Shown in pieces: positions 1 to 64,000 of a stretch of DNA of 64,000 nt. Source of the DNA: Diabrotica undecimpunctata. Its lineage: Eukaryota; Arthropoda; Insecta; Coleoptera; Chrysomelidae. The stretch spans positions 130,623,914-130,687,913 of the forward strand of contig NC_092809.1 in NCBI RefSeq assembly GCF_040954645.1. The letters are read 5' to 3'. A program made the translations under genes and the position numbers. Within the stretch, counting starts at the first letter, position 1; each line of letters begins with the position of its first letter. Below the pieces are notes generated by a model, which was given only the letters and a program-made list of their open reading frames with translations, had not been told where the DNA came from and did no database searches.

Positions 1-736
1 ACAGTGACGCAGATATCGTTAAAATCATTAAAATAAGCCGTCACAAGGTTTTGAGGCAGGCCAAGGCTCACAAAATATGTAGCGTCATCTGATAAAAGCA
101 GTTTTTAATCAGAAATACATATTAAAGTTTCATTACACACACACCAGAACTCTGTAGATTACGCCTTGTATATTTCTGCTTATATTTTATTCCAATATCA
201 TACATTTTATCTAAACATACTGAATGAAAACAAAATTCCTAATAGATGTATATCAGTAGATCAAGCGCGACTTGCATACCAATAAAATAACTTTCAACAG
301 CGTCACATTATGTGAAATGTTTTATTTGATTTTAATCCATACCATATCAACTAAGTTACATAACATTCACGTTTGTCTACACTTGAAAAATAACATTAGC
401 TAAATGTACTAGTATCGTAATTTTGCATCTCAACATCTAACATGCTATTACCTATAAACAAACCGTAGAAGATATTTTATCTTAATACAAGTTCCTTATA
501 CTAACATAGATATATAGTAATTTTAATGACCAATATTACGGGATAACACAGTTATGTATAGATTTTCAAAATAAAATTTATATTTATAATCCTATTCGTT
601 TTTTGGCATTGGGGAACATTTCATTATTTCTAGAATTAACTTTTTGTATATTGTACAATAAAGGTTTGAATAAAGGATTACAATCATATCGTCTAAGGTT
701 CCATCAGAGCACAGATTTTACGTATACACATACAGA
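1..736. other. No gene recognised
   Basis: AT-rich sequence with stop codons in all frames and no recognisable protein motif, RNA gene or repeat boundary. Confidence 0.5.
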
Positions 737-916
737 TATACAGGGTGTGGCATTATTGCGAGCAAGTCCAATTACTCATTTGTCGTAACATATACGAAAA
801 AAAATTATTTTGGTAAAAGTTGGAGAATAGAATACTTCAAATATACTGGGCCACCTATATTGCACTCATATTGACAGGTTGGAATACTTTTCTTTTTTAA
901 AAGAGCACCCTGTATA
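737..916. repeat. Short MITE with TACAGGGTG termini
   Basis: A 180-bp segment begins TATACAGGGTG and ends with the exact inverse CACCCTGTATA. The inside is non-coding. The size, terminal inverted repeat and TA at both edges fit a miniature inverted-repeat DNA transposon. The same terminal word occurs near 2808, 44595 and 44725. The parent family is not identified. Confidence 0.55.
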
Positions 917-1029
917 TTTTTACTTTTGAAGATTCTTCTCGGTGTTCTCGTTTTTGTAATATAAGGTTTTGCAATGTTATACGAAGTAGTTTACGAGTAG
1001 TAATTAGTAATAAGCAGTTAGTACGAAGT

Positions 1030-2395
1030 AGTAATGGCAATTAAAAAGCTAAAATTTAGAAAATCAGAAGGAAAAGATGAATTACAGCTAAAACGGGAGA
1101 ATTAGGAACGGAAGTAATGCTTAGAACTTGCAATGAGATCTGGAATACCGGAAAGTGGACAAATGACTGGGGTAAACTCACGTTTATTCCCATATATAAA
1201 AAAGGTTCACCGACAGATTGCAGTAATTACCGTACAGTAGCATTGATATCACACGCGAGCAAAGTACTTCTAACCATCATCAATGAAAGACTAAAATCAA
1301 TTATCTTATCACAAATTCCCCAAGAACAATGCGGATTCGTCCCAGGCAGAGGAAAAAGAGAACATATTCTTAATATTCGTCAAATTATCGAAAAATCTTA
1401 AGAGTTTAACATAGAAACATATTTATGCTTTGTTGATTATTCCAAGGCCTTCGATGTCGTAAAATGGGATAACATGTGGCATATACTTAGAGAAATGATT
1501 ACGCCAGAATATCTAATCTATGTATTACAAAAACTTTATGTAAATAATAATGCTAATGTAAGAGTTAATAATGTGGTTTCGAAAAACTTCAAATTAATAT
1601 CTGGAGTTCGACAGGGATGCATAATATCCCCTAATCTATTCAATACATATAGTTAACATATTATGCGTCAAGTTTTTGACGAATGGCAAGGTGGAGCAAC
1701 GATAGGAAGAAGAAAAATCAAAAACCTATGTTATACTGATGACACTGATATATTGGCGTCGTCAGCAGAAGAACTGGAACAAATTATGAATAGGCTAGGC
1801 ACGGTGAGTACGAAATATGGTTTGAAAATAAATATGCAGAAAACCAAAGTGATGATCATCGGTGGAATCAGAAACAACCAGGCAGAGATAAGAATCGTGG
1901 AAGGTTACGAAGTGGTCAGGCAATTTAATTACTTAGGCTCCGTTATTACTAACAGTTCAGGATGCGAAGACAAGATCCGTCGACGCATCACAATGACCAG
2001 ATCGGCAACAGCCAAACTCACAAAAATTTGGAAGAACACTGGCATCACAAAAAACACAAAATTACGCCTTGTTCGAGCATTGATATTTTCTATCGCCACC
2101 TATGCTTCAGAAACTTGGACAATAAAAAAAGCCGATTGTTGAGCATACCATGGACCGCCCATCGCACAAATAACTTAATTCTAGCAGAACTTAACATAAA
2201 AACTAGACTGATCACAACTATTAACCAAAATATACTGAGATATTTTGGACATATAACTAGAAGAAGAGAAAGCATGGAGCGAATGATAATTGAAGGTAAC
2301 GTAGCGGGTAAAAGATCCAGAGGAAGATCTACAGTACGATGGTCGGACCAAATAAAGGCGAATATTATAAGAATAAAAAATGGTTAACAGAAATT
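1030..2395 (+). pseudogene. LINE reverse transcriptase relic (RTE-like)
   Basis: Decayed second half of a non-LTR retrotransposon ORF2, spread over several frames. In order it shows an RT start near IPIYKKGSPTDCSNYR (about 1185-1230), QCGFVPGRG (about 1328-1355), a LCFVDYSKAFDVVKW block (about 1425-1470), GVRQGCIISP (about 1603-1632), the catalytic box near 1729-1749 and the basic tail GKRSRGRSTVRW near 2310-2340. A TAA falls at 1399-1401, a stop breaks the frame near 1654, and a frameshift lies near 2140. The box reads YTDD where the family has YADD, so the copy is doubly dead. The endonuclease is absent, consistent with 5' truncation. The clade call rests on the short basic tail without RNase H. 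Confidence 0.8.
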
Positions 2396-3462
2396 AAAAT
2401 ATTAAACAGTTAAAATATAATTAAAAGAATTGAAATGGTTTCGGTCATGACTAAAAGGTTCGGAACCATGCTAAGTTACACGTTGGCTGGTAATGCAGAT
2501 CCAATGCTTACCGACGCTATGCCTGGTCTATGTCGACGCATGCGCAGTGTGTCTGTCTGGTTTGGGTGGCCCATACTCTACTAATAAAGTAGTTTCAAAG
2601 ATAATTACGTTTTTCTTTGTTAATTTCGTAGCAATATCATTACCCCACAGAATTGTAGTGATTTGACATCAAAAACCTATTTATGTTTTACGATTTTTAA
2701 TATAGCCTCTTATTGTACCAAATTAGTAACATAGCGAAATATTTAATTTTGGTATACATGATTGGTTAAAACTTGGAATGAGTATTTTCTGAGTTTTCTT
2801 AAATCGAACACCCTGTATTTTAATATTGTAATGCAATGTTATTTTATGGTACTTTATTATTTATTAAGCATCCCTATACCTAATTGCCTTCATTTGTGAG
2901 TTATTTGTGATTCTTTGAGCCAAACATTAATTGCAACATCAATTAGATGAAATTTTATTAGGTTGGTCGTGAAAATATTTAATGAAAAATAATTATTCGA
3001 AAAAAACAATACCCAATAATCTAGACTGATGCTTAATTTGTTAATATTAGATGAGATATCAAAATAGCTAGGTAAGTAGGTAAAATTTTTGGTGTGTACT
3101 TGTAAAAGTATTAACAAAAACTTGCTTAAAAGTTTGACATTCAACCTCGTATTTTTATGGTTCCTGTTGCTTTACTACTATCACTAACACGAATTTTTCT
3201 AAGCAGGAAGTTATTAATATGGTTTTGGTACTAAAAGAAGAAAAAGAATATTTTATCATCAACAGTTCCCTGATAGACGGCAACCAAGAAGAACGGTTTC
3301 AACGGACCGGACACAGAAATTATGAAAAAACTAATCTACTTTTAAGAACAAAATCTATTGCAAATAACAAAAATTAATTAAATGTAATCATCAATGTTAC
3401 TGAAAATCGGCATATTTGTACAAGGGAAATTGTAAGTATCAAATAATTACCTCCAAATTCAT
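2396..3462. other. No gene recognised
   Basis: No supported gene. A less AT-rich patch at about 2440-2590 has an open frame of about 46 codons that I do not recognise. A lone CACCCTGTA word lies near 2808 without a visible partner. Confidence 0.45.
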
Positions 3463-3729
3463 TCAAAATGTTTTACTTTTTACTGGTAGGCGAAAGTTCT
3501 TAACAGGGTGCATTTTTGGTCTTAAATTGTTAATAGTATAACTTAAAAAGTCCACAGAACCCACTGCAGGAACCTTTTGCTCTTCCATCCATTTAATGAA
3601 CTTGTCATATTCTTTTTTATAAGCATCTTCCGATTTTTGTGTTATTAACCGCGATTCTGATTTACTATTTAAGTAATCAATGTTAGAACTCATTTTTAAG
3701 CAATATGCAGTAAAGGAACCAGTATGCAA
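3463..3729 (-). pseudogene. Tyrosine-recombinase-like N-terminal fragment (Crypton relic?)
   Basis: An 88-codon minus-strand frame contains a helical core-binding-like segment (YKKEYDKFIKWMEEQKV, then VDFLSYTINNL). It resembles the N-terminal SAM-like domain of eukaryotic tyrosine recombinases such as Crypton-derived proteins in insects. The catalytic R-H-R-Y region is absent and the frame ends soon afterwards, so this is at most a truncated fragment. The assignment is from motif resemblance only. It could also be an exon of a host gene derived from such a recombinase. Confidence 0.35.
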
Positions 3730-4493
3730 CGGAAGGTATACTGATGTTCTTCACAAATTCAACTATTTTACATTATTAGCTCATATTTAAATTTTTTATA
3801 GTCATATATGATTTCAAAGTGTACCAATACAAAAAAAACACTTAAAGTATTCGTGGATAACTGGTCTTTAAAACACTTGCTCTTTTTCGCGCGGGTTTTA
3901 AAGACCTCAATATCCACTTATCGTCGGCGATCTGACAATACCTGCTAACTTACATTTTTTTTCAAAACTACATACGTTTGTTATGTCTAGAGCTTCGTAC
4001 AAATGAATCATTTATTGTAATAAAATCTGCTGTCTTTTAAATACAAGTCTGGGGACTTATATTACGGTCTAACAATACCTACTCATAACAAAATATCAGT
4101 TTAGTGGCGGCAATATCTGCTATCTGTCAGTTTGTCTACTGTCTGCACATTACACAAACACATACTTAGGTTAACATTTTGTCCGTTAGAAAATCATCGT
4201 GTATTCTATTAGTTAACTACTGAAAATTATACATACTCACTCAGTATACATTTAAAAACACTGTGGGGTAAGTAGGTTTGATTAACTATAAATATAATTT
4301 TAACTAAAATGTTTTATCTAGTGCGACGTAGATAGCAGATATTGCAAAGAAAATGTTACTATTTTAATTGCATTTAGCAGCTTCTGCCTTTATTATATTA
4401 AGTTAGACTTAGGAAATTAATTTTTTTTAAACAGTTTGGATACATAATTAGAGTAAGAATTACAGTTTTATTTATTTTAGAATAATACCTACC
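3730..4493. repeat. Recurrent TATCTGCTATC motif upstream of the DDE-like relic
   Basis: The non-coding stretch holds repeats of one word: ACAATACCTGCTAACT at 3935-3950, CAATATCTGCTATCTGTCAG at 4111-4130 and GATAGCAGATATTGC at 4331-4345. The last is the exact reverse complement of 4110-4124. Related words recur beyond the relic at 6384-6398 and 6421-6433. They may be subterminal binding sites of the element that carried the relic. Confidence 0.45.
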
Positions 4494-6320
4494 ATGCTGT
4501 CAACAGCACAAAAAATATACAACGCTGCTATCAAAGGCTCATTATTAGAGTCTTGTGAGGAACCACAAAATATTACCCCGACTAACTGCAATGTGTTATC
4601 AAAATCTATCTGTACACAAAATCAAGACGAAGAAGTAACTGATATTATTTACAATCAAACCACGGTACAAGTCAATGAAAAAGTTATTTCTTGGCTCCGT
4701 AATAATAAAATATTTGAAAATGGGAATACTCAAATCTTAAAAGAACTTACCAATGTAGACATAAAAAATATTCCAATAGTAATAGTGACTAATAATGAAC
4801 GAAGTGATGAACTATGTAGTTCCAATCAGGACGGTGATTTGATAATTCAACAGGATAATTCTGTTTTAAAAACACAAAAAATCGCAGAGCCTTGTACTAG
4901 TTTAGAGAGCAGAAATGTAGTTGAAACATCAGTTTCTAATTCAGAAAAACCCGAGTAGAGGTGACTCAGATGAAAACACAAAAACTACAGAGTAAATGCT
5001 TTTGAAGACAGTAACAGAAACTTAGAAATATTTTTCGAGAGTCTACCAGAACAACCTTCACAGGTTACAATGTTAATATGTTAGAAAAGATACAAACAAA
5101 CTGTATTTGGAACAAGAATTTACAACAATAAAACAGTTGCCTAATCTTTATGTTACGGTTTGCAAAGAAAAACATGTACAATTCGCGGGCATCAAAAAAT
5201 TTAAACAAGTGTTTACGGGTATGAATCTTGCCTTATTTTCCCCCAAAAAAGATCGTTGCGACTTAGGCATTGAACACGAAAAAAAATAATATCGACGAAG
5301 CGGTATGGAATAAACATACTGAAGAGAAAAACAGTGCTCGAAATGAACAACATGAAGATAAAGCTAAAGCTCATAAGAAAGAATGTATTATGCTCTGTAT
5401 GGACTTGCAAGCTGTAAAAGTAGCACCTTCACTAAATTCCACTAAAATATACTTCAAAACAAAGTTGGGATGCCACAACTTTACCATATATAACACTACA
5501 ACTCATCAAGCTACTTGTTACTGGTTTACAGAAGTAGAGTGCGGTTTGCAGCCTTCCACTTTTGTTTCTTGTTTAATGGATTATTTAGAGAGGCACTGCT
5601 TGAGAGAAAATCTACCTATCGTAATTTACTCAGACGGTTGCACATTTCAACCGAAACAATGTTATGGCAAACGCACTTCTTAATTTTGCAGTTAAATATA
5701 GAGTTTCAGTTACGCAAAAATATCTTACCAAAGGTCACACACAAATGGAATGTGACTCTGTACATAGCTGTATTGAAAGAAAACTAAAAAACAGGGTTAT
5801 TGAGTTACCAAGTGATTATGTTAAATCGTCGAAAGAGGCTAGAATAAAACCTGATCCATATGAAGTTATTCAACTAAGTCACGACTTTTTTAAAGATTAT
5901 GCCAGATAAGAACTGCCGCAGTACTCCACAATCAAACCTGGTAGAAATAATTTTGTTGTAGACATTAAAGCTTTATGGTATAATCCCGAAGGAATAATTC
6001 AATTTAAACTAAATTTTAACGAAGAATTTCAGCATCTTCCTGTTAGACCCAAAAACATTGAAACCAATATAGATTACCCAAAGCTATACAACAATCGTTT
6101 GGCAATCACTCAAAAAAATGGCTTCACTTACAAGATTTGAAGAGTGTCATATTACAAGAATGTCACATGTTTTACGATCTTCTCCCATATACAAAAGAAA
6201 ATTCTCCAAAAGGCCAAAAGGAAGAAATACAAACCCCACATCGAGCTTCTAAAAAAAACCAGTTCAAGATAGAAATAGTACCTAAACGATATTTTAATTT
6301 TATTTTTGTAACTAGATAGT
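4494..6320 (+). pseudogene. Decayed DDE/RNase H-fold-like protein, multi-copy insect type
   Basis: A broken gene over several frames. The first open stretch (4494-4958, 154 codons) is unrecognised. Later pieces carry FSPKKDRCDLG (about 5239-5271), LCMDLQAVKVAP (about 5395-5430), YWFTEVECGL (about 5518-5547), VIYSDGCTFQP (about 5620-5652), KGHTQMECDSVHSCIERKL (about 5730-5790) and, past a stop, DIKALWYNPEG (about 5962-5994). This order matches a family common in insect and cnidarian genomes, remembered by motif rather than by name. Spaced acidic residues (MDLQ, YSDGC, ECDS/IE) suggest a DDE-type nuclease. Frameshifts near 5285 and 5665 and stops near 4956 and 5907 make it non-functional. Flanking motif repeats suggest it lay within a mobile element. 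Confidence 0.5.
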
Positions 6321-6863
6321 TAAGTTTGAGAAATCATTTGTAAACACCATTTAACAGTTAATAATAAAACATATAAGTATCATGCAGTATCTGCTAACTC
6401 TAACAAAATCTGTGACAAAACCTGCTATCTGACATTATTTTTAATATTTTTAAAAAATTAAACTAAAAATATGTAGAATACCTGTATAATAATAAAATCC
6501 TTAAACTGTGTATAAGGTCAGGTGAAAACGATTTTAAAATTGGCAACGTTTTTTTTTTACTCCCTGTAAAAACTAAGTTTTCGCATATAGCAGGTCGTAT
6601 TGTGAGATCGCCAACGGTATACTTTATTTAGTACTCGTATACTATAATAGAAACTATTAGGGTTGCTGTTGTGACTGAGCGTTGAAATCATTAAGATAGT
6701 CTTCAATATAATAATTTTAAATAAAGGTGTACTAATACTAGGTGTAATATATTTTATAGATAATATTTCCAAAATTACATGATAAAACATATTTTTATGA
6801 AAAAAAAATGTTATACTACTTATAATTACTTTTTATGCCATTTGGCAGAACATTTCAAATGCC
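6321..6863. other. No gene recognised
   Basis: AT-rich non-coding DNA. The only structure seen is two copies of the CTGCTA-type motif at 6384-6398 and 6421-6433. The last three bases before the next element (AAC, 6864-6866) are its target-site duplication. Confidence 0.45.
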
Positions 6864-6866
6864 AAC

Positions 6867-9786
6867 TAGCCCAGTCTGGTTAAAAAAAAAGGTGGACAAA
6901 TGTTTCGCAGATATCTGAAGCTTTTAAGACATAGGTGGGGGATACTAGATGATGAAGAGATGAAAAGATACTCCTAGTTTTACCTTGCGTTGTTTTTAAG
7001 CAATAATTTATGGTCAAAATTTGATTTTTTGTCTATAAATTTTTTCCCTTATATTTTAAATAAACAATATTTATGTCATTTTTTTATGTCAAGAATATCT
7101 TTATTTTCCCGTTTTTTTTAATCAAAATTGATAAATAATTTACAGAGATATTTGCAAAAAAGCAGTTTTTTTGCACTAATTTATAAATTTTATTAATTTT
7201 TTTTTTAACAAAATAAAATGGTACTAATACATTTAAACATCAAGGAATTACCATCTTTTAGATTTGTGCGAAATTTCCCCCCGATCAGTCAAATATTTTA
7301 TAAGTTATTAAATTTGTTTATCCCTGAGGCTAATTATTTAAACTATTGAGCTTGCCCTATGCATGATGCTAGACACATTCAGCAAATTTCATAGGATTCT
7401 TTAAGACTTAGACTATCTCAGAAGTTAAATGCATATTGAGTTTTCATCGAAATTATTTACAAAATAAACGTTTGAAAAAGGGGTATGTTTTTTACTTATA
7501 AACAATTGTAATAACTTCTATATTTTTCAAGCTACAGACTTGTACGTACAACCATTGGATAGCTGGTAAAAAAGCTCACATTAAAAAATAAAAAACCTTC
7601 TATGACCAATATAAACGAAGTTAGTGACTATTATTAAAAAAATCATATCTCCATTGTTTATAAACATTAAGAAGTAAAATTTGCACAAATTTTGAATGAA
7701 AATCTAAACTTTATATTGAAACTTATAGCTATAAAATTTATATAATTTTTCGAAACGACGGTACTTTCGAAAGATCGACATAGGAAAGTGGAGAGGATAT
7801 CTGTTTCAGCTCCGTTTTTTTTTTCGGCATCGGAACTTCAGATTGCAACACGTAGGAAAAATTTACATTATCTCGGCTTCCTTTGCAGCTGCAAGCCCTG
7901 TTTTTTTATTCCGGGGTAGCTCGTCGAAATACATAGTTTTCACTGGCCGGAAAATATGGGAAAACTCGGAAAAATTGAGTCCATTTGAAATTCACCATAA
8001 ATACTTACTTTTTTTAATTTGATCGAATAGTCTGTCGCAGTATTAATAATGATGACATAATTTTCACCCCCCATAAATCTCGGAAAATCCCGGAAAATCA
8101 ACATATGTTTTTTCATTTTATATCAATGATGTAATAATACTTATATATTTTATAAATTAAATTTCAGGTAATTTTTTACACATTATATTATTATATTCCT
8201 TATATTAATTATAATTGTTTGTATTTTTATAATTAACAATATTGATTTTTATTCTATTTTTCTTACAAATATGATATACAATATTAATCTAATCGCCTTA
8301 CTGCTTTGATAAAATAAGTCGATTTTTTCATCACTTGCCTTATAAATTTTACAATGTTTATTGAACTTTACTTTTTTTATTTTCTTTACATACATTGGTT
8401 TAAAAGTTAAAATTTGGTTCATTTATTCGACTTCACTGTCAGGTCTGAACCTTTTTGTTGGAGGTTGTTTGTCTTCACTTATTAAGTCAGTCTTTCCATA
8501 CATTAACATATTAATGGGCGATCTTAATGCCAAGGTGGGTCAAGGTAAGGTAGGAGAACAAGTAGGAAAATATGGGCTTGGAAACAGAAATGACAGAGGA
8601 GATCGATTGATTCAATTTTGCCAAAGTGAAGACTTCGTGCCAAAGCGAAGAAACAACTTAACTCAGATAATCAATGCAACTGGGCCAGACATATTGAAAG
8701 AAGAAGTAGAATACGCAATAAGAAACGCTAAAAATGTAAAAGCAAATGGACCTGATGAAATTCATACAGAACTGTTGAAGCTTTTAAATGATAAATCCGT
8801 AACCATAATATTAAATTTTGCAGCGAGGAGCTAAAACAGTTTCCCCTCCACTTTCCTATGTCGATCTTTCGAAAGTAACTTCGTTTCGAAAGGTTTTAAG
8901 TTTCGAAAAATTGGATGAATTTTATAGCTATAAAATTCAATATGAAGGTTAGATTGTCATTCAAAATTTTTGCAAATTCTACTTCTTAATGTTTATAAAC
9001 AATGGAGATATAATTAACAAAAAAATTGTCGCTAACTTCGTTCCTATTGTTCATAGAAGGTTTATTTTTTTGTGAAATGTGAGTTTTTTACCAGCTATCT
9101 AATGATTGTACGTACAAGTCTGTAGCTTGAAAAATATAGAAGTTATTACAATTGTTTATAAGTAAAAAACATACCCCTTTTTCAAACGTTTATTTTGTAA
9201 ATAATTTCGATGAAAACTCAATATTCATTTAACTTCTGAGATAGTATAAGTCTTAAAGAATCCTATAAAATTTGTTAAATGTGTCTAGTATCATTCATAG
9301 GGCAAGATCAATGGTTTAAATAATTAGTTCCAGGAATAACTTTTAAACAGTTTGACCGATCAGGGGAAAATTTCGCACAAATTTAAAGGACTGTAATTCC
9401 TTAATGTTGAAATATATTAATAACATTTTAGTTTGTTAATAAAAAAATTAATTAAATTTATACATTAGTGCAAAAAAAACTGCTTTTTTCCAAATATCTC
9501 CGTAAATTATTTATCAATTTGAATTGAAAAAACGGGAAAATAAAGATATTCTTGATATAAAAAAAGGTATAAATATTGTTTATTTAAATTATAAGGGAAA
9601 AAACTTATGGATAAAAAATCAAATTCTGACCATAAATTATTGTTTAAAAAAAACGCAAGGTAAAAATAGGAGTATCTTTTTATCTATTCGTCATCTAGTA
9701 ACCCCCACCTATGTCTTAAAAGCTTCAGATATCTGCGAAACATTTTGCCGTGAAATCGATGATTTTTGTATAACCAGACTGGGCTA
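6867..9786. mobile_element. Foldback-type DNA element, copy 1
   Basis: A 2,920-bp element with very long terminal inverted repeats. The left arm is about 6867-7818 and the right about 8826-9786, diverged by scattered substitutions and small indels. Both termini read TAGCCCAGTCTGGTTA inward. AAC flanks it on both sides (6864-6866, 9787-9789), a 3-bp target-site duplication. A second copy at 48035-50826 confirms both boundaries. The roughly 1-kb middle is AT-rich with no intact ORF, so the copy is non-autonomous. Here the inner right part is replaced by a LINE fragment that copy 2 lacks. Superfamily is unassigned: a 3-bp duplication fits CACTA or Harbinger, but the termini match neither. Confidence 0.85.
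8495..8815 (+). pseudogene. LINE fragment inside foldback copy 1
   Basis: An open frame reads the RTE-like endonuclease motif ILMGDLNAKVGQ and RGDRLIQFCQ (about 8508-8630). It then jumps to RT-linker sequence ending ANGPDEIHTELLKLLND (about 8740-8795), so the LINE piece itself has a large internal deletion. Left and right of it, copy 1 matches copy 2 of the foldback family (AAGTCAGTC at about 8486; GCGAGGAGCTAAAACAG at about 8823). In copy 2 the corresponding interval is about 180 bp of unrelated sequence. The fragment therefore replaced part of the element's interior. Confidence 0.75.
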
Positions 9787-9789
9787 AAC

Positions 9790-10760
9790 CAACGTTGCAT
9801 TTTTCACGTTTGTAATACTCACATTTTCTCTGTTTGCCTTCGTTAGTTCTTTCCAAAACATGTCCTATTCGATTACATTCGATCTTCCGTGTAAGTCTTA
9901 AGGATTTTAATAAAGCAGGTCTTCAAGAAATTTTTGGATTACTAATAGGATTCTTTTAGCTCTAAATTTTATTCGATAATTACTTAACAATTTTCTTAAG
10001 AGGCTAATTTGAGACGCTAAGTTTTTTTGCGATACAATAAACGTTAGGAGATCTTCACTTAAGATCTTTTAAGCAGTGCTTTATGTTTTAAATTTGGTCT
10101 CATATTTTTAAAGAAATATTTTATATGCTCTGATTAAAAAGAAACTTGCACTGACTTTCTTTCAGTCTGACTGCATCTTTTTAAGTTTTTTTCTTTCACG
10201 TTTGAGTAAATGTATCTCAAATCGACCGGGAGCATCTTTCATGGTTATGTCTGTTAAAATATCATCGCCAATTTTCTGACAATCAGGTAGGTTATTGAGA
10301 TTATGTTTTGACTACATCCTATCGAGCCATTTTCCAAATCAAACCAAAATTCTTCGTCCTCTATTATATTTTCTATTTCCTTTTAACTCAAAAATATTTA
10401 AAACGCTATTGGAATAAGGCCTCAAATAATAGTAGGTAATAGAATATTACGAGTATACTACATAATATCATAAACACAAATTTAGAGCAAAATGGTGTTT
10501 TGTACCCAGGAATGCTATTTAAGGAAAGACAGGTCCTCAAATTTTTATTAAAATAATCTAGATTGAAATAAACTTAAACAAAAGCACAAAAGAAATAAGT
10601 AATCGTATATAGTGCAGCTACGTTACGGGATATAACAGTGAGTTATTCTTATTTTATATATCAAAAACATTTCAAAGCATACTGTTTGTAAGGTTAAGTG
10701 TCGGTTGAAAGGTCTGTTATCAGAATCATTTCTGGTTCTATAACTGGTTTAATTAAGTAC
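9790..10760. other. No gene recognised
   Basis: AT-rich sequence, stops in every frame, no recognisable motif or terminal repeat. Confidence 0.5.
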
Positions 10761-10762
10761 TA

Positions 10763-12470
10763 ATGAGTTTATCAAATGATATCAGATCCGATCTCAAACA
10801 TTTGTCAATAGCCATGAGTGACGATCAACAATCTCAAAACAAAACATCATACTCTGCTGTGCTTAATAATACTTCAATTCAGTTTCCTACTAAGAATAGA
10901 GTAATTTTATTTAATGCCTTATACTAAAATAGAAGAGTACTTAATAGCTCTTGGTGAAGTTGTTCATCCACGGAATATTTTATTTCCATCAAGACTATCA
11001 AATAACAGAATATCTTTCCAGCGAATCCTTGGTTGAGAATGTTATATCCACTTTAGCAGAAATAACAATAAAAGGTGAAAATCTAAAAGCCTGAAAATTA
11101 ATAACTCCGAACGAAAGACTGTTACTATCTAATGTTTGCCCTACCATTCCACAAACTCTAATAGAAAATGAGTTAATTAAATTTGGTCTTAAATTAATGT
11201 CTCATTTAACCTTCCTTAGAATAGGTAGTCAGCTCCCAAAATTTCAACACGTCTTCAGTTTTAGAAGACGAACATAATATATTCAACCACTTGAAGATGT
11301 AGACCTACGTTCTTCTTTCTAAATTACATATGAATAAAATTCGTATCGCATATTTTTAAGTTTAGATAAACTTTCATGTTTTATCTGTAAGCAAACAAAG
11401 TACTTTTCAGAAAATTGATTAAGTCATCACCAATCACAACAGCCAATACAACAACAACCACAAGAATCCTCCCAGTCTAACAAATCACCCTTAGAAATGG
11501 AACCAGATATTCCCGTCAGTAATTCTAGTACCGAAACTACACCTAACTAAGAAACAGATAAGAATTTAATACCTCTCGTACTTGGAAACTAATTGTATAT
11601 CTAAAGATCAGTCAACGACCAACAAGAAAACAATTTCGGAAATCAATACTATTCCATCTCCCACTAAAGAATTAAATAAGGAATTTAAAATCCCAAAACC
11701 AACCAAAAAGAAACAAAAAAAAAACAACCTGAAACTACCATATCAATTCAGGAAATGATGATGTCAACAAAAATAATATTTCACAATATGTCAAATAATT
11801 TTAACTTAACATATGAACAAACTCTTGACTTTTTGGAAATTACTCTAGCTAGTCCGATCCCCTCAGCTTACTACAAACATACGCAACGGATTTACCCAAG
11901 TTTATGAATATGATAACAACAATTAAGCTGTATTTTACAGAAAAAAGCATACAGATCAAAAGTACTAAAATAATAAACAAAATACAAAAAATGCTAAACT
12001 CAGATGATGATGCTAATCAAGACAGTGATACTACAACAAAGTCATCTCAAGAAATAAACTAAAATCTTCGATCCAATTCTTCAATCTATTATTTGTTTAC
12101 AAAAACAAACTTTAAAGGACAGCATAGTTATGACATAAGGAATTAATAATCTAATGAAAGCTAATTGGTATTTATTCAAAAAGTATAATCCAACAGAACT
12201 ACCATACCTTAAAAGAAGTCACCAAAAATCATCACATAGATAGACTTCTAAATTCGTTTATTTATATCACTAATTCATTTTGCTGGTGAAAGACATATAT
12301 GTAGGTAAAACACAAACTCTACATAAAATAAATTCATTACCACGGTGGAACGCAGAATGTACTGACATAATATAAAAACTCCTTTAACAAATTAAAACAT
12401 CACAAAATACCTGGAAATACCATAGGAATGTAAGAAATTACGGGCTCAAGCTAAAAAGAAATTACTTATA
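10763..12470 (+). pseudogene. LINE ORF1 (Gag-like) and start of ORF2, decayed
   Basis: From the ATG at 10763 a frame reads SDIRSDLKHLSIAM-type sequence, then FPTKNRVILFNAL (about 10881-10920). Across several frameshifts it continues with FPSRLSNNRISF, TPNERLLLSNVCPTIPQ (about 11105-11155), a PLEDVDL segment and a Cys-containing FICKQ segment (about 11380-11400) before a Gln/Ser/Pro-rich tail. This layout matches the nucleic-acid-binding ORF1 of insect I/Jockey-type LINEs. Near 12340-12470 a PRWNAECTDII segment followed by basic residues resembles the ORF2 linker between endonuclease and RT. No intact domain remains. The endonuclease appears deleted or unrecognisable. Confidence 0.6.
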
Positions 12471-12603
12471 ACCAACGGTTACCAACGTAAAAATAGCATC
12501 TAAGTTACCAACGATTACGACATAGTAACCTATATTTGGATAGTGATATCCTTTTTGGAGTGTTTTGCAGAAACTGTTAGTTTCATCTTTATACGGTTTA
12601 TTT

Positions 12604-12726
12604 ACTATCGTTAATGAGAATTAACCACAGTTTCGGTTGAAAATACGTTTATTCTAACGTTTCTATTTCCACTTCGAAAATGGTTATTTTTTCGGAAATC
12701 GAAACTTCAAAATAAACGTATATTGA
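12604..12726. repeat. Older, diverged hairpin repeat copy
   Basis: Contains the same blocks as the perfect hairpin next to it (GTTTCTATTTCCACTTCG, then TTTTTTCGGAAATCGAAAC) in opposed orientation, with many substitutions. Its sequence appears to resume after 12948 with CGTATATTGAACTC and GATGAATTCCCATTT, so the younger hairpin inserted into it. Confidence 0.55.
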
Positions 12727-12947
12727 TATTGTTCTGAAGCTATTTTCTTGTGGCATTTTAAATTAATTAATATTTAAATGGGAATAAGCCACAATTAAAG
12801 GTTAAAATACATTTATTGACGTTTCAATTTCCACTTCGGAAATCGTTCTCAAATGTATTTTGAGAACGATTTCCGAAGTGGAAATTGAAACGTCAATAAA
12901 TGTATTTTAACCTTTAATTGTGGCTTATTCCCATTTAAATATTAATT
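12727..12947. repeat. Perfect hairpin element with 91-bp arms
   Basis: Arms 12763-12853 and 12859-12949 are exact reverse complements as far as I can read, with a 5-nt loop (TGTAT). A 36-bp unpaired lead (12727-12762) contains TATTTTCTTGTGGCATTTT. The 13-bp word AAACGTATATTGA stands on both sides (12714-12726 and 12948-12960), which looks like a target-site duplication that partly overlaps the arm end. The arm block ATTTCCACTTCGGAAATCG recurs in the adjacent older copy. A transcript would be a long double-stranded RNA. The mobility type is unknown; 13 bp is more like retrotransposition than cut-and-paste. Confidence 0.75.
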
Positions 12948-12960
12948 AAACGTATATTGA

Positions 12961-13707
12961 ACTCTAATTGTGATGAATTCCCATTTAATAAATAAATAGA
13001 ACCAATATATTTTAATAGATAAAAATATAAACAATAAAGTTGTCATTTGAAAACAATGGGTGCTAATTAATAGGTTAACATCATCAGTAATGGGTCCTAC
13101 TACTTAACCATATTTACTTGGGGTGACGAAAATTTTTTGATCTTCGAATGAAAATTTTTGTCGTAAATTTTTTCGATAAAATGTTTTCATTCCTAATTTG
13201 TTATTTTAGTTTATTTTTTTTAAGACTTTCAACGATTCTCATTTTTTTAAGCAATTATAAATGAATATAGACAATGCGTGGTTTATGCACAAAATGTAAA
13301 AACCTGAAACATCATGATTCATGGAATGTATCATATGTATGATCGGTTGCGCTTTATGCACACAAAACGTAAATTGTTATGCAATCAATAGTCGTAATTT
13401 AAGCAGTGTCGAAGACATAACAGGTAACTACCGATTATAGTAAATTTCTCTGCTATTATACCTTTTATATTTAGTTCCATTTATTTATATTGCGCGATTT
13501 ATTTAATTAGATTTATGAAGAAAATATCAACACAATCAAAATATGAATAAAATGAAATACGTACCGAAGAAAATCATAGTTACCAACAATTGTAGTACTG
13601 TTGTCTTAGTACAAATTTTCTTTAAATATATAACATGACATTTATGTTAATTTTGAAACTGCTGATAATCAAGACAAAATTAAGTAAGTACATAAAATGA
13701 AAAATAT
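12961..13707. other. No gene recognised
   Basis: AT-rich non-coding stretch. The TA at 13708-13709 is the target-site duplication of the following Tc1-like element. Confidence 0.5.
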
Positions 13708-13949
13708 TAGACTTACCGGCAACGAAGCACTTGCATTTTTAAAATAAAAACTTAAAATTGTAATTCTCTTTAAACTTTTATTATCATAATAACGTAAACA
13801 CAAACGGAACAGACTGTTTTAAGTAATTTCTAATAAAACTTTAGTGCTTATCCAAAAAAAAATGCATAAAAAATCAGAAATAAAGAATACACTACTCTTA
13901 TCACTTTTAAAAGTGCAAAGGTAGCTGTTGATTATATTGTTATCTTCTT

Positions 13950-16532
13950 TTTTTATTAAAACGAAACATTGCCGCATCCACCAACAGGTTATTAGCGGCG
14001 TTACTCAGTAAACAAAACTTTAAATCTGATACAAAATATTGATTGACCTTAGGTAATTTAATAAGTTTTTTACGTGACAATTTTCTCCTAATAAATCTGG
14101 TAGAGTATTTGGTATATTGTTTATTGAACTTTCTCTATGGTATTTTGGACACTCAATTAACATATGGGCGACGGTAAGAGGTATAGCACATAGGTCGCAC
14201 AGGGGGCGTTCACTGGCCGAAAGAAAGTAAATGTGTGATCTTAGTGTGTCCTACACGTAGGCGCGTTAGAACCGTTTGAATAAGCCATGTACTAGCACTA
14301 GTTTTCCACTGTCGTGTATCTGGTTATAGTGATCTTAATTTAGATTGAGATAGAAACCCTTCGCACTGCCACTGACCAATCATTTTTTGTTTAAAAAACG
14401 TTTTGAGATCTTTACATACACTCTCACGAACTAAATCAGAATCCGCACTTGTTGCTGCATCACGAGCACTACTGTCTGCCTCTTCATTGCCGATAATTCC
14501 TATATGCGATGGGATCCATATAAATTTAGGAGTTATGTGGTTCTCTTGGGCGATTTGTAGTTCATTTTTTATTAGTTGCTCCAAGGGATGTTTAGGATAC
14601 AGATGCTGTATTGCAAGAAGAGAGCTGAGCAAGTCGGTGAAAAATAGTTGTTTTGAAATTCTTGAGAGGTTTGCATGTTTTAGGGTACGGTACAAAGCAA
14701 ATAGTTCAGCGGTGAAAATACTTGAGCTAGGCGGTAGTTTAAATTTGAAAGTAGACGTTGAAGTAACAAATGCACAACCAATGCCATCATTAGATTTAGA
14801 GACATCGATAAAGAAGTTTGTGCAGTTAAGGTAGTCTCGTTTAGTTTGTTTTTGATTAATATGTTGTTATTGCATTTTTTGGAGAACTATATTAGAGAGG
14901 TGTTGCAATTTGGGATGCTTATTAACCATGGAGTCGGATGTTGGATGTTACAGTGAAATATATCTAGGATTTTTGTGTCAAAATTATTCAGAATTGATCT
15001 TACTCGTGTGTAATAAGGTTTTCCAGTACGAGGTTTATTAAAGAGAAAGTCAAGATTATTTTTAGAAAAAGTATTTTCGAAGAGTGGATGATCCTTATTA
15101 GCAGCTACAGAAAAAGCGTGTGAAAGTGTTAAAAGTACTCGCCTATACTGCAATGATGGTTCTCCAGTTTCGGAACATAAGCTTTCTATGGGTAAAGTGT
15201 GAAAAGCTCCGAGAACGATCCGAAGTGCGGCATTGTGGATTGTATCTAACGGTTTTAGGGTACTCTTGGTTGCGGAGGCATAAACAATTGAACCGTAATC
15301 GAGTTTGGATCTAATTAGTGTTTAGAAGGAGTAGTGTAGAGAAGTCGGAACCCCAGAAACAATTTGATACGGTTTTAACCATATTGAGTCTTTTGTTGCA
15401 TGTCAGCGCCAAGTGTTGTATGTGCTTTTTCCAGGAAAGTTCTTGATCCAGCCACATACCAAGGAATTTCACAGAATTTTGGAAGGTAATGATGATGTTG
15501 TGAAGATAGAGGACTGGTGTAATGGATGATTTTTTCGTAAACATCATACCAGTTGTCTTTGTAACGGAGAATTCGAAGCCTGTACTAGTATACTGTACTG
15601 TACATTTATCTAGTTGGGTTAAAAATATCTGTACTATTCTGCACATAGATTCTTTTTGTGTTCCTTTAATGTACACCACTAAATCGTCGGCATAGAGGCG
15701 AGCTTTGAGAGGTTTATGTAATTTGTTTAATAAATATGTTGTTTATGGCAACCAGGAATAGGGTAGGACTAAGGACTGAGCCTTGTGGGGTATCGTTTTC
15801 TGCAGTATAAAAATCGGAATAAACGTTATTAACTCTTACTTGGAAAGAAAAGTCTTTTAAGAAATTTTTGATATAGGCTAAGCAGTGTCCTTTAATATTG
15901 GATGCGTGCAAGTTTTTAATAATGTTGAATGTCCAACACGTATTAAAGGTTTTCTTTAGATCGAAGAAAATAGCTATGCACATTTCATTCATTGCTAACG
16001 CTTCTTGGACATCACTTTGTAAGTCTACGATATTGTCAAGTGCTGACCGGTTACGTCTAAAGCCGTTTTGCTCTGGTAAGAAGAAATTAGGTTTTTTCAG
16101 TGTCCACATAAGCCAGGCATATAATATTTTCTCCATTAATTTAGCCATGGCACATGTTAGAGAGATGGGTCTGTATGATTCTGAATTAAGTCGAGGCTTT
16201 CTGGATTTAAAAACGGCAAAATTGCGGTTTTTGCCATATAGACGGATATTGTCGTTGTTGCCAAATTTGATTGAAAATTTGCAGTAGATGTTGTTTTGCT
16301 AAGATTGATAATTGCTTTAGGAATACAACAGGAATATTGTTGGGTCCTGGACTTAAGTTTTTCATATCCTGTAAGGAGTTATTTAGTTCTATAATAGTGA
16401 GAGGTTGAGATATGGGGTTTTCGTGAGATTCTTCTAGAGACAAGATGGTGAATTCTTTCTTTAGCTTGTAGTCCCTAAAATTAATGTCGTAGTTTTCGCT
16501 AGAGGAATGTTGTTCAAAGGTGGAAGCAGGAG
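13950..16532 (-). mobile_element. 5'-truncated I/R1-like LINE nested in the Tc1 element
   Basis: The word TATTGTTATCTTCTT flanks the insert exactly (13935-13949 and 16533-16547), a 15-bp target-site duplication typical of target-primed reverse transcription. On the minus strand the element starts within ORF2 upstream of RT and ends at 13950 after AATAAAAA. Outside the duplications Tc1 sequence continues. ORF2 remains are described separately. Confidence 0.85.
14324..16532 (-). pseudogene. LINE ORF2: reverse transcriptase plus RNase H
   Basis: Read 16532 to 14324: a linker with SLQDMKNLSPGPNNIPVVFL (about 16360-16300), RT with LPEQNGFRRNRSALDN (about 16085-16035), FFDLKKTFN where families have FxDxxxAFD, TPQGSVLSPTLF (about 15795-15755) and an intact YADD at 15683-15694. 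Then comes the thumb region with KFLGMWLDQELSWKKHI (about 15480-15430), a connector (15153-14887) and an RNase H with FIWIPSHIGIIGNEEAD (about 14520-14470). RNase H after RT places it in the I/R1/Loa group rather than Jockey or RTE. Frameshifts near 16200, 15690, 15310, 15160 and 14700 break the frame. Confidence 0.8.
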
Positions 16533-16617
16533 TATTGTTATCTTCTTGTTCTTGTTGATGTGAGTAAGTTGTCAAGTCGAATTAAGCTTCAAACACAATT
16601 TGAAGTTGTATTGCGAT

Positions 16618-17525
16618 GATTTAATCTCAAGAATTCTGGTTGTAAATCCCAAAACAGCGGCTGCTATTGTTGCATTGCTTTAAAACGGAAGAATTAAGCG
16701 ATATGTTGCTCAAAAGTATCAAATGTCCAATAGTAATGTACACCGTATTTTTACACGTTTCTTGGTAACCGGAGCTTACACTAGACGACCTGGAACCGAA
16801 CCCACCGAAGAACCAGTGCCCGCGATGATCGCTTTATCCTCTTACAAAGTCTACGACATCGTCGTGCCACGGCTATACAAATCCAAAATCAACTTTAGTA
16901 CGTCCGAAATATTAACGTAAGTGAACGAACAATTAGGAAATTTAAGCAGTCGCAGACCAGCAACAGGCCTACAACTTCTCAGGCGCCATCGAGTTGCACC
17001 GCTTCGGTTTGCCAGAAATCATGCTTATTTTACTATAACTAATTGGAGGTACGTTTTATTTACCGATGAGTCCAGATTTACCTTGCGGTAGCTAGATGGC
17101 TCTAGGGACACCTACAGAATTGTATATCGTTCCGAGAGGCTCCATACCAGCTGTAAGGTACATTAATGAAATTCTCCAAGATTTTGTTGTGCCTTATGCT
17201 GGTTTTGTTGGAAATGACTTTATTTTGAAGCATGATAATGCCAAGCCTCACAGTCCGTAAATCACTCAACAGTTTTTAAATTAAGTAAACATTCCTGTAA
17301 TGGATTGGCCAGCATTGAGTCCAGACGCAAACCCAATCGAACAATTTTAGAATAATGCTTGGGCGAAGGATATGAAGTCGTATTCCTGCCCCTTTGATCT
17401 TAAATCAGTTACCTTTTAAAGGAATGAGAACTTATTTCTCAACATGACATTTCTCATTGGATTTTAGGCATGCCAAGGAGAATTCAGGCAATAATTCGAG
17501 CACGTGGAGGAAACATTCATTATTA
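16618..17525 (+). pseudogene. Tc1-like transposase (DD34E) pseudogene
   Basis: Follows the pattern of Tc1 transposases. An N-terminal helix-turn-helix (KTAAAIVALL, then RYVAQKYQMSNSNVHRIFTR, about 16650-16755) precedes the acidic catalytic motifs FTDESRF (17059-17079), KHDNAKPH (about 17228-17251) and LSPDANPIEQ (about 17315-17345). The spacing from the second Asp to the final Glu is 34 residues. Stop codons interrupt it near 16680, 16918, 17090, 17258, 17283 and 17350, and a deletion or frameshift occurs around 17100. It cannot encode a working enzyme. Confidence 0.85.
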
Positions 17526-17792
17526 AAATCAATTTGTCCGGACACATGATTTAAGTTTTCATTAATTGAGAGTGTTGTTACAACATTTACTTACGTTGTT
17601 TCCTTAATTTTTAAATTGTTATCTACTGAAACAGGTCTTTGTTCAAAAGTTAAATTTTTATTAGAAATTACTTAAAACAGTTTGTTTCGTTTGTGTTTAC
17701 GTTATTATAATAATAAGGGTTTAAATTGAATTAAAATTTTAAGTTTTTATTTTAAAAACGCAAGTGCTCCATTTTTAGTGCCGGTGAGTGTA

Positions 17793-18509
17793 TATTTTGG
17801 GTATGGAAAAATTGAAGATTATAAAAGAGCACACGCATATCACAAGATATTAAATATCATCACTTTAAACTCAAAATGTGCAAGAATTACATAAAACTGA
17901 GAAAAATAGAGAGCCACCAGAAATGTCCTTTTATAATAACACGAATTATTCAAATACCACAAGAAGAAAAAGACGACTCATTCTTTGATTAAATAACGCA
18001 CGATGCTATACAAAAAGGATTTTATGTATGTAACTATAATTAATGCTCATTTACTGGGTTTCTAACAAAATTACCATTATGTTAATTATAGTTTTATTAT
18101 GGTAATAATAACTATTTTTACAAGAATAAATTGAAAATGACTTTTAATGGATCAGATGTTTACACTGTTGTTGTAATATTATATTTATCGTAAGACCTCG
18201 TTTCTGTTTTGCATCTTAAACAAATTCAAAGAAATATTTTTTAAGTTATTTATAGAAGTGTCAACAGTGACATCAGTAAAAGACTTCGTAGTTGAGTCAC
18301 CAATGATCGAATTATGGTAATTTTATTACAGCTGTGTGATTTCGAGTAACGACACTTTGATGTGTTTGGGTGTTTGAACCTGCAAAACAACTTTTGGTCA
18401 AACTTTTGCAGGTAGAAAAATGTATACGCTTACTATCTTTTGAAATGACTGATGGATATTTTTTTAAAAATATACAGAAATAGAATATTTTACTTAAGTT
18501 TTACTTAAG
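17793..18509. other. No gene recognised
   Basis: AT-rich, no supported coding potential or repeat structure. Confidence 0.5.
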
Positions 18510-18550
18510 TCTACATCCTTAAGTATTAATTTAATACTTAAGGATGTAGA
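18510..18550. repeat. Perfect 20-bp-arm palindrome
   Basis: TCTACATCCTTAAGTATTAA (18510-18529) is followed, after one base, by its exact reverse complement (18531-18550). It lies just beyond the C-terminal end of the mariner relic and could be part of that element's terminal region. Confidence 0.7.
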
Positions 18551-18589
18551 AAAATTCTCGGCCTAAATCAGAAGCAAACAAAATATGCA

Positions 18590-18955
18590 AGTATTTTATT
18601 ATTTGGCATACTCTCCTATTAATTGGGTACATTTATTGCAACGAAGCTGTAAACACTCTAGACTCTAGACCTTTCAAAATAAATCTAGATCTTTAAGCCA
18701 GACCACCACATTTTCTATTACCTATCCGTTTGCAGAAAATTGACTACCTGTTAGACTATTTTTCAGTTAAATAAAGATATAATTTTCACATAGAGCCAAA
18801 TCTGATGAATAAGGCGGGTTTCTAGTAATCGAATCTCAAACCATGAATTATTTGCGTGTCAATATGTGATTTTTGTGCAATGGGGTTTTCCTGCAAAGAC
18901 AAAATATCTTTAGACAAATTTCCGCATAGTCTCTTCATATTTTTTATATTAGAGT
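18590..18955 (-). pseudogene. Mariner-family transposase C-terminal relic
   Basis: Minus-strand reading gives GNLSKDILSLQENPIAQKSH (about 18920-18860). After a frameshift near 18832 it gives PPYSSDLALCENY (about 18825-18785), LKNSLTGSQFSANG (about 18760-18720) and RCNKCTQLIGEYAK (about 18650-18600). These match the second and third catalytic regions and the C-terminal end of mariner transposases. The second catalytic Asp is Glu (QENP instead of xDNAP) and several stops are present. Only the last third of the gene survives. Confidence 0.75.
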
Positions 18956-19188
18956 GGTGATTAGATGCTAATAGTAATTCCCAGTAGGGAGTAGAACAGA
19001 AGTAGGGATTTTTAAAAATAATATGGCTGTTTTCAAACCATATCGAATGTCTGGATTCTTTTAAATTAGGCTGCTTTAGAATAGGAGAAAAAAACATATC
19101 TAATGTTTCGCTAGGATTCAAATATTGAAGATTTCATAGTACCATGCTTGTAGGCGCCAATGTATATGTATACATAGGAACAGGGATG

Positions 19189-19190
<2 letters not shown>

Positions 19191-19262
<72 letters not shown>
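19191..19262. repeat. (AT)n microsatellite
   Basis: About 72 bp of uninterrupted AT dinucleotide. Confidence 0.95.
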
Positions 19263-19263
<1 letters not shown>

Positions 19264-19264
<1 letters not shown>

Positions 19265-19886
19265 CAATAATTGGAGGGGCAGTTGTGGATCTTTGGAAGC
19301 AACTAAAAATTTGAAAATTTTCGAGGTGGTCAGAAAGTGGTCCCGATTCTTTAAGAATGAGAATTATTTGTGATGAAGCGGATATATTATAGGAAGACGA
19401 CAGATGCAGAAGGATATGATAAAATTCTATAATAGAGATGTGTAAAAGAATTTGAACTTCAATGGGTATTTAAGAGCGTTTTAGTAACCGTTCGGGATGA
19501 GGTAGAGAGAATTAATAACAAAATATAGTTTGGAGTAAACCTGGAGTAAAATAATGAAGGATAGTTTAACCGTGAGGAAGCCAATGTACCGTCAACGTAC
19601 CGAATCCATACTTTTGGTTTAAACAGATGTCATTCCAGTGCTGAGAACTCGAATGCTTTGATCGTAATATCATTAAAAAGAGGAAAGTACATTGGACTTT
19701 TAGATATTTGTTTGAAGAAATTATGTCGAAAGGAAAAATGAGTACCATTTAAGCATTTTTCTGCGAGATCCCACAGAACCAAAGTCTTGTTATTGACCAG
19801 ATAATGCGACATAACAAGGAAAGAATTTTTGATGAGAATATTGGTAAATATGAACGACGGATAAAGTTACCCAATAATCATAAATT
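19264..19886. other. No gene recognised
   Basis: Two short minus-strand open frames (19566-19812) have no recognisable motif. I do not call a gene. Confidence 0.45.
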
Positions 19887-19924
19887 ACATAAAACTTCAT
19901 CATCATCATCATCTTGGTGCTACA

Positions 19925-20335
19925 GCCCTTAGAGGGCCTCGACCTTCTCAAGCTTTCTACGCCATTCTATTCTGTCCCTCGCTTGCATTTTCCAGTTGCC
20001 GACTCCGATCTTCTCGGCATCTTGTGTTACCCCGTCCATCCACCTTAGCTTTGGTCTACCCCGTCTTCTCATTCCCACGGGTTGCGCTGTTAGAATCGTT
20101 TTTATCATGTTTGACTCAGGGGCCCGGGCTACATGTCCTGCCCACTGCAGGCGGTTTCGCTTAATTGTAGTGGTAATATCTTTACCACCAAACGTATGCT
20201 TGTAGATATTCTGCAGTTCAAAGTTGTATCTACGCCTCCATATTCCGTTCTCACAGACCGCTCCGAATATCTTGCGTAGCACCTTTCTTTCAAAAATGGA
20301 TAGAGCGGATTCATCTGTTTTCGTTAGCGTCCATG
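19925..20335 (-). pseudogene. LINE ORF2 C-terminal tail, part 2
   Basis: Minus-strand frame with WTLTKTDESALSIFERKVL, NGIWRRRYNFEL, RLQWAGHVARAPESN and the basic GMRRRGRPKLRWMDGV. This is the characteristic domain after the RT of RTE-like insect LINEs. Its upstream part lies beyond the Ty3/gypsy insertion at 26693-27060. A stop splits the segment near 20310. Confidence 0.8.
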
Positions 20336-20727
20336 TGTTACGATAATTATCCTGGCCTAAAATAACCGTATTATATTATGACTAATGCTGTTCTGTTTTA
20401 GATTATACGAGACCTTTCGAATAGCTGGCATAAACTCCAAGTAATAAAAAACTGGTTCCATTCGAATCTTCCGGAATTAGGCCTGTCCATTCGAGGCGAA
20501 ACCAGGTCAATTGAGGTCAAAATCCATGGGATTCTAGAGCAGCTGTTTTCGTATAAATATGAGGGAACTTTTATTTTGAAAACAGTTAGTTAATTCTCAA
20601 GACCCGCGCTCGCGAATTTGTTACGTACGGATATAATAAATTATTGTCAGATAAGTTAATATAAATAAAGAAATAAATTAAATCCGTAAGTGTTATAAAT
20701 ATTGAACCTTTTAATAAATTCACAACA
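20336..20727 (+). repeat. 5' LTR
   Basis: Starts TGTTACGATAATT and ends CACAACA (TG...CA). It contains a likely promoter TATAAATA at 20552-20559 and AATAAA-type polyadenylation words near its 3' end. By eye it is identical to 26297-26688. Confidence 0.95.
20552..20559 (+). promoter_or_regulatory. Candidate TATA box of the 5' LTR
   Basis: TATAAATA, about 170 bp before the LTR end, is the best TATA-like word in the LTR. It would start the genomic RNA within the LTR. No transcript evidence is available. Confidence 0.5.
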
Positions 20728-20729
20728 AA

Positions 20730-20751
20730 TGGTGTCAGAAGTGGGATCGAA
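20730..20751 (+). other. Primer-binding site, tRNA-Leu type
   Basis: TGGTGTCAGAAGTGGGAT begins two bases after the LTR and continues into CGAAC. It is complementary to the CCA-ended acceptor and T-arm side of an insect tRNA-Leu (a CAA-type isoacceptor ending CCCACTTCTGACACCA, from general knowledge). Minus-strand DNA synthesis would start here. Confidence 0.8.
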
Positions 20752-20806
20752 CATAAATTAGACTTATAATAATAATACAAGTGAATACGTAAAATAAATT
20801 GTGAAA

Positions 20807-23800
20807 ATGGCTACGATTTATGAGCTCACAGTGACGAATTTAAGAAGACATCTCGAAGACAGAGAATTAGCTTCTACCGGAAAAAAGGCTGAGTTAGTCC
20901 AACGACTAAAGAACGCTTTGCTAGAAGAAGGTCTAGATCCAGAGACTTATATATTTGAAGATGCTGTCCTCTCGTCGATTTCGAAAGTTTCTGGTGACAT
21001 CGCATCATTAGAGAACAAAGTTTCTGGCGATATTTCGAAAGTTTCTGGTGACATCGCATCATTAGAGAACAAAGTTTCCGGTGACATCGCATCATTAGAG
21101 AACAAAGTTTCTGGCGATATTTCGAAAGTTTCCGGCGACATCGCCTCATTAGAAAACAAAGTTTCTAACGAGATTTCTTCTCTGGAAAGTAAAGTTTCTG
21201 CTAACATCTCTAAAGTCACTTCTGAGATGTCTGCTCTTGACGATAGAGTGTCTTCATTAAAAAACCAAGTTGCTGCCGATATGTCGGCCTTCGAAGAAAA
21301 GATTAAAGAGATAGAAAGGAAGATGGACGAAACCGGGACAGCAGAGAGAGGAAACAATCCAATTACAGTGGAGACAAAAGAAGACGAGACGAAATGTAAG
21401 TTGGAAACACGGCCGAAATTTGAAGGAAGTGGAGGTTCTGTCCATGTGAAAGTCCCAACTTTCGATGGAAAATCGTCATGGAACAACTACATGAAACAGT
21501 TCGAATCAGCCGCAAGAGCAAATGGATGGTCTGAAAAAGAAAAGGCGGTAAACCTGACTATCGCTCTTCGGGGAGATGCCTTAGATGTGCTTCAGACCAT
21601 AGCCGTAGAGGAGACCGATGATTTCGAACAACTGAAGAAGAGGTTAAATATGCGATATGGCCACGAACATTTGGAGCATGTATATCAGTCGCAGCTTAAA
21701 AATCGTAGACAGAAGAAAGATGAGGCTCTTCAAGAATATGAGGTAGATATTGCCAGATTAGTACGATATGCTTATCCAACAGCTCCCGAAGACATGATGG
21801 AAAAATTGGCCGTTCAAACGTTTATTGATGGTCTTCGTGATCATGAAATGCAGAGAACACTGCGATTAGCTCGTCACAAGACGCTGGTTGATGTCTTATC
21901 CGCCGCCCTCGAATACGAGTCAGCTACGCAGGCCTCTGGAGGGTACAGTAAAGTTAGGACTGTAAAAGAGGAAGGAGAGGAAGATAAACTTGACCAGCTC
22001 GTTAATATGATGAAAATTATTACATGCAAGAAAACGAAGACTATAAAATCAAGAAACTCACCATCAGGAAAACCAGAACGAGTCGGCTTTAGGGGAGCAG
22101 CTTCGACCCGGAACTTTTCCAAAGATCCTCTTATACTAATAGCTTCTTTGAAATGTCGTGAAGATAGTGTATATGTAGATGGAGACATAAATGGTAAAAA
22201 GCATACGTTGTTGGTGGATACCGGAGCGACCAGAACCATTATACGCCCGACAGTTATAAACAGCCGAAAGAAACTGTTACCAACGAGGTTACGACTTCGG
22301 ACCGCTACAGGTGAAAATGCCAACATTCATGGAGAAATCCAGGTACAATTGGGAATTGGGGCAGAAAAGTTTGTCCATACTGTTATAGTTGCTGACATCG
22401 AAGAGGATGTTATATTAGGAATGGACGTAATGAATATGCATGGATTCCAATTGGACTTTAAGAATAAGGTAATCAAAGTTGGCAACGAGGAGGTATTTCT
22501 CCATCCACATAATGACAACACTGTGCAAGCAGCCATTACAGAAGATACAGTCGTGCCTGCGAGAAGCGAAACGATCATAGTAGCGCGACTACAGGGAATT
22601 GTAGACGAAGGGAGACCTGTTATGATGGAGCCTTGGAACCACGACGATGAGGTTGGCCGTGGAATCATAATTGGAAAGGAATTGGTGACTTCGGCTAAAG
22701 AAATTCCTGTGAGACTTATCAATGTCAACGACTACCCAGTGACCATAAAGAAAGAGACAAAAGTAGGAACTTGTGTACCTGTGACATCCATAATCCGTCA
22801 GGCGACAACATCTGATAATTCCAACGACAAATTCGACCAAATGGTTGCAGTTGCAGGACAGTCTCTAAATCAGATGGAGAAAAGGAAATTAAGGGAATTT
22901 CTTCGGCAGTATCGTGATATTTTCGTACCGAAAGGAGGAAAGACGGGAAGAACTACGGTTGTTAAGCATAAAATTGATACTGGTAATGCTAAGCCAATTC
23001 GTCAAACAGCTCGACGATTACCACAGGCGAAAAGAGAGGAAGCTGAAACGATTGTTCAGGAAATGAAGAAAGACGGGGTGATAGAACCTTCTACGAGCCC
23101 ATGGGTCTCTCCGGTGGTCCTGGTTAAGAAGAAAGACGGAACGACGAGGTTCTGTGTGGATTACCGTTTGCTGAACAACGTTACCAAGAAAGATAGTTAT
23201 CCTCTGCCTCGGATCGATGACACATTGGACACATTGGCTGGAAGTAAATTGTTTTCTACTTTGGATTTGAAGTCTGGATACTGGCAGGTAGAAATGGACC
23301 CAGTAGATAAAGAAAAGACAGCCTTCACCACAGGATCTGGATTGTGGCAATTCAACGTTATGCCATTTAGACTTTGTAATGCTCCTGCGACATTTGAGAG
23401 GCTTATGGAAAATGTGTTGAGAGGGTTATCTTGGAAAACATGCCTGGTTTATTTAGATGACATAATCGTCTTGGGGGAGACATTCGAAGATCATTTGAGG
23501 AATTTAGAAAACGTTTTTAATCGACTTAAAGCTGCCCAATTGATGCTAAACCCCAAGAAGTGCCAGCTATTTCAAGGTAAAGTCAATTATCTGGGTCATA
23601 TAGTCAGTAAAGAAGGAGTGGCCGTGGATAAGGGAAAAATCGATTCCATTAAGGAATGGCCAAAACCAACTGACAAACATCAAGTGAGAAGTTTTCTTGG
23701 ACTATGTACTTACTACCGGAGATTTATTAAGAAGTTTGCAGATATCGCTAAGCCATTAACGCGACTTACAGAGGAAGCAAGAGAATACCGCTGGGATATA

Positions 23801-24553
23801 GACTGCCAAAATGCCTTTGAAACGTTGAAAAAGCATTTAATAACAGCACCGATTTTGGGGTATCCACTGCCAGAAGGAGAGTTCATCTTAGATACGGATG
23901 CAAGTAACGTGGGAATTGGAGGAGTGCTGTCTCAGATTCAAGGAGGACAGGAACGAGTCCTCGGATATTTTAGTAAAGTTCTTTCAAAACCTGAGCGGAA
24001 TTATTGCGTCACGAGAAGAGAACTTCTAGCAGTAGTTAAATCAGTAGAGCACTTCTATCAATACATCTATGGCAGAAAGTTTCTAATCCGAACCGACCAT
24101 GCCGCCCTTAAGTGGTTGATGCAGTTCAAGAATCCAGAGGGTCAGATAGCCAGGTGGATCGAACGACTCCAAGAATATGATTTTAAGATTGAGCACCGGG
24201 CCGGAGTTAGCCACAGAAACGCTGATTCTCTTTCCAGAAGGCCATGCTCTGCAGAGTGTTCCCACTGCAACAAAACGGAATCCAAGGAAGCAGCAGTGCT
24301 AAGAACGACGATTGTCAACGACGACTGGACGCCTACTAAGATAAGGGAAGAACAAGAGAGAGATCCAGTTATACAGAAAATCCGAAAATGGAAAGAGGAA
24401 AACCGTCGACCACCTTGGCAGGAAATATCAAACCTATGCTCAGTAGTTAAGACGTATTGGGCCCAGTGGGACTCATTTATCATCGAAGATGGCTTGCTCA
24501 AACGAGTCCTGGAAAATGATGACGGTTCAGAGAGAAGAGAAGACAGTTGGTGA
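20807..24553 (+). CDS. Ty3/gypsy Gag-protease-RT-RNase H polyprotein
   Basis: 1,248 aa from the ATG at 20807; an in-frame GTG at 20801 is a weaker start. Approximate residues: SAP-like helix-extended-helix, 3-40; coiled coil of KVSGDIASLEN and KVSGDIS units, 58-175; Gag capsid-like region, 205-400; protease LVDTGATRTI, 470; reverse transcriptase, 755-940, with TLDLKSGYWQV (820) and YLDDI (883); RNase H, 1025-1150, with ILDTDAS, TRRELLAVV, RTDHAAL and NADSLSRR holding the acidic residues. It would package and copy the element's RNA in cytoplasmic particles. Oddities: there is no CCHC zinc knuckle between capsid and protease (a single Cys in ITCKKTKTIK), and RT reads MPFRLCNAP where the family has MPFGLCNAP. 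It stops at TGA 24551, before integrase. Confidence 0.93.
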   Translation: MATIYELTVTNLRRHLEDRELASTGKKAELVQRLKNALLEEGLDPETYIFEDAVLSSISKVSGDIASLENKVSGDISKVSGDIASLENKVSGDIASLENKVSGDISKVSGDIASLENKVSNEISSLESKVSANISKVTSEMSALDDRVSSLKNQVAADMSAFEEKIKEIERKMDETGTAERGNNPITVETKEDETKCKLETRPKFEGSGGSVHVKVPTFDGKSSWNNYMKQFESAARANGWSEKEKAVNLTIALRGDALDVLQTIAVEETDDFEQLKKRLNMRYGHEHLEHVYQSQLKNRRQKKDEALQEYEVDIARLVRYAYPTAPEDMMEKLAVQTFIDGLRDHEMQRTLRLARHKTLVDVLSAALEYESATQASGGYSKVRTVKEEGEEDKLDQLVNMMKIITCKKTKTIKSRNSPSGKPERVGFRGAASTRNFSKDPLILIASLKCREDSVYVDGDINGKKHTLLVDTGATRTIIRPTVINSRKKLLPTRLRLRTATGENANIHGEIQVQLGIGAEKFVHTVIVADIEEDVILGMDVMNMHGFQLDFKNKVIKVGNEEVFLHPHNDNTVQAAITEDTVVPARSETIIVARLQGIVDEGRPVMMEPWNHDDEVGRGIIIGKELVTSAKEIPVRLINVNDYPVTIKKETKVGTCVPVTSIIRQATTSDNSNDKFDQMVAVAGQSLNQMEKRKLREFLRQYRDIFVPKGGKTGRTTVVKHKIDTGNAKPIRQTARRLPQAKREEAETIVQEMKKDGVIEPSTSPWVSPVVLVKKKDGTTRFCVDYRLLNNVTKKDSYPLPRIDDTLDTLAGSKLFSTLDLKSGYWQVEMDPVDKEKTAFTTGSGLWQFNVMPFRLCNAPATFERLMENVLRGLSWKTCLVYLDDIIVLGETFEDHLRNLENVFNRLKAAQLMLNPKKCQLFQGKVNYLGHIVSKEGVAVDKGKIDSIKEWPKPTDKHQVRSFLGLCTYYRRFIKKFADIAKPLTRLTEEAREYRWDIDCQNAFETLKKHLITAPILGYPLPEGEFILDTDASNVGIGGVLSQIQGGQERVLGYFSKVLSKPERNYCVTRRELLAVVKSVEHFYQYIYGRKFLIRTDHAALKWLMQFKNPEGQIARWIERLQEYDFKIEHRAGVSHRNADSLSRRPCSAECSHCNKTESKEAAVLRTTIVNDDWTPTKIREEQERDPVIQKIRKWKEENRRPPWQEISNLCSVVKTYWAQWDSFIIEDGLLKRVLENDDGSERREDSW

Positions 24554-26307
24554 TCCCAAAGAGCAGAATAGCCGAAGTACTTCGTCAGTTACACGACAGT
24601 CCATCGGGAGGGCATTTTGGTGTAAGGAAAACCCTTCAGCGAATTCGGGAACGGTTTTATTGGATGAACAGTTCCGACGACGTAAAAGACTGGTGTAAGA
24701 AATGTACTATTTGTGCTACGAGTAACGGGCCTCACCGGAAAAGGAGAGCTCCTATGAGACAATATAATGTTGGAAGCCCGTTTGAAAGAATAGCTTTGGA
24801 CATCGCTGGGCCATTTCCAGAAAGTGAAAATGGAGGCAAGTACATGCTGGTAGTAATGGATTACTTTACTAAGTGGGTCGAGATTTACGCACTTCCCGAC
24901 CAGAAGGCCGTCACCGTTGCAGATAAGTTGATCCAAGAATATATCAGCCGATTTGGAGTGCCTTTGGAGATACATAGTGACCAAGGCAGGAACTTCGAAA
25001 GCGATCTATTCCAAGGAATATGTGATAGATTAGGCATGAAGAAAACAAGAACTACAGCATATCATCCGCAATCTGATGGTATGGTAGAGCGGATGAATAG
25101 GACAGTCGGCAAGTATTTGACGAAGATGGTGTCCGATCATCAGCGAGATTGGGACCAATACCTTCCGTTCTTCACAATGGCCTACAGATCTGCTGTTAAC
25201 GAATCAACAGGTCAGACACCAGCCAGAGTCCTATTCGGACGCGAAATGCGACTACCTTGTGATCTAGAATTTGGGTGTCGACCTGGAGAATATGTAGCAG
25301 GTGAGGATTATGTGATCGAATTACGAAGAAAAATGGACGATATACATGAGTTGGTCCGTTCCCACCTTCAGATCGCTAGCGACCGAATGAAGAAACGGTA
25401 CGATAAACAAGCCGAAAAGGGTTGCTTTAAGAAGAACGACAAAGTCTGGCTGTATAATCCCAAGAAGCGAAAAGGTTGTTCTCCCAAATTGCAGCAGTTT
25501 TGGGAAGGTCCATACCTCATCATGGAGAAGATCAACGATATCATCTACCGAATAAGCAAGATTCCGAGGGGAAAGCCGATGATAGTACACCATAACCGGC
25601 TGGCGTCTTTCGAAGGTGACCACGACGTAGATGAAGAAGTGGAAGTAAACCAAGTCCAAGACGTGTCTGACCTCACGTTTGAGGAATTCATGGGTGCCTA
25701 TGGAGGTACCGGTAAAGCAAGACATGGTGTTACCACTGAAGAAAAGCAAGATCTACTCGCGCTCCCCGATGACTACTCGCTGGCCCTTACCATCCCGGCC
25801 AGTATCAAAGACGCACCAGGGTTGGCATCCGTCTTTCGAAGGAAGTTTGGTCGAGTTGCAGAACTTCAATGCCAGGTGCCAGCTCCCGGTAAGACCTTGA
25901 AACTCCAAGATGCATCACGTTACCTTTTCTACCTGGTAACAAAAGACACTGCCCGTGACCAACCTACCTACCGAGATGTGTGGGAAGCCTTACTTCAATT
26001 GAGAGAGCACGTACTAGAGTCCGACGTGCAAAAGTTAGCCATGCCAAAGTTGGAGTGCCGCCAATTAGATTGGAGGGTCATCCGAAATATGGTGGAGGAG
26101 ATCTTTAAAGACACCGAAGTCCAGGTGTTAGTCTGTTGCAATCCGCATAGTTACTGGTGCGGAGAGAAAACCGTCCCTTGTCATTTTTATACAACTGGAA
26201 GTTGTAAAAGAGGGTCCAGTTGCCGATACCAGCATACAGTTCCGGTTCCAGTCCCGACAAGGTTCCAGGAGGAACCATCTTTTAAGAGGGGGGCAATGTT
26301 ACGATAA
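24547..26307 (+). CDS. Ty3/gypsy integrase with macro domain and CCCH finger
   Basis: An open frame overlapping the previous ORF in the -1 frame. It is open from about 24522 with no ATG at its start (24547 is TTG), so it must be reached by frameshift or was once continuous. Numbered from 24547: HHCC finger (H16, H23, C50, C53); catalytic core D85, D145, E181 (DD35E spacing); C-terminal SH3-like part to about 355. The frame continues another 230 residues, unusual for Ty3. Residues 400-532 resemble an OARD1-like macro domain (ASVFRRKFGRVAEL, YLFYLVTKD, PTYRDVWEALLQLREH, LAMPKL, VEEIFKDTEVQV). Its usual GCGL loop is replaced by ECRQLDW, so ADP-ribose hydrolysis is doubtful. Residues 545-563 form a CCCH finger (C-x7-C-x5-C-x3-H), likely RNA-binding. 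The stop codon lies inside the 3' LTR. Confidence 0.9.
   Translation: MVIPKSRIAEVLRQLHDSPSGGHFGVRKTLQRIRERFYWMNSSDDVKDWCKKCTICATSNGPHRKRRAPMRQYNVGSPFERIALDIAGPFPESENGGKYMLVVMDYFTKWVEIYALPDQKAVTVADKLIQEYISRFGVPLEIHSDQGRNFESDLFQGICDRLGMKKTRTTAYHPQSDGMVERMNRTVGKYLTKMVSDHQRDWDQYLPFFTMAYRSAVNESTGQTPARVLFGREMRLPCDLEFGCRPGEYVAGEDYVIELRRKMDDIHELVRSHLQIASDRMKKRYDKQAEKGCFKKNDKVWLYNPKKRKGCSPKLQQFWEGPYLIMEKINDIIYRISKIPRGKPMIVHHNRLASFEGDHDVDEEVEVNQVQDVSDLTFEEFMGAYGGTGKARHGVTTEEKQDLLALPDDYSLALTIPASIKDAPGLASVFRRKFGRVAELQCQVPAPGKTLKLQDASRYLFYLVTKDTARDQPTYRDVWEALLQLREHVLESDVQKLAMPKLECRQLDWRVIRNMVEEIFKDTEVQVLVCCNPHSYWCGEKTVPCHFYTTGSCKRGSSCRYQHTVPVPVPTRFQEEPSFKRGAMLR
26283..26296 (+). other. Polypurine tract
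   Basis: AAGAGGGGGGCAA lies immediately before the 3' LTR and overlaps the last codons of the integrase ORF. This is the expected primer site for plus-strand DNA synthesis. Confidence 0.8.
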
Positions 26308-26688
26308 TTATCCTGGCCTAAAATAACCGTATTATATTATGACTAATGCTGTTCTGTTTTAGATTATACGAGACCTTTCGAATAGCTGGCATAAACTCCA
26401 AGTAATAAAAAACTGGTTCCATTCGAATCTTCCGGAATTAGGCCTGTCCATTCGAGGCGAAACCAGGTCAATTGAGGTCAAAATCCATGGGATTCTAGAG
26501 CAGCTGTTTTCGTATAAATATGAGGGAACTTTTATTTTGAAAACAGTTAGTTAATTCTCAAGACCCGCGCTCGCGAATTTGTTACGTACGGATATAATAA
26601 ATTATTGTCAGATAAGTTAATATAAATAAAGAAATAAATTAAATCCGTAAGTGTTATAAATATTGAACCTTTTAATAAATTCACAACA
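26297..26688 (+). repeat. 3' LTR
   Basis: 392 bp, TGTTACG...CACAACA. No difference from the 5' LTR was found on reading. It is followed by CATG, the target duplication. Confidence 0.95.
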
Positions 26689-26692
26689 CATG

Positions 26693-27060
26693 CCTCTGAT
26701 CCATATGTGAGAACGGGGACTATCAGTGTTCTATACAGCCTTATACGAGTTTTTTGAAACAGACGTTTGTTAGTTAAGTACTTTGATAGACCATGATAAC
26801 ACCTGTTTGCAATTATTATTCGCCTTTTTATTTCCTCAGATGTGTTATTATTGGGTGAGAACGGGGACTATCAGTGTTCTATACAGCCTTATACGAGTTT
26901 TTTGAGATAGACGTTTGTTAGCTAAGTACTTTGATAGACCATGATAACACCTGTTTGCAATTATTATTCGCTTTTTTATTTCCTCAGATGTGTTATTATT
27001 GGGGTTAACCGATATCCCTAGATATATGAACTCTTTGACTGCTTCGAAGTACATAAAACT
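26693..27060 (-). pseudogene. LINE ORF2 thumb/tail, part 1
   Basis: Minus-strand frame with KEFIYLGISVNPNNN, EEIKKRIIIANRCYHGL and RIRLYRTLIVPVLTYGSEA, the region just after the RT core of RTE-like LINEs. It continues in frame into 20335-19925 once the Ty3/gypsy insert is removed. It carries an internal 148-bp tandem duplication. Confidence 0.8.
26707..27002. repeat. 148-bp tandem duplication within LINE
   Basis: Two head-to-tail copies (26707-26854, 26855-27002) beginning GTGAGAACGGGGACTATCAG differ at only a few positions (for example GAAACAGACG versus GAGATAGACG). The duplication disrupts the LINE frame and arose after insertion or in its source copy. Confidence 0.85.
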
Positions 27061-27189
27061 TCATCAACTTTTAAAAATAATCAAATGCTGGATTTTTTGG
27101 TATAGTTTTGTGTAACGATTTAGTCAAAATTCATTTACATAATAAGAGAAAATTAAAAAAGAATTTATCAATAGAATACAGAACATCGG

Positions 27190-27780
27190 AGAACAAGTAG
27201 AAAATCCAGAGGAACTATGGAATGAATTGAAAAACCAAGTTAAGAAAATGATGATAGAAGTAACTTAATCAAGAAAAATAAATGGGTGGCGGAAGACATC
27301 TTGAAATAGATGGAACAACGTCGGCTTATAAAATCGAATGAAACAGAATATAGATATCTATAGAGAAGAATTAAAAGCGAGATGAAATTACCCAAAGAAA
27401 AATGGATGAGAAAAAGCAATGAAATGGAGGCTGTGACAGCTAGGCATGTCTCACTTAATGTGCACAAAAAAATAAAAGAAATAAACAGCATATTTAAAAA
27501 ACGAGCTCCCTCTGTACTAGTTGACAATAACAATAAAATTATTGTAAATGAGAATAAAATAAGAGAATGGCAACTGTATATAGCAGAGTTTTTTGAAGAT
27601 GGCAGAATAATACCAAATCCTACCAAAATCGTAACGAAATTATGACGGCAAAGACATTATCAAATCAGAGGTAGAACACGCTATAAAAAATGATAAAAGT
27701 ATAAAAGCTTATGGTCCAGATGATACACCAACTGAGATGATAAAGTTAATAAATAGGTGAAGATAACATAAAAGTTGTAG
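27190..27780 (+). pseudogene. RTE-like LINE linker and RT start fragment
   Basis: The best open piece (27382-27645) contains KLPKEKWMRKSNEMEAV, NVHKKIKEIN and LVDNNNKIIVNENKIREW. It is followed in another frame by EVEHAIKNDKSIKAYGPDD and PTEMIKL (about 27670-27750). This is the endonuclease-RT linker and the first RT motif of RTE-like LINEs. It stops abruptly, and opposite-strand LINE sequence follows. Confidence 0.7.
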
Positions 27781-27849
27781 TAAAACTTTTTAATGCAATA
27801 TATAATAATACTGGATTGATTTCCACAGACTACGCAAGACAATGTGGGA

Positions 27850-28470
27850 TCAGCTTCTCTCATTACATTTCTCTATAAGTTTCGATCTTGTTTCATACCA
27901 ATATTAATCTCCTTTACCGACATCTCCTTCGCAGTTGTCTCTCCATAGGTCTTCTTTGGTACTCTTCTCCTACTCCTCCCAGAAACTTGCAAATTAGCAT
28001 TGTCATATTGTGTGACTAACGGCTCGACGTTGAATATACTCGAAACATTTTAATCTATGCTTCGCATTTTAGCAACAATTGGTGTCATTCTTAGACTTCC
28101 CCTAATACACTTAACTTCATCCTTTTTTGTGACTCCACTCATCCATCTCCATCCATCCAAGCATTCTAATTTCCGCTACATGCCATCGTTGTTTTTTTTC
28201 TTTAACTGTTTTATCGAATTCTCCTTTAAGTTTTAGTTAAGTTTTTCTGTCACACAACGCACCACTTACTTCCTTCCACTTCATCCATTTATCTCTAATT
28301 CTAATGTATGCATCTCCATTTATCTCCCCATTACTCTATAATGCCCATCCTAGATATTTAAAATTATTACTTTTTACAATTATTTTACCATCCAAAGATA
28401 TCATTTTATTTGTAATAACTTTATCTTTAACTAAACATTCCAAATAATATGTTTTTGTCCTCCTGAGTTT
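27850..28470 (-). pseudogene. Decayed LINE ORF2 C-terminal region
   Basis: Minus-strand frames give SNNFKYLGWAL, RIRDKWMKWKEVSGALCDRK, RWHVAEIRMLGWMEMDEW and RLKCFEYIQRR in collinear order. This matches the post-RT region of a LINE family with a MLRW-x-GHVQRR-type tail. Many stops and frameshifts are present. Identification is by motif order only. Confidence 0.55.
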
Positions 28471-28499
28471 TAAACCTTCTCCTTAAGAACTTTTCTCTC

Positions 28500-29000
28500 C
28501 AATGGCGCTGCAGCCCAAATCGAACCTTGACTTCCTCCAAAATATGCTTCCAACCTTGCCGGTCCTTCATTTTTTCCGTGGACTTCCATTTAGTCTTACG
28601 TCCTGCATTTTACTATCTATGGTTTTTTCGGCAATCTTTCGGTCTCCATTCTCACTACATAACCAGCCCATCGAAGTCTCTGAAGTTTAACGAATTCTGA
28701 GATCAGTGTCTCTTTGAACAGTTGGTAGAGTTCATGGTTGCACCTGGATCTCCATACTCCGTTTTCGTTATTAACTTGACCTTGACGTTTGAACAACTTC
28801 TTTGTTTGTTATTTTTGATGACCATTAATGTTATTTTGTCCATTAGCTCAACTTGTTTTTTGTCAATTTAATAAACTGTCAACGTAATTTTTCCATCGCT
28901 TTTTCAGATCGTTTTCGTGAACTAATATTTTATTATGTTCATCTCGGATTCATCTAATCTGATTAAAATCTTTTGCTTTTTTTGCTCGATGTTTGGCTAT
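28500..29000 (-). pseudogene. RTE-like LINE fragments with internal deletion
   Basis: Reading from about 29000 down, the pre-RT block KDFNQIR, HNKILVHENDLKKRWKNY is joined near 28790 directly to the C-terminal tail NENGVWRSRCNHELYQLF, LQRLRWAGYVVRMET (about 28775-28640). It ends in a diverged basic stretch near 28500. The whole RT core is missing. Confidence 0.6.
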
Positions 29001-29399
29001 TTTATATACGAAAAGACTGATAAGTTTTAAAATTATCAAAATGAATTTCATTTCACAAATAAAGGTTTATCGACCATGTAACCTAAATGACCAATGAAAA
29101 GGTTCCGTGGTTGATAAACTCGACCTATTATACAGAGATGCAGCGACTGCTTTGCGTCAGTTTTCTCTGTCGGGGGAATTGGAAACGTGAGTCTATAGGA
29201 GCAGGCAGTCTATTTGTATAATATGTATGTGGTTGTAATTGGTATTTAAATTGGTTAGGTTATGTTAGATTAGGTAAATATATACCAATTACAACAGAAG
29301 TTTGCTTTGCACTTTAATGTAAAGTTATTTCAAATATCTTTATTTCACTTTCCTAATATCACGTTGATCATATAGATTTGTATATGGTTCTGCTTTAGC
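29001..29399. other. No gene; imperfect TTAGG-rich hairpin
   Basis: GTTGTAATTGGTAT (about 29231) pairs with ATACCAATTACAAC (about 29281). The loop reads GGTTAGGTTATGTTAGATTAGG, similar to degenerate insect telomere repeats. No coding sequence is recognised. Confidence 0.4.
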
Positions 29400-29775
29400 T
29401 TTTTCTATTCTATTTATAACCCAAAAATCTATTCATGTGTTGAATATAGGCCTCTCCCATTTGTCTCCATTTGTCTCTGTCTTCTGTTTGTCTTTTCCAC
29501 ATTGGACCTGCGCTTTGCTCAATGTCATCTTTCCATCTCATTTGCGGTCGACCTCTTGACCTTTTTGCAGTATATGGTCTCCAGCGGCCAATTTCTTTAT
29601 TCCATCTTCCATCCTGATATCTTTCGTTATGCCCAGCCCATTTCCATTTTAATTTCAATGCATGTTCGACAGCGTCTGTTATTTCGGTTTTGCATCTTAT
29701 CCACTCGTTCCTCTTTTTATCTCTCAACGATATTCCCAACATTTTCCATAGCTCTTTGAGTTTTCTTTATTCTAT
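29400..29775 (-). pseudogene. LINE ORF2 C-terminal tail
   Basis: The 110-codon open frame 29742-29410 contains MLGISLRDKKRNEWIRCKT, LKLKWKWAGHNERYQDGRW, KRSRGRPQMRWKDDI and DRDKWRQMGEAYI. This is the classical tail of an RTE-like insect LINE. GHNER replaces the usual GHVAR. Nothing upstream of the tail is preserved. Confidence 0.8.
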
Positions 29776-30050
29776 CTAAGTTGCTCTTGGTACAGATTTG
29801 GTATAGCTAGCCAGATACTTGGTATAGCTTTTTCTACTTCCACGAATAACATTTATAAATTTCCAAATATCCTATATTATTTCTACTCTAGTCGTCAGAG
29901 ACGAAAATAACACTGAACCTCTAAAAATTATAGGCACAAGCTGAATTTTGCCGAGAATATTAATTGTGGGACCTCAAAAAAAAAAGCAAAAAAGTTTACC
30001 ACTTTTACTCCCGGGCTTCCCCCTAAAACCCCCCTCGTACGGTTGATCGA
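29776..30050. other. No gene recognised
   Basis: Non-coding. A C-rich patch (CCCCCTAAAACCCCCC, about 30018-30034) precedes the inverted repeat. Confidence 0.4.
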
Positions 30051-30872
30051 CCGTCGATTTTGAATGTCAGTTAGGCGCGCGAAATCAATGTTCAATAAAA
30101 TTTGTATCAGCTCGACGGTAAAAATTCGATATCTTTTGATCCATGTGTCCTATCAACAAAAATCAAGATGCGTTTTAAAGGTAAAGGGTTTGCTTGCGTA
30201 TGCAATTTTTGTATTTGGCCGCAAATTAACTCAGATTTTATAAAGGTGTTAAATAAATAAACATGGCGCGATTTTTGCCATTTTTTATGATTCTCATGAG
30301 ATCAATACGATCTATACCTTTCATTAACTTAAACGTGAGGCATTGGAAATATGCTTAAAAAACGCTCGATTTAAACTTTCTCATAACAAGCAATGTAAAA
30401 CGTTTAAAACTTTTGTTTAATTACACTATTACGTTTTTTAAAAGAACCAAACTTCTGCCATAAACTACACCCAAAAACCGTCTTCTTTGTATTGTAAAAT
30501 ATTAAATTCTGCGTTTTTTATTCATATTCTGTCTTAACTAAAGATTGAAAATTCGTGTCATCGGTTTTAAAGAATAATCTCTAAAAATGGAAGTTTTACT
30601 GTGACTGGTCAATGAAAGTGATTAATTTTATTGATCTTACGAGATTCGTAAACAATGGAAAAAATGGCACCACGTTTATTTATTTAACATTTTTATAAAA
30701 ACTGAGTTTATATTCGGCAAAATACAAAAATTGCATACGCAAGCTGAACCCTTTACCTTTAAAACGTATCTTTATCTGATTATAAAAAGATATCGAATTT
30801 TTACCGTAGAACTGATACAAATTTTATTGAACATTGATTTCGCGCGCGTAACTGACATTTAAAAACGACGGC
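30051..30872. repeat. Inverted-repeat (foldback-like) element
   Basis: The left arm, about 30051-30335, is the diverged reverse complement of the right arm, about 30610-30872. Shared blocks include GCGCGCGAAATCAATGTTC, AATAAAATTTGTATCAG, GGTAAAAATTCGATATCTTT and TTAAATAAATAAAC. The roughly 270-bp interior has no ORF. Ends share CCGTCG. I could not define a target-site duplication. It is likely a non-autonomous DNA element. Confidence 0.7.
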
Positions 30873-31865
30873 TTCAAGCGGTATTTCTAAGAAAACGGTT
30901 CACGGATCAAAAAAATCACAATATCAAATTAAACAGTTGCTCAATGACGACAAATAAAATGCAATAATGTTAGAGATTCGGTCATTTTGATTAAATTTAG
31001 AGTTTCTATAACTGTGGTTAAGTTGATTTAATCTTGGATTTTATTGATTAAACTAATGCCTTTAATCTAACACGTATTTGTGACAAATAATTTATATTCT
31101 CAGTAGCATCAACTAATGATTGATTAAAAAGGTAAGTGTACCCATGTAATAGAAAATTATTAGTGGTTTCTCGTTATGACGCAAACTGTTTTTATGTGAT
31201 TAAAATATATGAGTTGTCAAAGCGATACATTTTTATAATAATCATTATTTTCTATTGGAATAAAGTCTAGGTGGGTGGATACATTTTTATAAAAATTCAA
31301 ACACCATTCTTTTTATAGCAAACTATGAGTCACGCAAAATAAACAAAACTATTGTTCTAAGAAAAAACAATTTTCAATGTAATTCAGCGGAAATAGATAC
31401 ATTTATTTGAACAAGTGATATTTTAAGCAAGCACAAACTCTGACTATGTGTGTAATTATCCTTATTTGGAAGGACGTAAGATATAATTTATTTTTTTCAA
31501 TTCCGGTATTTATAATCCATCGTAAATAGACATACGAGTTTGGTTAAAAGCTTATTTGGTTAAGAAGGTTTAATGATATTCATAAGAGGTTAAAAACCTC
31601 TTATTCAAAAAATATGATTAACTGATGTGTTGTTGGTTTAAGTATACATATGACCAAATCTCCGCTAAGAGTAACAAAACAGTTAAAAATTTACGAAAAA
31701 AAAGTGATAATTACCTTGAGATAACCTGAGATAATTCTTTCCAAAAAGTATATTATTTTGTTACAGAAAAATACACAAAGATTAACGATTTTAGATAAAA
31801 AATAATTCGAAAAATACCATCGTAGATAAGGTTCAATTTAGAGAATGTATAGACTACAAAATGAG
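30873..31865. other. No gene recognised
   Basis: AT-rich with no supported feature. Confidence 0.45.
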
Positions 31866-31869
31866 GAAA

Positions 31870-33085
31870 AGTTAAATAGAGTGATTTTCGGTATAAGCAA
31901 TCCCGCAGCTACTGATTGACCAACGGCTTTGGACGGATAAGTTAGTAAGTGGTAGAGAGTTCTCTTGTCCTAGGGTTGGGAAACTGATCCTAAAAGTGCA
32001 TGAACCGAGAAATAGATCAACGGAGTAAGGATGTAGAAGGCAAGGACAAACCTCTTCATTAACACTCTTGTACATCGATTATAGCTAGAGCTTTGAGATT
32101 GGAGATCATATATATCGGAATGCAAGATCCTACAGGGGAGGAATAACACAACAAAAACATGGGGCCCCCAGGTCATTAACAAACGAAACCCCCAAGCAAA
32201 AGGAAAGGACTTGCCCAAAAAATTTAAAAAGTTTATTAAAATATGCAGGCAAAATTTAGAATGCCCAGGGTCTCCACTTGAGGGCTTATATAAGCAACCA
32301 TGGATGCTAGGCTATATGTGCGTATATTAATCCACTTCAGTTCAAAAGTACTTATGTTAATTTCTATTGCACACTTCAACATTGCAAAAACCTTTGCCTG
32401 AAATACAGTAGTATCTTCTCCTAGAGAAATAGAAATGTTTAAATTTCCACTACTACCAAATATTCTTGCATCCGACCCTTCTGCAGTTTTAAACCTACCT
32501 GTGATCAGATATAACCCTGCAGTATAGATCGAGGGTTTCCAATGCCTCAGTTCTCTCGTAGGCAAATGTCCACTTGGAAAGATACCTTCTAGAAAGGCCT
32601 AGATCTTCTACTTCTGGCGCTTATATTAAGCCCTACATTTGAAGTATATTCTGTAACTATATCAGAACATGTTACAATCTTATTCTAGCTGTACCACAAA
32701 ATTTTTCGTTGACTAAGTGGATAAGCTCATCTGCACATCTCAGAAGATGCCTGTCGTTGCTGAGTGTAGCTATCAGCCCATTCATGACCATATTCCATAA
32801 TATAGAAGATAAGACTACCCCTGCGAACAGGCTTTGGTTATTAGTGCTGACACCGGTTTTCTTAGGACCGCTGCTTATATCACATGACTCGTCAGCATGC
32901 AGTTTATTCGTCTATACAGTGTGTGAATATCGCTTACTGTGCATTTTCAACCAATACACAATTTCTAATATGTCTATCTAGCAGTTCTTATAGAGACTTC
33001 AGTACAAATGTCATCAGACTTTTCGGCCTCAGGGACTTGGTTTGCAAACTTAATCTCATCGGTCAAAATATTAAAAAATATATTT
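31870..33085 (-). pseudogene. R1-like LINE ORF2 relic (RT and RNase H)
   Basis: Heavily decayed. Reading downward from 33085: a finger-region remnant with ELLDRHIRNCVLVENAQ (about 33000-32940), then VVLSSILWNMVMNGLIATLS (about 32820-32760) and a degraded active site CADELIHLV (about 32735) where YADD is expected. An IVTEYTSNVGLNIS segment and an RNase H start (about 32520-32390: KTAEGSDARIFGS, GEDTTVFQAKVFAML) follow. The tail to about 31870 is obscure. The W-N-M-V block and RNase H point to the R1/Loa/I group. No frame is usable. Confidence 0.6.
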
Positions 33086-33089
33086 TATA

Positions 33090-33880
33090 AAAATCGAAAG
33101 ATAGATTACCAGGACATTCAGACGAATTACTGTAATCGCAGCCATGAAGTAAATGTACAGGTAGGTTAAAATGTAAATGGAAGAAGGGAGTTAATGAAGA
33201 CACAAATAGCAGTTATCGATGGACAGAACTATGAGAAAACATGGGAAGTAAAAAAATTAAAGTTACCTAAATAGAACCGAGTAGAAATCACAAATAAATA
33301 AATTGCAGCTTTTATTTGACATTATACATATATACAAACAATTAAGAATTGAAACTGTTCAAGTAACATGATGATATAGTTGGTTATATTAGACAGGATA
33401 TTACATATATAACAGAGCCAAGTCGAGCAATAAAATAGAAATAAGAAATCAATTTATTCATAATAAGTTTAGCATATGGCTGATATAATGCCGATATAAT
33501 TAATATGCAAATAGTTCCTTTGACAAAATTACGTGAACGTGAAAGTGACATGTTTATACCTATTTACACGTCTTAAAATACCTCGAAAGGTGTTCAAACA
33601 AAAATAATATTGTATTGATCTTTAGATACGAATTTTGCAGTTTATTTGCAGTATTACATACGTTTTGCAGTTGTTTAGTAACATTTTATGGCTAAATGGA
33701 GAAACCTAGCCTGTGGTTAAATATCAGCGAAAAATATTTTTTAATTGATAGCGATGGATGATAAAAACATTGATATACGAATATGAATTCAGTGAATACA
33801 GTCAAAATTTTGTTTTTCTTTGATATTCATTATCTACCCAAGTCACGGTAATCTTATAGAATTTGTTTTTGATTTATCAT
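33090..33880. other. No gene recognised
   Basis: AT-rich non-coding DNA without visible repeats. Confidence 0.45.
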
Positions 33881-33884
33881 AGCC

Positions 33885-34330
33885 AATGGTACTACGTAAT
33901 ACCGCCCTATAGTAGAGTCTCTATCTTCCCAAGTCTATTTCACCATTCAGCCCTATCGATTGCCGCCCTTTGCCAGTTTACGGCACCTATTTTTGCATCT
34001 TCGTGTACACCATTCTTTTATCTAAGTTTAGGATTCGTCTAGGAAGGTTGTTCTCCTGTGATCTTGCTAGATGTTCTACCCATCTTAGTCTTACTATTTT
34101 TATGACATAAATCACGTCTTTATTACCAGATATTTGTGGTATATTTCATAGTTATACCTCCTCCTACAAATACCGTTTTCACAGATGCCATCAAATATTC
34201 CTCTCAGGATTCTTCGTTCAAATATGAGCAAGAGGTTTTGGTCTGTTTTGGAAATGGTCCATGTTTTCGATCATATGTCAATACTGGCAGTATAAGGGTT
34301 TTGTTTATTTTCATTTTTGTTTCCTGGATT
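33885..34330 (-). pseudogene. LINE ORF2 C-terminal tail, decayed
   Basis: Minus-strand frames give KMKINKTLILPVLTYD (about 34315-34265) and DGICENGICRRRYNYEIYH (about 34190-34130). A degraded basic/Trp-rich tail follows to about 33890. This matches the YGSETW...ENGIWRRRYN region of RTE-like LINEs in order and spacing. Confidence 0.6.
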
Positions 34331-34439
34331 AAGTTTCATTGGAATTTTCCTTTCTTTTTTTCCTTTTAGACACAAGAACAATCGCTGCTTTTTGTTTTAT
34401 TATTATTCTCCAAACAAAGTTTTTTTCGGAATATTGTAC

Positions 34440-36065
34440 CATGATATGGATATGGAGATCGAGTTACAACTAGAATGGGGAGTAGAAGATACTTGGCAAA
34501 AAATCAGGAAATGCATCAACCAAGCAGCAGAAGAAGCAATTGGAAAGCGGAAAATTAACACGAGGGCGATAAACCACACCAAACCATGGTTTTGTCAAGA
34601 GATAAAAGAACTCTCTGAATTAAAACGCAAATGCTACCTGAGATATAAAAGCACACAATCGAAAGAAGCTCTCGCAGAATATGTCCAAGTAAGAAACGAA
34701 GTAAACGCAAGAATAAAATCAATCAAAAGAGAACATTGGGCTAAATTCACCAGCGACATGGACTACGACCTATATGGTGCCTAAAAGAAAGTATGGAAAA
34801 TGCTTCGGAACAGAAAAAAACCAGTTAACGAGTTCGTCCAGACCAAAAGAGCACCTATAGAGACATGGCAACAGCATTTTAAGGAGCTTTATGATGCTAA
34901 AGAAACGCTGAATATAAACGAATACGAAGCAGATATAAGTGCTACAATCAATGACGAAGAGGTAGAAGCAAAGATCAGGAAGCTAAAAAACAGAAAATCA
35001 CCTGAAACAGATGGTATACCCAATGAACTCTTAAAATATGGAGGCCCTGAACTTGCAAGTAAACTGTCACAACTATTTAACAAAATCTTAAACGACACAG
35101 AAACAGCAGAGGAATGGCATAAGAGCATCACAATCCCCATATTTAAAAAAAGACAAAAAACTTGCCTGCAAAACTACAGAGGAATAACCCCCTTAAATAC
35201 AACGATGAAACTTTTCACAAGTATTCTTAAGGACAAATTGGAAAGGCAAATCACTAATGCTGAAGAACAACAAGGTTTTACAAGAGGGCGATCTATAACA
35301 GATGCACTATTCATATTAAAAGAAAAAGCTATAGTTCGGCATGCCAGCGTATATTTGCTTCATTGATCTGACGAAGGCGTTTGACAGTGTTCGCCTGGGA
35401 GACATTCTAAATATATTAATAGAAAATAAAACACCGATCAACATAACAAATATAGTCCATAACCTAAATAACAACAATGTAACCAAAGTTAGAGCAGGAG
35501 ACCAATTCACTGAAAATATTCCAACACCGGAAGGAATTAGACAAGGCGACAGTTTAAGCCCCTTCTTGTTTAACCTACTCATGGGCAAAATTATAAACAA
35601 AGTAACATCTCTCAATCTCGGATACAGAATGGACAACAAAAGAATTGGTATGGTGTGTTACGCAGATGATGCAGCAATTATTGCCGAATCAGAAGATGAT
35701 CTTCAGAGACAGCTCTTTCAGTTCTTTCAAATAAGCCGCCAACTAAATATGACCATTTCTACCAACAAAACTAAATGTATGACAATAGCAAAAGATCCGC
35801 TCAGATGTAAGTTAGTGGTTGAGAACATTCCCATAGAACAGGTGATGCAATTCAGATATCTGGGCATAGATATATCAAGCAGACACGGCCCAGTAACGGA
35901 TCTAAGGAGTCAGATCAACAAAGCATGCGCATTGTCGGGATATCTGCCATAGATAGTCTGGTCAAATCCGTATATGCGCACAGATAGTAAAATTAGAATT
36001 TACAAGACTTGCATACGACCGATCATGACATATAGTATAGAAGTGCGTGAAGATACCAACAAAAC
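34440..36065 (+). pseudogene. LINE ORF2, moderately preserved RT
   Basis: Contains an endonuclease-RT linker (TKPWFCQEIKELSELKRKCY), RT motifs ESPETDGIPNELLKYGG-like (about 35000-35045), SITIPIFKKRQK (about 35125-35160), QNYRGITPLN, EQQGFTRGRSITDA (about 35265-35310), FIDLTKAFDSV (about 35353-35385), EGIRQGDSLSPFLFN (about 35530-35572) and an intact CYADDAAI (about 35656-35680). FRYLGIDIS lies near 35850. Defects are a TAA at 34782 where the frame expects a sense codon, a frameshift near 35335 and a stop at 35950 followed by loss of the tail. No RNase H is visible. It is better preserved than most LINE relics here. Confidence 0.8.
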
Positions 36066-36505
36066 GAAACAGATGCTTCAGCATTTAATTTGCTTTGTAC
36101 CGTTTGCCTGAAGATGCTTTGCAAAGTGTAGAAAGTGAAACTGGTCGTTTTGGTAGTAAAATTAAATTTATTATGAATAAGTTTTATTTTATTTCTTTTA
36201 CCTATTTGAAATGGACTCACACAAACAACACATTCATGATTTATGTAATAAAAGTTTATTTAAGCTGTTAAAACTGTGAGATAGGAACTTTTGTGTTGTA
36301 GGTTTCCAGCTATAAATCTGTCAAAATATGCCCGAACTAAGCGAATGGACCTTATGCCGAGATGACGCATTTATGTTAGGAACATTACTGAAGCAGTATC
36401 TTCAATTACAGTGGGGCATCTGTAAATTACTCTAAGAATACATAAAAATATTCTCTTTAAATAAAATGGATAAAAATATGTATTTCAAATGCATATAGAG
36501 AGCTT
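36066..36505. other. No gene recognised
   Basis: AT-rich sequence between the LINE relic and the left arm of a long inverted repeat. Nothing else seen. Confidence 0.45.
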
Positions 36506-37319
36506 AGACCAAAAAAATAGTACAAGAGTGGAGCCCATTGTAAAAGGAAGACAATATAACAAAAATTAAAGGATAAATAATTTACGAGCGATCGGAACAC
36601 GATTTATCACGATTTCTAGCAAAACTGCAACAGCAATGGAAAAAAGTTAAAGGGCAAAGTTATAGGTAATGAAAAGATCTACAACTTTTGTATTTACATT
36701 TAAATGTTTGGTTTTTTATTTTTAGTTTTTATTAAATATAAAATTTAATTAAATTTTTTTTTTTCAGAAAATTTGGTGAAAACTTACCTTTTTATGTCCC
36801 GAATACACTGTGATTTTTTTGTATTAAAATATTTATTTTTTCCTTTTATTTTGATTAAATACCGAAAAAGTACTCTAATTTTGGTCACGTCAAAATATTT
36901 ACTTTTTTAATTGAGTAGTATTTGTGCTTTTTGTTCTTTGATATCTCTACATTCTGACGCTGTAAAAAAATATACATTACAATGGCGAATTGTCTCAGAA
37001 AATGCAAACAAAACCAAAAACTTAAACTTTTTTTAATCATGTGTAAAATTTTGAGCTATTTATTAACATTTACAGTTTAATTACTTGAAAAAAAAATAAG
37101 ATTCCATGTTAAATTGATATATAAAAAAATTTCAAATTCATGAAACAAAGATTGCAAAAAACATGCCAAAATAGTTGATTTTCTAAATATTAAAAATGGG
37201 ATTTAAAGGGGATTTTATCTAAAAAATATGACTGCTGTATTTTTTTCAACAAAGAAGTTTATTAATTAATTCTTATTACCTTTATCTCACAGAATATTTC
37301 ACAATATATAAAGTAATAA

Positions 37320-38505
37320 GATAATGAATGGAACAGCTTGGGGAAGAAGCAGGTTTAGGAAAAACTTTGGCACCAACGACCACCTCCACGGCATAAAAGG
37401 GATTATAGAAAACTCTATCGAGTACAACCGATCATTGGTCCTGGCTTTCCTAAACTTTCGCAAAGCATTCGATACGATAGAAATTAACGGTGTAATGAGA
37501 GCGTTGAAGGAAAGTCGCATAGATTATCGGTAATCTAAACTAATCGCGAATATATACATTAATACAACCATGGCCGTAAGACTACACACAGATACAAACT
37601 GTACAAAAATCCAGAGAGAAATCAGATAAGGAGACACGTTATCTCACAAATCAAATTCTTTACGGCTGTTCTGGAACATGCTTTAAAAAATTGGAGTGGG
37701 AAGCCAAAGGAATCAATGTCGACGGCGAAATGCTCTTCCACCTTGTATTTGTGAACGACATTGTTCTGATAATGAATAACTTAAAAGAGCTTGGAACTAT
37801 GCTTACTGAGTTAGATGCCACTTGTAATGAAGTTGGTTTGAAAATAAATTTTGAAAAGACACAATATATAACAAATCTGGTACCAAGCGAAAATCAAAAG
37901 TCGACTAGAACGAAATAGGATTAGTTCATAAAGATAAACACTTTGGTCATGAAATCCAAATTGCCAGGGACAAACAAACTGCTGAACTGTAAAGAAGAAT
38001 CACTTTAGCATGGGCCGCAAATGGAGCTCTATCAGACATCTTCAAGAGCAACATGCCAAATCATTTAAAAAAGAAGACGTTCAACCAATTTGTTGGTCAA
38101 GGCTTGCGGCGCCGAAACACTTTCCTCTAACCCAGGCAACAGCAACCAAACTCAGAGTAGCTTCAAGAATGGAATACTTGCTACTTGGACTGCCTCTTAT
38201 AGATAGGGTTAGAAACGAAGAAATAAAAAAAAGAAGAGGTGTCATAAATGTCATAGAGCGCATAGCATGGCTGAAGTGTAACTGGGCGGGCCATGTGGCC
38301 AGAATAAATGACGGGCAGTGGACCCAAAAAATTATAGTGCTGAGACCACGAACAGATAGAAGAAGCAGAGGTAGATCACCCACACGATGGTCAGACGACG
38401 TCAAAAGAATCGCTGGGAAGCGATTGCAGGAAGCTCAAGACCGACAAAACTGGAAAAAATTAGGGGAAACCTATTTTCAACTTTGGACGCAGAAGTTTGA
38501 ATGAT
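37320..38505 (+). pseudogene. RTE-like LINE ORF2, broken
   Basis: Collinear blocks: NDHLHGIKGIIENSIEYNRS and LAFLNFRKAFDTIEINGVMRAL (37378-37510), IYINTTMAVRLHTDTN, then QREIR-GDTLS (about 37610-37640) and the active-site region VFVNDIVLIMNN (about 37745-37780, with ND for DD). GLKINFEKTQYI, LAWAANGALSDIFKSN (about 38008-38055), the tail CNWAGHVARINDGQW and RRSRGRSPTRWSDDVKRIAG (about 38275-38415) follow. Frameshifts and stops separate the first half. The last 164-codon frame (38010-38504) is open to the natural C-terminus. A TGATGAAAATAATG tail follows. Confidence 0.8.
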
Positions 38506-39374
38506 GAAAATAATGAATAAAATTCTTAGTATTTTCCCTTGCTGAGCGACCTCTTTTTCTTCCAGTTCTTTCCTTTTAAAAAGTATGTATATAAGCAGTA
38601 TGATAATATGCTTTTAATGTGTTTTGGTTTTGTGTATGCTGTGCCTACATACTATTTTTTTTATCGTTATTTTAAACAAGGCGAATTGTTTCTTTTGAAA
38701 TATTACCGAAAAATCCACCGCAAAGAAAGCAATGAGAAAGTAAATTAAATGTAAGACCGTCTTTATTTATTTCTTGTTTTTAGTTTGATTTTCTCTGATT
38801 TTTTTCTCTATCGTGAACTACGGAATGTAGCTATGTAGCTTGACTTTGATAGGTTCGATGAATAAAAGCTCATATTAAAGTCTTAAATTTTTTATATTTA
38901 TCGTAGACTCTTTTCTGCTAGACCTCACTAAACTATTCAAAGCTGTTTTTTTTTTATTTCATACACTTGCTTATCATCTGTCTTATTGCAAATTGTACAC
39001 ACAGATTCATCGATAATGATAGGCTGAAAAGACAAAGTCAGATTAATAATGCCTTTAAAGTTTTATCATGAATATAACTAAATTTGTTGAATCATGAATA
39101 AAACGAAGTTATTCTTTTTTAATAATATATCAAAATATCATTCGATTTTGATTTTGAGGTTATGTTAGGTTAAACATACTATTTAAGAAATAAATGTTCA
39201 CTGCTGTTTATCTCGAATGCTGACTAACAGTTTTTGCAGTTGCAAATAATCAACAGATAGTAAGGCACAGACACCAACCCTAACACCTTCCCCACTTCTC
39301 TATGAAATATTTTTTGATGGGCTAAATTTGAAATAAAATAAAAAAGATCATCAAAAGTCTAGGAAAAAAAATGC
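38506..39374. other. No gene recognised
   Basis: AT-rich interior of the inverted-repeat pair. The short open frame 38539-38748 has no recognisable motif. Confidence 0.45.
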
Positions 39375-39569
39375 AAATACATAAATTGTAGATCTTTTTA
39401 TTACCTACAACTATTATATTTAACTTTTTTCCATTGGACTTCTAGTTTTGCCGTAAATAACGATAAATCATTTTTTACCCTTGTAAACCCCCTTCTACTT
39501 CTCAATCTTAAATCGCCCGTTAATTATTTATCCTTTGATTTTTGTTATATTTTCTTCCTTTTACAATAG

Positions 39570-39835
39570 TGTAGCGTTTTTAAATAAAACGAGCGGTTCG
39601 AATTTATATAAATATATTTGTTTAGAAGTTTACAGTTCGATAGTATCTTAACAACTAACTCAAGTCATAACATCCTTACATATATATACCAAAGTTACTA
39701 TGTTCTAGAACATTCCCACCTCTAATTCGCCTACGTGGCAGGTTGTTCTCTCTCGCACTCGATATCGCTGGAAAATTCTAGTCGCTTGCGAGATGCAGCC
39801 ATTACACGGGCCACGCCGAATGCATGTTCGTAACA
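39570..39835 (-). mobile_element. Solo LTR (Ty3/gypsy-like)
   Basis: On the minus strand it runs TGTTACGAACATGC...ACGCTACA, 266 bp, with TG/CA ends, a TATATATA promoter-like word near 39680 and an AAATAAA-like signal near its end. ATAG stands on both sides (39566-39569, 39836-39839), a 4-bp target duplication. The disrupted inverted-repeat arm continues on both sides, confirming the boundaries. No internal coding region remains, as expected after LTR-LTR recombination. Confidence 0.75.
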
Positions 39836-40013
39836 ATAGGTTCCATCCTGCTACTATTTTTTTCCTTGTTTATCATCACTCTGTTTTTCAAAGACTTGGA
39901 CTCTGGTCTAATAGACCTATAGAAATGTTTGTTAGGCATACCTATATGGACTCTCACCACTATGACTACAATTACAGTTACTGTATAACATATAATAAAT
40001 GTCTGCTTATGTA

Positions 40014-40258
40014 TATTATTGACGGGGCATGTTGCCAGATTAAAAGATGGAAGGTGGACGAAGAAAATTCTGGAAGGGAGACGTAGACACAATGCTTATC
40101 GTAATCGAGGACGTCCTCCAACAAGATGGTCAGATGACATCAAACGCATTCAGCACAACTGGATTCAGGTTGCTCAAGATATAATGCATTGGAATTATTT
40201 ACGGGAGGCCTATGTCCAGCAGTGGACTCAAAATGGCTGATGATGATATGTATATTAT
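40014..40258 (+). pseudogene. RTE-like LINE 3' end
   Basis: The frame TGHVARLKDGRWTKKILEG, NRGRPPTRWSDDIKRI, ends at a natural TGA (40238-40240) followed by TGATGATGATATG, the 3' microsatellite tail. It belongs to the same tail family as 38270-38505. It is severely 5'-truncated. Confidence 0.8.
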
Positions 40259-40259
40259 T

Positions 40260-40935
40260 ATATACATAATTATATAACTATATTATATGTTAATATGCTA
40301 ACCGTGCTGCACTGATATTTTGGCCACCAGATCGGAAGTCGTTTACAAAACACAAGTTTATTTTAAACGTTAGATGTTTTCTGAATAATTTCCAAAGTGC
40401 TCGTCAAATATTATTAATCGTTAGAAAGTGTTAGTTACCAAAATTAATTTCCAACATAAATGACACACAATTTTTTATTTTGAGATAAAACATCTGTTTT
40501 GTGTCAACGATCTAGTAGCTCCTTTGAAATTGACAAATTTCCTAGTAACACATGGATACATTATTTACTAACTATATATTCTATTGCGAAACATACGATT
40601 TTCATTTTTACACATCATTCAAAAACCTCAGTAACATTCCGTTTCACTTAAATGACTAGGTGTAGGTCATTATTTTCGAATAACGTTTAATATCAATTAA
40701 CATAACTTGAATTTATATTATCATGAAAAAATTATATGTAGTGTTGTAGTTACTTATTATCACATAACTCAACAATTATTATTATAAATAAAAGACCTTA
40801 ATTCAAAGAAAAAACGTAGAACAAAGGATTCACCAGGAAGGAGGTAAACCCAAAGATTACGATAAGCATACCAAATTTCTCTACAAGCAAAAAAATTATC
40901 TCTACTGCTTTCTTGAGTACTAAAACAAAATTAAA
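40260..40935. other. No gene recognised
   Basis: AT-rich. The TA at 40936-40937 is the target duplication of the next element. Confidence 0.45.
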
Positions 40936-41882
40936 TACACTGCGCTCCAAAATTAACGCATAATTTTAAAAACCCTGGTAAATCAAATAATTTTAATGTT
41001 TCGATTTTTGTGGTAATATATTATTGTTATTATTGTATATTGTAAAATTTATCGAAAGAACGGTAAAAAACGCTGATGTTTTTACCATTTTTTGCAAAAA
41101 AATTAAAAACATGCTAATTGTGCTTCATTTTATTTCGAATTTAGTTGGGTTGGATTACGTTGTGCTGAAAGTTTAAAGGGGTTTTTCAAGTTTATTAAGT
41201 GTTTTTTCTTTGAAATGAACCGCCAGCAGCAAGAAAATCGAAATTTGTCAGGAAGAGACTGTTTTACGTTACTGTTCGCGAAGAAGGATACACTCAAGTA
41301 GAACTCGCTGAACGGTTTCACGTCACACAGTCTACCATTTCAAGAGTGTTAACACGTTTTTCTGTTAGAGATAGTTCAAACACTCCTGACCATGGAGCTG
41401 CGCGAAGGCGGAGTCAAATTCACGTAAAGGCAGAAAGGTTCTATTGTAAGTGGAATTATACAGTGCATAGTACAATGTGTTTCGCATGGAAGTGGGGACT
41501 AAACCAAATTTCGTCTACTGCGCCGTGGTCAGGAGTGCTTGCACTATCTCTACTGGAAGTAACTCGAGAAGACCCGGTCAAGGCCGTAGAAGGGTAACAA
41601 CTCCTAATCAAGACCGGTTTTTGACACTTCGGACACTGCCACAAAGGTTTGTTACCAGTACTTCTCTACAAAATGAATTATGAAGTTAAATGTGTCGATA
41701 GCAATTAAAGTAAATTGTATACTCACGCTTAATCAAGCCATTAAGAGCGATGCTGGGAATATTTATATTCCACTAAGCATCAACAATTTACCCATGTAAA
41801 TTACTATCTTTCTTGTACTCATTGCGTCGAGTAAGGACGATAAATATGCGAAAATGGTTGCGTTTCGATTTAATTTGAGCTT

Positions 41883-41940
41883 CTGACCACTCCCTGACAC
41901 GTGTTTCTGGGTCTTCCCGTCATCAGAGAGAGCTTGTAAG
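41883..41940 (-). ncRNA. Hammerhead ribozyme, unit 1
   Basis: The minus strand carries CTGATGA, GAAA and the cleavage triplet GTC as in unit 4, in the same spacing. The distal helix I has one change (TCAG instead of TAAG), giving a mismatch there, so this is the least regular copy. Confidence 0.75.
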
Positions 41941-42237
41941 AAAACTCAAACTAAACCAAAACGCACCGGCTACTCGGCAATTATAGACAAAATAATTACC
42001 AGAGTATGCTACTAGAGACATCTAGTGATGAAAGATGAAGTTAAATGTGTCGATAGCAATTAAAGTAAATTGTATACTCACGCTTAATCAAGCCATTAAG
42101 AGCGATGCTGGGAATATTTATATTCCACTAAGCATCAACAATTTACCCATGTAAATTACTATCTTTCTTGTACTCATTGCGTCGAGTAAGGACGATAAAT
42201 ATGCGAAAATGGTTGCGTTTCGATTTAATTTGAGCTT

Positions 42238-42295
42238 CTTACCACTCCCTGACACGTGTTTCTGGGTCTTCCCGTCATCAGAGAGAGCTTGTAAG
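42238..42295 (-). ncRNA. Hammerhead ribozyme, unit 2
   Basis: The minus-strand copy has the same 58-nt sequence as the plus-strand units at 42736, 43091 and 43446. Its self-cleavage would fall after the C of GTGTC. Confidence 0.8.
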
Positions 42296-42735
42296 AAAAC
42301 TCAAACTAAACCAAAACGCACCGGCTACTCGGCAATTATAGACAAAATAATTACCAGAGTATGCTACTAGAGACATCTAGTGATGTCTCTAGTAGCCCCA
42401 GAAAGAGAACCCAGAAACACGTGTCAGGGAGTGGTAAGAAGCTCAAATTAAATCGAAACGCAACCATTTTCGCATATTTATCGTCCTTACTCGACGCAAT
42501 GAGTACAAGAAAGATAGTAATTTACATGGGTAAATTGTTGATGCTTAGTGGAATATAAATATTCCCAGCATCGCTCTTAATGGCTTGATTAAGCGTGAGT
42601 ATACAATTTACTTTAATTGCTATCGACACATTTAACTTCATCTTTCATCACTAGATGTCTCTAGTAGCATACTCTGGTAATTATTTTGTCTATAATTGCC
42701 GAGTAGCCGGTGCGTTTTGGTTTAGTTTGAGTTTT

Positions 42736-42793
42736 CTTACAAGCTCTCTCTGATGACGGGAAGACCCAGAAACACGTGTCAGGGAGTGGTAAG
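42736..42793 (+). ncRNA. Hammerhead ribozyme, unit 3
   Basis: Plus-strand copy, CTGATGA at 42750-42756, predicted cleavage after C42780. A truncated ribozyme (42408-42438) lacking CTGATGA precedes it by one period. Confidence 0.82.
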
Positions 42794-43090
42794 AAGCTCA
42801 AATTAAATCGAAACGCAACCATTTTCGCATATTTATCGTCCTTACTCGACGCAATGAGTACAAGAAAGATAGTAATTTACATGGGTAAATTGTTGATGCT
42901 TAGTGGAATATAAATATTCCCAGCATCGCTCTTAATGGCTTGATTAAGCGTGAGTATACAATTTACTTTAATTGCTATCGACACATTTAACTTCATCTTT
43001 CATCACTAGATGTCTCTAGTAGCATACTCTGGTAATTATTTTGTCTATAATTGCCGAGTAGCCGGTGCGTTTTGGTTTAGTTTGAGTTTT

Positions 43091-43148
43091 CTTACAAGCT
43101 CTCTCTGATGACGGGAAGACCCAGAAACACGTGTCAGGGAGTGGTAAG
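43091..43148 (+). ncRNA. Hammerhead ribozyme, unit 4 (type I)
   Basis: Helix I: GCTCTCT (43098-43104) pairs with AGGGAGT (43136-43142), including two G-U pairs. After an internal loop (CAA/GG), CTTA pairs with TAAG. Core CTGATGA spans 43105-43111. Helix II is GGG-AAGA-CCC, closed next to the core by an unusual C-A opposition. Conserved GAAA follows. Helix III is the self-complementary ACACGTGT, with no loop of its own, so it pairs best between two RNA copies, as in retroelement hammerheads. Predicted cleavage is after GTC at 43135. All invariant core bases (CUGAUGA, GAAA, A15.1-U16.1, C17) are present. Confidence 0.83.
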
Positions 43149-43445
43149 AAGCTCAAATTAAATCGAAACGCAACCATTTTCGCATATTTATCGTCCTTAC
43201 TCGACGCAATGAGTACAAGAAAGATAGTAATTTACATGGGTAAATTGTTGATGCTTAGTGGAATATAAATATTCCCAGCATCGCTCTTAATGGCTTGATT
43301 AAGCGTGAGTATACAATTTACTTTAATTGCTATCGACACATTTAACTTCATCTTTCATCACTAGATGTCTCTAGTAGCATACTCTGGTAATTATTTTGTC
43401 TATAATTGCCGAGTAGCCGGTGCGTTTTGGTTTAGTTTGAGTTTT

Positions 43446-43503
43446 CTTACAAGCTCTCTCTGATGACGGGAAGACCCAGAAACACGTGTCAGGGAGTGGT
43501 AAG
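43446..43503 (+). ncRNA. Hammerhead ribozyme, unit 5
   Basis: Identical core and helices to unit 4, one 355-bp period downstream (CTGATGA at 43460-43466, cleavage after 43490). The array ends 33 bp after this motif. Confidence 0.82.
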
Positions 43504-44592
43504 AAGCTCAAATTAAATCGAAACGCAACCATTTTCACAAAATGAATTTTTGGATCGTTATAACTTTAGAATCAGCCAAAATACGATTCGAAGAAGACTT
43601 GCCGAAAACGACCTACACCCTGAAAGGGCACCAATTGGCCCATTGTTGACCAGAGACCATAGAAGGCAAAGATTGCATTTTGCTCGTGAACATGTTCATT
43701 GGAATAATGACGATTGGGGAAGAATATTGTTCACAGATGAATCCAGGTACTGTCTTTTTTCTGATGACAGGAGAAACCTGGGGAACGCTACGCAAAGTGT
43801 AACACCGTAGGGACTTTACAGTATGGCGGCGGCTCGGTAATGGTGTGGGGTGGGATTAATTTAGAGGCTCGTACGGAATTAGTTAGAATAGATCGCGGTC
43901 GGCTTACATCGCAGAGGTATATAACAGACATTTTAGAAGAGCATGTCGTACCATTTGCATCATTTATTGGGGATAATTTCATGCTTATGCAAGATAATGC
44001 CAGGCCACACACGGCAAGAATTGTGCAGCAGTATCGTCAGAAGGTTGTAATTCCTGCCATGGATTGGCTTGCGAGAAGTCCTGACCTCAACCCAATAGAA
44101 CATGTTTGGGACATCATAAGCAGACGACTACGACAACTACCTAATGCACCAAACACATTAGATGAACTGTTTTTGCGGTTGGTTGAAATTTGGGATCAAA
44201 TTGATCAAGAAGAAATCAGAACGATTATTCTCAGTATGAGAGATAGTTGCCAAGCAGTAATAAATCCCAGAGGAGGCAATACTCGATACTAGTACACGGT
44301 ACTAGTATTTTCTTCAACTTTAAAAATTTCAATTTCGTCATTAATTTATAATGTTAGTTTGTTTAGATCAGTTGTTTGTTTCGATGTTTACATTTATGAT
44401 GTTATATTGTTAATTTCAATACATTTTTTGTAAAAAAAGAAAAGTTTTTTATTTAAAATGTTCTAAAACAACCATAAAGCAGAAAACAACAAACAAACAT
44501 TTTTTTCATTTTTTTCAACTCAAAATAAGAATTTTAAAATTATGCGTTAATTTTGGAGCGTAGTGTATTTCGAAACATAAACATCCACATAT

Positions 44593-45060
44593 ACAGGGTG
44601 AAAACCAATTATGGAATCAAATTATTTCTCTCCTCGTTTTAAAAAATTATAAAAATCGCTGAGACCCGTCCACTTGATATATAAATGGGTGCGATTTTTA
44701 AATATAAATTTATATGTACAGGGTGATTCACGCAAGCCTAGCACATTCCATAAGCTTTATTTTTAATGTAATACCCTGTATATTTTGATATTTTTAAAAC
44801 CTGCTTAACAACCTGGTAGGATCTGTTATAAATAATACATGATAAAATTTTGAAATTATAAAGTGTTGAAACCACTTATGGAATAAACTTTTTTGTGTCT
44901 TTATTTTAGAAAATTATGAAAAACGCTGGGACAAGTCAAATTTTAAATTCAAATGTGTGCTTTTTAAACATAAATTTAGACGTACAGGGAGACGCACACA
45001 AGTCTAGCATAGTCCATCACCTTTATTTTTAACGAAACACCATGTATATTTTTATGATTT
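44593..45060. repeat. Two diverged ~270-bp repeat units with CAGGGTG words
   Basis: The block from TATACAGGGTGAAAACC through CCCTGTATATTTTGA is followed about 267 bp later by a diverged copy (GAAACCACTTATGGAATAA, ACGTACAGGGAGACGCACAC, CATGTATATTTTT). It is non-coding. The TACAGGGTG words match the MITE at 737-916. Confidence 0.55.
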
Positions 45061-45420
45061 TAGAAGCTACTGAAGAACCTTATCTCAAAAAAACGTATTA
45101 TATAGGATCTATTATGCATAATTCAATGTGAAATTTTGAATCTATATATAATTTTTGTCAAGGGACTAAATAAATAAAATTTTGAAAGTAATAATTTATC
45201 ACACTTTAAGTAATGGTTTTTTTTTAAGTAACTAAATATAGACATCAATTTTCTTAACTGAATATCAATATATTGGGTTTTGTATTTAATTTCTTGATTA
45301 AAATTATACATAATTTCAAAATTTTACCTTGTAATATTCAATAGTGTCCTGTAGCGATCCTTTCCCAAATTAAAATATTTTCTGTAAGTTTTTCATATCT
45401 TGTAATCCCCATAAATAAGT

Positions 45421-45428
45421 GTGTGTAT

Positions 45429-45467
<39 letters not shown>

Positions 45468-45482
45468 AGAGAGAGAGAGAGA
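45421..45482. repeat. (GT)n(GA)n compound microsatellite
   Basis: GT-dinucleotides to about 45464, then GA-dinucleotides to 45482, directly upstream of a LINE relic. Confidence 0.95.
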
Positions 45483-45534
45483 ATATGGCTTGGAAACAGG
45501 TCCGTTAGCCACAGATTTTTATTTTTAATTTTTT

Positions 45535-46310
45535 TTGTCGAAGGACGACACCGTCCTTCTGGCAGAAACACTAGAATAACTGCAACAACTTTTGCTGAAC
45601 AACTAAATACATATTGCAACGATTATGGACTAAAAATTAATTTGAAGAAAACCAAGTTCATGATATTTACAAAAGCACAAAACATCAAAGTTAAGCTAGT
45701 ACTAGATAATACAGAAATTGAACAAATATCTTCGTACAAATACCTTGGAGCATGGATTACAGAAGATACTGATCAGACAAAAGAAATAAGATGCCGCATT
45801 GAGATTGCACGGTCAACTTTTAATAGAATGAGAAAACTTTTTGTAATCGCGATATCAATATATCGCTCCGAATAAGAATGTTTCGATGTTATATTTTCTC
45901 TACCCTTTTGTATTGGGTTGAAGCTTGGACACTTAAAAAATCCAACATTAAAAACCTAGAAGCATTTGAAATGTGGTATTACCGACGTATTTTCAAAATA
46001 TCATAGATGGATCGCAAAACAAACGAACAAATTTTCGAACAACTAGGAAAACAATGCGAAGTTTTAAATTCCATAAAAGTCAAGAAATTGGAATACTTGG
46101 GGCACATCATGAGAGGTGAAAAATACGAACTACTAAGGAATATAATGCAGGGAAAAATCAAAGGCAGAAGAAGCGTAGGAAGACGTAAAATCTCGTGGCT
46201 ACGCAATCTCCGTGAATGGTTTGGATGCAGTTCAATTGAACTATTCAGGCGCGTAACTAACAAAATTATAATTGCCAGAATGATTTCCAATCTGCGATAG
46301 GAGAGGAACT
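45535..46310 (+). pseudogene. RTE-like LINE ORF2, from active site to C-terminus
   Basis: Starts at the RT active site (KDDTVLLAETLE, about 45543-45578, with K for the first residues of YADD). It continues with NDYGLKINLKKTKFMIF, YKYLGAWITEDTDQTKEIRC, IEIARSTFNRMRKLF, a frameshifted LFYWVEAWTL-like block (about 45910-45930), VKKLEYLGHIMRGEKYELL and GRRSVGRRKISWLRNLREWF, and ends near 46298. Its C-terminal family is the same as 56700-57405. It is severely 5'-truncated, with stops near 45580 and 45873. Confidence 0.8.
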
Positions 46311-46339
46311 TGAAGAAGAAGATATCTATCACTGTTTCA

Positions 46340-46690
46340 TTTAAATCATTTCTTTCTTTCAAATAGCTTAAGTAATTTAATTATTCTCATATCATAGAAA
46401 CTTAGTAAATTCTCTATACCAATTGGGAAACATACTTGTTCTTGTTGTAGACTGTAATATAATTGGTCTATATCTCTCTCGTTAAGTTTGCATTTAATGA
46501 AAATATGATTTAAATCTTTAATAGAAACATTCTCACAAAAGCAAACTGGTGAATTCACTATTCCTAATTTACGCTGATGTGCCGCATATTTTCCGTGTCG
46601 AGTTTTTAATCTCACAATAGAAATATCCCGCTTTGGTAGGTTATATTTTAATATACATTCAGGTGGCGACGAGAGTTGTTGAAATTTTTT
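46340..46690 (-). pseudogene. LINE ORF2 extreme C-terminus
   Basis: The minus-strand frame ISIVRLKTRHGKYAAHQRKL, a CFCENVSIKDLNHIFIKC Cys/His-like segment and an LLKLF tail ends at a TAA (46346). This is the conserved post-RNase H region of I-type LINEs. It belongs with the RNase H and endonuclease pieces at 47290-48031 and 50827-51600. Confidence 0.7.
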
Positions 46691-46699
46691 GACATACTT

Positions 46700-47285
46700 G
46701 AAATATTGTTTGCCTTTCCTATTACATATTATACCGGCAGGTCCTTTTGCACATATCTTATATACTAAAACGCTAAGCCCTTTTCTTGTCCACCACTTTA
46801 CTCAAAAACCATATTTAAAATATTTTTTCGGAATATTATTAGTATTACGTATGAAATTCACTTCCGGTTTTGAGATGACAGGAAGTTAAAATTTACTTTA
46901 AGTTTTAGACCCCACAATGTATATATGGATCGAAAGGTCTCGTCGAGACGAATCTAAATATGGACTTCCGGTTGCGATCCGACACCGGAAGTGACCCGAA
47001 ACGCGCATAAAACGTCAAGATAGAGCAAATCTGACACCGTATTCGTGATCAGCATGCAAAATTAACTGCTAAATGATATCCATGTCGACATTTGATGAAC
47101 TAAAAATTGCATTCCGGTTTTGAGGTCGATTTCCATAATCACTTTTTTTTTTTTACTTGCATTATTATTGATGAATGTTATGTATATTCTTGCTTATATT
47201 GTTTGTATTGATCTCTTAATTTTTCTCGCAAAATAAAAATTTCATTTAAAAAACTCGATGTCGAGTTGGTCCGCTAGTAAATACT
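46700..47285. other. Unidentified insert with repeated CTTCCGG words
   Basis: Separates two parts of the same minus-strand LINE. CTTCCGG or CCGGAAG occurs at about 46862, 46974 and 46991, and TTCCGG near 47113, with a less AT-rich patch at 46920-47120. No ORF. The family is unknown to me. Confidence 0.4.
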
Positions 47286-47289
47286 ACTC

Positions 47290-48031
47290 TCACTTTAGAC
47301 AAATTATTTTTTATATTACATGAAACTGTAGATTTGTATGAACTGAAATCTATGTTTTTAATTCCATATATGGCATCTGGAGCTTATTATCACAGCTTTT
47401 TTAATATTTTTTTCTTATATTCATTCTAAAGCTTTTTCGATGGCTCGATGGTTCAGCTGTAAAAATACTATTAATACTATATAATTTGTAATTATTGTAT
47501 TGGTGGGTATTTTGCATATACATAGCACATCCAACTCCTGTTTGATTTTTAGAACCGTCTGTGTAAGTTATTGTGTAATCGACAAAGTCCCTCAGTATAG
47601 ATTTTACTAAAATATGGCTTAATTGATTTGATTTTGTATATTTTGGAATTATGATTCTTGGTTTTTTTATTAAATTTTGTATGAAAATTTATAAATTGGT
47701 AGTAATTTATTTTTCTGTAATTCTGTATAATTCCTGTTGTTTTTTTTTATATTTCGATAAGTTTCCCAGTTGGTCGAAGATTTAATCCATTTTCTACTTA
47801 GTTGTATTGTACTGCTATTATATCTCCTTGTTAATATTGTATTTATGGGAAAGTGGTCTGAGCCTAGTGTATTATGTAAAGGATTCCAGTCTACGTAAGC
47901 GATCAAGTTTGGTGAAATAAGTGTAAGATCCACAGAAGAAGAATTTTTATTTGGTCTCGTAATTTTAGTAGGTCTACCATTATTTAAAACAATAAAATTG
48001 AGATTTTCTAGGACATCTACTAAATTATTAT
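47290..48031 (-). pseudogene. LINE ORF2: endonuclease C-terminus joined to RNase H
   Basis: Reading downward: DNNLVDVLENLN (about 48028-47993), VDLTLISPNLIAYVDWNPLH and LGSDHFPI (47935-47850) are the end of an APE endonuclease. After a linker, near 47560-47430 the frame reads YTITYTDGSKNQTGVGCAMY and SIFTAE, the RNase H start. The reverse transcriptase between them is missing (internal deletion). The upstream endonuclease half lies across the foldback insertion at 50827 and beyond. Confidence 0.75.
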
Positions 48032-48034
48032 CTT

Positions 48035-50826
48035 TAGCCCAGTCTGGTTAAAAAAAAGGTCGAAAAATGTTTCGCAAATATTTGAAGCTTTTAAGACATA
48101 GGTGGGGGTTACTAGATGACGAATAGATGAAAATATACTCCTATTTTTACCTTGCATTTTTTTAAACAATAAATTATGATCACAATTTGATTTTTTGTCT
48201 ATAAGTTTTTTCCCTTATATTTTAAATAAACAATATTTATATCATTTTTTTATATCAAGAATATCTTTATTTTCCCGTTTTTTCAATTAAAATTCATAAA
48301 TAATTTACGAGATATTTGTAAAAAAGCAGTTTTTGCACTAATTTATAAATTGTATTAATTTTTTTATTAACAAAATAAAATGTTATTAATACATTTAAAC
48401 ATCGAGGAATTACCGTCTTTTAAATTTGTGCGAAATTTCCCCCCGATCGGTCAAATAGTTTAAAAGTTATTTAATTTGTTTATCCCTGAGCCTAATTATT
48501 TAAACTATTGAGCTTGCCCTATGCATAATGCTACACACATTTAGCAAATTTCATAGGATTCTTTAAGACTTACACTATGTCAGAAGTTAAATGCGTATTG
48601 CGTTTTCATCGAAATTATTTATAAAATAAACCTTTGAAAAAAGGGGTATGTTTTTTACTTATAAACAATTGTAATAACTTCTATATTTTTCAAGCTACAG
48701 ACTTGTACGTACAAGCATTGGATAGCTGGTAAAAAAACTCACATAAAAAAATATAAAACCTTCTATGACCAATAGGGACGAAGTTAGCGACTATTATTTT
48801 AAAATCATATCACCATTGTTTATAAACATTAAGAAGTAAAATTAGCACAAATTTTGAATGAAAATCTAAACTTTATATTGAAACTTATGGCTATAAAATT
48901 CATCTAATTTTTCGAAACTTAAAGCCCTTCGAAGCGAAGGTACTTTCGAAAGATCAACATAGGAAAGTGAAGAGGATAACTGTTTCAGCTCCGTTTTTTT
49001 TTTCGACATCGGAACTTCAAATTGCAACATGTAGGAAAAATCTCGGCTTCCATTGCAGCTGGAAGCCTCTTTTTTTATTCTGGGGTAGCTCGTCGAAATA
49101 TGAATACCTACATAGTTTTCACTTGCCGGAAAATATGGGAAACCTCGTAAAAATTGAGTCCATTTGAAATTCACCGTAAATACTTACTTTTTTTTTTAAT
49201 TTGGCTGGAATAGTCTGTCGCAGCATTAATATTGATGACATAATTTTCACCCCCCATAAATCTCGGAAAATCCCGGAAATCAACATATATTTTTTCATTT
49301 TATATCAATGATATAATAATACTTATATATTTTATAAATTAAATTTCAGGTAATTTTTTACACAATATATTAATATATTCCTTATATTAATTATAATTGT
49401 TTGTATTTTTATAATTAACAATATTGATTTTTATTCTATTTTTCGTACAAATATGATATACAATATTAATCTAATCTGCGTTACTGCTTTGATAAAATAA
49501 GTCGATTTTTTCATCACTTGTCTTATTATATTTTGCAATGTTTATTGAACTTTCCTTTTTTATTTTCTTTGCATACATTGGTTTAAAAGTTAAAATTTGG
49601 TTCATTCATTCGACTTCACTGTCAGCTCTGAATCTTTTTGTTGCAGGTTGTTTGTCTTCACTTATTAAGTAAGTCTATAGATATACATCTTCAGAATCAC
49701 TGTCGTCATCAAACGTAACTGTACCGAGGTTGCAGCATATTTTCTCCTCTTCTTTTAGTTAAAACTTTTTTGTTCAAAAAACACAAAATATTTTACTTAA
49801 AGAAGTATAAGTATATTGCTTTCTAAAGCCACTACACTGAGACTGGCGAAATTTTGGAGCGAGGAGCTAAAACAGTTTCCCCTCCACTTTCCTATGTCGA
49901 TCTTTCGAAAGTAACTTCGTTTTGAAAGGCTGTAAGTTTCGAAAAATTGGATAAATTTTATAGCTATAAGTTTCAATATAAAGTTTAGATTTTCATTCAA
50001 AATTTGTGCAAATTTTATTTCTTAATGTTTATAAACAATAGAGATATGATTTAAAAAAAAATAGTCGCTAATTTCGTCCCTATTGGTTATAGAAGGTTTC
50101 TTTTTTTTATATGTGAGTTTTTTTACCAGCTATCCAATGGCTGTACGTAAAAGTCTGTAGCTTGAAAAATATAAAAGTTATTACAATTGTTTATAAGTAA
50201 AAAACATACCCCTTTTTCAAACGTTTATTTTGTAAATAATTTCGATGAAAACGCAATATGCATTTAACTTCTGAGATAGTCTAAGTTTAAAAAATCCTAT
50301 GAAATTTGCTAAATGTGTCTAGCAAGGGCAAGCACAATAGCTTAAATAATTAGCCTCAGGGATAAACAAATTAAATAACTTTTAAACTATTTGATCGATC
50401 TGGGGGAAATTGTGCATAAATTTAAAGAACAGTAATTCCTCGACGTTTAAATGTATTAATAATATTTTATTTTGTTAATAAAAGAGTTAATTAAATTTAT
50501 AAATTAGTGCAAAAAAACTGCTTTTTTGCAAATATCTCGGTAAATTATTTATCAATTTTAATTGAAATAACGGAAAAATAAAGATATTCTTGATATAAAA
50601 AAATGATATAAATATTGTTTTTTTAAAATATAAGGGAAAAACTTATAGACAAAAAATCAAATTGTGACCATAAATTATTGTTTAAAAAAAAACGCAATGT
50701 AAAAATAATAGTATCTTTTCATCTATTCGTCATCTAGTAACCCCCACCTATGTCTTAAAAGATTCAGATATCTGCGAAAAATTTTGCCGTTAAATCGATG
50801 ATTTTTGGCATAACTAGACTGGGCTA
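48035..50826. mobile_element. Foldback-type DNA element, copy 2
   Basis: A 2,792-bp relative of 6867-9786 with the same TAGCCCAGTCTGG termini. The left arm is about 48035-48995 and the right about 49862-50826. CTT flanks it (48032-48034, 50827-50829). Deleting the element and one CTT rejoins the LINE endonuclease frame (minus strand, SLRDN...DNNLVDVL, with one stop codon at the joint). This independently supports a 3-bp target duplication. The interior lacks the LINE fragment seen in copy 1 and retains a short acidic coding remnant. Confidence 0.88.
49560..49745 (-). pseudogene. Possible C-terminal remnant of a foldback-element protein
   Basis: One minus-strand frame gives CCNLGTVTFDDDSDSEDVY, then SEDKQPATKRFRADSEVE and NQILTFKPMYAKKI with two stops. 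Acidic and basic low-complexity stretches look like the tail of a nuclear protein. Copy 1 has the matching second half (about 8380-8480) with substitutions. No domain is recognised, so the function is unknown. Confidence 0.3.
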
Positions 50827-50829
50827 CTT

Positions 50830-51600
50830 AAATATTGTCGCGCAATGAGCCCCAAATGCTGTCATGTTCGTTAAACTCCCCACAAGTTATACTGTCTCCT
50901 TGTTTTTGTGTAAGTATGTTCGTCCAATCATTTTTAGTTGCTTGTACTTTTGGTGGTTTATATATACATATGATTGATATTTTAAGCTCTTCTATAAGTT
51001 GTGCACAAATTTCATATTTTTTATTACAGTTTTTTGTTAATTTTATTTCTAAATATTAAAAGTGATGTTTAATAAGTATTCCTACCCCACCATATCCATC
51101 TGCTCTATTATTATTTATAAAATTATACTTATTTAATCTGAAACTTTGGTTAGGTGATAACCAAGTTTCATTTAGTGCAATTAAATCAACGCTTTTTGAT
51201 TGGTTTATATAATTTAAAAGATTTGGTTTATTTTTTATTATAGATTTTGAATTCTACTGTAATATGTTAAATTCCGAATTTAATGTCATTATTTTCATCA
51301 TCATGTTGAATAGATCCTAATAAATTTTTTACTTTTTTATTTTGTGATTGATTTTTGATAATGCATTTATTTGACATCTAAATTAAATTTTTTGTAGATA
51401 TTTTCGAATATGTTCGGTAATATTTGTAGTACCACAACTTCTAATTTTTCCTTGTATATTCGAAAATCTTTTCTGTGAGGCTTCGGTAAGATTGAATTAG
51501 TTGTTTTAATTTTGTTTTGAAAATTTGGTGTTTCTTCTATAATAATCGGTGAAATAGCTTTACGTTTTGACACTTTTGTCTCATAAACCAAATTTTAAAT
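50830..51600 (-). pseudogene. LINE ORF1 end and ORF2 endonuclease start
   Basis: The minus-strand frame 51591-51367 (74 codons, basic, unrecognised) lies where an ORF1 C-terminus would be. It is followed by endonuclease pieces: SKSVDLIALNETWLSPNQSF-like (about 51210-51150), ADGYGGVGIL (about 51105-51080), ISIICIYKPPKV (about 50975-50945) and SITCGEFNEHDSIWGSL (about 50900-50845). GEFN replaces the usual GDFN. It continues at 48031 beyond the foldback insertion. Confidence 0.65.
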
Positions 51601-51663
51601 ACGGTGTAAGTAATTTCCGATATATAGATAATGTAAGCTCGTCGTGAAATAACCAGTATATAT

Positions 51664-51665
<2 letters not shown>

Positions 51666-51737
<72 letters not shown>
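51666..51737. repeat. (AT)n microsatellite
   Basis: About 72 bp of AT dinucleotide. Confidence 0.95.
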
Positions 51738-51739
<2 letters not shown>

Positions 51740-52395
51740 TGATAAAAAAAAATTATATTGTTTTTTATTTAAAACTCACTAAAACTACACAATAAATAAG
51801 CAATTACAAAATATATTATCTTAATCATTCGGAAAAAAAAAGAAACAATAAGAGGTCAAAATAATTATTAAAAAATTCATAAAAATGTTCCAGATACACT
51901 CGAATAAAAATTCTGTGATGTTGTCGAACTCCACTTGGAGGTTATTATTTAGATCACAATATCATTGTTAAATTTTCCCAGTCAGTAGTAACTGTAAATT
52001 AAAGGTCGTTATGAAGATAATAAAAACTGTTTAGAACTATTAAAATTTGAATTAAAAAGGAGCTTGACTCTTAACCATTGTATAAATATATCATTATTGT
52101 ATTGTCGGCTATTTTCACAGATACCTATGCTTCAAAAATTGTTTAAACACCGTTACGTTTTCGGCCTTAGTTTGGAATATAAACAATATTTGAAAAGACA
52201 TATAACTGAAATCACGTAGACTTAAAATATTAATGCTAGTCTATTGTGAGAGGTACATAAAGAAGAGGAAAAAAAAGCTCATTTAAACTGGACTATTAAT
52301 GATGTGAAAAGTATTGTCACCAAATCGACATAGAGGTGTTTTGAATAGAGTATAAAAGAGATTTGCTGACTTGATTATCTCTCCAGATAATTAAG
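51740..52395. other. No gene recognised
   Basis: AT-rich with no supported feature before the Jockey-like LINE begins. Confidence 0.45.
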
Positions 52396-52399
52396 GCAG

Positions 52400-54458
52400 A
52401 CCGGATCTAAACATCCCACTAAAATCTGATGGCGATATTGAGGAATCAGTAGATCAATTAAATAGGATAATTCAAAAAGCTGGCTGGCAGTCAAGGCCCA
52501 CACAAACAAAAGCAATCATACAGAAAGACTTACCCAACGAAATAAAAGAAAAAATCGCAGAAAACCGAAGACTAAGAAAAATCTGGCAAAGAATCTGAGC
52601 ACCTCAGGATAAAAATAGATTAAACCAAGCTACAGCAAGATTAAAAACATTGTTAAACAGCAATAAAAACAATGACATAAAACGATATTTACAAAATCTA
52701 TCTGCCACGGAAGCCTCCGAATACTCACTATGAAAGGCAACACGAAAAATTAATCGACTACAACTTTCTAATCCGTCTATTCGGGTCAGTAACGACAATG
52801 GGCCAAAAGTAACAAAGAAAAAGCCACAGTCTTTGCGAAATACCTGAAGGAAGTGTTCCAACCACATACTCAAAACAACAACCCCGATGCAAAAGATAAT
52901 ATACAATCGTATTTAGAATCTCCATACCAACTAGAAGCACCATTGGAGAAATTCACTGCCAAACAAGTTTTCAACAAAATCCAAACAGATCTGAATCCGA
53001 AGAAGTCCCTAGGGTTCGACTTAATTACTGCAAGAATTCTAAAAGAACTTTCCAAGAAAGGAGTGCAATATTTAACACAGATTTTTAACAAATCCTAAGA
53101 ACTGATTACTATCTCCTTTTGTGGAAAGTTGCACAGATCATTTTAATACCCAAGCCAGGCAAACTTGTAGAAGAAGTTAAGTCCTATAGACCTATTAATC
53201 TACTTTCAGTGATATCAAAGGTTTTTGAAAAACTACTACTAGACAGATTACAGCCAATCCTCGTACAACAGCAGCTACTATCCAACCACCAGTTTGAATT
53301 TAGACATCATGCATGCTACCATTGAGCAAATTCAGCGAATCCGCAATTCCATAAACAAAGCCTTAGAAGAGAAGAAATACTTTGCAGCCTTTTTGGATAT
53401 CTCGCAGGCTTTTGATAAAGTCTTGCACACTGGCGTGCTATACAAAATAAGACAAAAGTAAAGGATCAGTGCACTAACTTATATCCAATTAAAGCTGGAG
53501 TACCCCAGGGTAGTGTCCTTGGACCTGTTCTCTACCTACTTTACACAGTAGATCTTCCTACAAGTCAAAACATCGCCACAGCCACATACGCAGACGACAC
53601 AATCTTTGCGGCTTACTCAAACCCGTATATCGCCTTACAACTGCTCCAGACCAATCTCGACAAAATAAAGATTTGGTTACAAACATGGCGAATTAATGTT
53701 AACGAAAGCAAGTCAGTACATATAACGTTCACTAATCGAAAAGGTAAATGCCCAACCATCTCATTAAATAACCAAATACTACAACAAAAGGATGATGTAA
53801 AATACTTAGGTATGCACCTGGACCGTAGATTAACGTGGAAGAAACACATTCACGAAAATAAAACAGTTGGGTCTGAAACTCAGTAAAATGTACTGACTAA
53901 TAGGAAAAAGATCACAACTGAATTTGTACAATAAAATCCTAGTATACAAGTCAGTAATAAAGCCAATATGGAACTATGGGATCCAACTGTGGATCAAGAT
54001 CCAATATCGACATACTGGAGAGATTCCAATCGAAGACCTTCCGCATTATCACAAATGCACCGGGGTACATGCCCAATGAGTTCATCAATCGCGATCTTCA
54101 GATGAAAACTGTCAAAGAAGAAATTGTCAGTTACTCCCAAAAATATGACAGACGACTGCAAAACCACCCCAACAGGCTAGCAAAGAACCTTATGAGGCCC
54201 CAGGTAAACACAAGGCTAAAGCGACTTACTCCAAGATTTTAAACTTTTAAATTTTTTTTTATTTATTATAAACATTACATTAGAGTCACAAATAACTTAC
54301 TAAACTTATTATGACTATGACATTAACTAAAATTATGATTTAATGGGTTATTGTCACTGGATAGTCTTCTGCAGTGTCTTTTGTAATCTAATTAAACAAT
54401 TTGCTTATTGTAATCCTTATTAGAGATTGTAAATAAATGGGATGTTCAAAAAAAAATT
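52400..54458 (+). mobile_element. Jockey-like LINE, 5'-truncated, with poly(A)-type 3' end
   Basis: ORF2 remains, in order: a linker with KDLPNEIKEKIAENRRLRK (about 52527-52585), a pre-RT block with PKKSLGFDLITARILKEL (about 52999-53052), KVAQIILIPKPGK (about 53124-53160), SYRPINLLSVISKVFEKLLL, FGYLAGF-type remnants, KAGVPQGSVLGPVLY (about 53490-53535) and intact TYADDTIFAA (about 53583-53615). VKYLGMHLDRRLTWKKHI (about 53799-53850), then the C-terminal ILERFQSKTFRIITNAPGY and NRDLQMKTVKEEI to the TAA at 54240 complete it. No RNase H follows RT, as in the Jockey clade. The 3' UTR ends AATAAATGGGATGTTCAAAAAAAAA near 54458. At least four frameshifts and several stops make it inactive. Confidence 0.85.
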
Positions 54459-54559
54459 ATCTCTCCAAGAGTTACATTTTGGTGATAATCCACTAACGTC
54501 GAAATTTTATTAACGGGAAAATTTTATTTTGACACTTGTAAGGAATTGGTACCTTTTCA

Positions 54560-55195
54560 CAGATTTTTTTATAAGGAAATTTTCATATCGAGAATATTGC
54601 AGAAGAATTTAATATAAATGTAAAGGAAGTTCGGAAAATACTTGAAAACCTGAAGAACAGAAAAGCAGCAGGTAAAGACGGGATGCCAAACGAATTACTG
54701 AAATAATGTGAAGCAGCAATGACAGAACAATTAAAAACATTAATTAATAAAATTATAAAACACAATAAAATACCGGAAGAATGTAGAACGAGCGAACTAA
54801 TTCTACTATTCAAAAAAAGAGATAAAATAACAGACAGAAAACTACAGAGTTATAAACTTGTTAAATACTACGCTAAAACTAAAATTTTACTACATTGCTA
54901 TAATCAATCAGAGGATAAGTTTAGCAGATGAACAACAGGGTTTTCGTAGTGAAAGATCGTGTACAGATGCAATATTCGTTATAACGCAAATTAATGAGAA
55001 ATTACTGGAGTATAATAGACCAGCATTTCTATAACTGATTGACCTAAAGAAAGCGTTTGACAGAGTAAGGCTCAAAGATGTAATCCATCTTCTGTATAAT
55101 AGAGAAGTTCCCATAAATATTATAAAAACTATCGAAAACATTTACCAAAACAACAAAATGGAAGTCAGAATAGATGGACAACTAGTTCGGATTAG
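54560..55195 (+). pseudogene. LINE RT fragment
   Basis: Frames give NLKNRKAAGKDGMPNELLK (about 54650-54705), IPEECRTSELILLFKKRDK (about 54770-54830) and, shifted, DEQQGFRSERSCTDAIFVI (about 54928-54985), LIDLKKAFDRVRLKDVIHLL (about 55035-55095) and NNKMEVRIDGQLV. It is related to the LINE at 34440-36065. It breaks off at about 55195, where endonuclease sequence of a different LINE begins. Confidence 0.75.
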
Positions 55196-57405
55196 GAACT
55201 AGAAACGAGAGAGGAGAAAGGCTCATAGAATTCTGCCAAGAAAAGAATATGGTAATTGCCAATACTTGGTTTCAGCTTCCTAAGAGAAGACTATATACAT
55301 GGACGTCTCCTTCACATACAGAAAACCACATTGTTAGAAACCAGATAGACTTTATACTCGTAAATAGCAGATATAAAAACTCTACAACCTCAGTTAAAAC
55401 TTATCCTGGAGCAGATGTTAACTCAGACCACAATCCGTTAGTTGCTGACGTGAAAATAAAATTAAAAAGAATTAAACTCAGAAAACAACAACCAAAAATT
55501 AATGTAAGAATGCTAAAAAACGAAGAAATAAAAAACGAATTAAAAAATAATGTGAATGTTAATATGCAAAAAACACTAACTGACAACAAGCAAATTAAGG
55601 ATGTAAATAAAAAGTGGTATAATATAAAAAACACATTAGTGAAATCAGCTCAAGAAAGTTTAATCCAACATAGGTCAGAGGCTAAAAAAACAGTGGATGA
55701 GAGAAGAAATACTATTACAGATGGAAGAAATAAAAAAATATAAAGGAAAAGATCTACAGAAGTATAAAGAAATACAACGAATAATTAAGGGAAAAATGAA
55801 AACAGCTAAAGAAATCTATTTGATGAAACAATGTGAAGAGATAGAAGAACTAGAAACAAAATATATGAGAAATATGCACAAAAAAAAAGAGAAGTGACTG
55901 AAATGGGTCGAAATAGACAGGAAGGATACATAAAAGACAAAAAGGAGTACTACTAATAGATTTACCAGATAAATTAAGACAATGGGAGGAGTACGTTAGA
56001 GAACTTTTATGTTCATGTATTATGCAGAAAATACAAGAATTAAATCCTTTAGAGAGACAAAAGATCACGATAGATGAAACCAAATATGCTATCAAAAACT
56101 CTAAAGACAATAAGGCAGCTGGATTAGATGAAATACCACTAGAACTGTTAAAACTAGTGGAAGAGGATAACAAAAGTGGCTGAAGTCAGCATTTATAACC
56201 ATCCCTAAAAAACAAGCAGCAAAAGAGTGCTCTGCAGATCAACATATTGATTCAGCGATGTCGGGATGTAAACGTTGATCTACACTTGTGCTTTGTTGAC
56301 TACGAAAAAGCTTTCGATAAAGTAAGACATGAAAAACTAATATCAATACTTATGAACAAGCGCATTGACAGTAAAATTATAAATATAGTACAAACATTAT
56401 ATTGGAACCAAAATGCCATAGTTCAAATTGATGGGCAACACTCAGAAGAAATGAAGATCTGTAGAGGAGTTAGACAGGGATGTGTTTTATCGCCACTTTC
56501 GTTTAACTTATATTCTGAAGAAATGTTCCAAAACACGCTCAATAATATCAAAGCGGGAGTTACGGTTAACGGAAAATTAATTAACAACTTACTTAGCAAC
56601 AAAATTATGCAGACGACACTGTGATTATAGCAACGAGTATAGAAGATCTACAACATCTTATCGAAAGCTTAAGTATGAATAGTGCTGAGATGAGAATTAC
56701 TATAAACGGTAAAAAAACGAAGTACATGCTAATTACAAAAAGACCACAAAATATACATCACCTATTGACAATTAATGGTAACGTGATAGAACAAGTAGAA
56801 AAATATCAGTACTTGGGAACTTTGATCAATGAAACCAATGATCGTACTGTAGAAATAAACAGGAGAATAGAGATTGCCAGATCAGCATTTATATGAATGA
56901 AGACACTCCTAACGTGCAAAAATCTAAATTTGGAGTACAGACTACGTACCATTCGCTGTTATATATTTTCAATATTATTATATGGAGCTGAGACCTGAAC
57001 TTTAAAAAAATGTAATTTAAAAAGAATCGTGGCTTTCGAACTCTGGTTATACCGCAGAGTATTAAAAATATCATGAACTGATAGAATTACAAATAAAGAA
57101 GTACTGGAGAGGGTTGGTAAAGAAACAGAACTAATCACCACTATACAAACCAGAAAACTGGAATACCGAGGCCACGTGATGAGGGGACCAAAATATGAAA
57201 TTTTGAGACTCACAATACAGCGAAAGATTCAAGAAAGAAGATCTGTTGGCCGAAGACAGAACTCAGGGTTGAAGAATCTAAGTGACTGGTATCAATGCAG
57301 ATCGAATGATTTGTTTAGAGCAGAAAGTTTAAAAACAAAAATTGCCATTAGATTGCCAACCTCCGTAGGGAGAAGGCACTCTAAGAAGAAGAATTTTATA
57401 GCTTA
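55196..57405 (+). pseudogene. RTE-like LINE ORF2, nearly full length but broken
   Basis: Begins within the endonuclease: RGERLIEFCQEKNMVIAN, RRLYTWTSPS, NQIDFILVNSRYKN and VNSDHNPLVADV (55212-55450). A long basic linker follows (to about 55890). The RT is shifted and partly deleted: AAGLDEIPLELLK (about 56118-56157), HLCFVDYEKAFDKV (about 56283-56325), CRGVRQGCVLSP (about 56460-56495), intact YADDTVIIATS at 56606-56638, QYLGTLINETNDR (about 56807-56845), RCYIFSILLYGAET and the tail RKLEYRGHVMRGPKYEILR and RRSVGRRQNSGLKNL to about 57403. A deletion around 56165-56230 removes the RT fingers. It has the same family tail as 45535-46310. Confidence 0.82.
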
Positions 57406-57409
57406 ATTT

Positions 57410-58830
57410 TATTTGATTTAATGTTCTAAAATATAAATTCTGTTCTTAAATTTTCACTGTGTATTCAAATTTAATATTACTTTATTATTATTTATATTAT
57501 TTATTAAGTGATAATAAAGATTTTTGATGAATTTTGTCACTTACTATAAAATGATGCGTTAATTTTGTTCATAAATATTATTAACACATTTATTTTTAAA
57601 ATATTCTGTATATTGAAACACCTGAGATGGCATCATATTCATAAATACTCACTCTAGCGCTCCTCTGACGACAAATCCAAATAACAAAAACAATCACTTA
57701 AAACCAAATTACCACCACCGAAAAAAATTTCCGAACGGAAAAAATGAAAACCAAAACCACACGTGCTACGCAGTTCTATTCACGAACTAGAAAAACAGTA
57801 CCGGGTGCCAATACCAATAATTTCCGATGCACTTTCCGATCACTGCGTTCAATGGTACGATCGAGAATAATCCACAGCCTCGTGTGGTCGAGTACCACTG
57901 CGGATTACCTTGTCGACCAAGTCGTACTTGCCGTGGTACCCATGTAGGTGTCGATCTGTGTATGTGTGTGAGTGTGTGGAACTCCTTGGTACTGAACGCA
58001 TTATGCTCTAATATCGCACAATCATGATCGTTATTGTAACTTAAAAGAGTACGAGGAGATACACTCCAGGTACCAATTATTACATACTTATATTAGGAAT
58101 CTCTTTAGATAAATGTATAGTTGTTAATGAAGAAATATGGTACTTTTAATTATCACTCATGTATGGAATCTAATAGCAAAGTGCAATTAATTTATTTGTA
58201 GTTAATAAAAATGTGTTTGTTTTTATAAAAATTATACAAGTATAACGTACTTTATGGCTCTTCTTCTTTTGTGCACGTCTTACCAGATGTATTATAAATA
58301 TTAATGTTCTATTCAAATTGTTCTTTTTTACGCTTGTTTTCTATATTTATCATTCTTGATTTGATTGCTGATCGTTCTCTACTTCTTATTCACTGAAGTT
58401 TTTCCATGGTCATTCTTCTTCGTAGACGTTCGCTCGCTTCTTTGACACTACTTTTTGGCGGCATTTATATCTATTTTGATCCGATTGAATACAATCACAT
58501 ACGTTTTGATATTTATTCAATACAGCACGTAGGTGATCTTCTTCTGGGCCTTTTTTCTTCAACTTTTCCCTATACTACTAGCTTTTACCGGTGTAAAACT
58601 GGTATGTTTGTGGGTCCATGGTATTCTTGGCATTCAATTTCAAGTAAACATTTCGAAAACATCGTTAAGTTTTCTATCTGTTGATTTCATCATCTATGAC
58701 TCTGTAAGGTAACAATAAGAAATATGAGTATCCTGACAATAATCGTTATTGTGTTTTTAAAAATTTTGTGATCTTTCACACTCTGGAAAATTACTTTATT
58801 CAATTTTAAAAATATTATTTAAATTTTAAC
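57410..58830. other. No TE recognised; possible exon-like island near 57776-57943
   Basis: Mostly AT-rich. A less AT-rich patch (about 57750-57950) is bounded by CTACGCAG at 57765-57772 and a donor-like GTAGGTGT at 57944. One internal frame reads IHELEKQYRVPIPIISDAL and HCVQWYDRE before a stop; another reads EYHCGLPCRPSRTCRGTHV. Neither is a family I recognise, so I do not call a gene. This is the only place in the window that looks at all like unique host sequence. Confidence 0.3.
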
Positions 58831-58834
58831 AATA

Positions 58835-59209
58835 TGACTTTTCATCAGCCGCCATGTTTTTCGTACAGACAGATTTGACAATGACGTATCATATATTATA
58901 TGTCATGCGTACTGGTTTATAAATTTATAAAGAAATATTTATTAAATAAATATTTTTTATGTAATAAAGAATTAGATATTCTATAACAACACTGCTTTCT
59001 TTTTTCCTTTTCGTACAGGTATTTTAATAATAATTGATTTAAAAAAAATGATTTGCTAATTGTGGCACTTTATTTTTTTCAATAACTAGACTTTCTTTGG
59101 TACTTTTTATATTAATTATCTATATTATTTATATTACTAAGCTAGCCTCTTTGTTTACAAATTGTCTGTTCGAAAAAAATGGCTGACACTATTTTTTGAT
59201 GAAAAGTCC
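58835..59209. repeat. MITE-like inverted-repeat element
   Basis: Ends TGACTTTTCATCA and, inverted, GGACTTTTCATCA, with further matching blocks inside (CCATGTTTTTCGTACAGACAG versus CCATTTTTTTCGAACAGACA, read from each end, shown to 20 bases). TA flanks it (58833-58834, 59210-59211). 375 bp, no ORF. The terminal match is imperfect, so it is an old copy. Confidence 0.5.
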
Positions 59210-59316
59210 TATAAATTTGTGTAAACGGTATGTGGTAAACAAAATCAGAGGTTGGTCTGTTAAACCACATGTTCACAAACAGGTTAAGTTATAATTTCTA
59301 ACATAGGGGAAATGTG

Positions 59317-59549
59317 CCTATGATGGACCCCTTAAGGAAAAAGCTCCCTAATAAGTTTAATTATTTACTTAGCGGGCTTTAAATATGACCACATAACGTC
59401 TTGTTATTTGTATAATATGCAAATGTTTCAAATTTTGATAAAAATTAAGATGACAAAAGTTATTCATAGTTTACTAAAATCCTGTTAAGGGTCCATCATG
59501 GGCATATATGCGCTCATGATGGACCCTTTGATACGCCCATGATGGACCC
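59317..59549. repeat. Subterminal transposase-site-like repeats, left cluster
   Basis: CCTATGATGGACCC at 59317-59330 is followed by an inverted copy at about 59489-59502 (GGGTCCATCATGGG) and direct copies at about 59513-59526 and 59535-59549. A matching right cluster lies at 61455-61506 (two copies in opposed orientation) and 61807-61836 (two inverted copies). They probably bind the transposase. Confidence 0.7.
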
Positions 59550-59654
59550 GTTGCATTTTGTATAAAATAAGTAAATACCAAATTATTTTATTAAACCAAA
59601 AGATATTCGAAACGATAAATAATATTACAAATAGGTATTATTAAGAAAAAAGTT

Positions 59655-60087
59655 ACATGCACAATTCACACACAAATTGTTTACGTCCAGGATTTACATC
59701 TGCATTTATTGTGACACCAATTCTTACACACTTGACAACGAATCCATTTTTCTTTGGATCGTGAATGCGAAAATAGTTCGTTACAGTAAATGTAAGCTGC
59801 ATCGTCCGAGTCGTCTTCTTCAAAGGAAGATTCACAATCGTCTTCAGAACTGTTTGTAGTTGAAACACGAACTTGCCTTTTTACTTTTCTTGCGTCTTTT
59901 TTTCTTTTTTTTTTGCTTCTTTTTCTGCAATTTTTTGTTTTATATCATCAATTTCTGGCGTTGAATTTAAATATCCTGTTTTACCCCGTTTTCTACCCCT
60001 TTTCTGAATTACTTCAGATACTCCAGGTAAAGGAGGAGGACAAATATCTTCGACCGAGATGTTTAGGACTGACGATGATGTTGATTT
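59655..60087 (-). pseudogene. PHD-like C-terminal tail of the pogo transposase, out of frame
   Basis: Directly after the TAG at 60088-60090 the same frame continues with SVLNISVEDICPPPLPGVSE, a basic GRKRGKTGYL segment and a Lys-rich run. A frame change near 59890 follows within the A-rich stretch. The next frame reads SSEDDCESSFEEDDSDDAAY and IYCNELFSHSRSKEKWIRC, CQVCKNWCHNKCRC. Another shift near 59695 gives a final FVCELCM. The Cys/His spacing (C, C-x2-C, H-x2-C, C-x2-C) resembles the PHD-like finger found at the end of many pogo/Tigger-like transposases. It is lost from the current ORF by one stop and two frameshifts. Confidence 0.7.
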
Positions 60088-61401
60088 CTAATCAGTGATT
60101 TTTGATAAACCTTTAATCGAAGAAACATTTTGGTTCCGATGTTCCGGTAGTGAGTTCTCGTCAGAACATCCTGGTAGTGGGTTTTGTTCATAATTTTCTC
60201 TATCTGTTGTTATAGACGGCAAAAATTGCCAATCCTCGAAGACATCTGGATTGAACGGTTCTATTCCTGTCTTTTTAAATGCATTTATTGCATTTGATGG
60301 AAGAGCACTTTTTAAATATGCTTTATTAAAGATACTAGCTACTTTAAATTGGGTAACTGTTTTACCTGGATTCTGTCGCAGCCATAATTGAATTTCTTGG
60401 CCGTAGTAAGTTTGAAGTGGTCTAAAAAATCCTACGTCCAAGGGTTGAACGTGATGAGAGCAATGAGCAGGAAAACAAAACATAATAATACCGTTTTCTT
60501 TTGCAAACTGGAGAGCTTCAAAACTTTTATGACTACCATGACCATCGAGTAACAACAAAACTTGGTTGGTTTTAGAAGCCTTTGAATACCTTAAAAAATG
60601 TTGCAGCCAGAGACAGAAAATGTCGGAAGTCATCCATCCTTTTTCTTGAGCGAAGGCTACACTTCCAGTAGGTGCATCGATCATAAGTTCGTCTTTCTTC
60701 CTCTGTCGAGGAAAAATCAAAGCAGGAGGAACATATGTTCCAATTGCATTCATTGCACATACGACCGTAATATGTAGACCGCGTTCTGCACTACTTAAAG
60801 CACCAACTTGTTTGCGACCTTTACTAGCATAAATCTTCTGCGATCTCTTTTGCACAGTTGTCAAACCGGACTCGTCCATGTTATAAATGTTTTCCGGTGG
60901 AAATTGAAACTCGTCTAATATATGTGCTAATGCTGTAAAATAGGCACATATATTTGGTTTATTAAAAGCTTGAGCCCTTGCCAACGAAGTATTTTCTGGA
61001 GTTCGTAATGATAATCGTGGATTTCGCTTTAAAAAGCCTCTGACCCATTTCCAGCCTGCCATCTTGGTTTCCTTATTAAAACTGTGGCTAATATTGTTTA
61101 TTTCAGCTACTTCGTATACAAGTTTTCGTAAATCTTTACTGGTCAGGCCAAAAAAACGAGCTTCCATGGTGATAATATGGTCAGCAATTTCCTTTTCAAT
61201 AGCAGTGGAAAATATTGGTCTTCGTCCTCCCAAATCACCTTTGGTACTTCCTTGCTGCTTATTAAAGCGCCTTTTCAAAGTCGTTTTTGGAATGTTAAAT
61301 GTTTTTGCTGCCAACTTAAACCCCATAGTTTTTTCTTGTATGCTTTTTAAAGCTTGCTGCATATTACTCTCATTCCACTGTTGCCTTTTATGAGGATCCA
61401 T
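60088..61401 (-). CDS. Pogo-like transposase (DDE_1), nearly intact
   Basis: 437 aa from the ATG at 61399-61401. The open frame extends upstream to 61503, but those codons are the element's subterminal repeats, and a splice-acceptor-like TTTTACAG precedes this ATG, so the downstream start is preferred. Residues 10-46 form a psq/pogo helix-turn-helix (KLAAKTFNIPKTTLKRRF). Residues 65-145 resemble a CENP-B second DNA-binding domain. The catalytic domain has NMDESGL (D176), LLLLDGHGSHKS (D286) and HHVQPLDVGFF (D322), DD35D spacing. It would cut and paste the element at TA sites in the nucleus. The frame ends at TAG 60088-60090, which removes a PHD-like tail still readable downstream. The catalytic core looks complete. 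Confidence 0.9.
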   Translation of the reverse strand: MDPHKRQQWNESNMQQALKSIQEKTMGFKLAAKTFNIPKTTLKRRFNKQQGSTKGDLGGRRPIFSTAIEKEIADHIITMEARFFGLTSKDLRKLVYEVAEINNISHSFNKETKMAGWKWVRGFLKRNPRLSLRTPENTSLARAQAFNKPNICAYFTALAHILDEFQFPPENIYNMDESGLTTVQKRSQKIYASKGRKQVGALSSAERGLHITVVCAMNAIGTYVPPALIFPRQRKKDELMIDAPTGSVAFAQEKGWMTSDIFCLWLQHFLRYSKASKTNQVLLLLDGHGSHKSFEALQFAKENGIIMFCFPAHCSHHVQPLDVGFFRPLQTYYGQEIQLWLRQNPGKTVTQFKVASIFNKAYLKSALPSNAINAFKKTGIEPFNPDVFEDWQFLPSITTDRENYEQNPLPGCSDENSLPEHRNQNVSSIKGLSKITD

Positions 61402-61950
61402 CCCTGTAAAATGTATTATGTTAATCGTTAAGTAGCAACTTATTTCCTTTTTCCTATGATGGACCCTTAGTCCGTCATAGGTAACGACAAAGGGGTCCAT
61501 CATAGGTTAATAGACAAGACAGTAAATTTAATTCTGTTACTTTTGTTTTGACCATTCTAACCTAAAACAAAGTATAGTATTTGACAAAGAAAGTGTAGTC
61601 ATTTTATACAAAACAAAAGAAACACTTAGCTTAACGTATGTTACCAGTAAAATATTACTTACCAAAAAATTTTATTAGATCAGCAACACCAAATTTTAAT
61701 TTTATTTCGGGGTCTGAAACTTTGCAAATACTAAACTACAAACTTCGTGCGCAAGCGGCAACAGCGATGTGCATGTAACCGCGCCATGTTTGAAATTACA
61801 GCAGGTGGTCCATCATAGGCAGGGGTCCAACATAGGCACACTTCCCCTACTTACTTCAGTCAGTAGTCAGTATCGGTTCGAACGTCTAACGAGGCTAAGA
61901 CTATTTTCTCTTTAGTTTTTTGTTAAAAAGTGGAACTAAAAAAGAAGATA

Positions 61951-63607
61951 ATGTTCCGTAAAGGACTATCGGAAGACGAACTTCGCAAAATTGCTGAGGA
62001 GAGTGACTTTAGTGATATCAGTATGAATGAAAGTACGTTTTATGATTCCGATGCCGATACAGTGTACAATGAAAATATTACTGATGGTTCTTTAGACTCT
62101 TCTTCTTCTCATTGCGCCGTCTCCTATAGAAGGTTGGCGATCCAAATGGCAATTGTAGTTTTGGAAAGTGCTGCGCGAAAGATCTCTGCGGATGAGCGGT
62201 CGAACCATCTCCTCAGGTCTTTCTGCCACGAGTTCTGGCGTCATGAGTCTTCAGACTCATGCAGTAGTGAATATGAGTCTCGTAGAAAAAAAGCTAAAAT
62301 TTGCAAACAATCCCAACATTGCAAAGAATTTACTGCAGGTCCTAGTTCTAACCAAAAGAAGGCTGATACAAGAAGGATAGGTAAGTTATTTAGGAATGCA
62401 CAATTTCTGTTTGTAGTTTACTTTTTTTTGCTTTGTAGAAAAAGCTGAATCTGCAAACGTTAACCTGCAAGCTCTTATTGACGATGTTGTATCAAGAAAT
62501 AAAATAACATGAAGCGATGTGCCAAATCCAGATGATCTCAACAAATTCGAAGTATCCTTTACTTTAGTAATAAATCAGGAAGAAATTGCAAAACTTACAG
62601 ACGACAAACCAATAGATTTCTACCTACTGTTTATCGACCGTCAAGTGCAAGATTTTTTGGTTACTGAAACTAATAAATACGCCAAACAAACAATAATCTC
62701 TGGTATTGTAAATGAATTAATAACGAAACATTCGCTTGTGAGTAACTAGAGACCAATTGACAGAGAAGAATTGCTTCGATTTTTGGCTCTCATTATTTGG
62801 ATGGGGTTAGACAGAAAACCCGAACTTAGAGATTATTGGAGTAACAATTTACTTTACAAGAATGAAGTTTCTAAAATGTGTGAAATAAGTAGAAGTCGAT
62901 TTGAAATAATATTACACTTTTTTTTACACTTCTTTCACATTTCAGATAACGAGAGCTTCCCACCTGGAAACATACTCTACAAAATGTCTCCTCTTGTACA
63001 AATACTAAATGAAAAGTTTCAGAAAATGTATACTCCTAGAGAATCGTTATGTATTGACGAAACTATGGTGCCATTTCGTGGTAGATTTAGTTTTTTGCAA
63101 TACATTCCTGGAAAAAGATACAAATATGGAGCCAAATTGTTTAAACTTTGCGTCCCAGATGGATATACGTACGCCGTAAAAGTGTACGGTGAAAAAGAGA
63201 TGCATCCATCTGAACAGTCGTTAGCATCCAGAGTGGTGATGGAACTTATGCAACCGCTTCTAGATACAAGCAGAACTTTATATACTGATAATTTTTATAC
63301 GAGGGTTGACTTGGCCCATCATTTAAATAATAGGAAAACCCATTTAGTCGGAACATTACGTACCAATAGGAAATATAATCCAAAAGCGGTAGTCGATGCA
63401 AAATTAAAAAGAGGTGTTATCGGAAAATGGAAAGATAAACGGGACGTTTTGTTTTTAACGGCCAAGACCAACGATATTCTTTTGATAATAGATGTTCAAA
63501 CAAAACGTGGACCTGTACCCAAACCATCGACCATTGTCTCATTTTTTATTAAAAGGAACATAAAATGTTACTATTACAAAAAAAACCCGATTCCATTAAA
63601 AAAATAA
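61951..63607 (+). pseudogene. piggyBac-family transposase pseudogene with an intron
   Basis: Starts at the ATG at 61951 (an in-frame GTG at 61930 is less likely) with an acidic N-terminus (LSEDELRKIAEESDFSD). After splicing the 58-bp intron 62381-62438 the frame continues KAESANVNLQALIDDVV, hits a TGA near 62510 (likely former Trp), continues VPNPDDLNKFEV to a TAG at 62747-62749, then 62756-63607 is open. It carries LRFLALIIWMGL, SRSRFEIILHFF, the first catalytic Asp in LCIDETMVPFRGR (63056-63058), YIPGKRYKYGAKLFKL and the second Asp in LYTDNFYT (63287-63289), followed by TKRGPVPKPSTIVSF. The frame then leaves the family before the third catalytic Asp and the C-terminal Cys-rich domain. Two stops plus 3' truncation make it inactive. 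Its terminal repeats were not found. Confidence 0.88.
62381..62438 (+). other. Intron in the piggyBac gene
   Basis: GTAAGTTATT at the donor and TTTGCTTTGTAG at the acceptor with a T-rich tract. Removing these 58 bp joins DTRRI to EKAES in one frame, and the unspliced reading runs into stops. Confidence 0.75.
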
Positions 63608-64000
63608 TAAATAATGTATTAATATTACAATATTCTTTGTTACAAAATTTCACCTTGAAATTTAGTTATTTGTAGCAACTCCAAATATAGAGCTTGGAGG
63701 TAATGCGTGGATGTGCATTTTTACATTTTTTTACCATATTTTTGTACCATTTTATTATTAGAATATTATTTAGAGATGTATAAAATGTGACTGTTATTAT
63801 ACGTGGAATTACGTATCAAAATAAATATTTTTTCATGCTCTCTATGTAAATATTTCGTGTTTTGTTAATATCTTACAAAATTATAAAACAAAGTCGTATT
63901 ATTGACAAAGAGCGCTTTATTATTGTATGTAACTATTACCATGAAAACTTCACATTTTCACAATTTCACATTATATTTGTTCTAACTAACAAAACAGTTA
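63608..64000. other. No gene recognised
   Basis: AT-rich sequence after the truncated piggyBac frame. No recognisable terminal repeat before the window ends. Confidence 0.45.

Follow-up and report, generated by a model that had tools for sequence, protein, structure and literature searches.

Shared layout and two common start sites of head-to-head retrozyme inserts in Diabrotica undecimpunctata suggest how RNA circles enter chromosomes

The insert and its Tc1-like host

The window, that is, the whole stretch of DNA analysed here, comprises 64,000 nt of the Diabrotica undecimpunctata contig NC_092809.1, and all coordinates refer to it. A Tc1-like element in the window is interrupted by an insert of 1,857 bp (41680-43536), which is built from a 355-nt unit of 37.5% GC and is organised as follows.

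40933..44570, plus strand: Tc1-like host, bounded by terminal inverted repeats of 39 nt (97%), with Tc1-like homologues and uninterrupted copies
41668..41679, no strand: left copy of the target site duplication, ACAAAATGAATT, an exact 12-bp match to 43537-43548
41680..42385, minus strand: left arm of 1.99 units (706 nt), hammerheads in minus sense, outer end at unit position R233 (site B)
42386..42408, no strand: head-to-head inner junction, 11 nt plus 12 nt of filler
42409..43536, plus strand: right arm of 3.18 units (1,128 nt), hammerheads in plus sense, outer end at unit position R63 (site A)
43537..43548, no strand: right copy of the target site duplication, an exact 12-bp match to 41668-41679

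The insert holds unit copies and the 23-nt junction only, with approximately 2.0 units on the minus strand opposed head-to-head to 3.2 units on the plus strand. The right arm showed zero differences from a tandem of the 355-nt unit, and the left arm a single mismatch, at 41885. The 12-bp direct repeat occurs just twice in the window when both strands are scanned. Thus, the unit length of exactly 355 bp and the bracketing repeat given in the preliminary description were both confirmed, with near-identical copies across the two arms. The single tandem array that it described was not found, since the orientation flips at 42386-42408; the inversion had been overlooked, and hence also the two fixed start sites considered below. 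At the junction, the 11 nt at 42386-42396 complete a palindrome with 42363-42377, a 15-nt perfect inverted repeat with a 4-nt loop, and the 12-nt filler in part repeats the hammerhead segment CCCAGAAA according to a segment search.

The host carries a DDE_3 domain at 43768-44289. The insert together with one repeat amounts to 1,869 bp, which is divisible by 3, and when the flanks were joined, a 156-aa frame crossed the insertion site. The claim that deletion of the array restores the transposase frame therefore stands for the site itself; however, the joined Tc1 does not have a single open transposase frame throughout, and the gene is therefore broken elsewhere too. Tc1 copies matched across the joined site at all 40 places scored (267 candidates), and the six copies aligned over it did so without a gap.

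The hammerhead and the unit RNA

Five hammerheads of type I were located in the two arms, each predicted to cleave after unit position R17.

41890..41932, minus strand: hammerhead in the outer unit of the left arm, minus-strand cleavage predicted after 41896 (RF00163, 28.0 bits, E 1.2e-4; descriptor)
42245..42287, minus strand: hammerhead in the inner unit of the left arm, minus-strand cleavage predicted after 42251 (RF00163, 28.0 bits, E 1.2e-4; descriptor)
42744..42786, plus strand: hammerhead, predicted cleavage after 42780 (RF00163, 28.0 bits, E 6e-4)
43099..43141, plus strand: hammerhead, predicted cleavage after 43135 (RF00163, 28.0 bits, E 6e-4)
43454..43496, plus strand: hammerhead, predicted cleavage after 43490 (RF00163, 28.0 bits, E 6e-4)

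The match to a covariance model that the preliminary description anticipated does exist (RF00163, Rfam Hammerhead_1), but its 28.0 bits lie under the curated gathering score of 34, and because of this a default Rfam scan reports nothing. The E value of 6e-4 for the three plus-strand copies comes from a search of a 3.6-kb stretch, in which the two minus-strand copies were not listed; that of 1.2e-4 for the latter was obtained when the left arm was searched alone. A type I descriptor, which was written after the sequence had been seen and accepts one mismatched pair at the base of helix II, gave five matches in the window, all inside the array, and one in 200 first-order Markov windows. Helix III, previously called loopless, is better read as 2 bp (AC/GU) closed by a palindromic ACGU tetraloop under the standard numbering. 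The base of helix II carries a fixed C.A mismatch. Among the 55 loci described below, 294 copies cross the cleavage site within one alignment, and 281 of them keep the hammerhead core.

As a circle, the 355-nt unit is predicted to fold at -113.4 kcal/mol, with a hammerhead-competent fold at -108.7. The longest stop-free stretches of the unit are 60 and 71 aa, and the 71-aa stretch had no homologue at E 10 or better in a protein search. Substitutions across copies were uninformative about the fold, as 21 distinct changes preserve predicted pairs whereas 19 disrupt them (53% preserved vs 40% for the null). Extra conservation of the hammerhead was considered and dropped; its diversity is 0.008 vs 0.017, yet 125 of the 355 rotations do as well. 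A scan of viral contigs with the exact pattern gave no match, and the two contigs recovered with a looser pattern were judged chance matches in phage-like coding DNA. By analogy with the family, we infer that the 355-nt element may circulate as a small circular RNA.

Dispersed copies, start sites and integration

To compare the insert with other copies in the same genome, 55 loci including the window were mapped, being the best-scoring of about 1,100 candidate places, of which two initial searches gave 1,112 and 1,129. The window and L011-L048 formed the first sample, and L049-L064 were added after the rule had been seen. Two arms were present at 48 of the 55 loci, and all 48 are head-to-head. 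One outer end at site A (unit position 63-71) and one at site B (219-236, median 231) were found in 46 of these 48, and A+A or B+B pairs in none. The two sites are about 166 nt apart on the unit, and one is used per strand. Target duplications of 10-17 bp (mean 13.1) flank 45 of the 46 A+B loci; of the seven one-arm loci, two (L034, L061) have a clear duplication. The target ends are 80% A+T, with T at positions 2-3 beyond the cut as their most even feature. In contrast to a satellite, which would be a long, locally expanded array lacking target duplications, the arrays are dispersed and most are flanked by duplications. The preliminary description had proposed a mobile insertion, against which copies confined to long local satellites without duplications would have counted; the proposal held, and other copies do have duplications, as 45 of 55 loci show (A+B two-arm, 10-17 bp). 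The target duplication, the uninterrupted Tc1 paralogues and the dispersed copies, each with its duplication, make a mobile, retrotransposed insertion of the animal-retrozyme type, rather than a locally grown satellite, a well supported reading of these sequences.

Unlike the outer ends, the inner ends are dispersed (first sample, 70 ends, Rayleigh R 0.12). Among the 48 inner junctions none are identical, although two pairs differ by no more than 5 nt on either side. Therefore, most inverted copies were formed anew, and copying of an already inverted master RNA is unlikely. Six of the 70 inner ends fall at R1 and reflect a break in the alignment where one unit meets the next. In L013, L044 and L051, one arm contains an additional block or a gap.

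Genome assembly is prone to error at inverted repeats, and a direct tandem satellite or insert inverted later by recombination, or an assembly artefact, may be considered. Such an origin is scarcely credible in view of the unequal arms, the fixed outer ends, the duplication around each arm pair, the differing inner junctions and the uninterrupted sites in other Tc1 copies; later inversion of a direct array and satellite growth were both rejected on the arm ends, duplications and inner junctions. Single priming followed by snap-back of the cDNA, which then primes its own inverted arm, would agree with the palindrome and 4-nt loop at the window junction, and a self-priming origin has been suggested for the inverted repeats of Penelope (PMC3846280). 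However, the second arm should then mirror the first, whereas here the two are unequal in length, out of phase and each bounded by its own fixed outer end. Snap-back is accordingly a very improbable origin of the inserts and by itself is contradicted for the long arms, although the 11 nt at the window junction may still have arisen in this way.

The two arms of one locus agreed in 391 of 393 comparisons at diagnostic sites, while shuffled arms agreed in 53% on average and 69% at most (500 shuffles). The mean difference between arms was 0.5% within a locus vs 2.5% between loci, for the 46 of 48 loci with enough overlap; at 11 of the 46, the arm of another locus was closer than the opposite arm, by a wide margin in L020 and L039. 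The last target bases also match the RNA beside the start beyond chance expectation, by a mean of 1.60 nt at site A vs 0.83 under the null (reached by 0 of 2,000) and of 1.16 nt at site B vs 0.77 (21 of 2,000). This null allows for border ambiguity and replaced one that ignored it and was too low (0.49 at A, 0.44 at B). A sequence motif shared by A and B was not significant (8% of the other segment pairs do equally well), nor was their closeness in the predicted fold (23% of pairs at equal spacing are as close).

We therefore favour, as the probable origin of the insert, bidirectional target-primed reverse transcription, by which a single RNA circle of an animal non-LTR retrozyme was copied into the chromosome. 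Transcripts of copies already present would self-cleave at the hammerhead and be ligated into 355-nt circles, as in the family. An endonuclease would nick AT-rich DNA on each strand, with some 13 bp between the nicks, as the observed target duplications suggest, leaving two 3' ends. Each 3' end would prime on the same circle, at A (~R65) or B (~R231), and each polymerase would lap the circle, often more than once; the outer ends are fixed, template variants are shared and, of 106 array blocks, 86 are longer than one unit (the longest 15.3 units), and from these the priming and the circularity are deduced. End joining would finally seal the inner cDNA ends, leaving overlaps or filler such as those observed at the junctions, to give a head-to-head array inside the duplication. 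The enzyme would most likely come from a Penelope-like element.

Two other templates or machineries were weighed. Two-site priming might act on an uncleaved, linear multimeric transcript. Arrays are nearly homogeneous inside each locus, so a single-array transcript would also give uniform copies, and ribozyme cleavage is unnecessary for insertion in vitro (PMC11167929). Nevertheless, most of the source arrays seen are inverted and short, yet one arm reaches 15.3 units; in the first sample, with 35 inner junctions, no filler exceeds 39 nt. A linear template is thus somewhat unlikely. In classical twin priming of LINE-type mobilisation, a LINE enzyme nicks the target, and inversions arise when the second strand happens to prime on the RNA. 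The window has many pieces of LINE-type reverse transcriptase and endonuclease, and the short primer-RNA matches at the start sites would fit. Twin priming yields a minority of inserts, with variable internal priming sites, whereas 48 of 55 loci here have two arms with ends at two fixed sites, and no poly(A) was seen at the insert ends inspected; LINE-type mobilisation is therefore unlikely.

Returning to bidirectional priming on a circle, we tentatively put forward a stricter form, which we hold to be possible rather than probable as a whole. Retrozyme circles might integrate by an obligate two-site mechanism, in which a dimeric reverse transcriptase engages two start sites nearly opposite on the ring, each subunit using the 3' end of a different target strand, and the rolling-circle cDNAs would grow toward each other and be joined head-to-head.

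Retrozyme integration was left open in the main text of PMC7229834 (target-primed or otherwise, with the helper unproven). The pair of fixed start sites, the duplications and the shared variants form a genomic record of this step. This record favours target priming on both strands and points to Penelope-like machinery; the exact RNA positions can be used in vitro, and the signature can be searched for in other genomes. The inserts are long inverted repeats and could in principle yield double-stranded RNA. Taken together, the shared layout and the two common starts suggest how RNA circles enter chromosomes.

Comparison with retrozymes and Penelope-like elements

Metazoan non-LTR retrozymes (PMC7229834) have short, low-GC units of ~170-400 nt with one type I hammerhead each, lack LTR features, form strongly self-paired RNA and, when target duplications are present, show them at >4 bp. 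The insert resembles them: its 355-nt, 37.5% GC unit is non-coding and its RNA is predicted to be strongly self-paired, each unit has a type I hammerhead, though with an RF00163 score below gathering, the window insert is made up of unit copies and the junction, and the insertions are dispersed with duplications of >4 bp. It differs in arrangement. The main text of PMC7229834 describes tandem repeats, does not contain the word 'inverted' and leaves priming between target-primed and small RNA, whereas most inserts examined here are head-to-head with two fixed start sites; units are in direct tandem within an arm only, and 48 of 55 loci have two opposed arms. We treat arrangement as descriptive for membership, and the insert is an animal non-LTR retrozyme, an already known kind of element. 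A description of two-start head-to-head inserts for retrozymes was not found in the literature searched.

The axolotl retrozyme HHR_Amex2, as described in PMC7229834, is similar in its 353-nt unit, its 2-bp helix III with a tetraloop and a non-pairing foot of helix II (U.U there, C.A here), and differs in host and in its tandem arrangement. The W-elements of Schistosoma mansoni (PMC8490949) likewise have satellite-like units, some with working hammerheads, copies off the main arrays and one possible target duplication; however, they form long tandem arrays, and two-start inverted inserts do not feature in the description consulted. Plant LTR retrozymes (PMC4918200) are also non-autonomous hammerhead elements moving via an RNA circle, but have type III hammerheads, LTRs, a primer binding site and 4-bp duplications.

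Penelope-like elements are considered strong candidate helpers of retrozymes (Cervera and de la Pena 2020, PMC7229834). GIY-YIG domains lay above the cut-off at 73 places in the same genome, and a weak reverse transcriptase match stood beside one GIY-YIG pair (L079). No hammerhead was detected by Rfam beside the GIY-YIG relics (10 loci, ~1.5 kb on each side), the L075 frame had no useful match among solved structures, and no GIY-YIG domain was found at E 0.01 with Pfam in 36 of the 43 window frames of at least 120 aa; no Penelope element was tied to the retrozyme inserts. The 355-nt unit has no frame above 71 aa on either strand and so codes for neither the reverse transcriptase nor the GIY-YIG protein that Penelope-like elements have as their own; these elements differ also in their pseudo-LTRs and adjacent starts, and in the inserts here both arms are often multi-lap. 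In vitro, a Penelope-like enzyme cleaved and extended both target strands and used two internal RNA start sites, which were adjacent and did not differ by strand, with a preference for AT-rich DNA and for ATT (PMC11167929). A head-to-head arrangement with a junction palindrome is frequent among Penelope inserts, and their duplications, where present, are 8-10 bp (PMC3846280). Hammerheads, head-to-head ends, junction palindromes and duplications of similar size (PMC3846280, PMC11167929) are shared with the inserts described here, the head-to-head architecture at 48 of 55 loci and the junction palindrome at the window locus; the two reverse transcription start sites and the extension of both target strands in vitro (PMC11167929) parallel the two-site priming proposed for them.

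Structure of the insert and its hammerheads

The insert in the window lies within a Tc1-like element and is composed of a 355-nt unit only, together with a 23-nt junction. Units were numbered R1-R355 in the hammerhead sense, with R1 at window position 42409.

41680-43536 (1,857 bp): retrozyme insert within the Tc1-like element, between the two copies of the 12-bp duplication ACAAAATGAATT
42409-43536 (1,128 nt), plus strand: right arm, ending at R63
41680-42385 (706 nt), minus strand: left arm, outward end R233

The preliminary description had proposed one tandem array; however, an inverted pair of arms was found, meeting head-to-head at the 23-nt junction, which consists of palindrome completion and a short filler. 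The proposed unit length of exactly 355 bp held, since the right arm is a perfect tandem of the unit and the left arm carries one mismatch, and the bracketing 12-bp direct repeat was present at both flanks. As to the restoration of the Tc1 frame by deletion, a 156-aa frame spanned the site after the flanks were joined with one repeat copy, but further frame breaks occurred elsewhere in the Tc1 gene. The joined-site query (184 bases) aligned end to end or nearly so at all 40 scored Tc1 places (the best 40 of 267 candidates), and 6/6 aligned copies had no gap. Related Tc1 copies, which are paralogous sites, thus run uninterrupted through it, in agreement with a true mobile insertion.

Other elements noted in the window were as follows:

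20798-26304, plus strand: LTR retrotransposon, Ty3/gypsy-like; one long open frame (1,251 aa) encodes gag-protease-RT-RNase H, the other (594 aa) an integrase that ends in a CCCH zinc finger
60091-61506, minus strand: pogo/Tigger-like transposase frame (DDE_1, HTH_psq), 96% identity to a protein of the leaf beetle Diabrotica undecimpunctata over 68% of the query; this closest named relative points to a Diabrotica-like beetle as the probable host
62750-63604, plus strand: piggyBac-like transposase (DDE_Tnp_1_7, E 1e-55)
1657-2139, 15314-16298, 34785-35949, 45345-45872, 47673-48047, 53419-53883 and 55186-56621: RT or LINE-type endonuclease pieces, some under curated cut-offs

The Rfam model Hammerhead_1 gave 28.0 bits for each of the five copies in the insert, under its gathering score of 34, at which a default Rfam scan reported no hammerhead. 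The E-values were 6e-4 for the three plus-strand copies and 1.2e-4 for the two minus-strand copies in a separate search of the left arm, the latter two being unlisted in the search that gave the former three. A type I descriptor, composed post hoc with the sequence already known, matched five times in the window compared to once in 200 simulated windows. A type I hammerhead in every unit, as claimed before, therefore agreed with model and descriptor in all five copies, but with a score short of the Rfam cut-off. In standard numbering, we take helix III to be A15.1-U16.1 and C15.2-G16.2 with the palindromic ACGU as its loop; the palindrome described earlier is thus kept, but the helix is read as having 2 bp and a loop rather than as loopless. 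Cleavage is presumed to follow GUC at R17, and C.A bases stand at the foot of helix II. This mismatch (unit R342-R9) was fixed in 280 of the 281 core-bearing copies from 55 loci, while the core was missing from 13 of the 294 copies spanning the hammerhead. Folding of a single unit, an earlier suggestion, gave a strong predicted fold (linear, -119.5 kcal/mol, z -7.6 relative to 100 shuffled sequences); the circular unit was predicted at -113.4 kcal/mol, or -108.7 if constrained to the hammerhead fold.

Outer ends and templates of the inserts

The genome searched comprised 1.743 Gb in 2,867 contigs. The first sample comprised 39 loci (window included) recognised among the 180 matches listed, and all 39 loci were mapped; the second search, in which a divergent unit copy was used after the outer-end clustering was noticed, added 16 loci among the matches listed. 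These 55 loci were the best-scoring of 1,112 and 1,129 candidates, respectively, so that the sample is biased to query-like copies and long arms; the selection was neutral to orientation and end position.

The inserts have fixed outer ends and, in each insert, a shared template. The orientation was head-to-head in 48/48 two-arm loci. In 45 of the 55 loci, two arms with one outer end at site A and one at site B were flanked by a duplication of 10 bp or more, bearing out the expectation of genome-wide copies with 12-bp-type duplications. In the 33 A+B loci of the first sample, the A ends lay at R63-70 (median 65) and the B ends at R228-236 (median 231), and with the original bin 12 of the 13 new two-arm loci of the second sample were again A+B. 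The B ends of all 45 loci ranged over R219-236, the bin having been widened in the final tally to take in L053 (R219), whose assignment is therefore post hoc. One locus (L062) was A+B with a 6-bp repeat, two (L035, L036) had one canonical and one other end without duplication, and 7/55 had a single arm. Complex loci (L013, L044, L051) contained an extra block or gap within one arm. Very large inserts were found at L057 (10.7 + 10.7 units) and L054 (a 15.3-unit arm); the L057 units showed zero deviation from the locus majority, yet differed from the window unit by about 3.7%.

The mean arm divergence was 2.5% between loci compared with 0.5% between the two arms of one locus. At ten diagnostic sites, same-locus arms were concordant in 391 of 393 comparisons, whereas 500 shuffles gave 53% on average and 69% at most. 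Among 46 of the 48 two-arm loci (the overlap being too short in the other 2), the own opposite arm was closest or tied closest in 35 and was beaten by another locus in 11, by a wide margin in L020 and L039. Moreover, 86 of 106 array blocks (chaining tolerance 12 nt) exceeded one unit (longest 15.3 units), and 294 copies spanned the predicted cleavage site within one alignment. The template may have been an RNA circle or, which we regard as unlikely, uncleaved multimer RNA. Repeated copying of such a circle from two starting points would simply explain the shared template together with the multi-unit blocks.

Priming, inner junctions and one-arm inserts

Against a null that takes border ambiguity into account, the primer-end match to the RNA beside the start averaged 1.60 nt at site A (null 0.83; 0 of 2,000 reached the observed value) and 1.16 nt at site B (null 0.77; 21 of 2,000), which is consistent with target priming. 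The inner ends were scattered round the circle in the first sample. Among the 48 inner junctions, 16 overlapped by at least 2 nt (approximate values, since BLAST ends may overrun by a few bases), 7 were flush within 1 nt, 12 carried a filler of 2-10 nt and 13 a filler of >10 nt; none were identical, and two pairs lay within 5 nt on both sides. By eye, the fillers at L012, L020, L023 and L046 resembled repeated local copies of arm ends, and they look like template-switching or theta-type end-joining.

Six of the seven one-arm loci (L021, L034, L041, L060, L061 and L064) ended in the B range, so that first-strand priming may take place at B. The seventh, L042, had an A-like end (R73) by plain alignment and was placed in class 'xx' on account of the TA-rich sequence around its apparent repeat. 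Duplications were present at L034 (13 bp) and L061 (11 bp); therefore, single-primed inserts seem to occur.

Helper candidates and known systems

GIY-YIG domains above the cut-off were found at at least 73 places among the best 150 of 6,686 candidates scored. At L075, a 339-aa frame carries GIY-YIG behind a stretch which we take to be typical of Penelope RTs. This stretch recurred at L079, where a weak match to RT lies next to it that does not reach the cut-off (E 0.012). The L079 pieces (1351-3212) face outward, minus at about 1351-1899 and plus at about 2847-3212, with RT-like sequence between, a layout like that of a head-to-head Penelope insert. Therefore, Penelope-like relics very likely exist in the genome, and the enzyme may be of this kind; at the GIY-YIG loci, neither an active Penelope-like element nor a tie to the retrozyme inserts was demonstrated.

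Metazoan retrozymes are defined in PMC7229834, where neither the priming nor the helper is settled and Penelope-like elements are named as a strong candidate. The same paper describes the axolotl retrozyme hammerhead HHR_Amex2, for which cleavage is slow in the monomer and improved in the dimer; its helix II foot is likewise non-pairing, with U.U in place of the C.A of the present unit. No description of head-to-head two-start retrozyme inserts was found in titles and abstract starts among the matches listed, and an earlier account may lie in supplements or subscription papers. According to PMC11167929, a Penelope-like enzyme cleaves and extends both target strands, with internal starts at two adjacent sites and the strands without apparent difference. 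Head-to-head inserts of Penelope that contain palindromes are reported in PMC3846280, their duplications, if any, measuring 8-10 bp. Compared with these systems, the element is of a known kind, and its integration signature is new and sharply defined.
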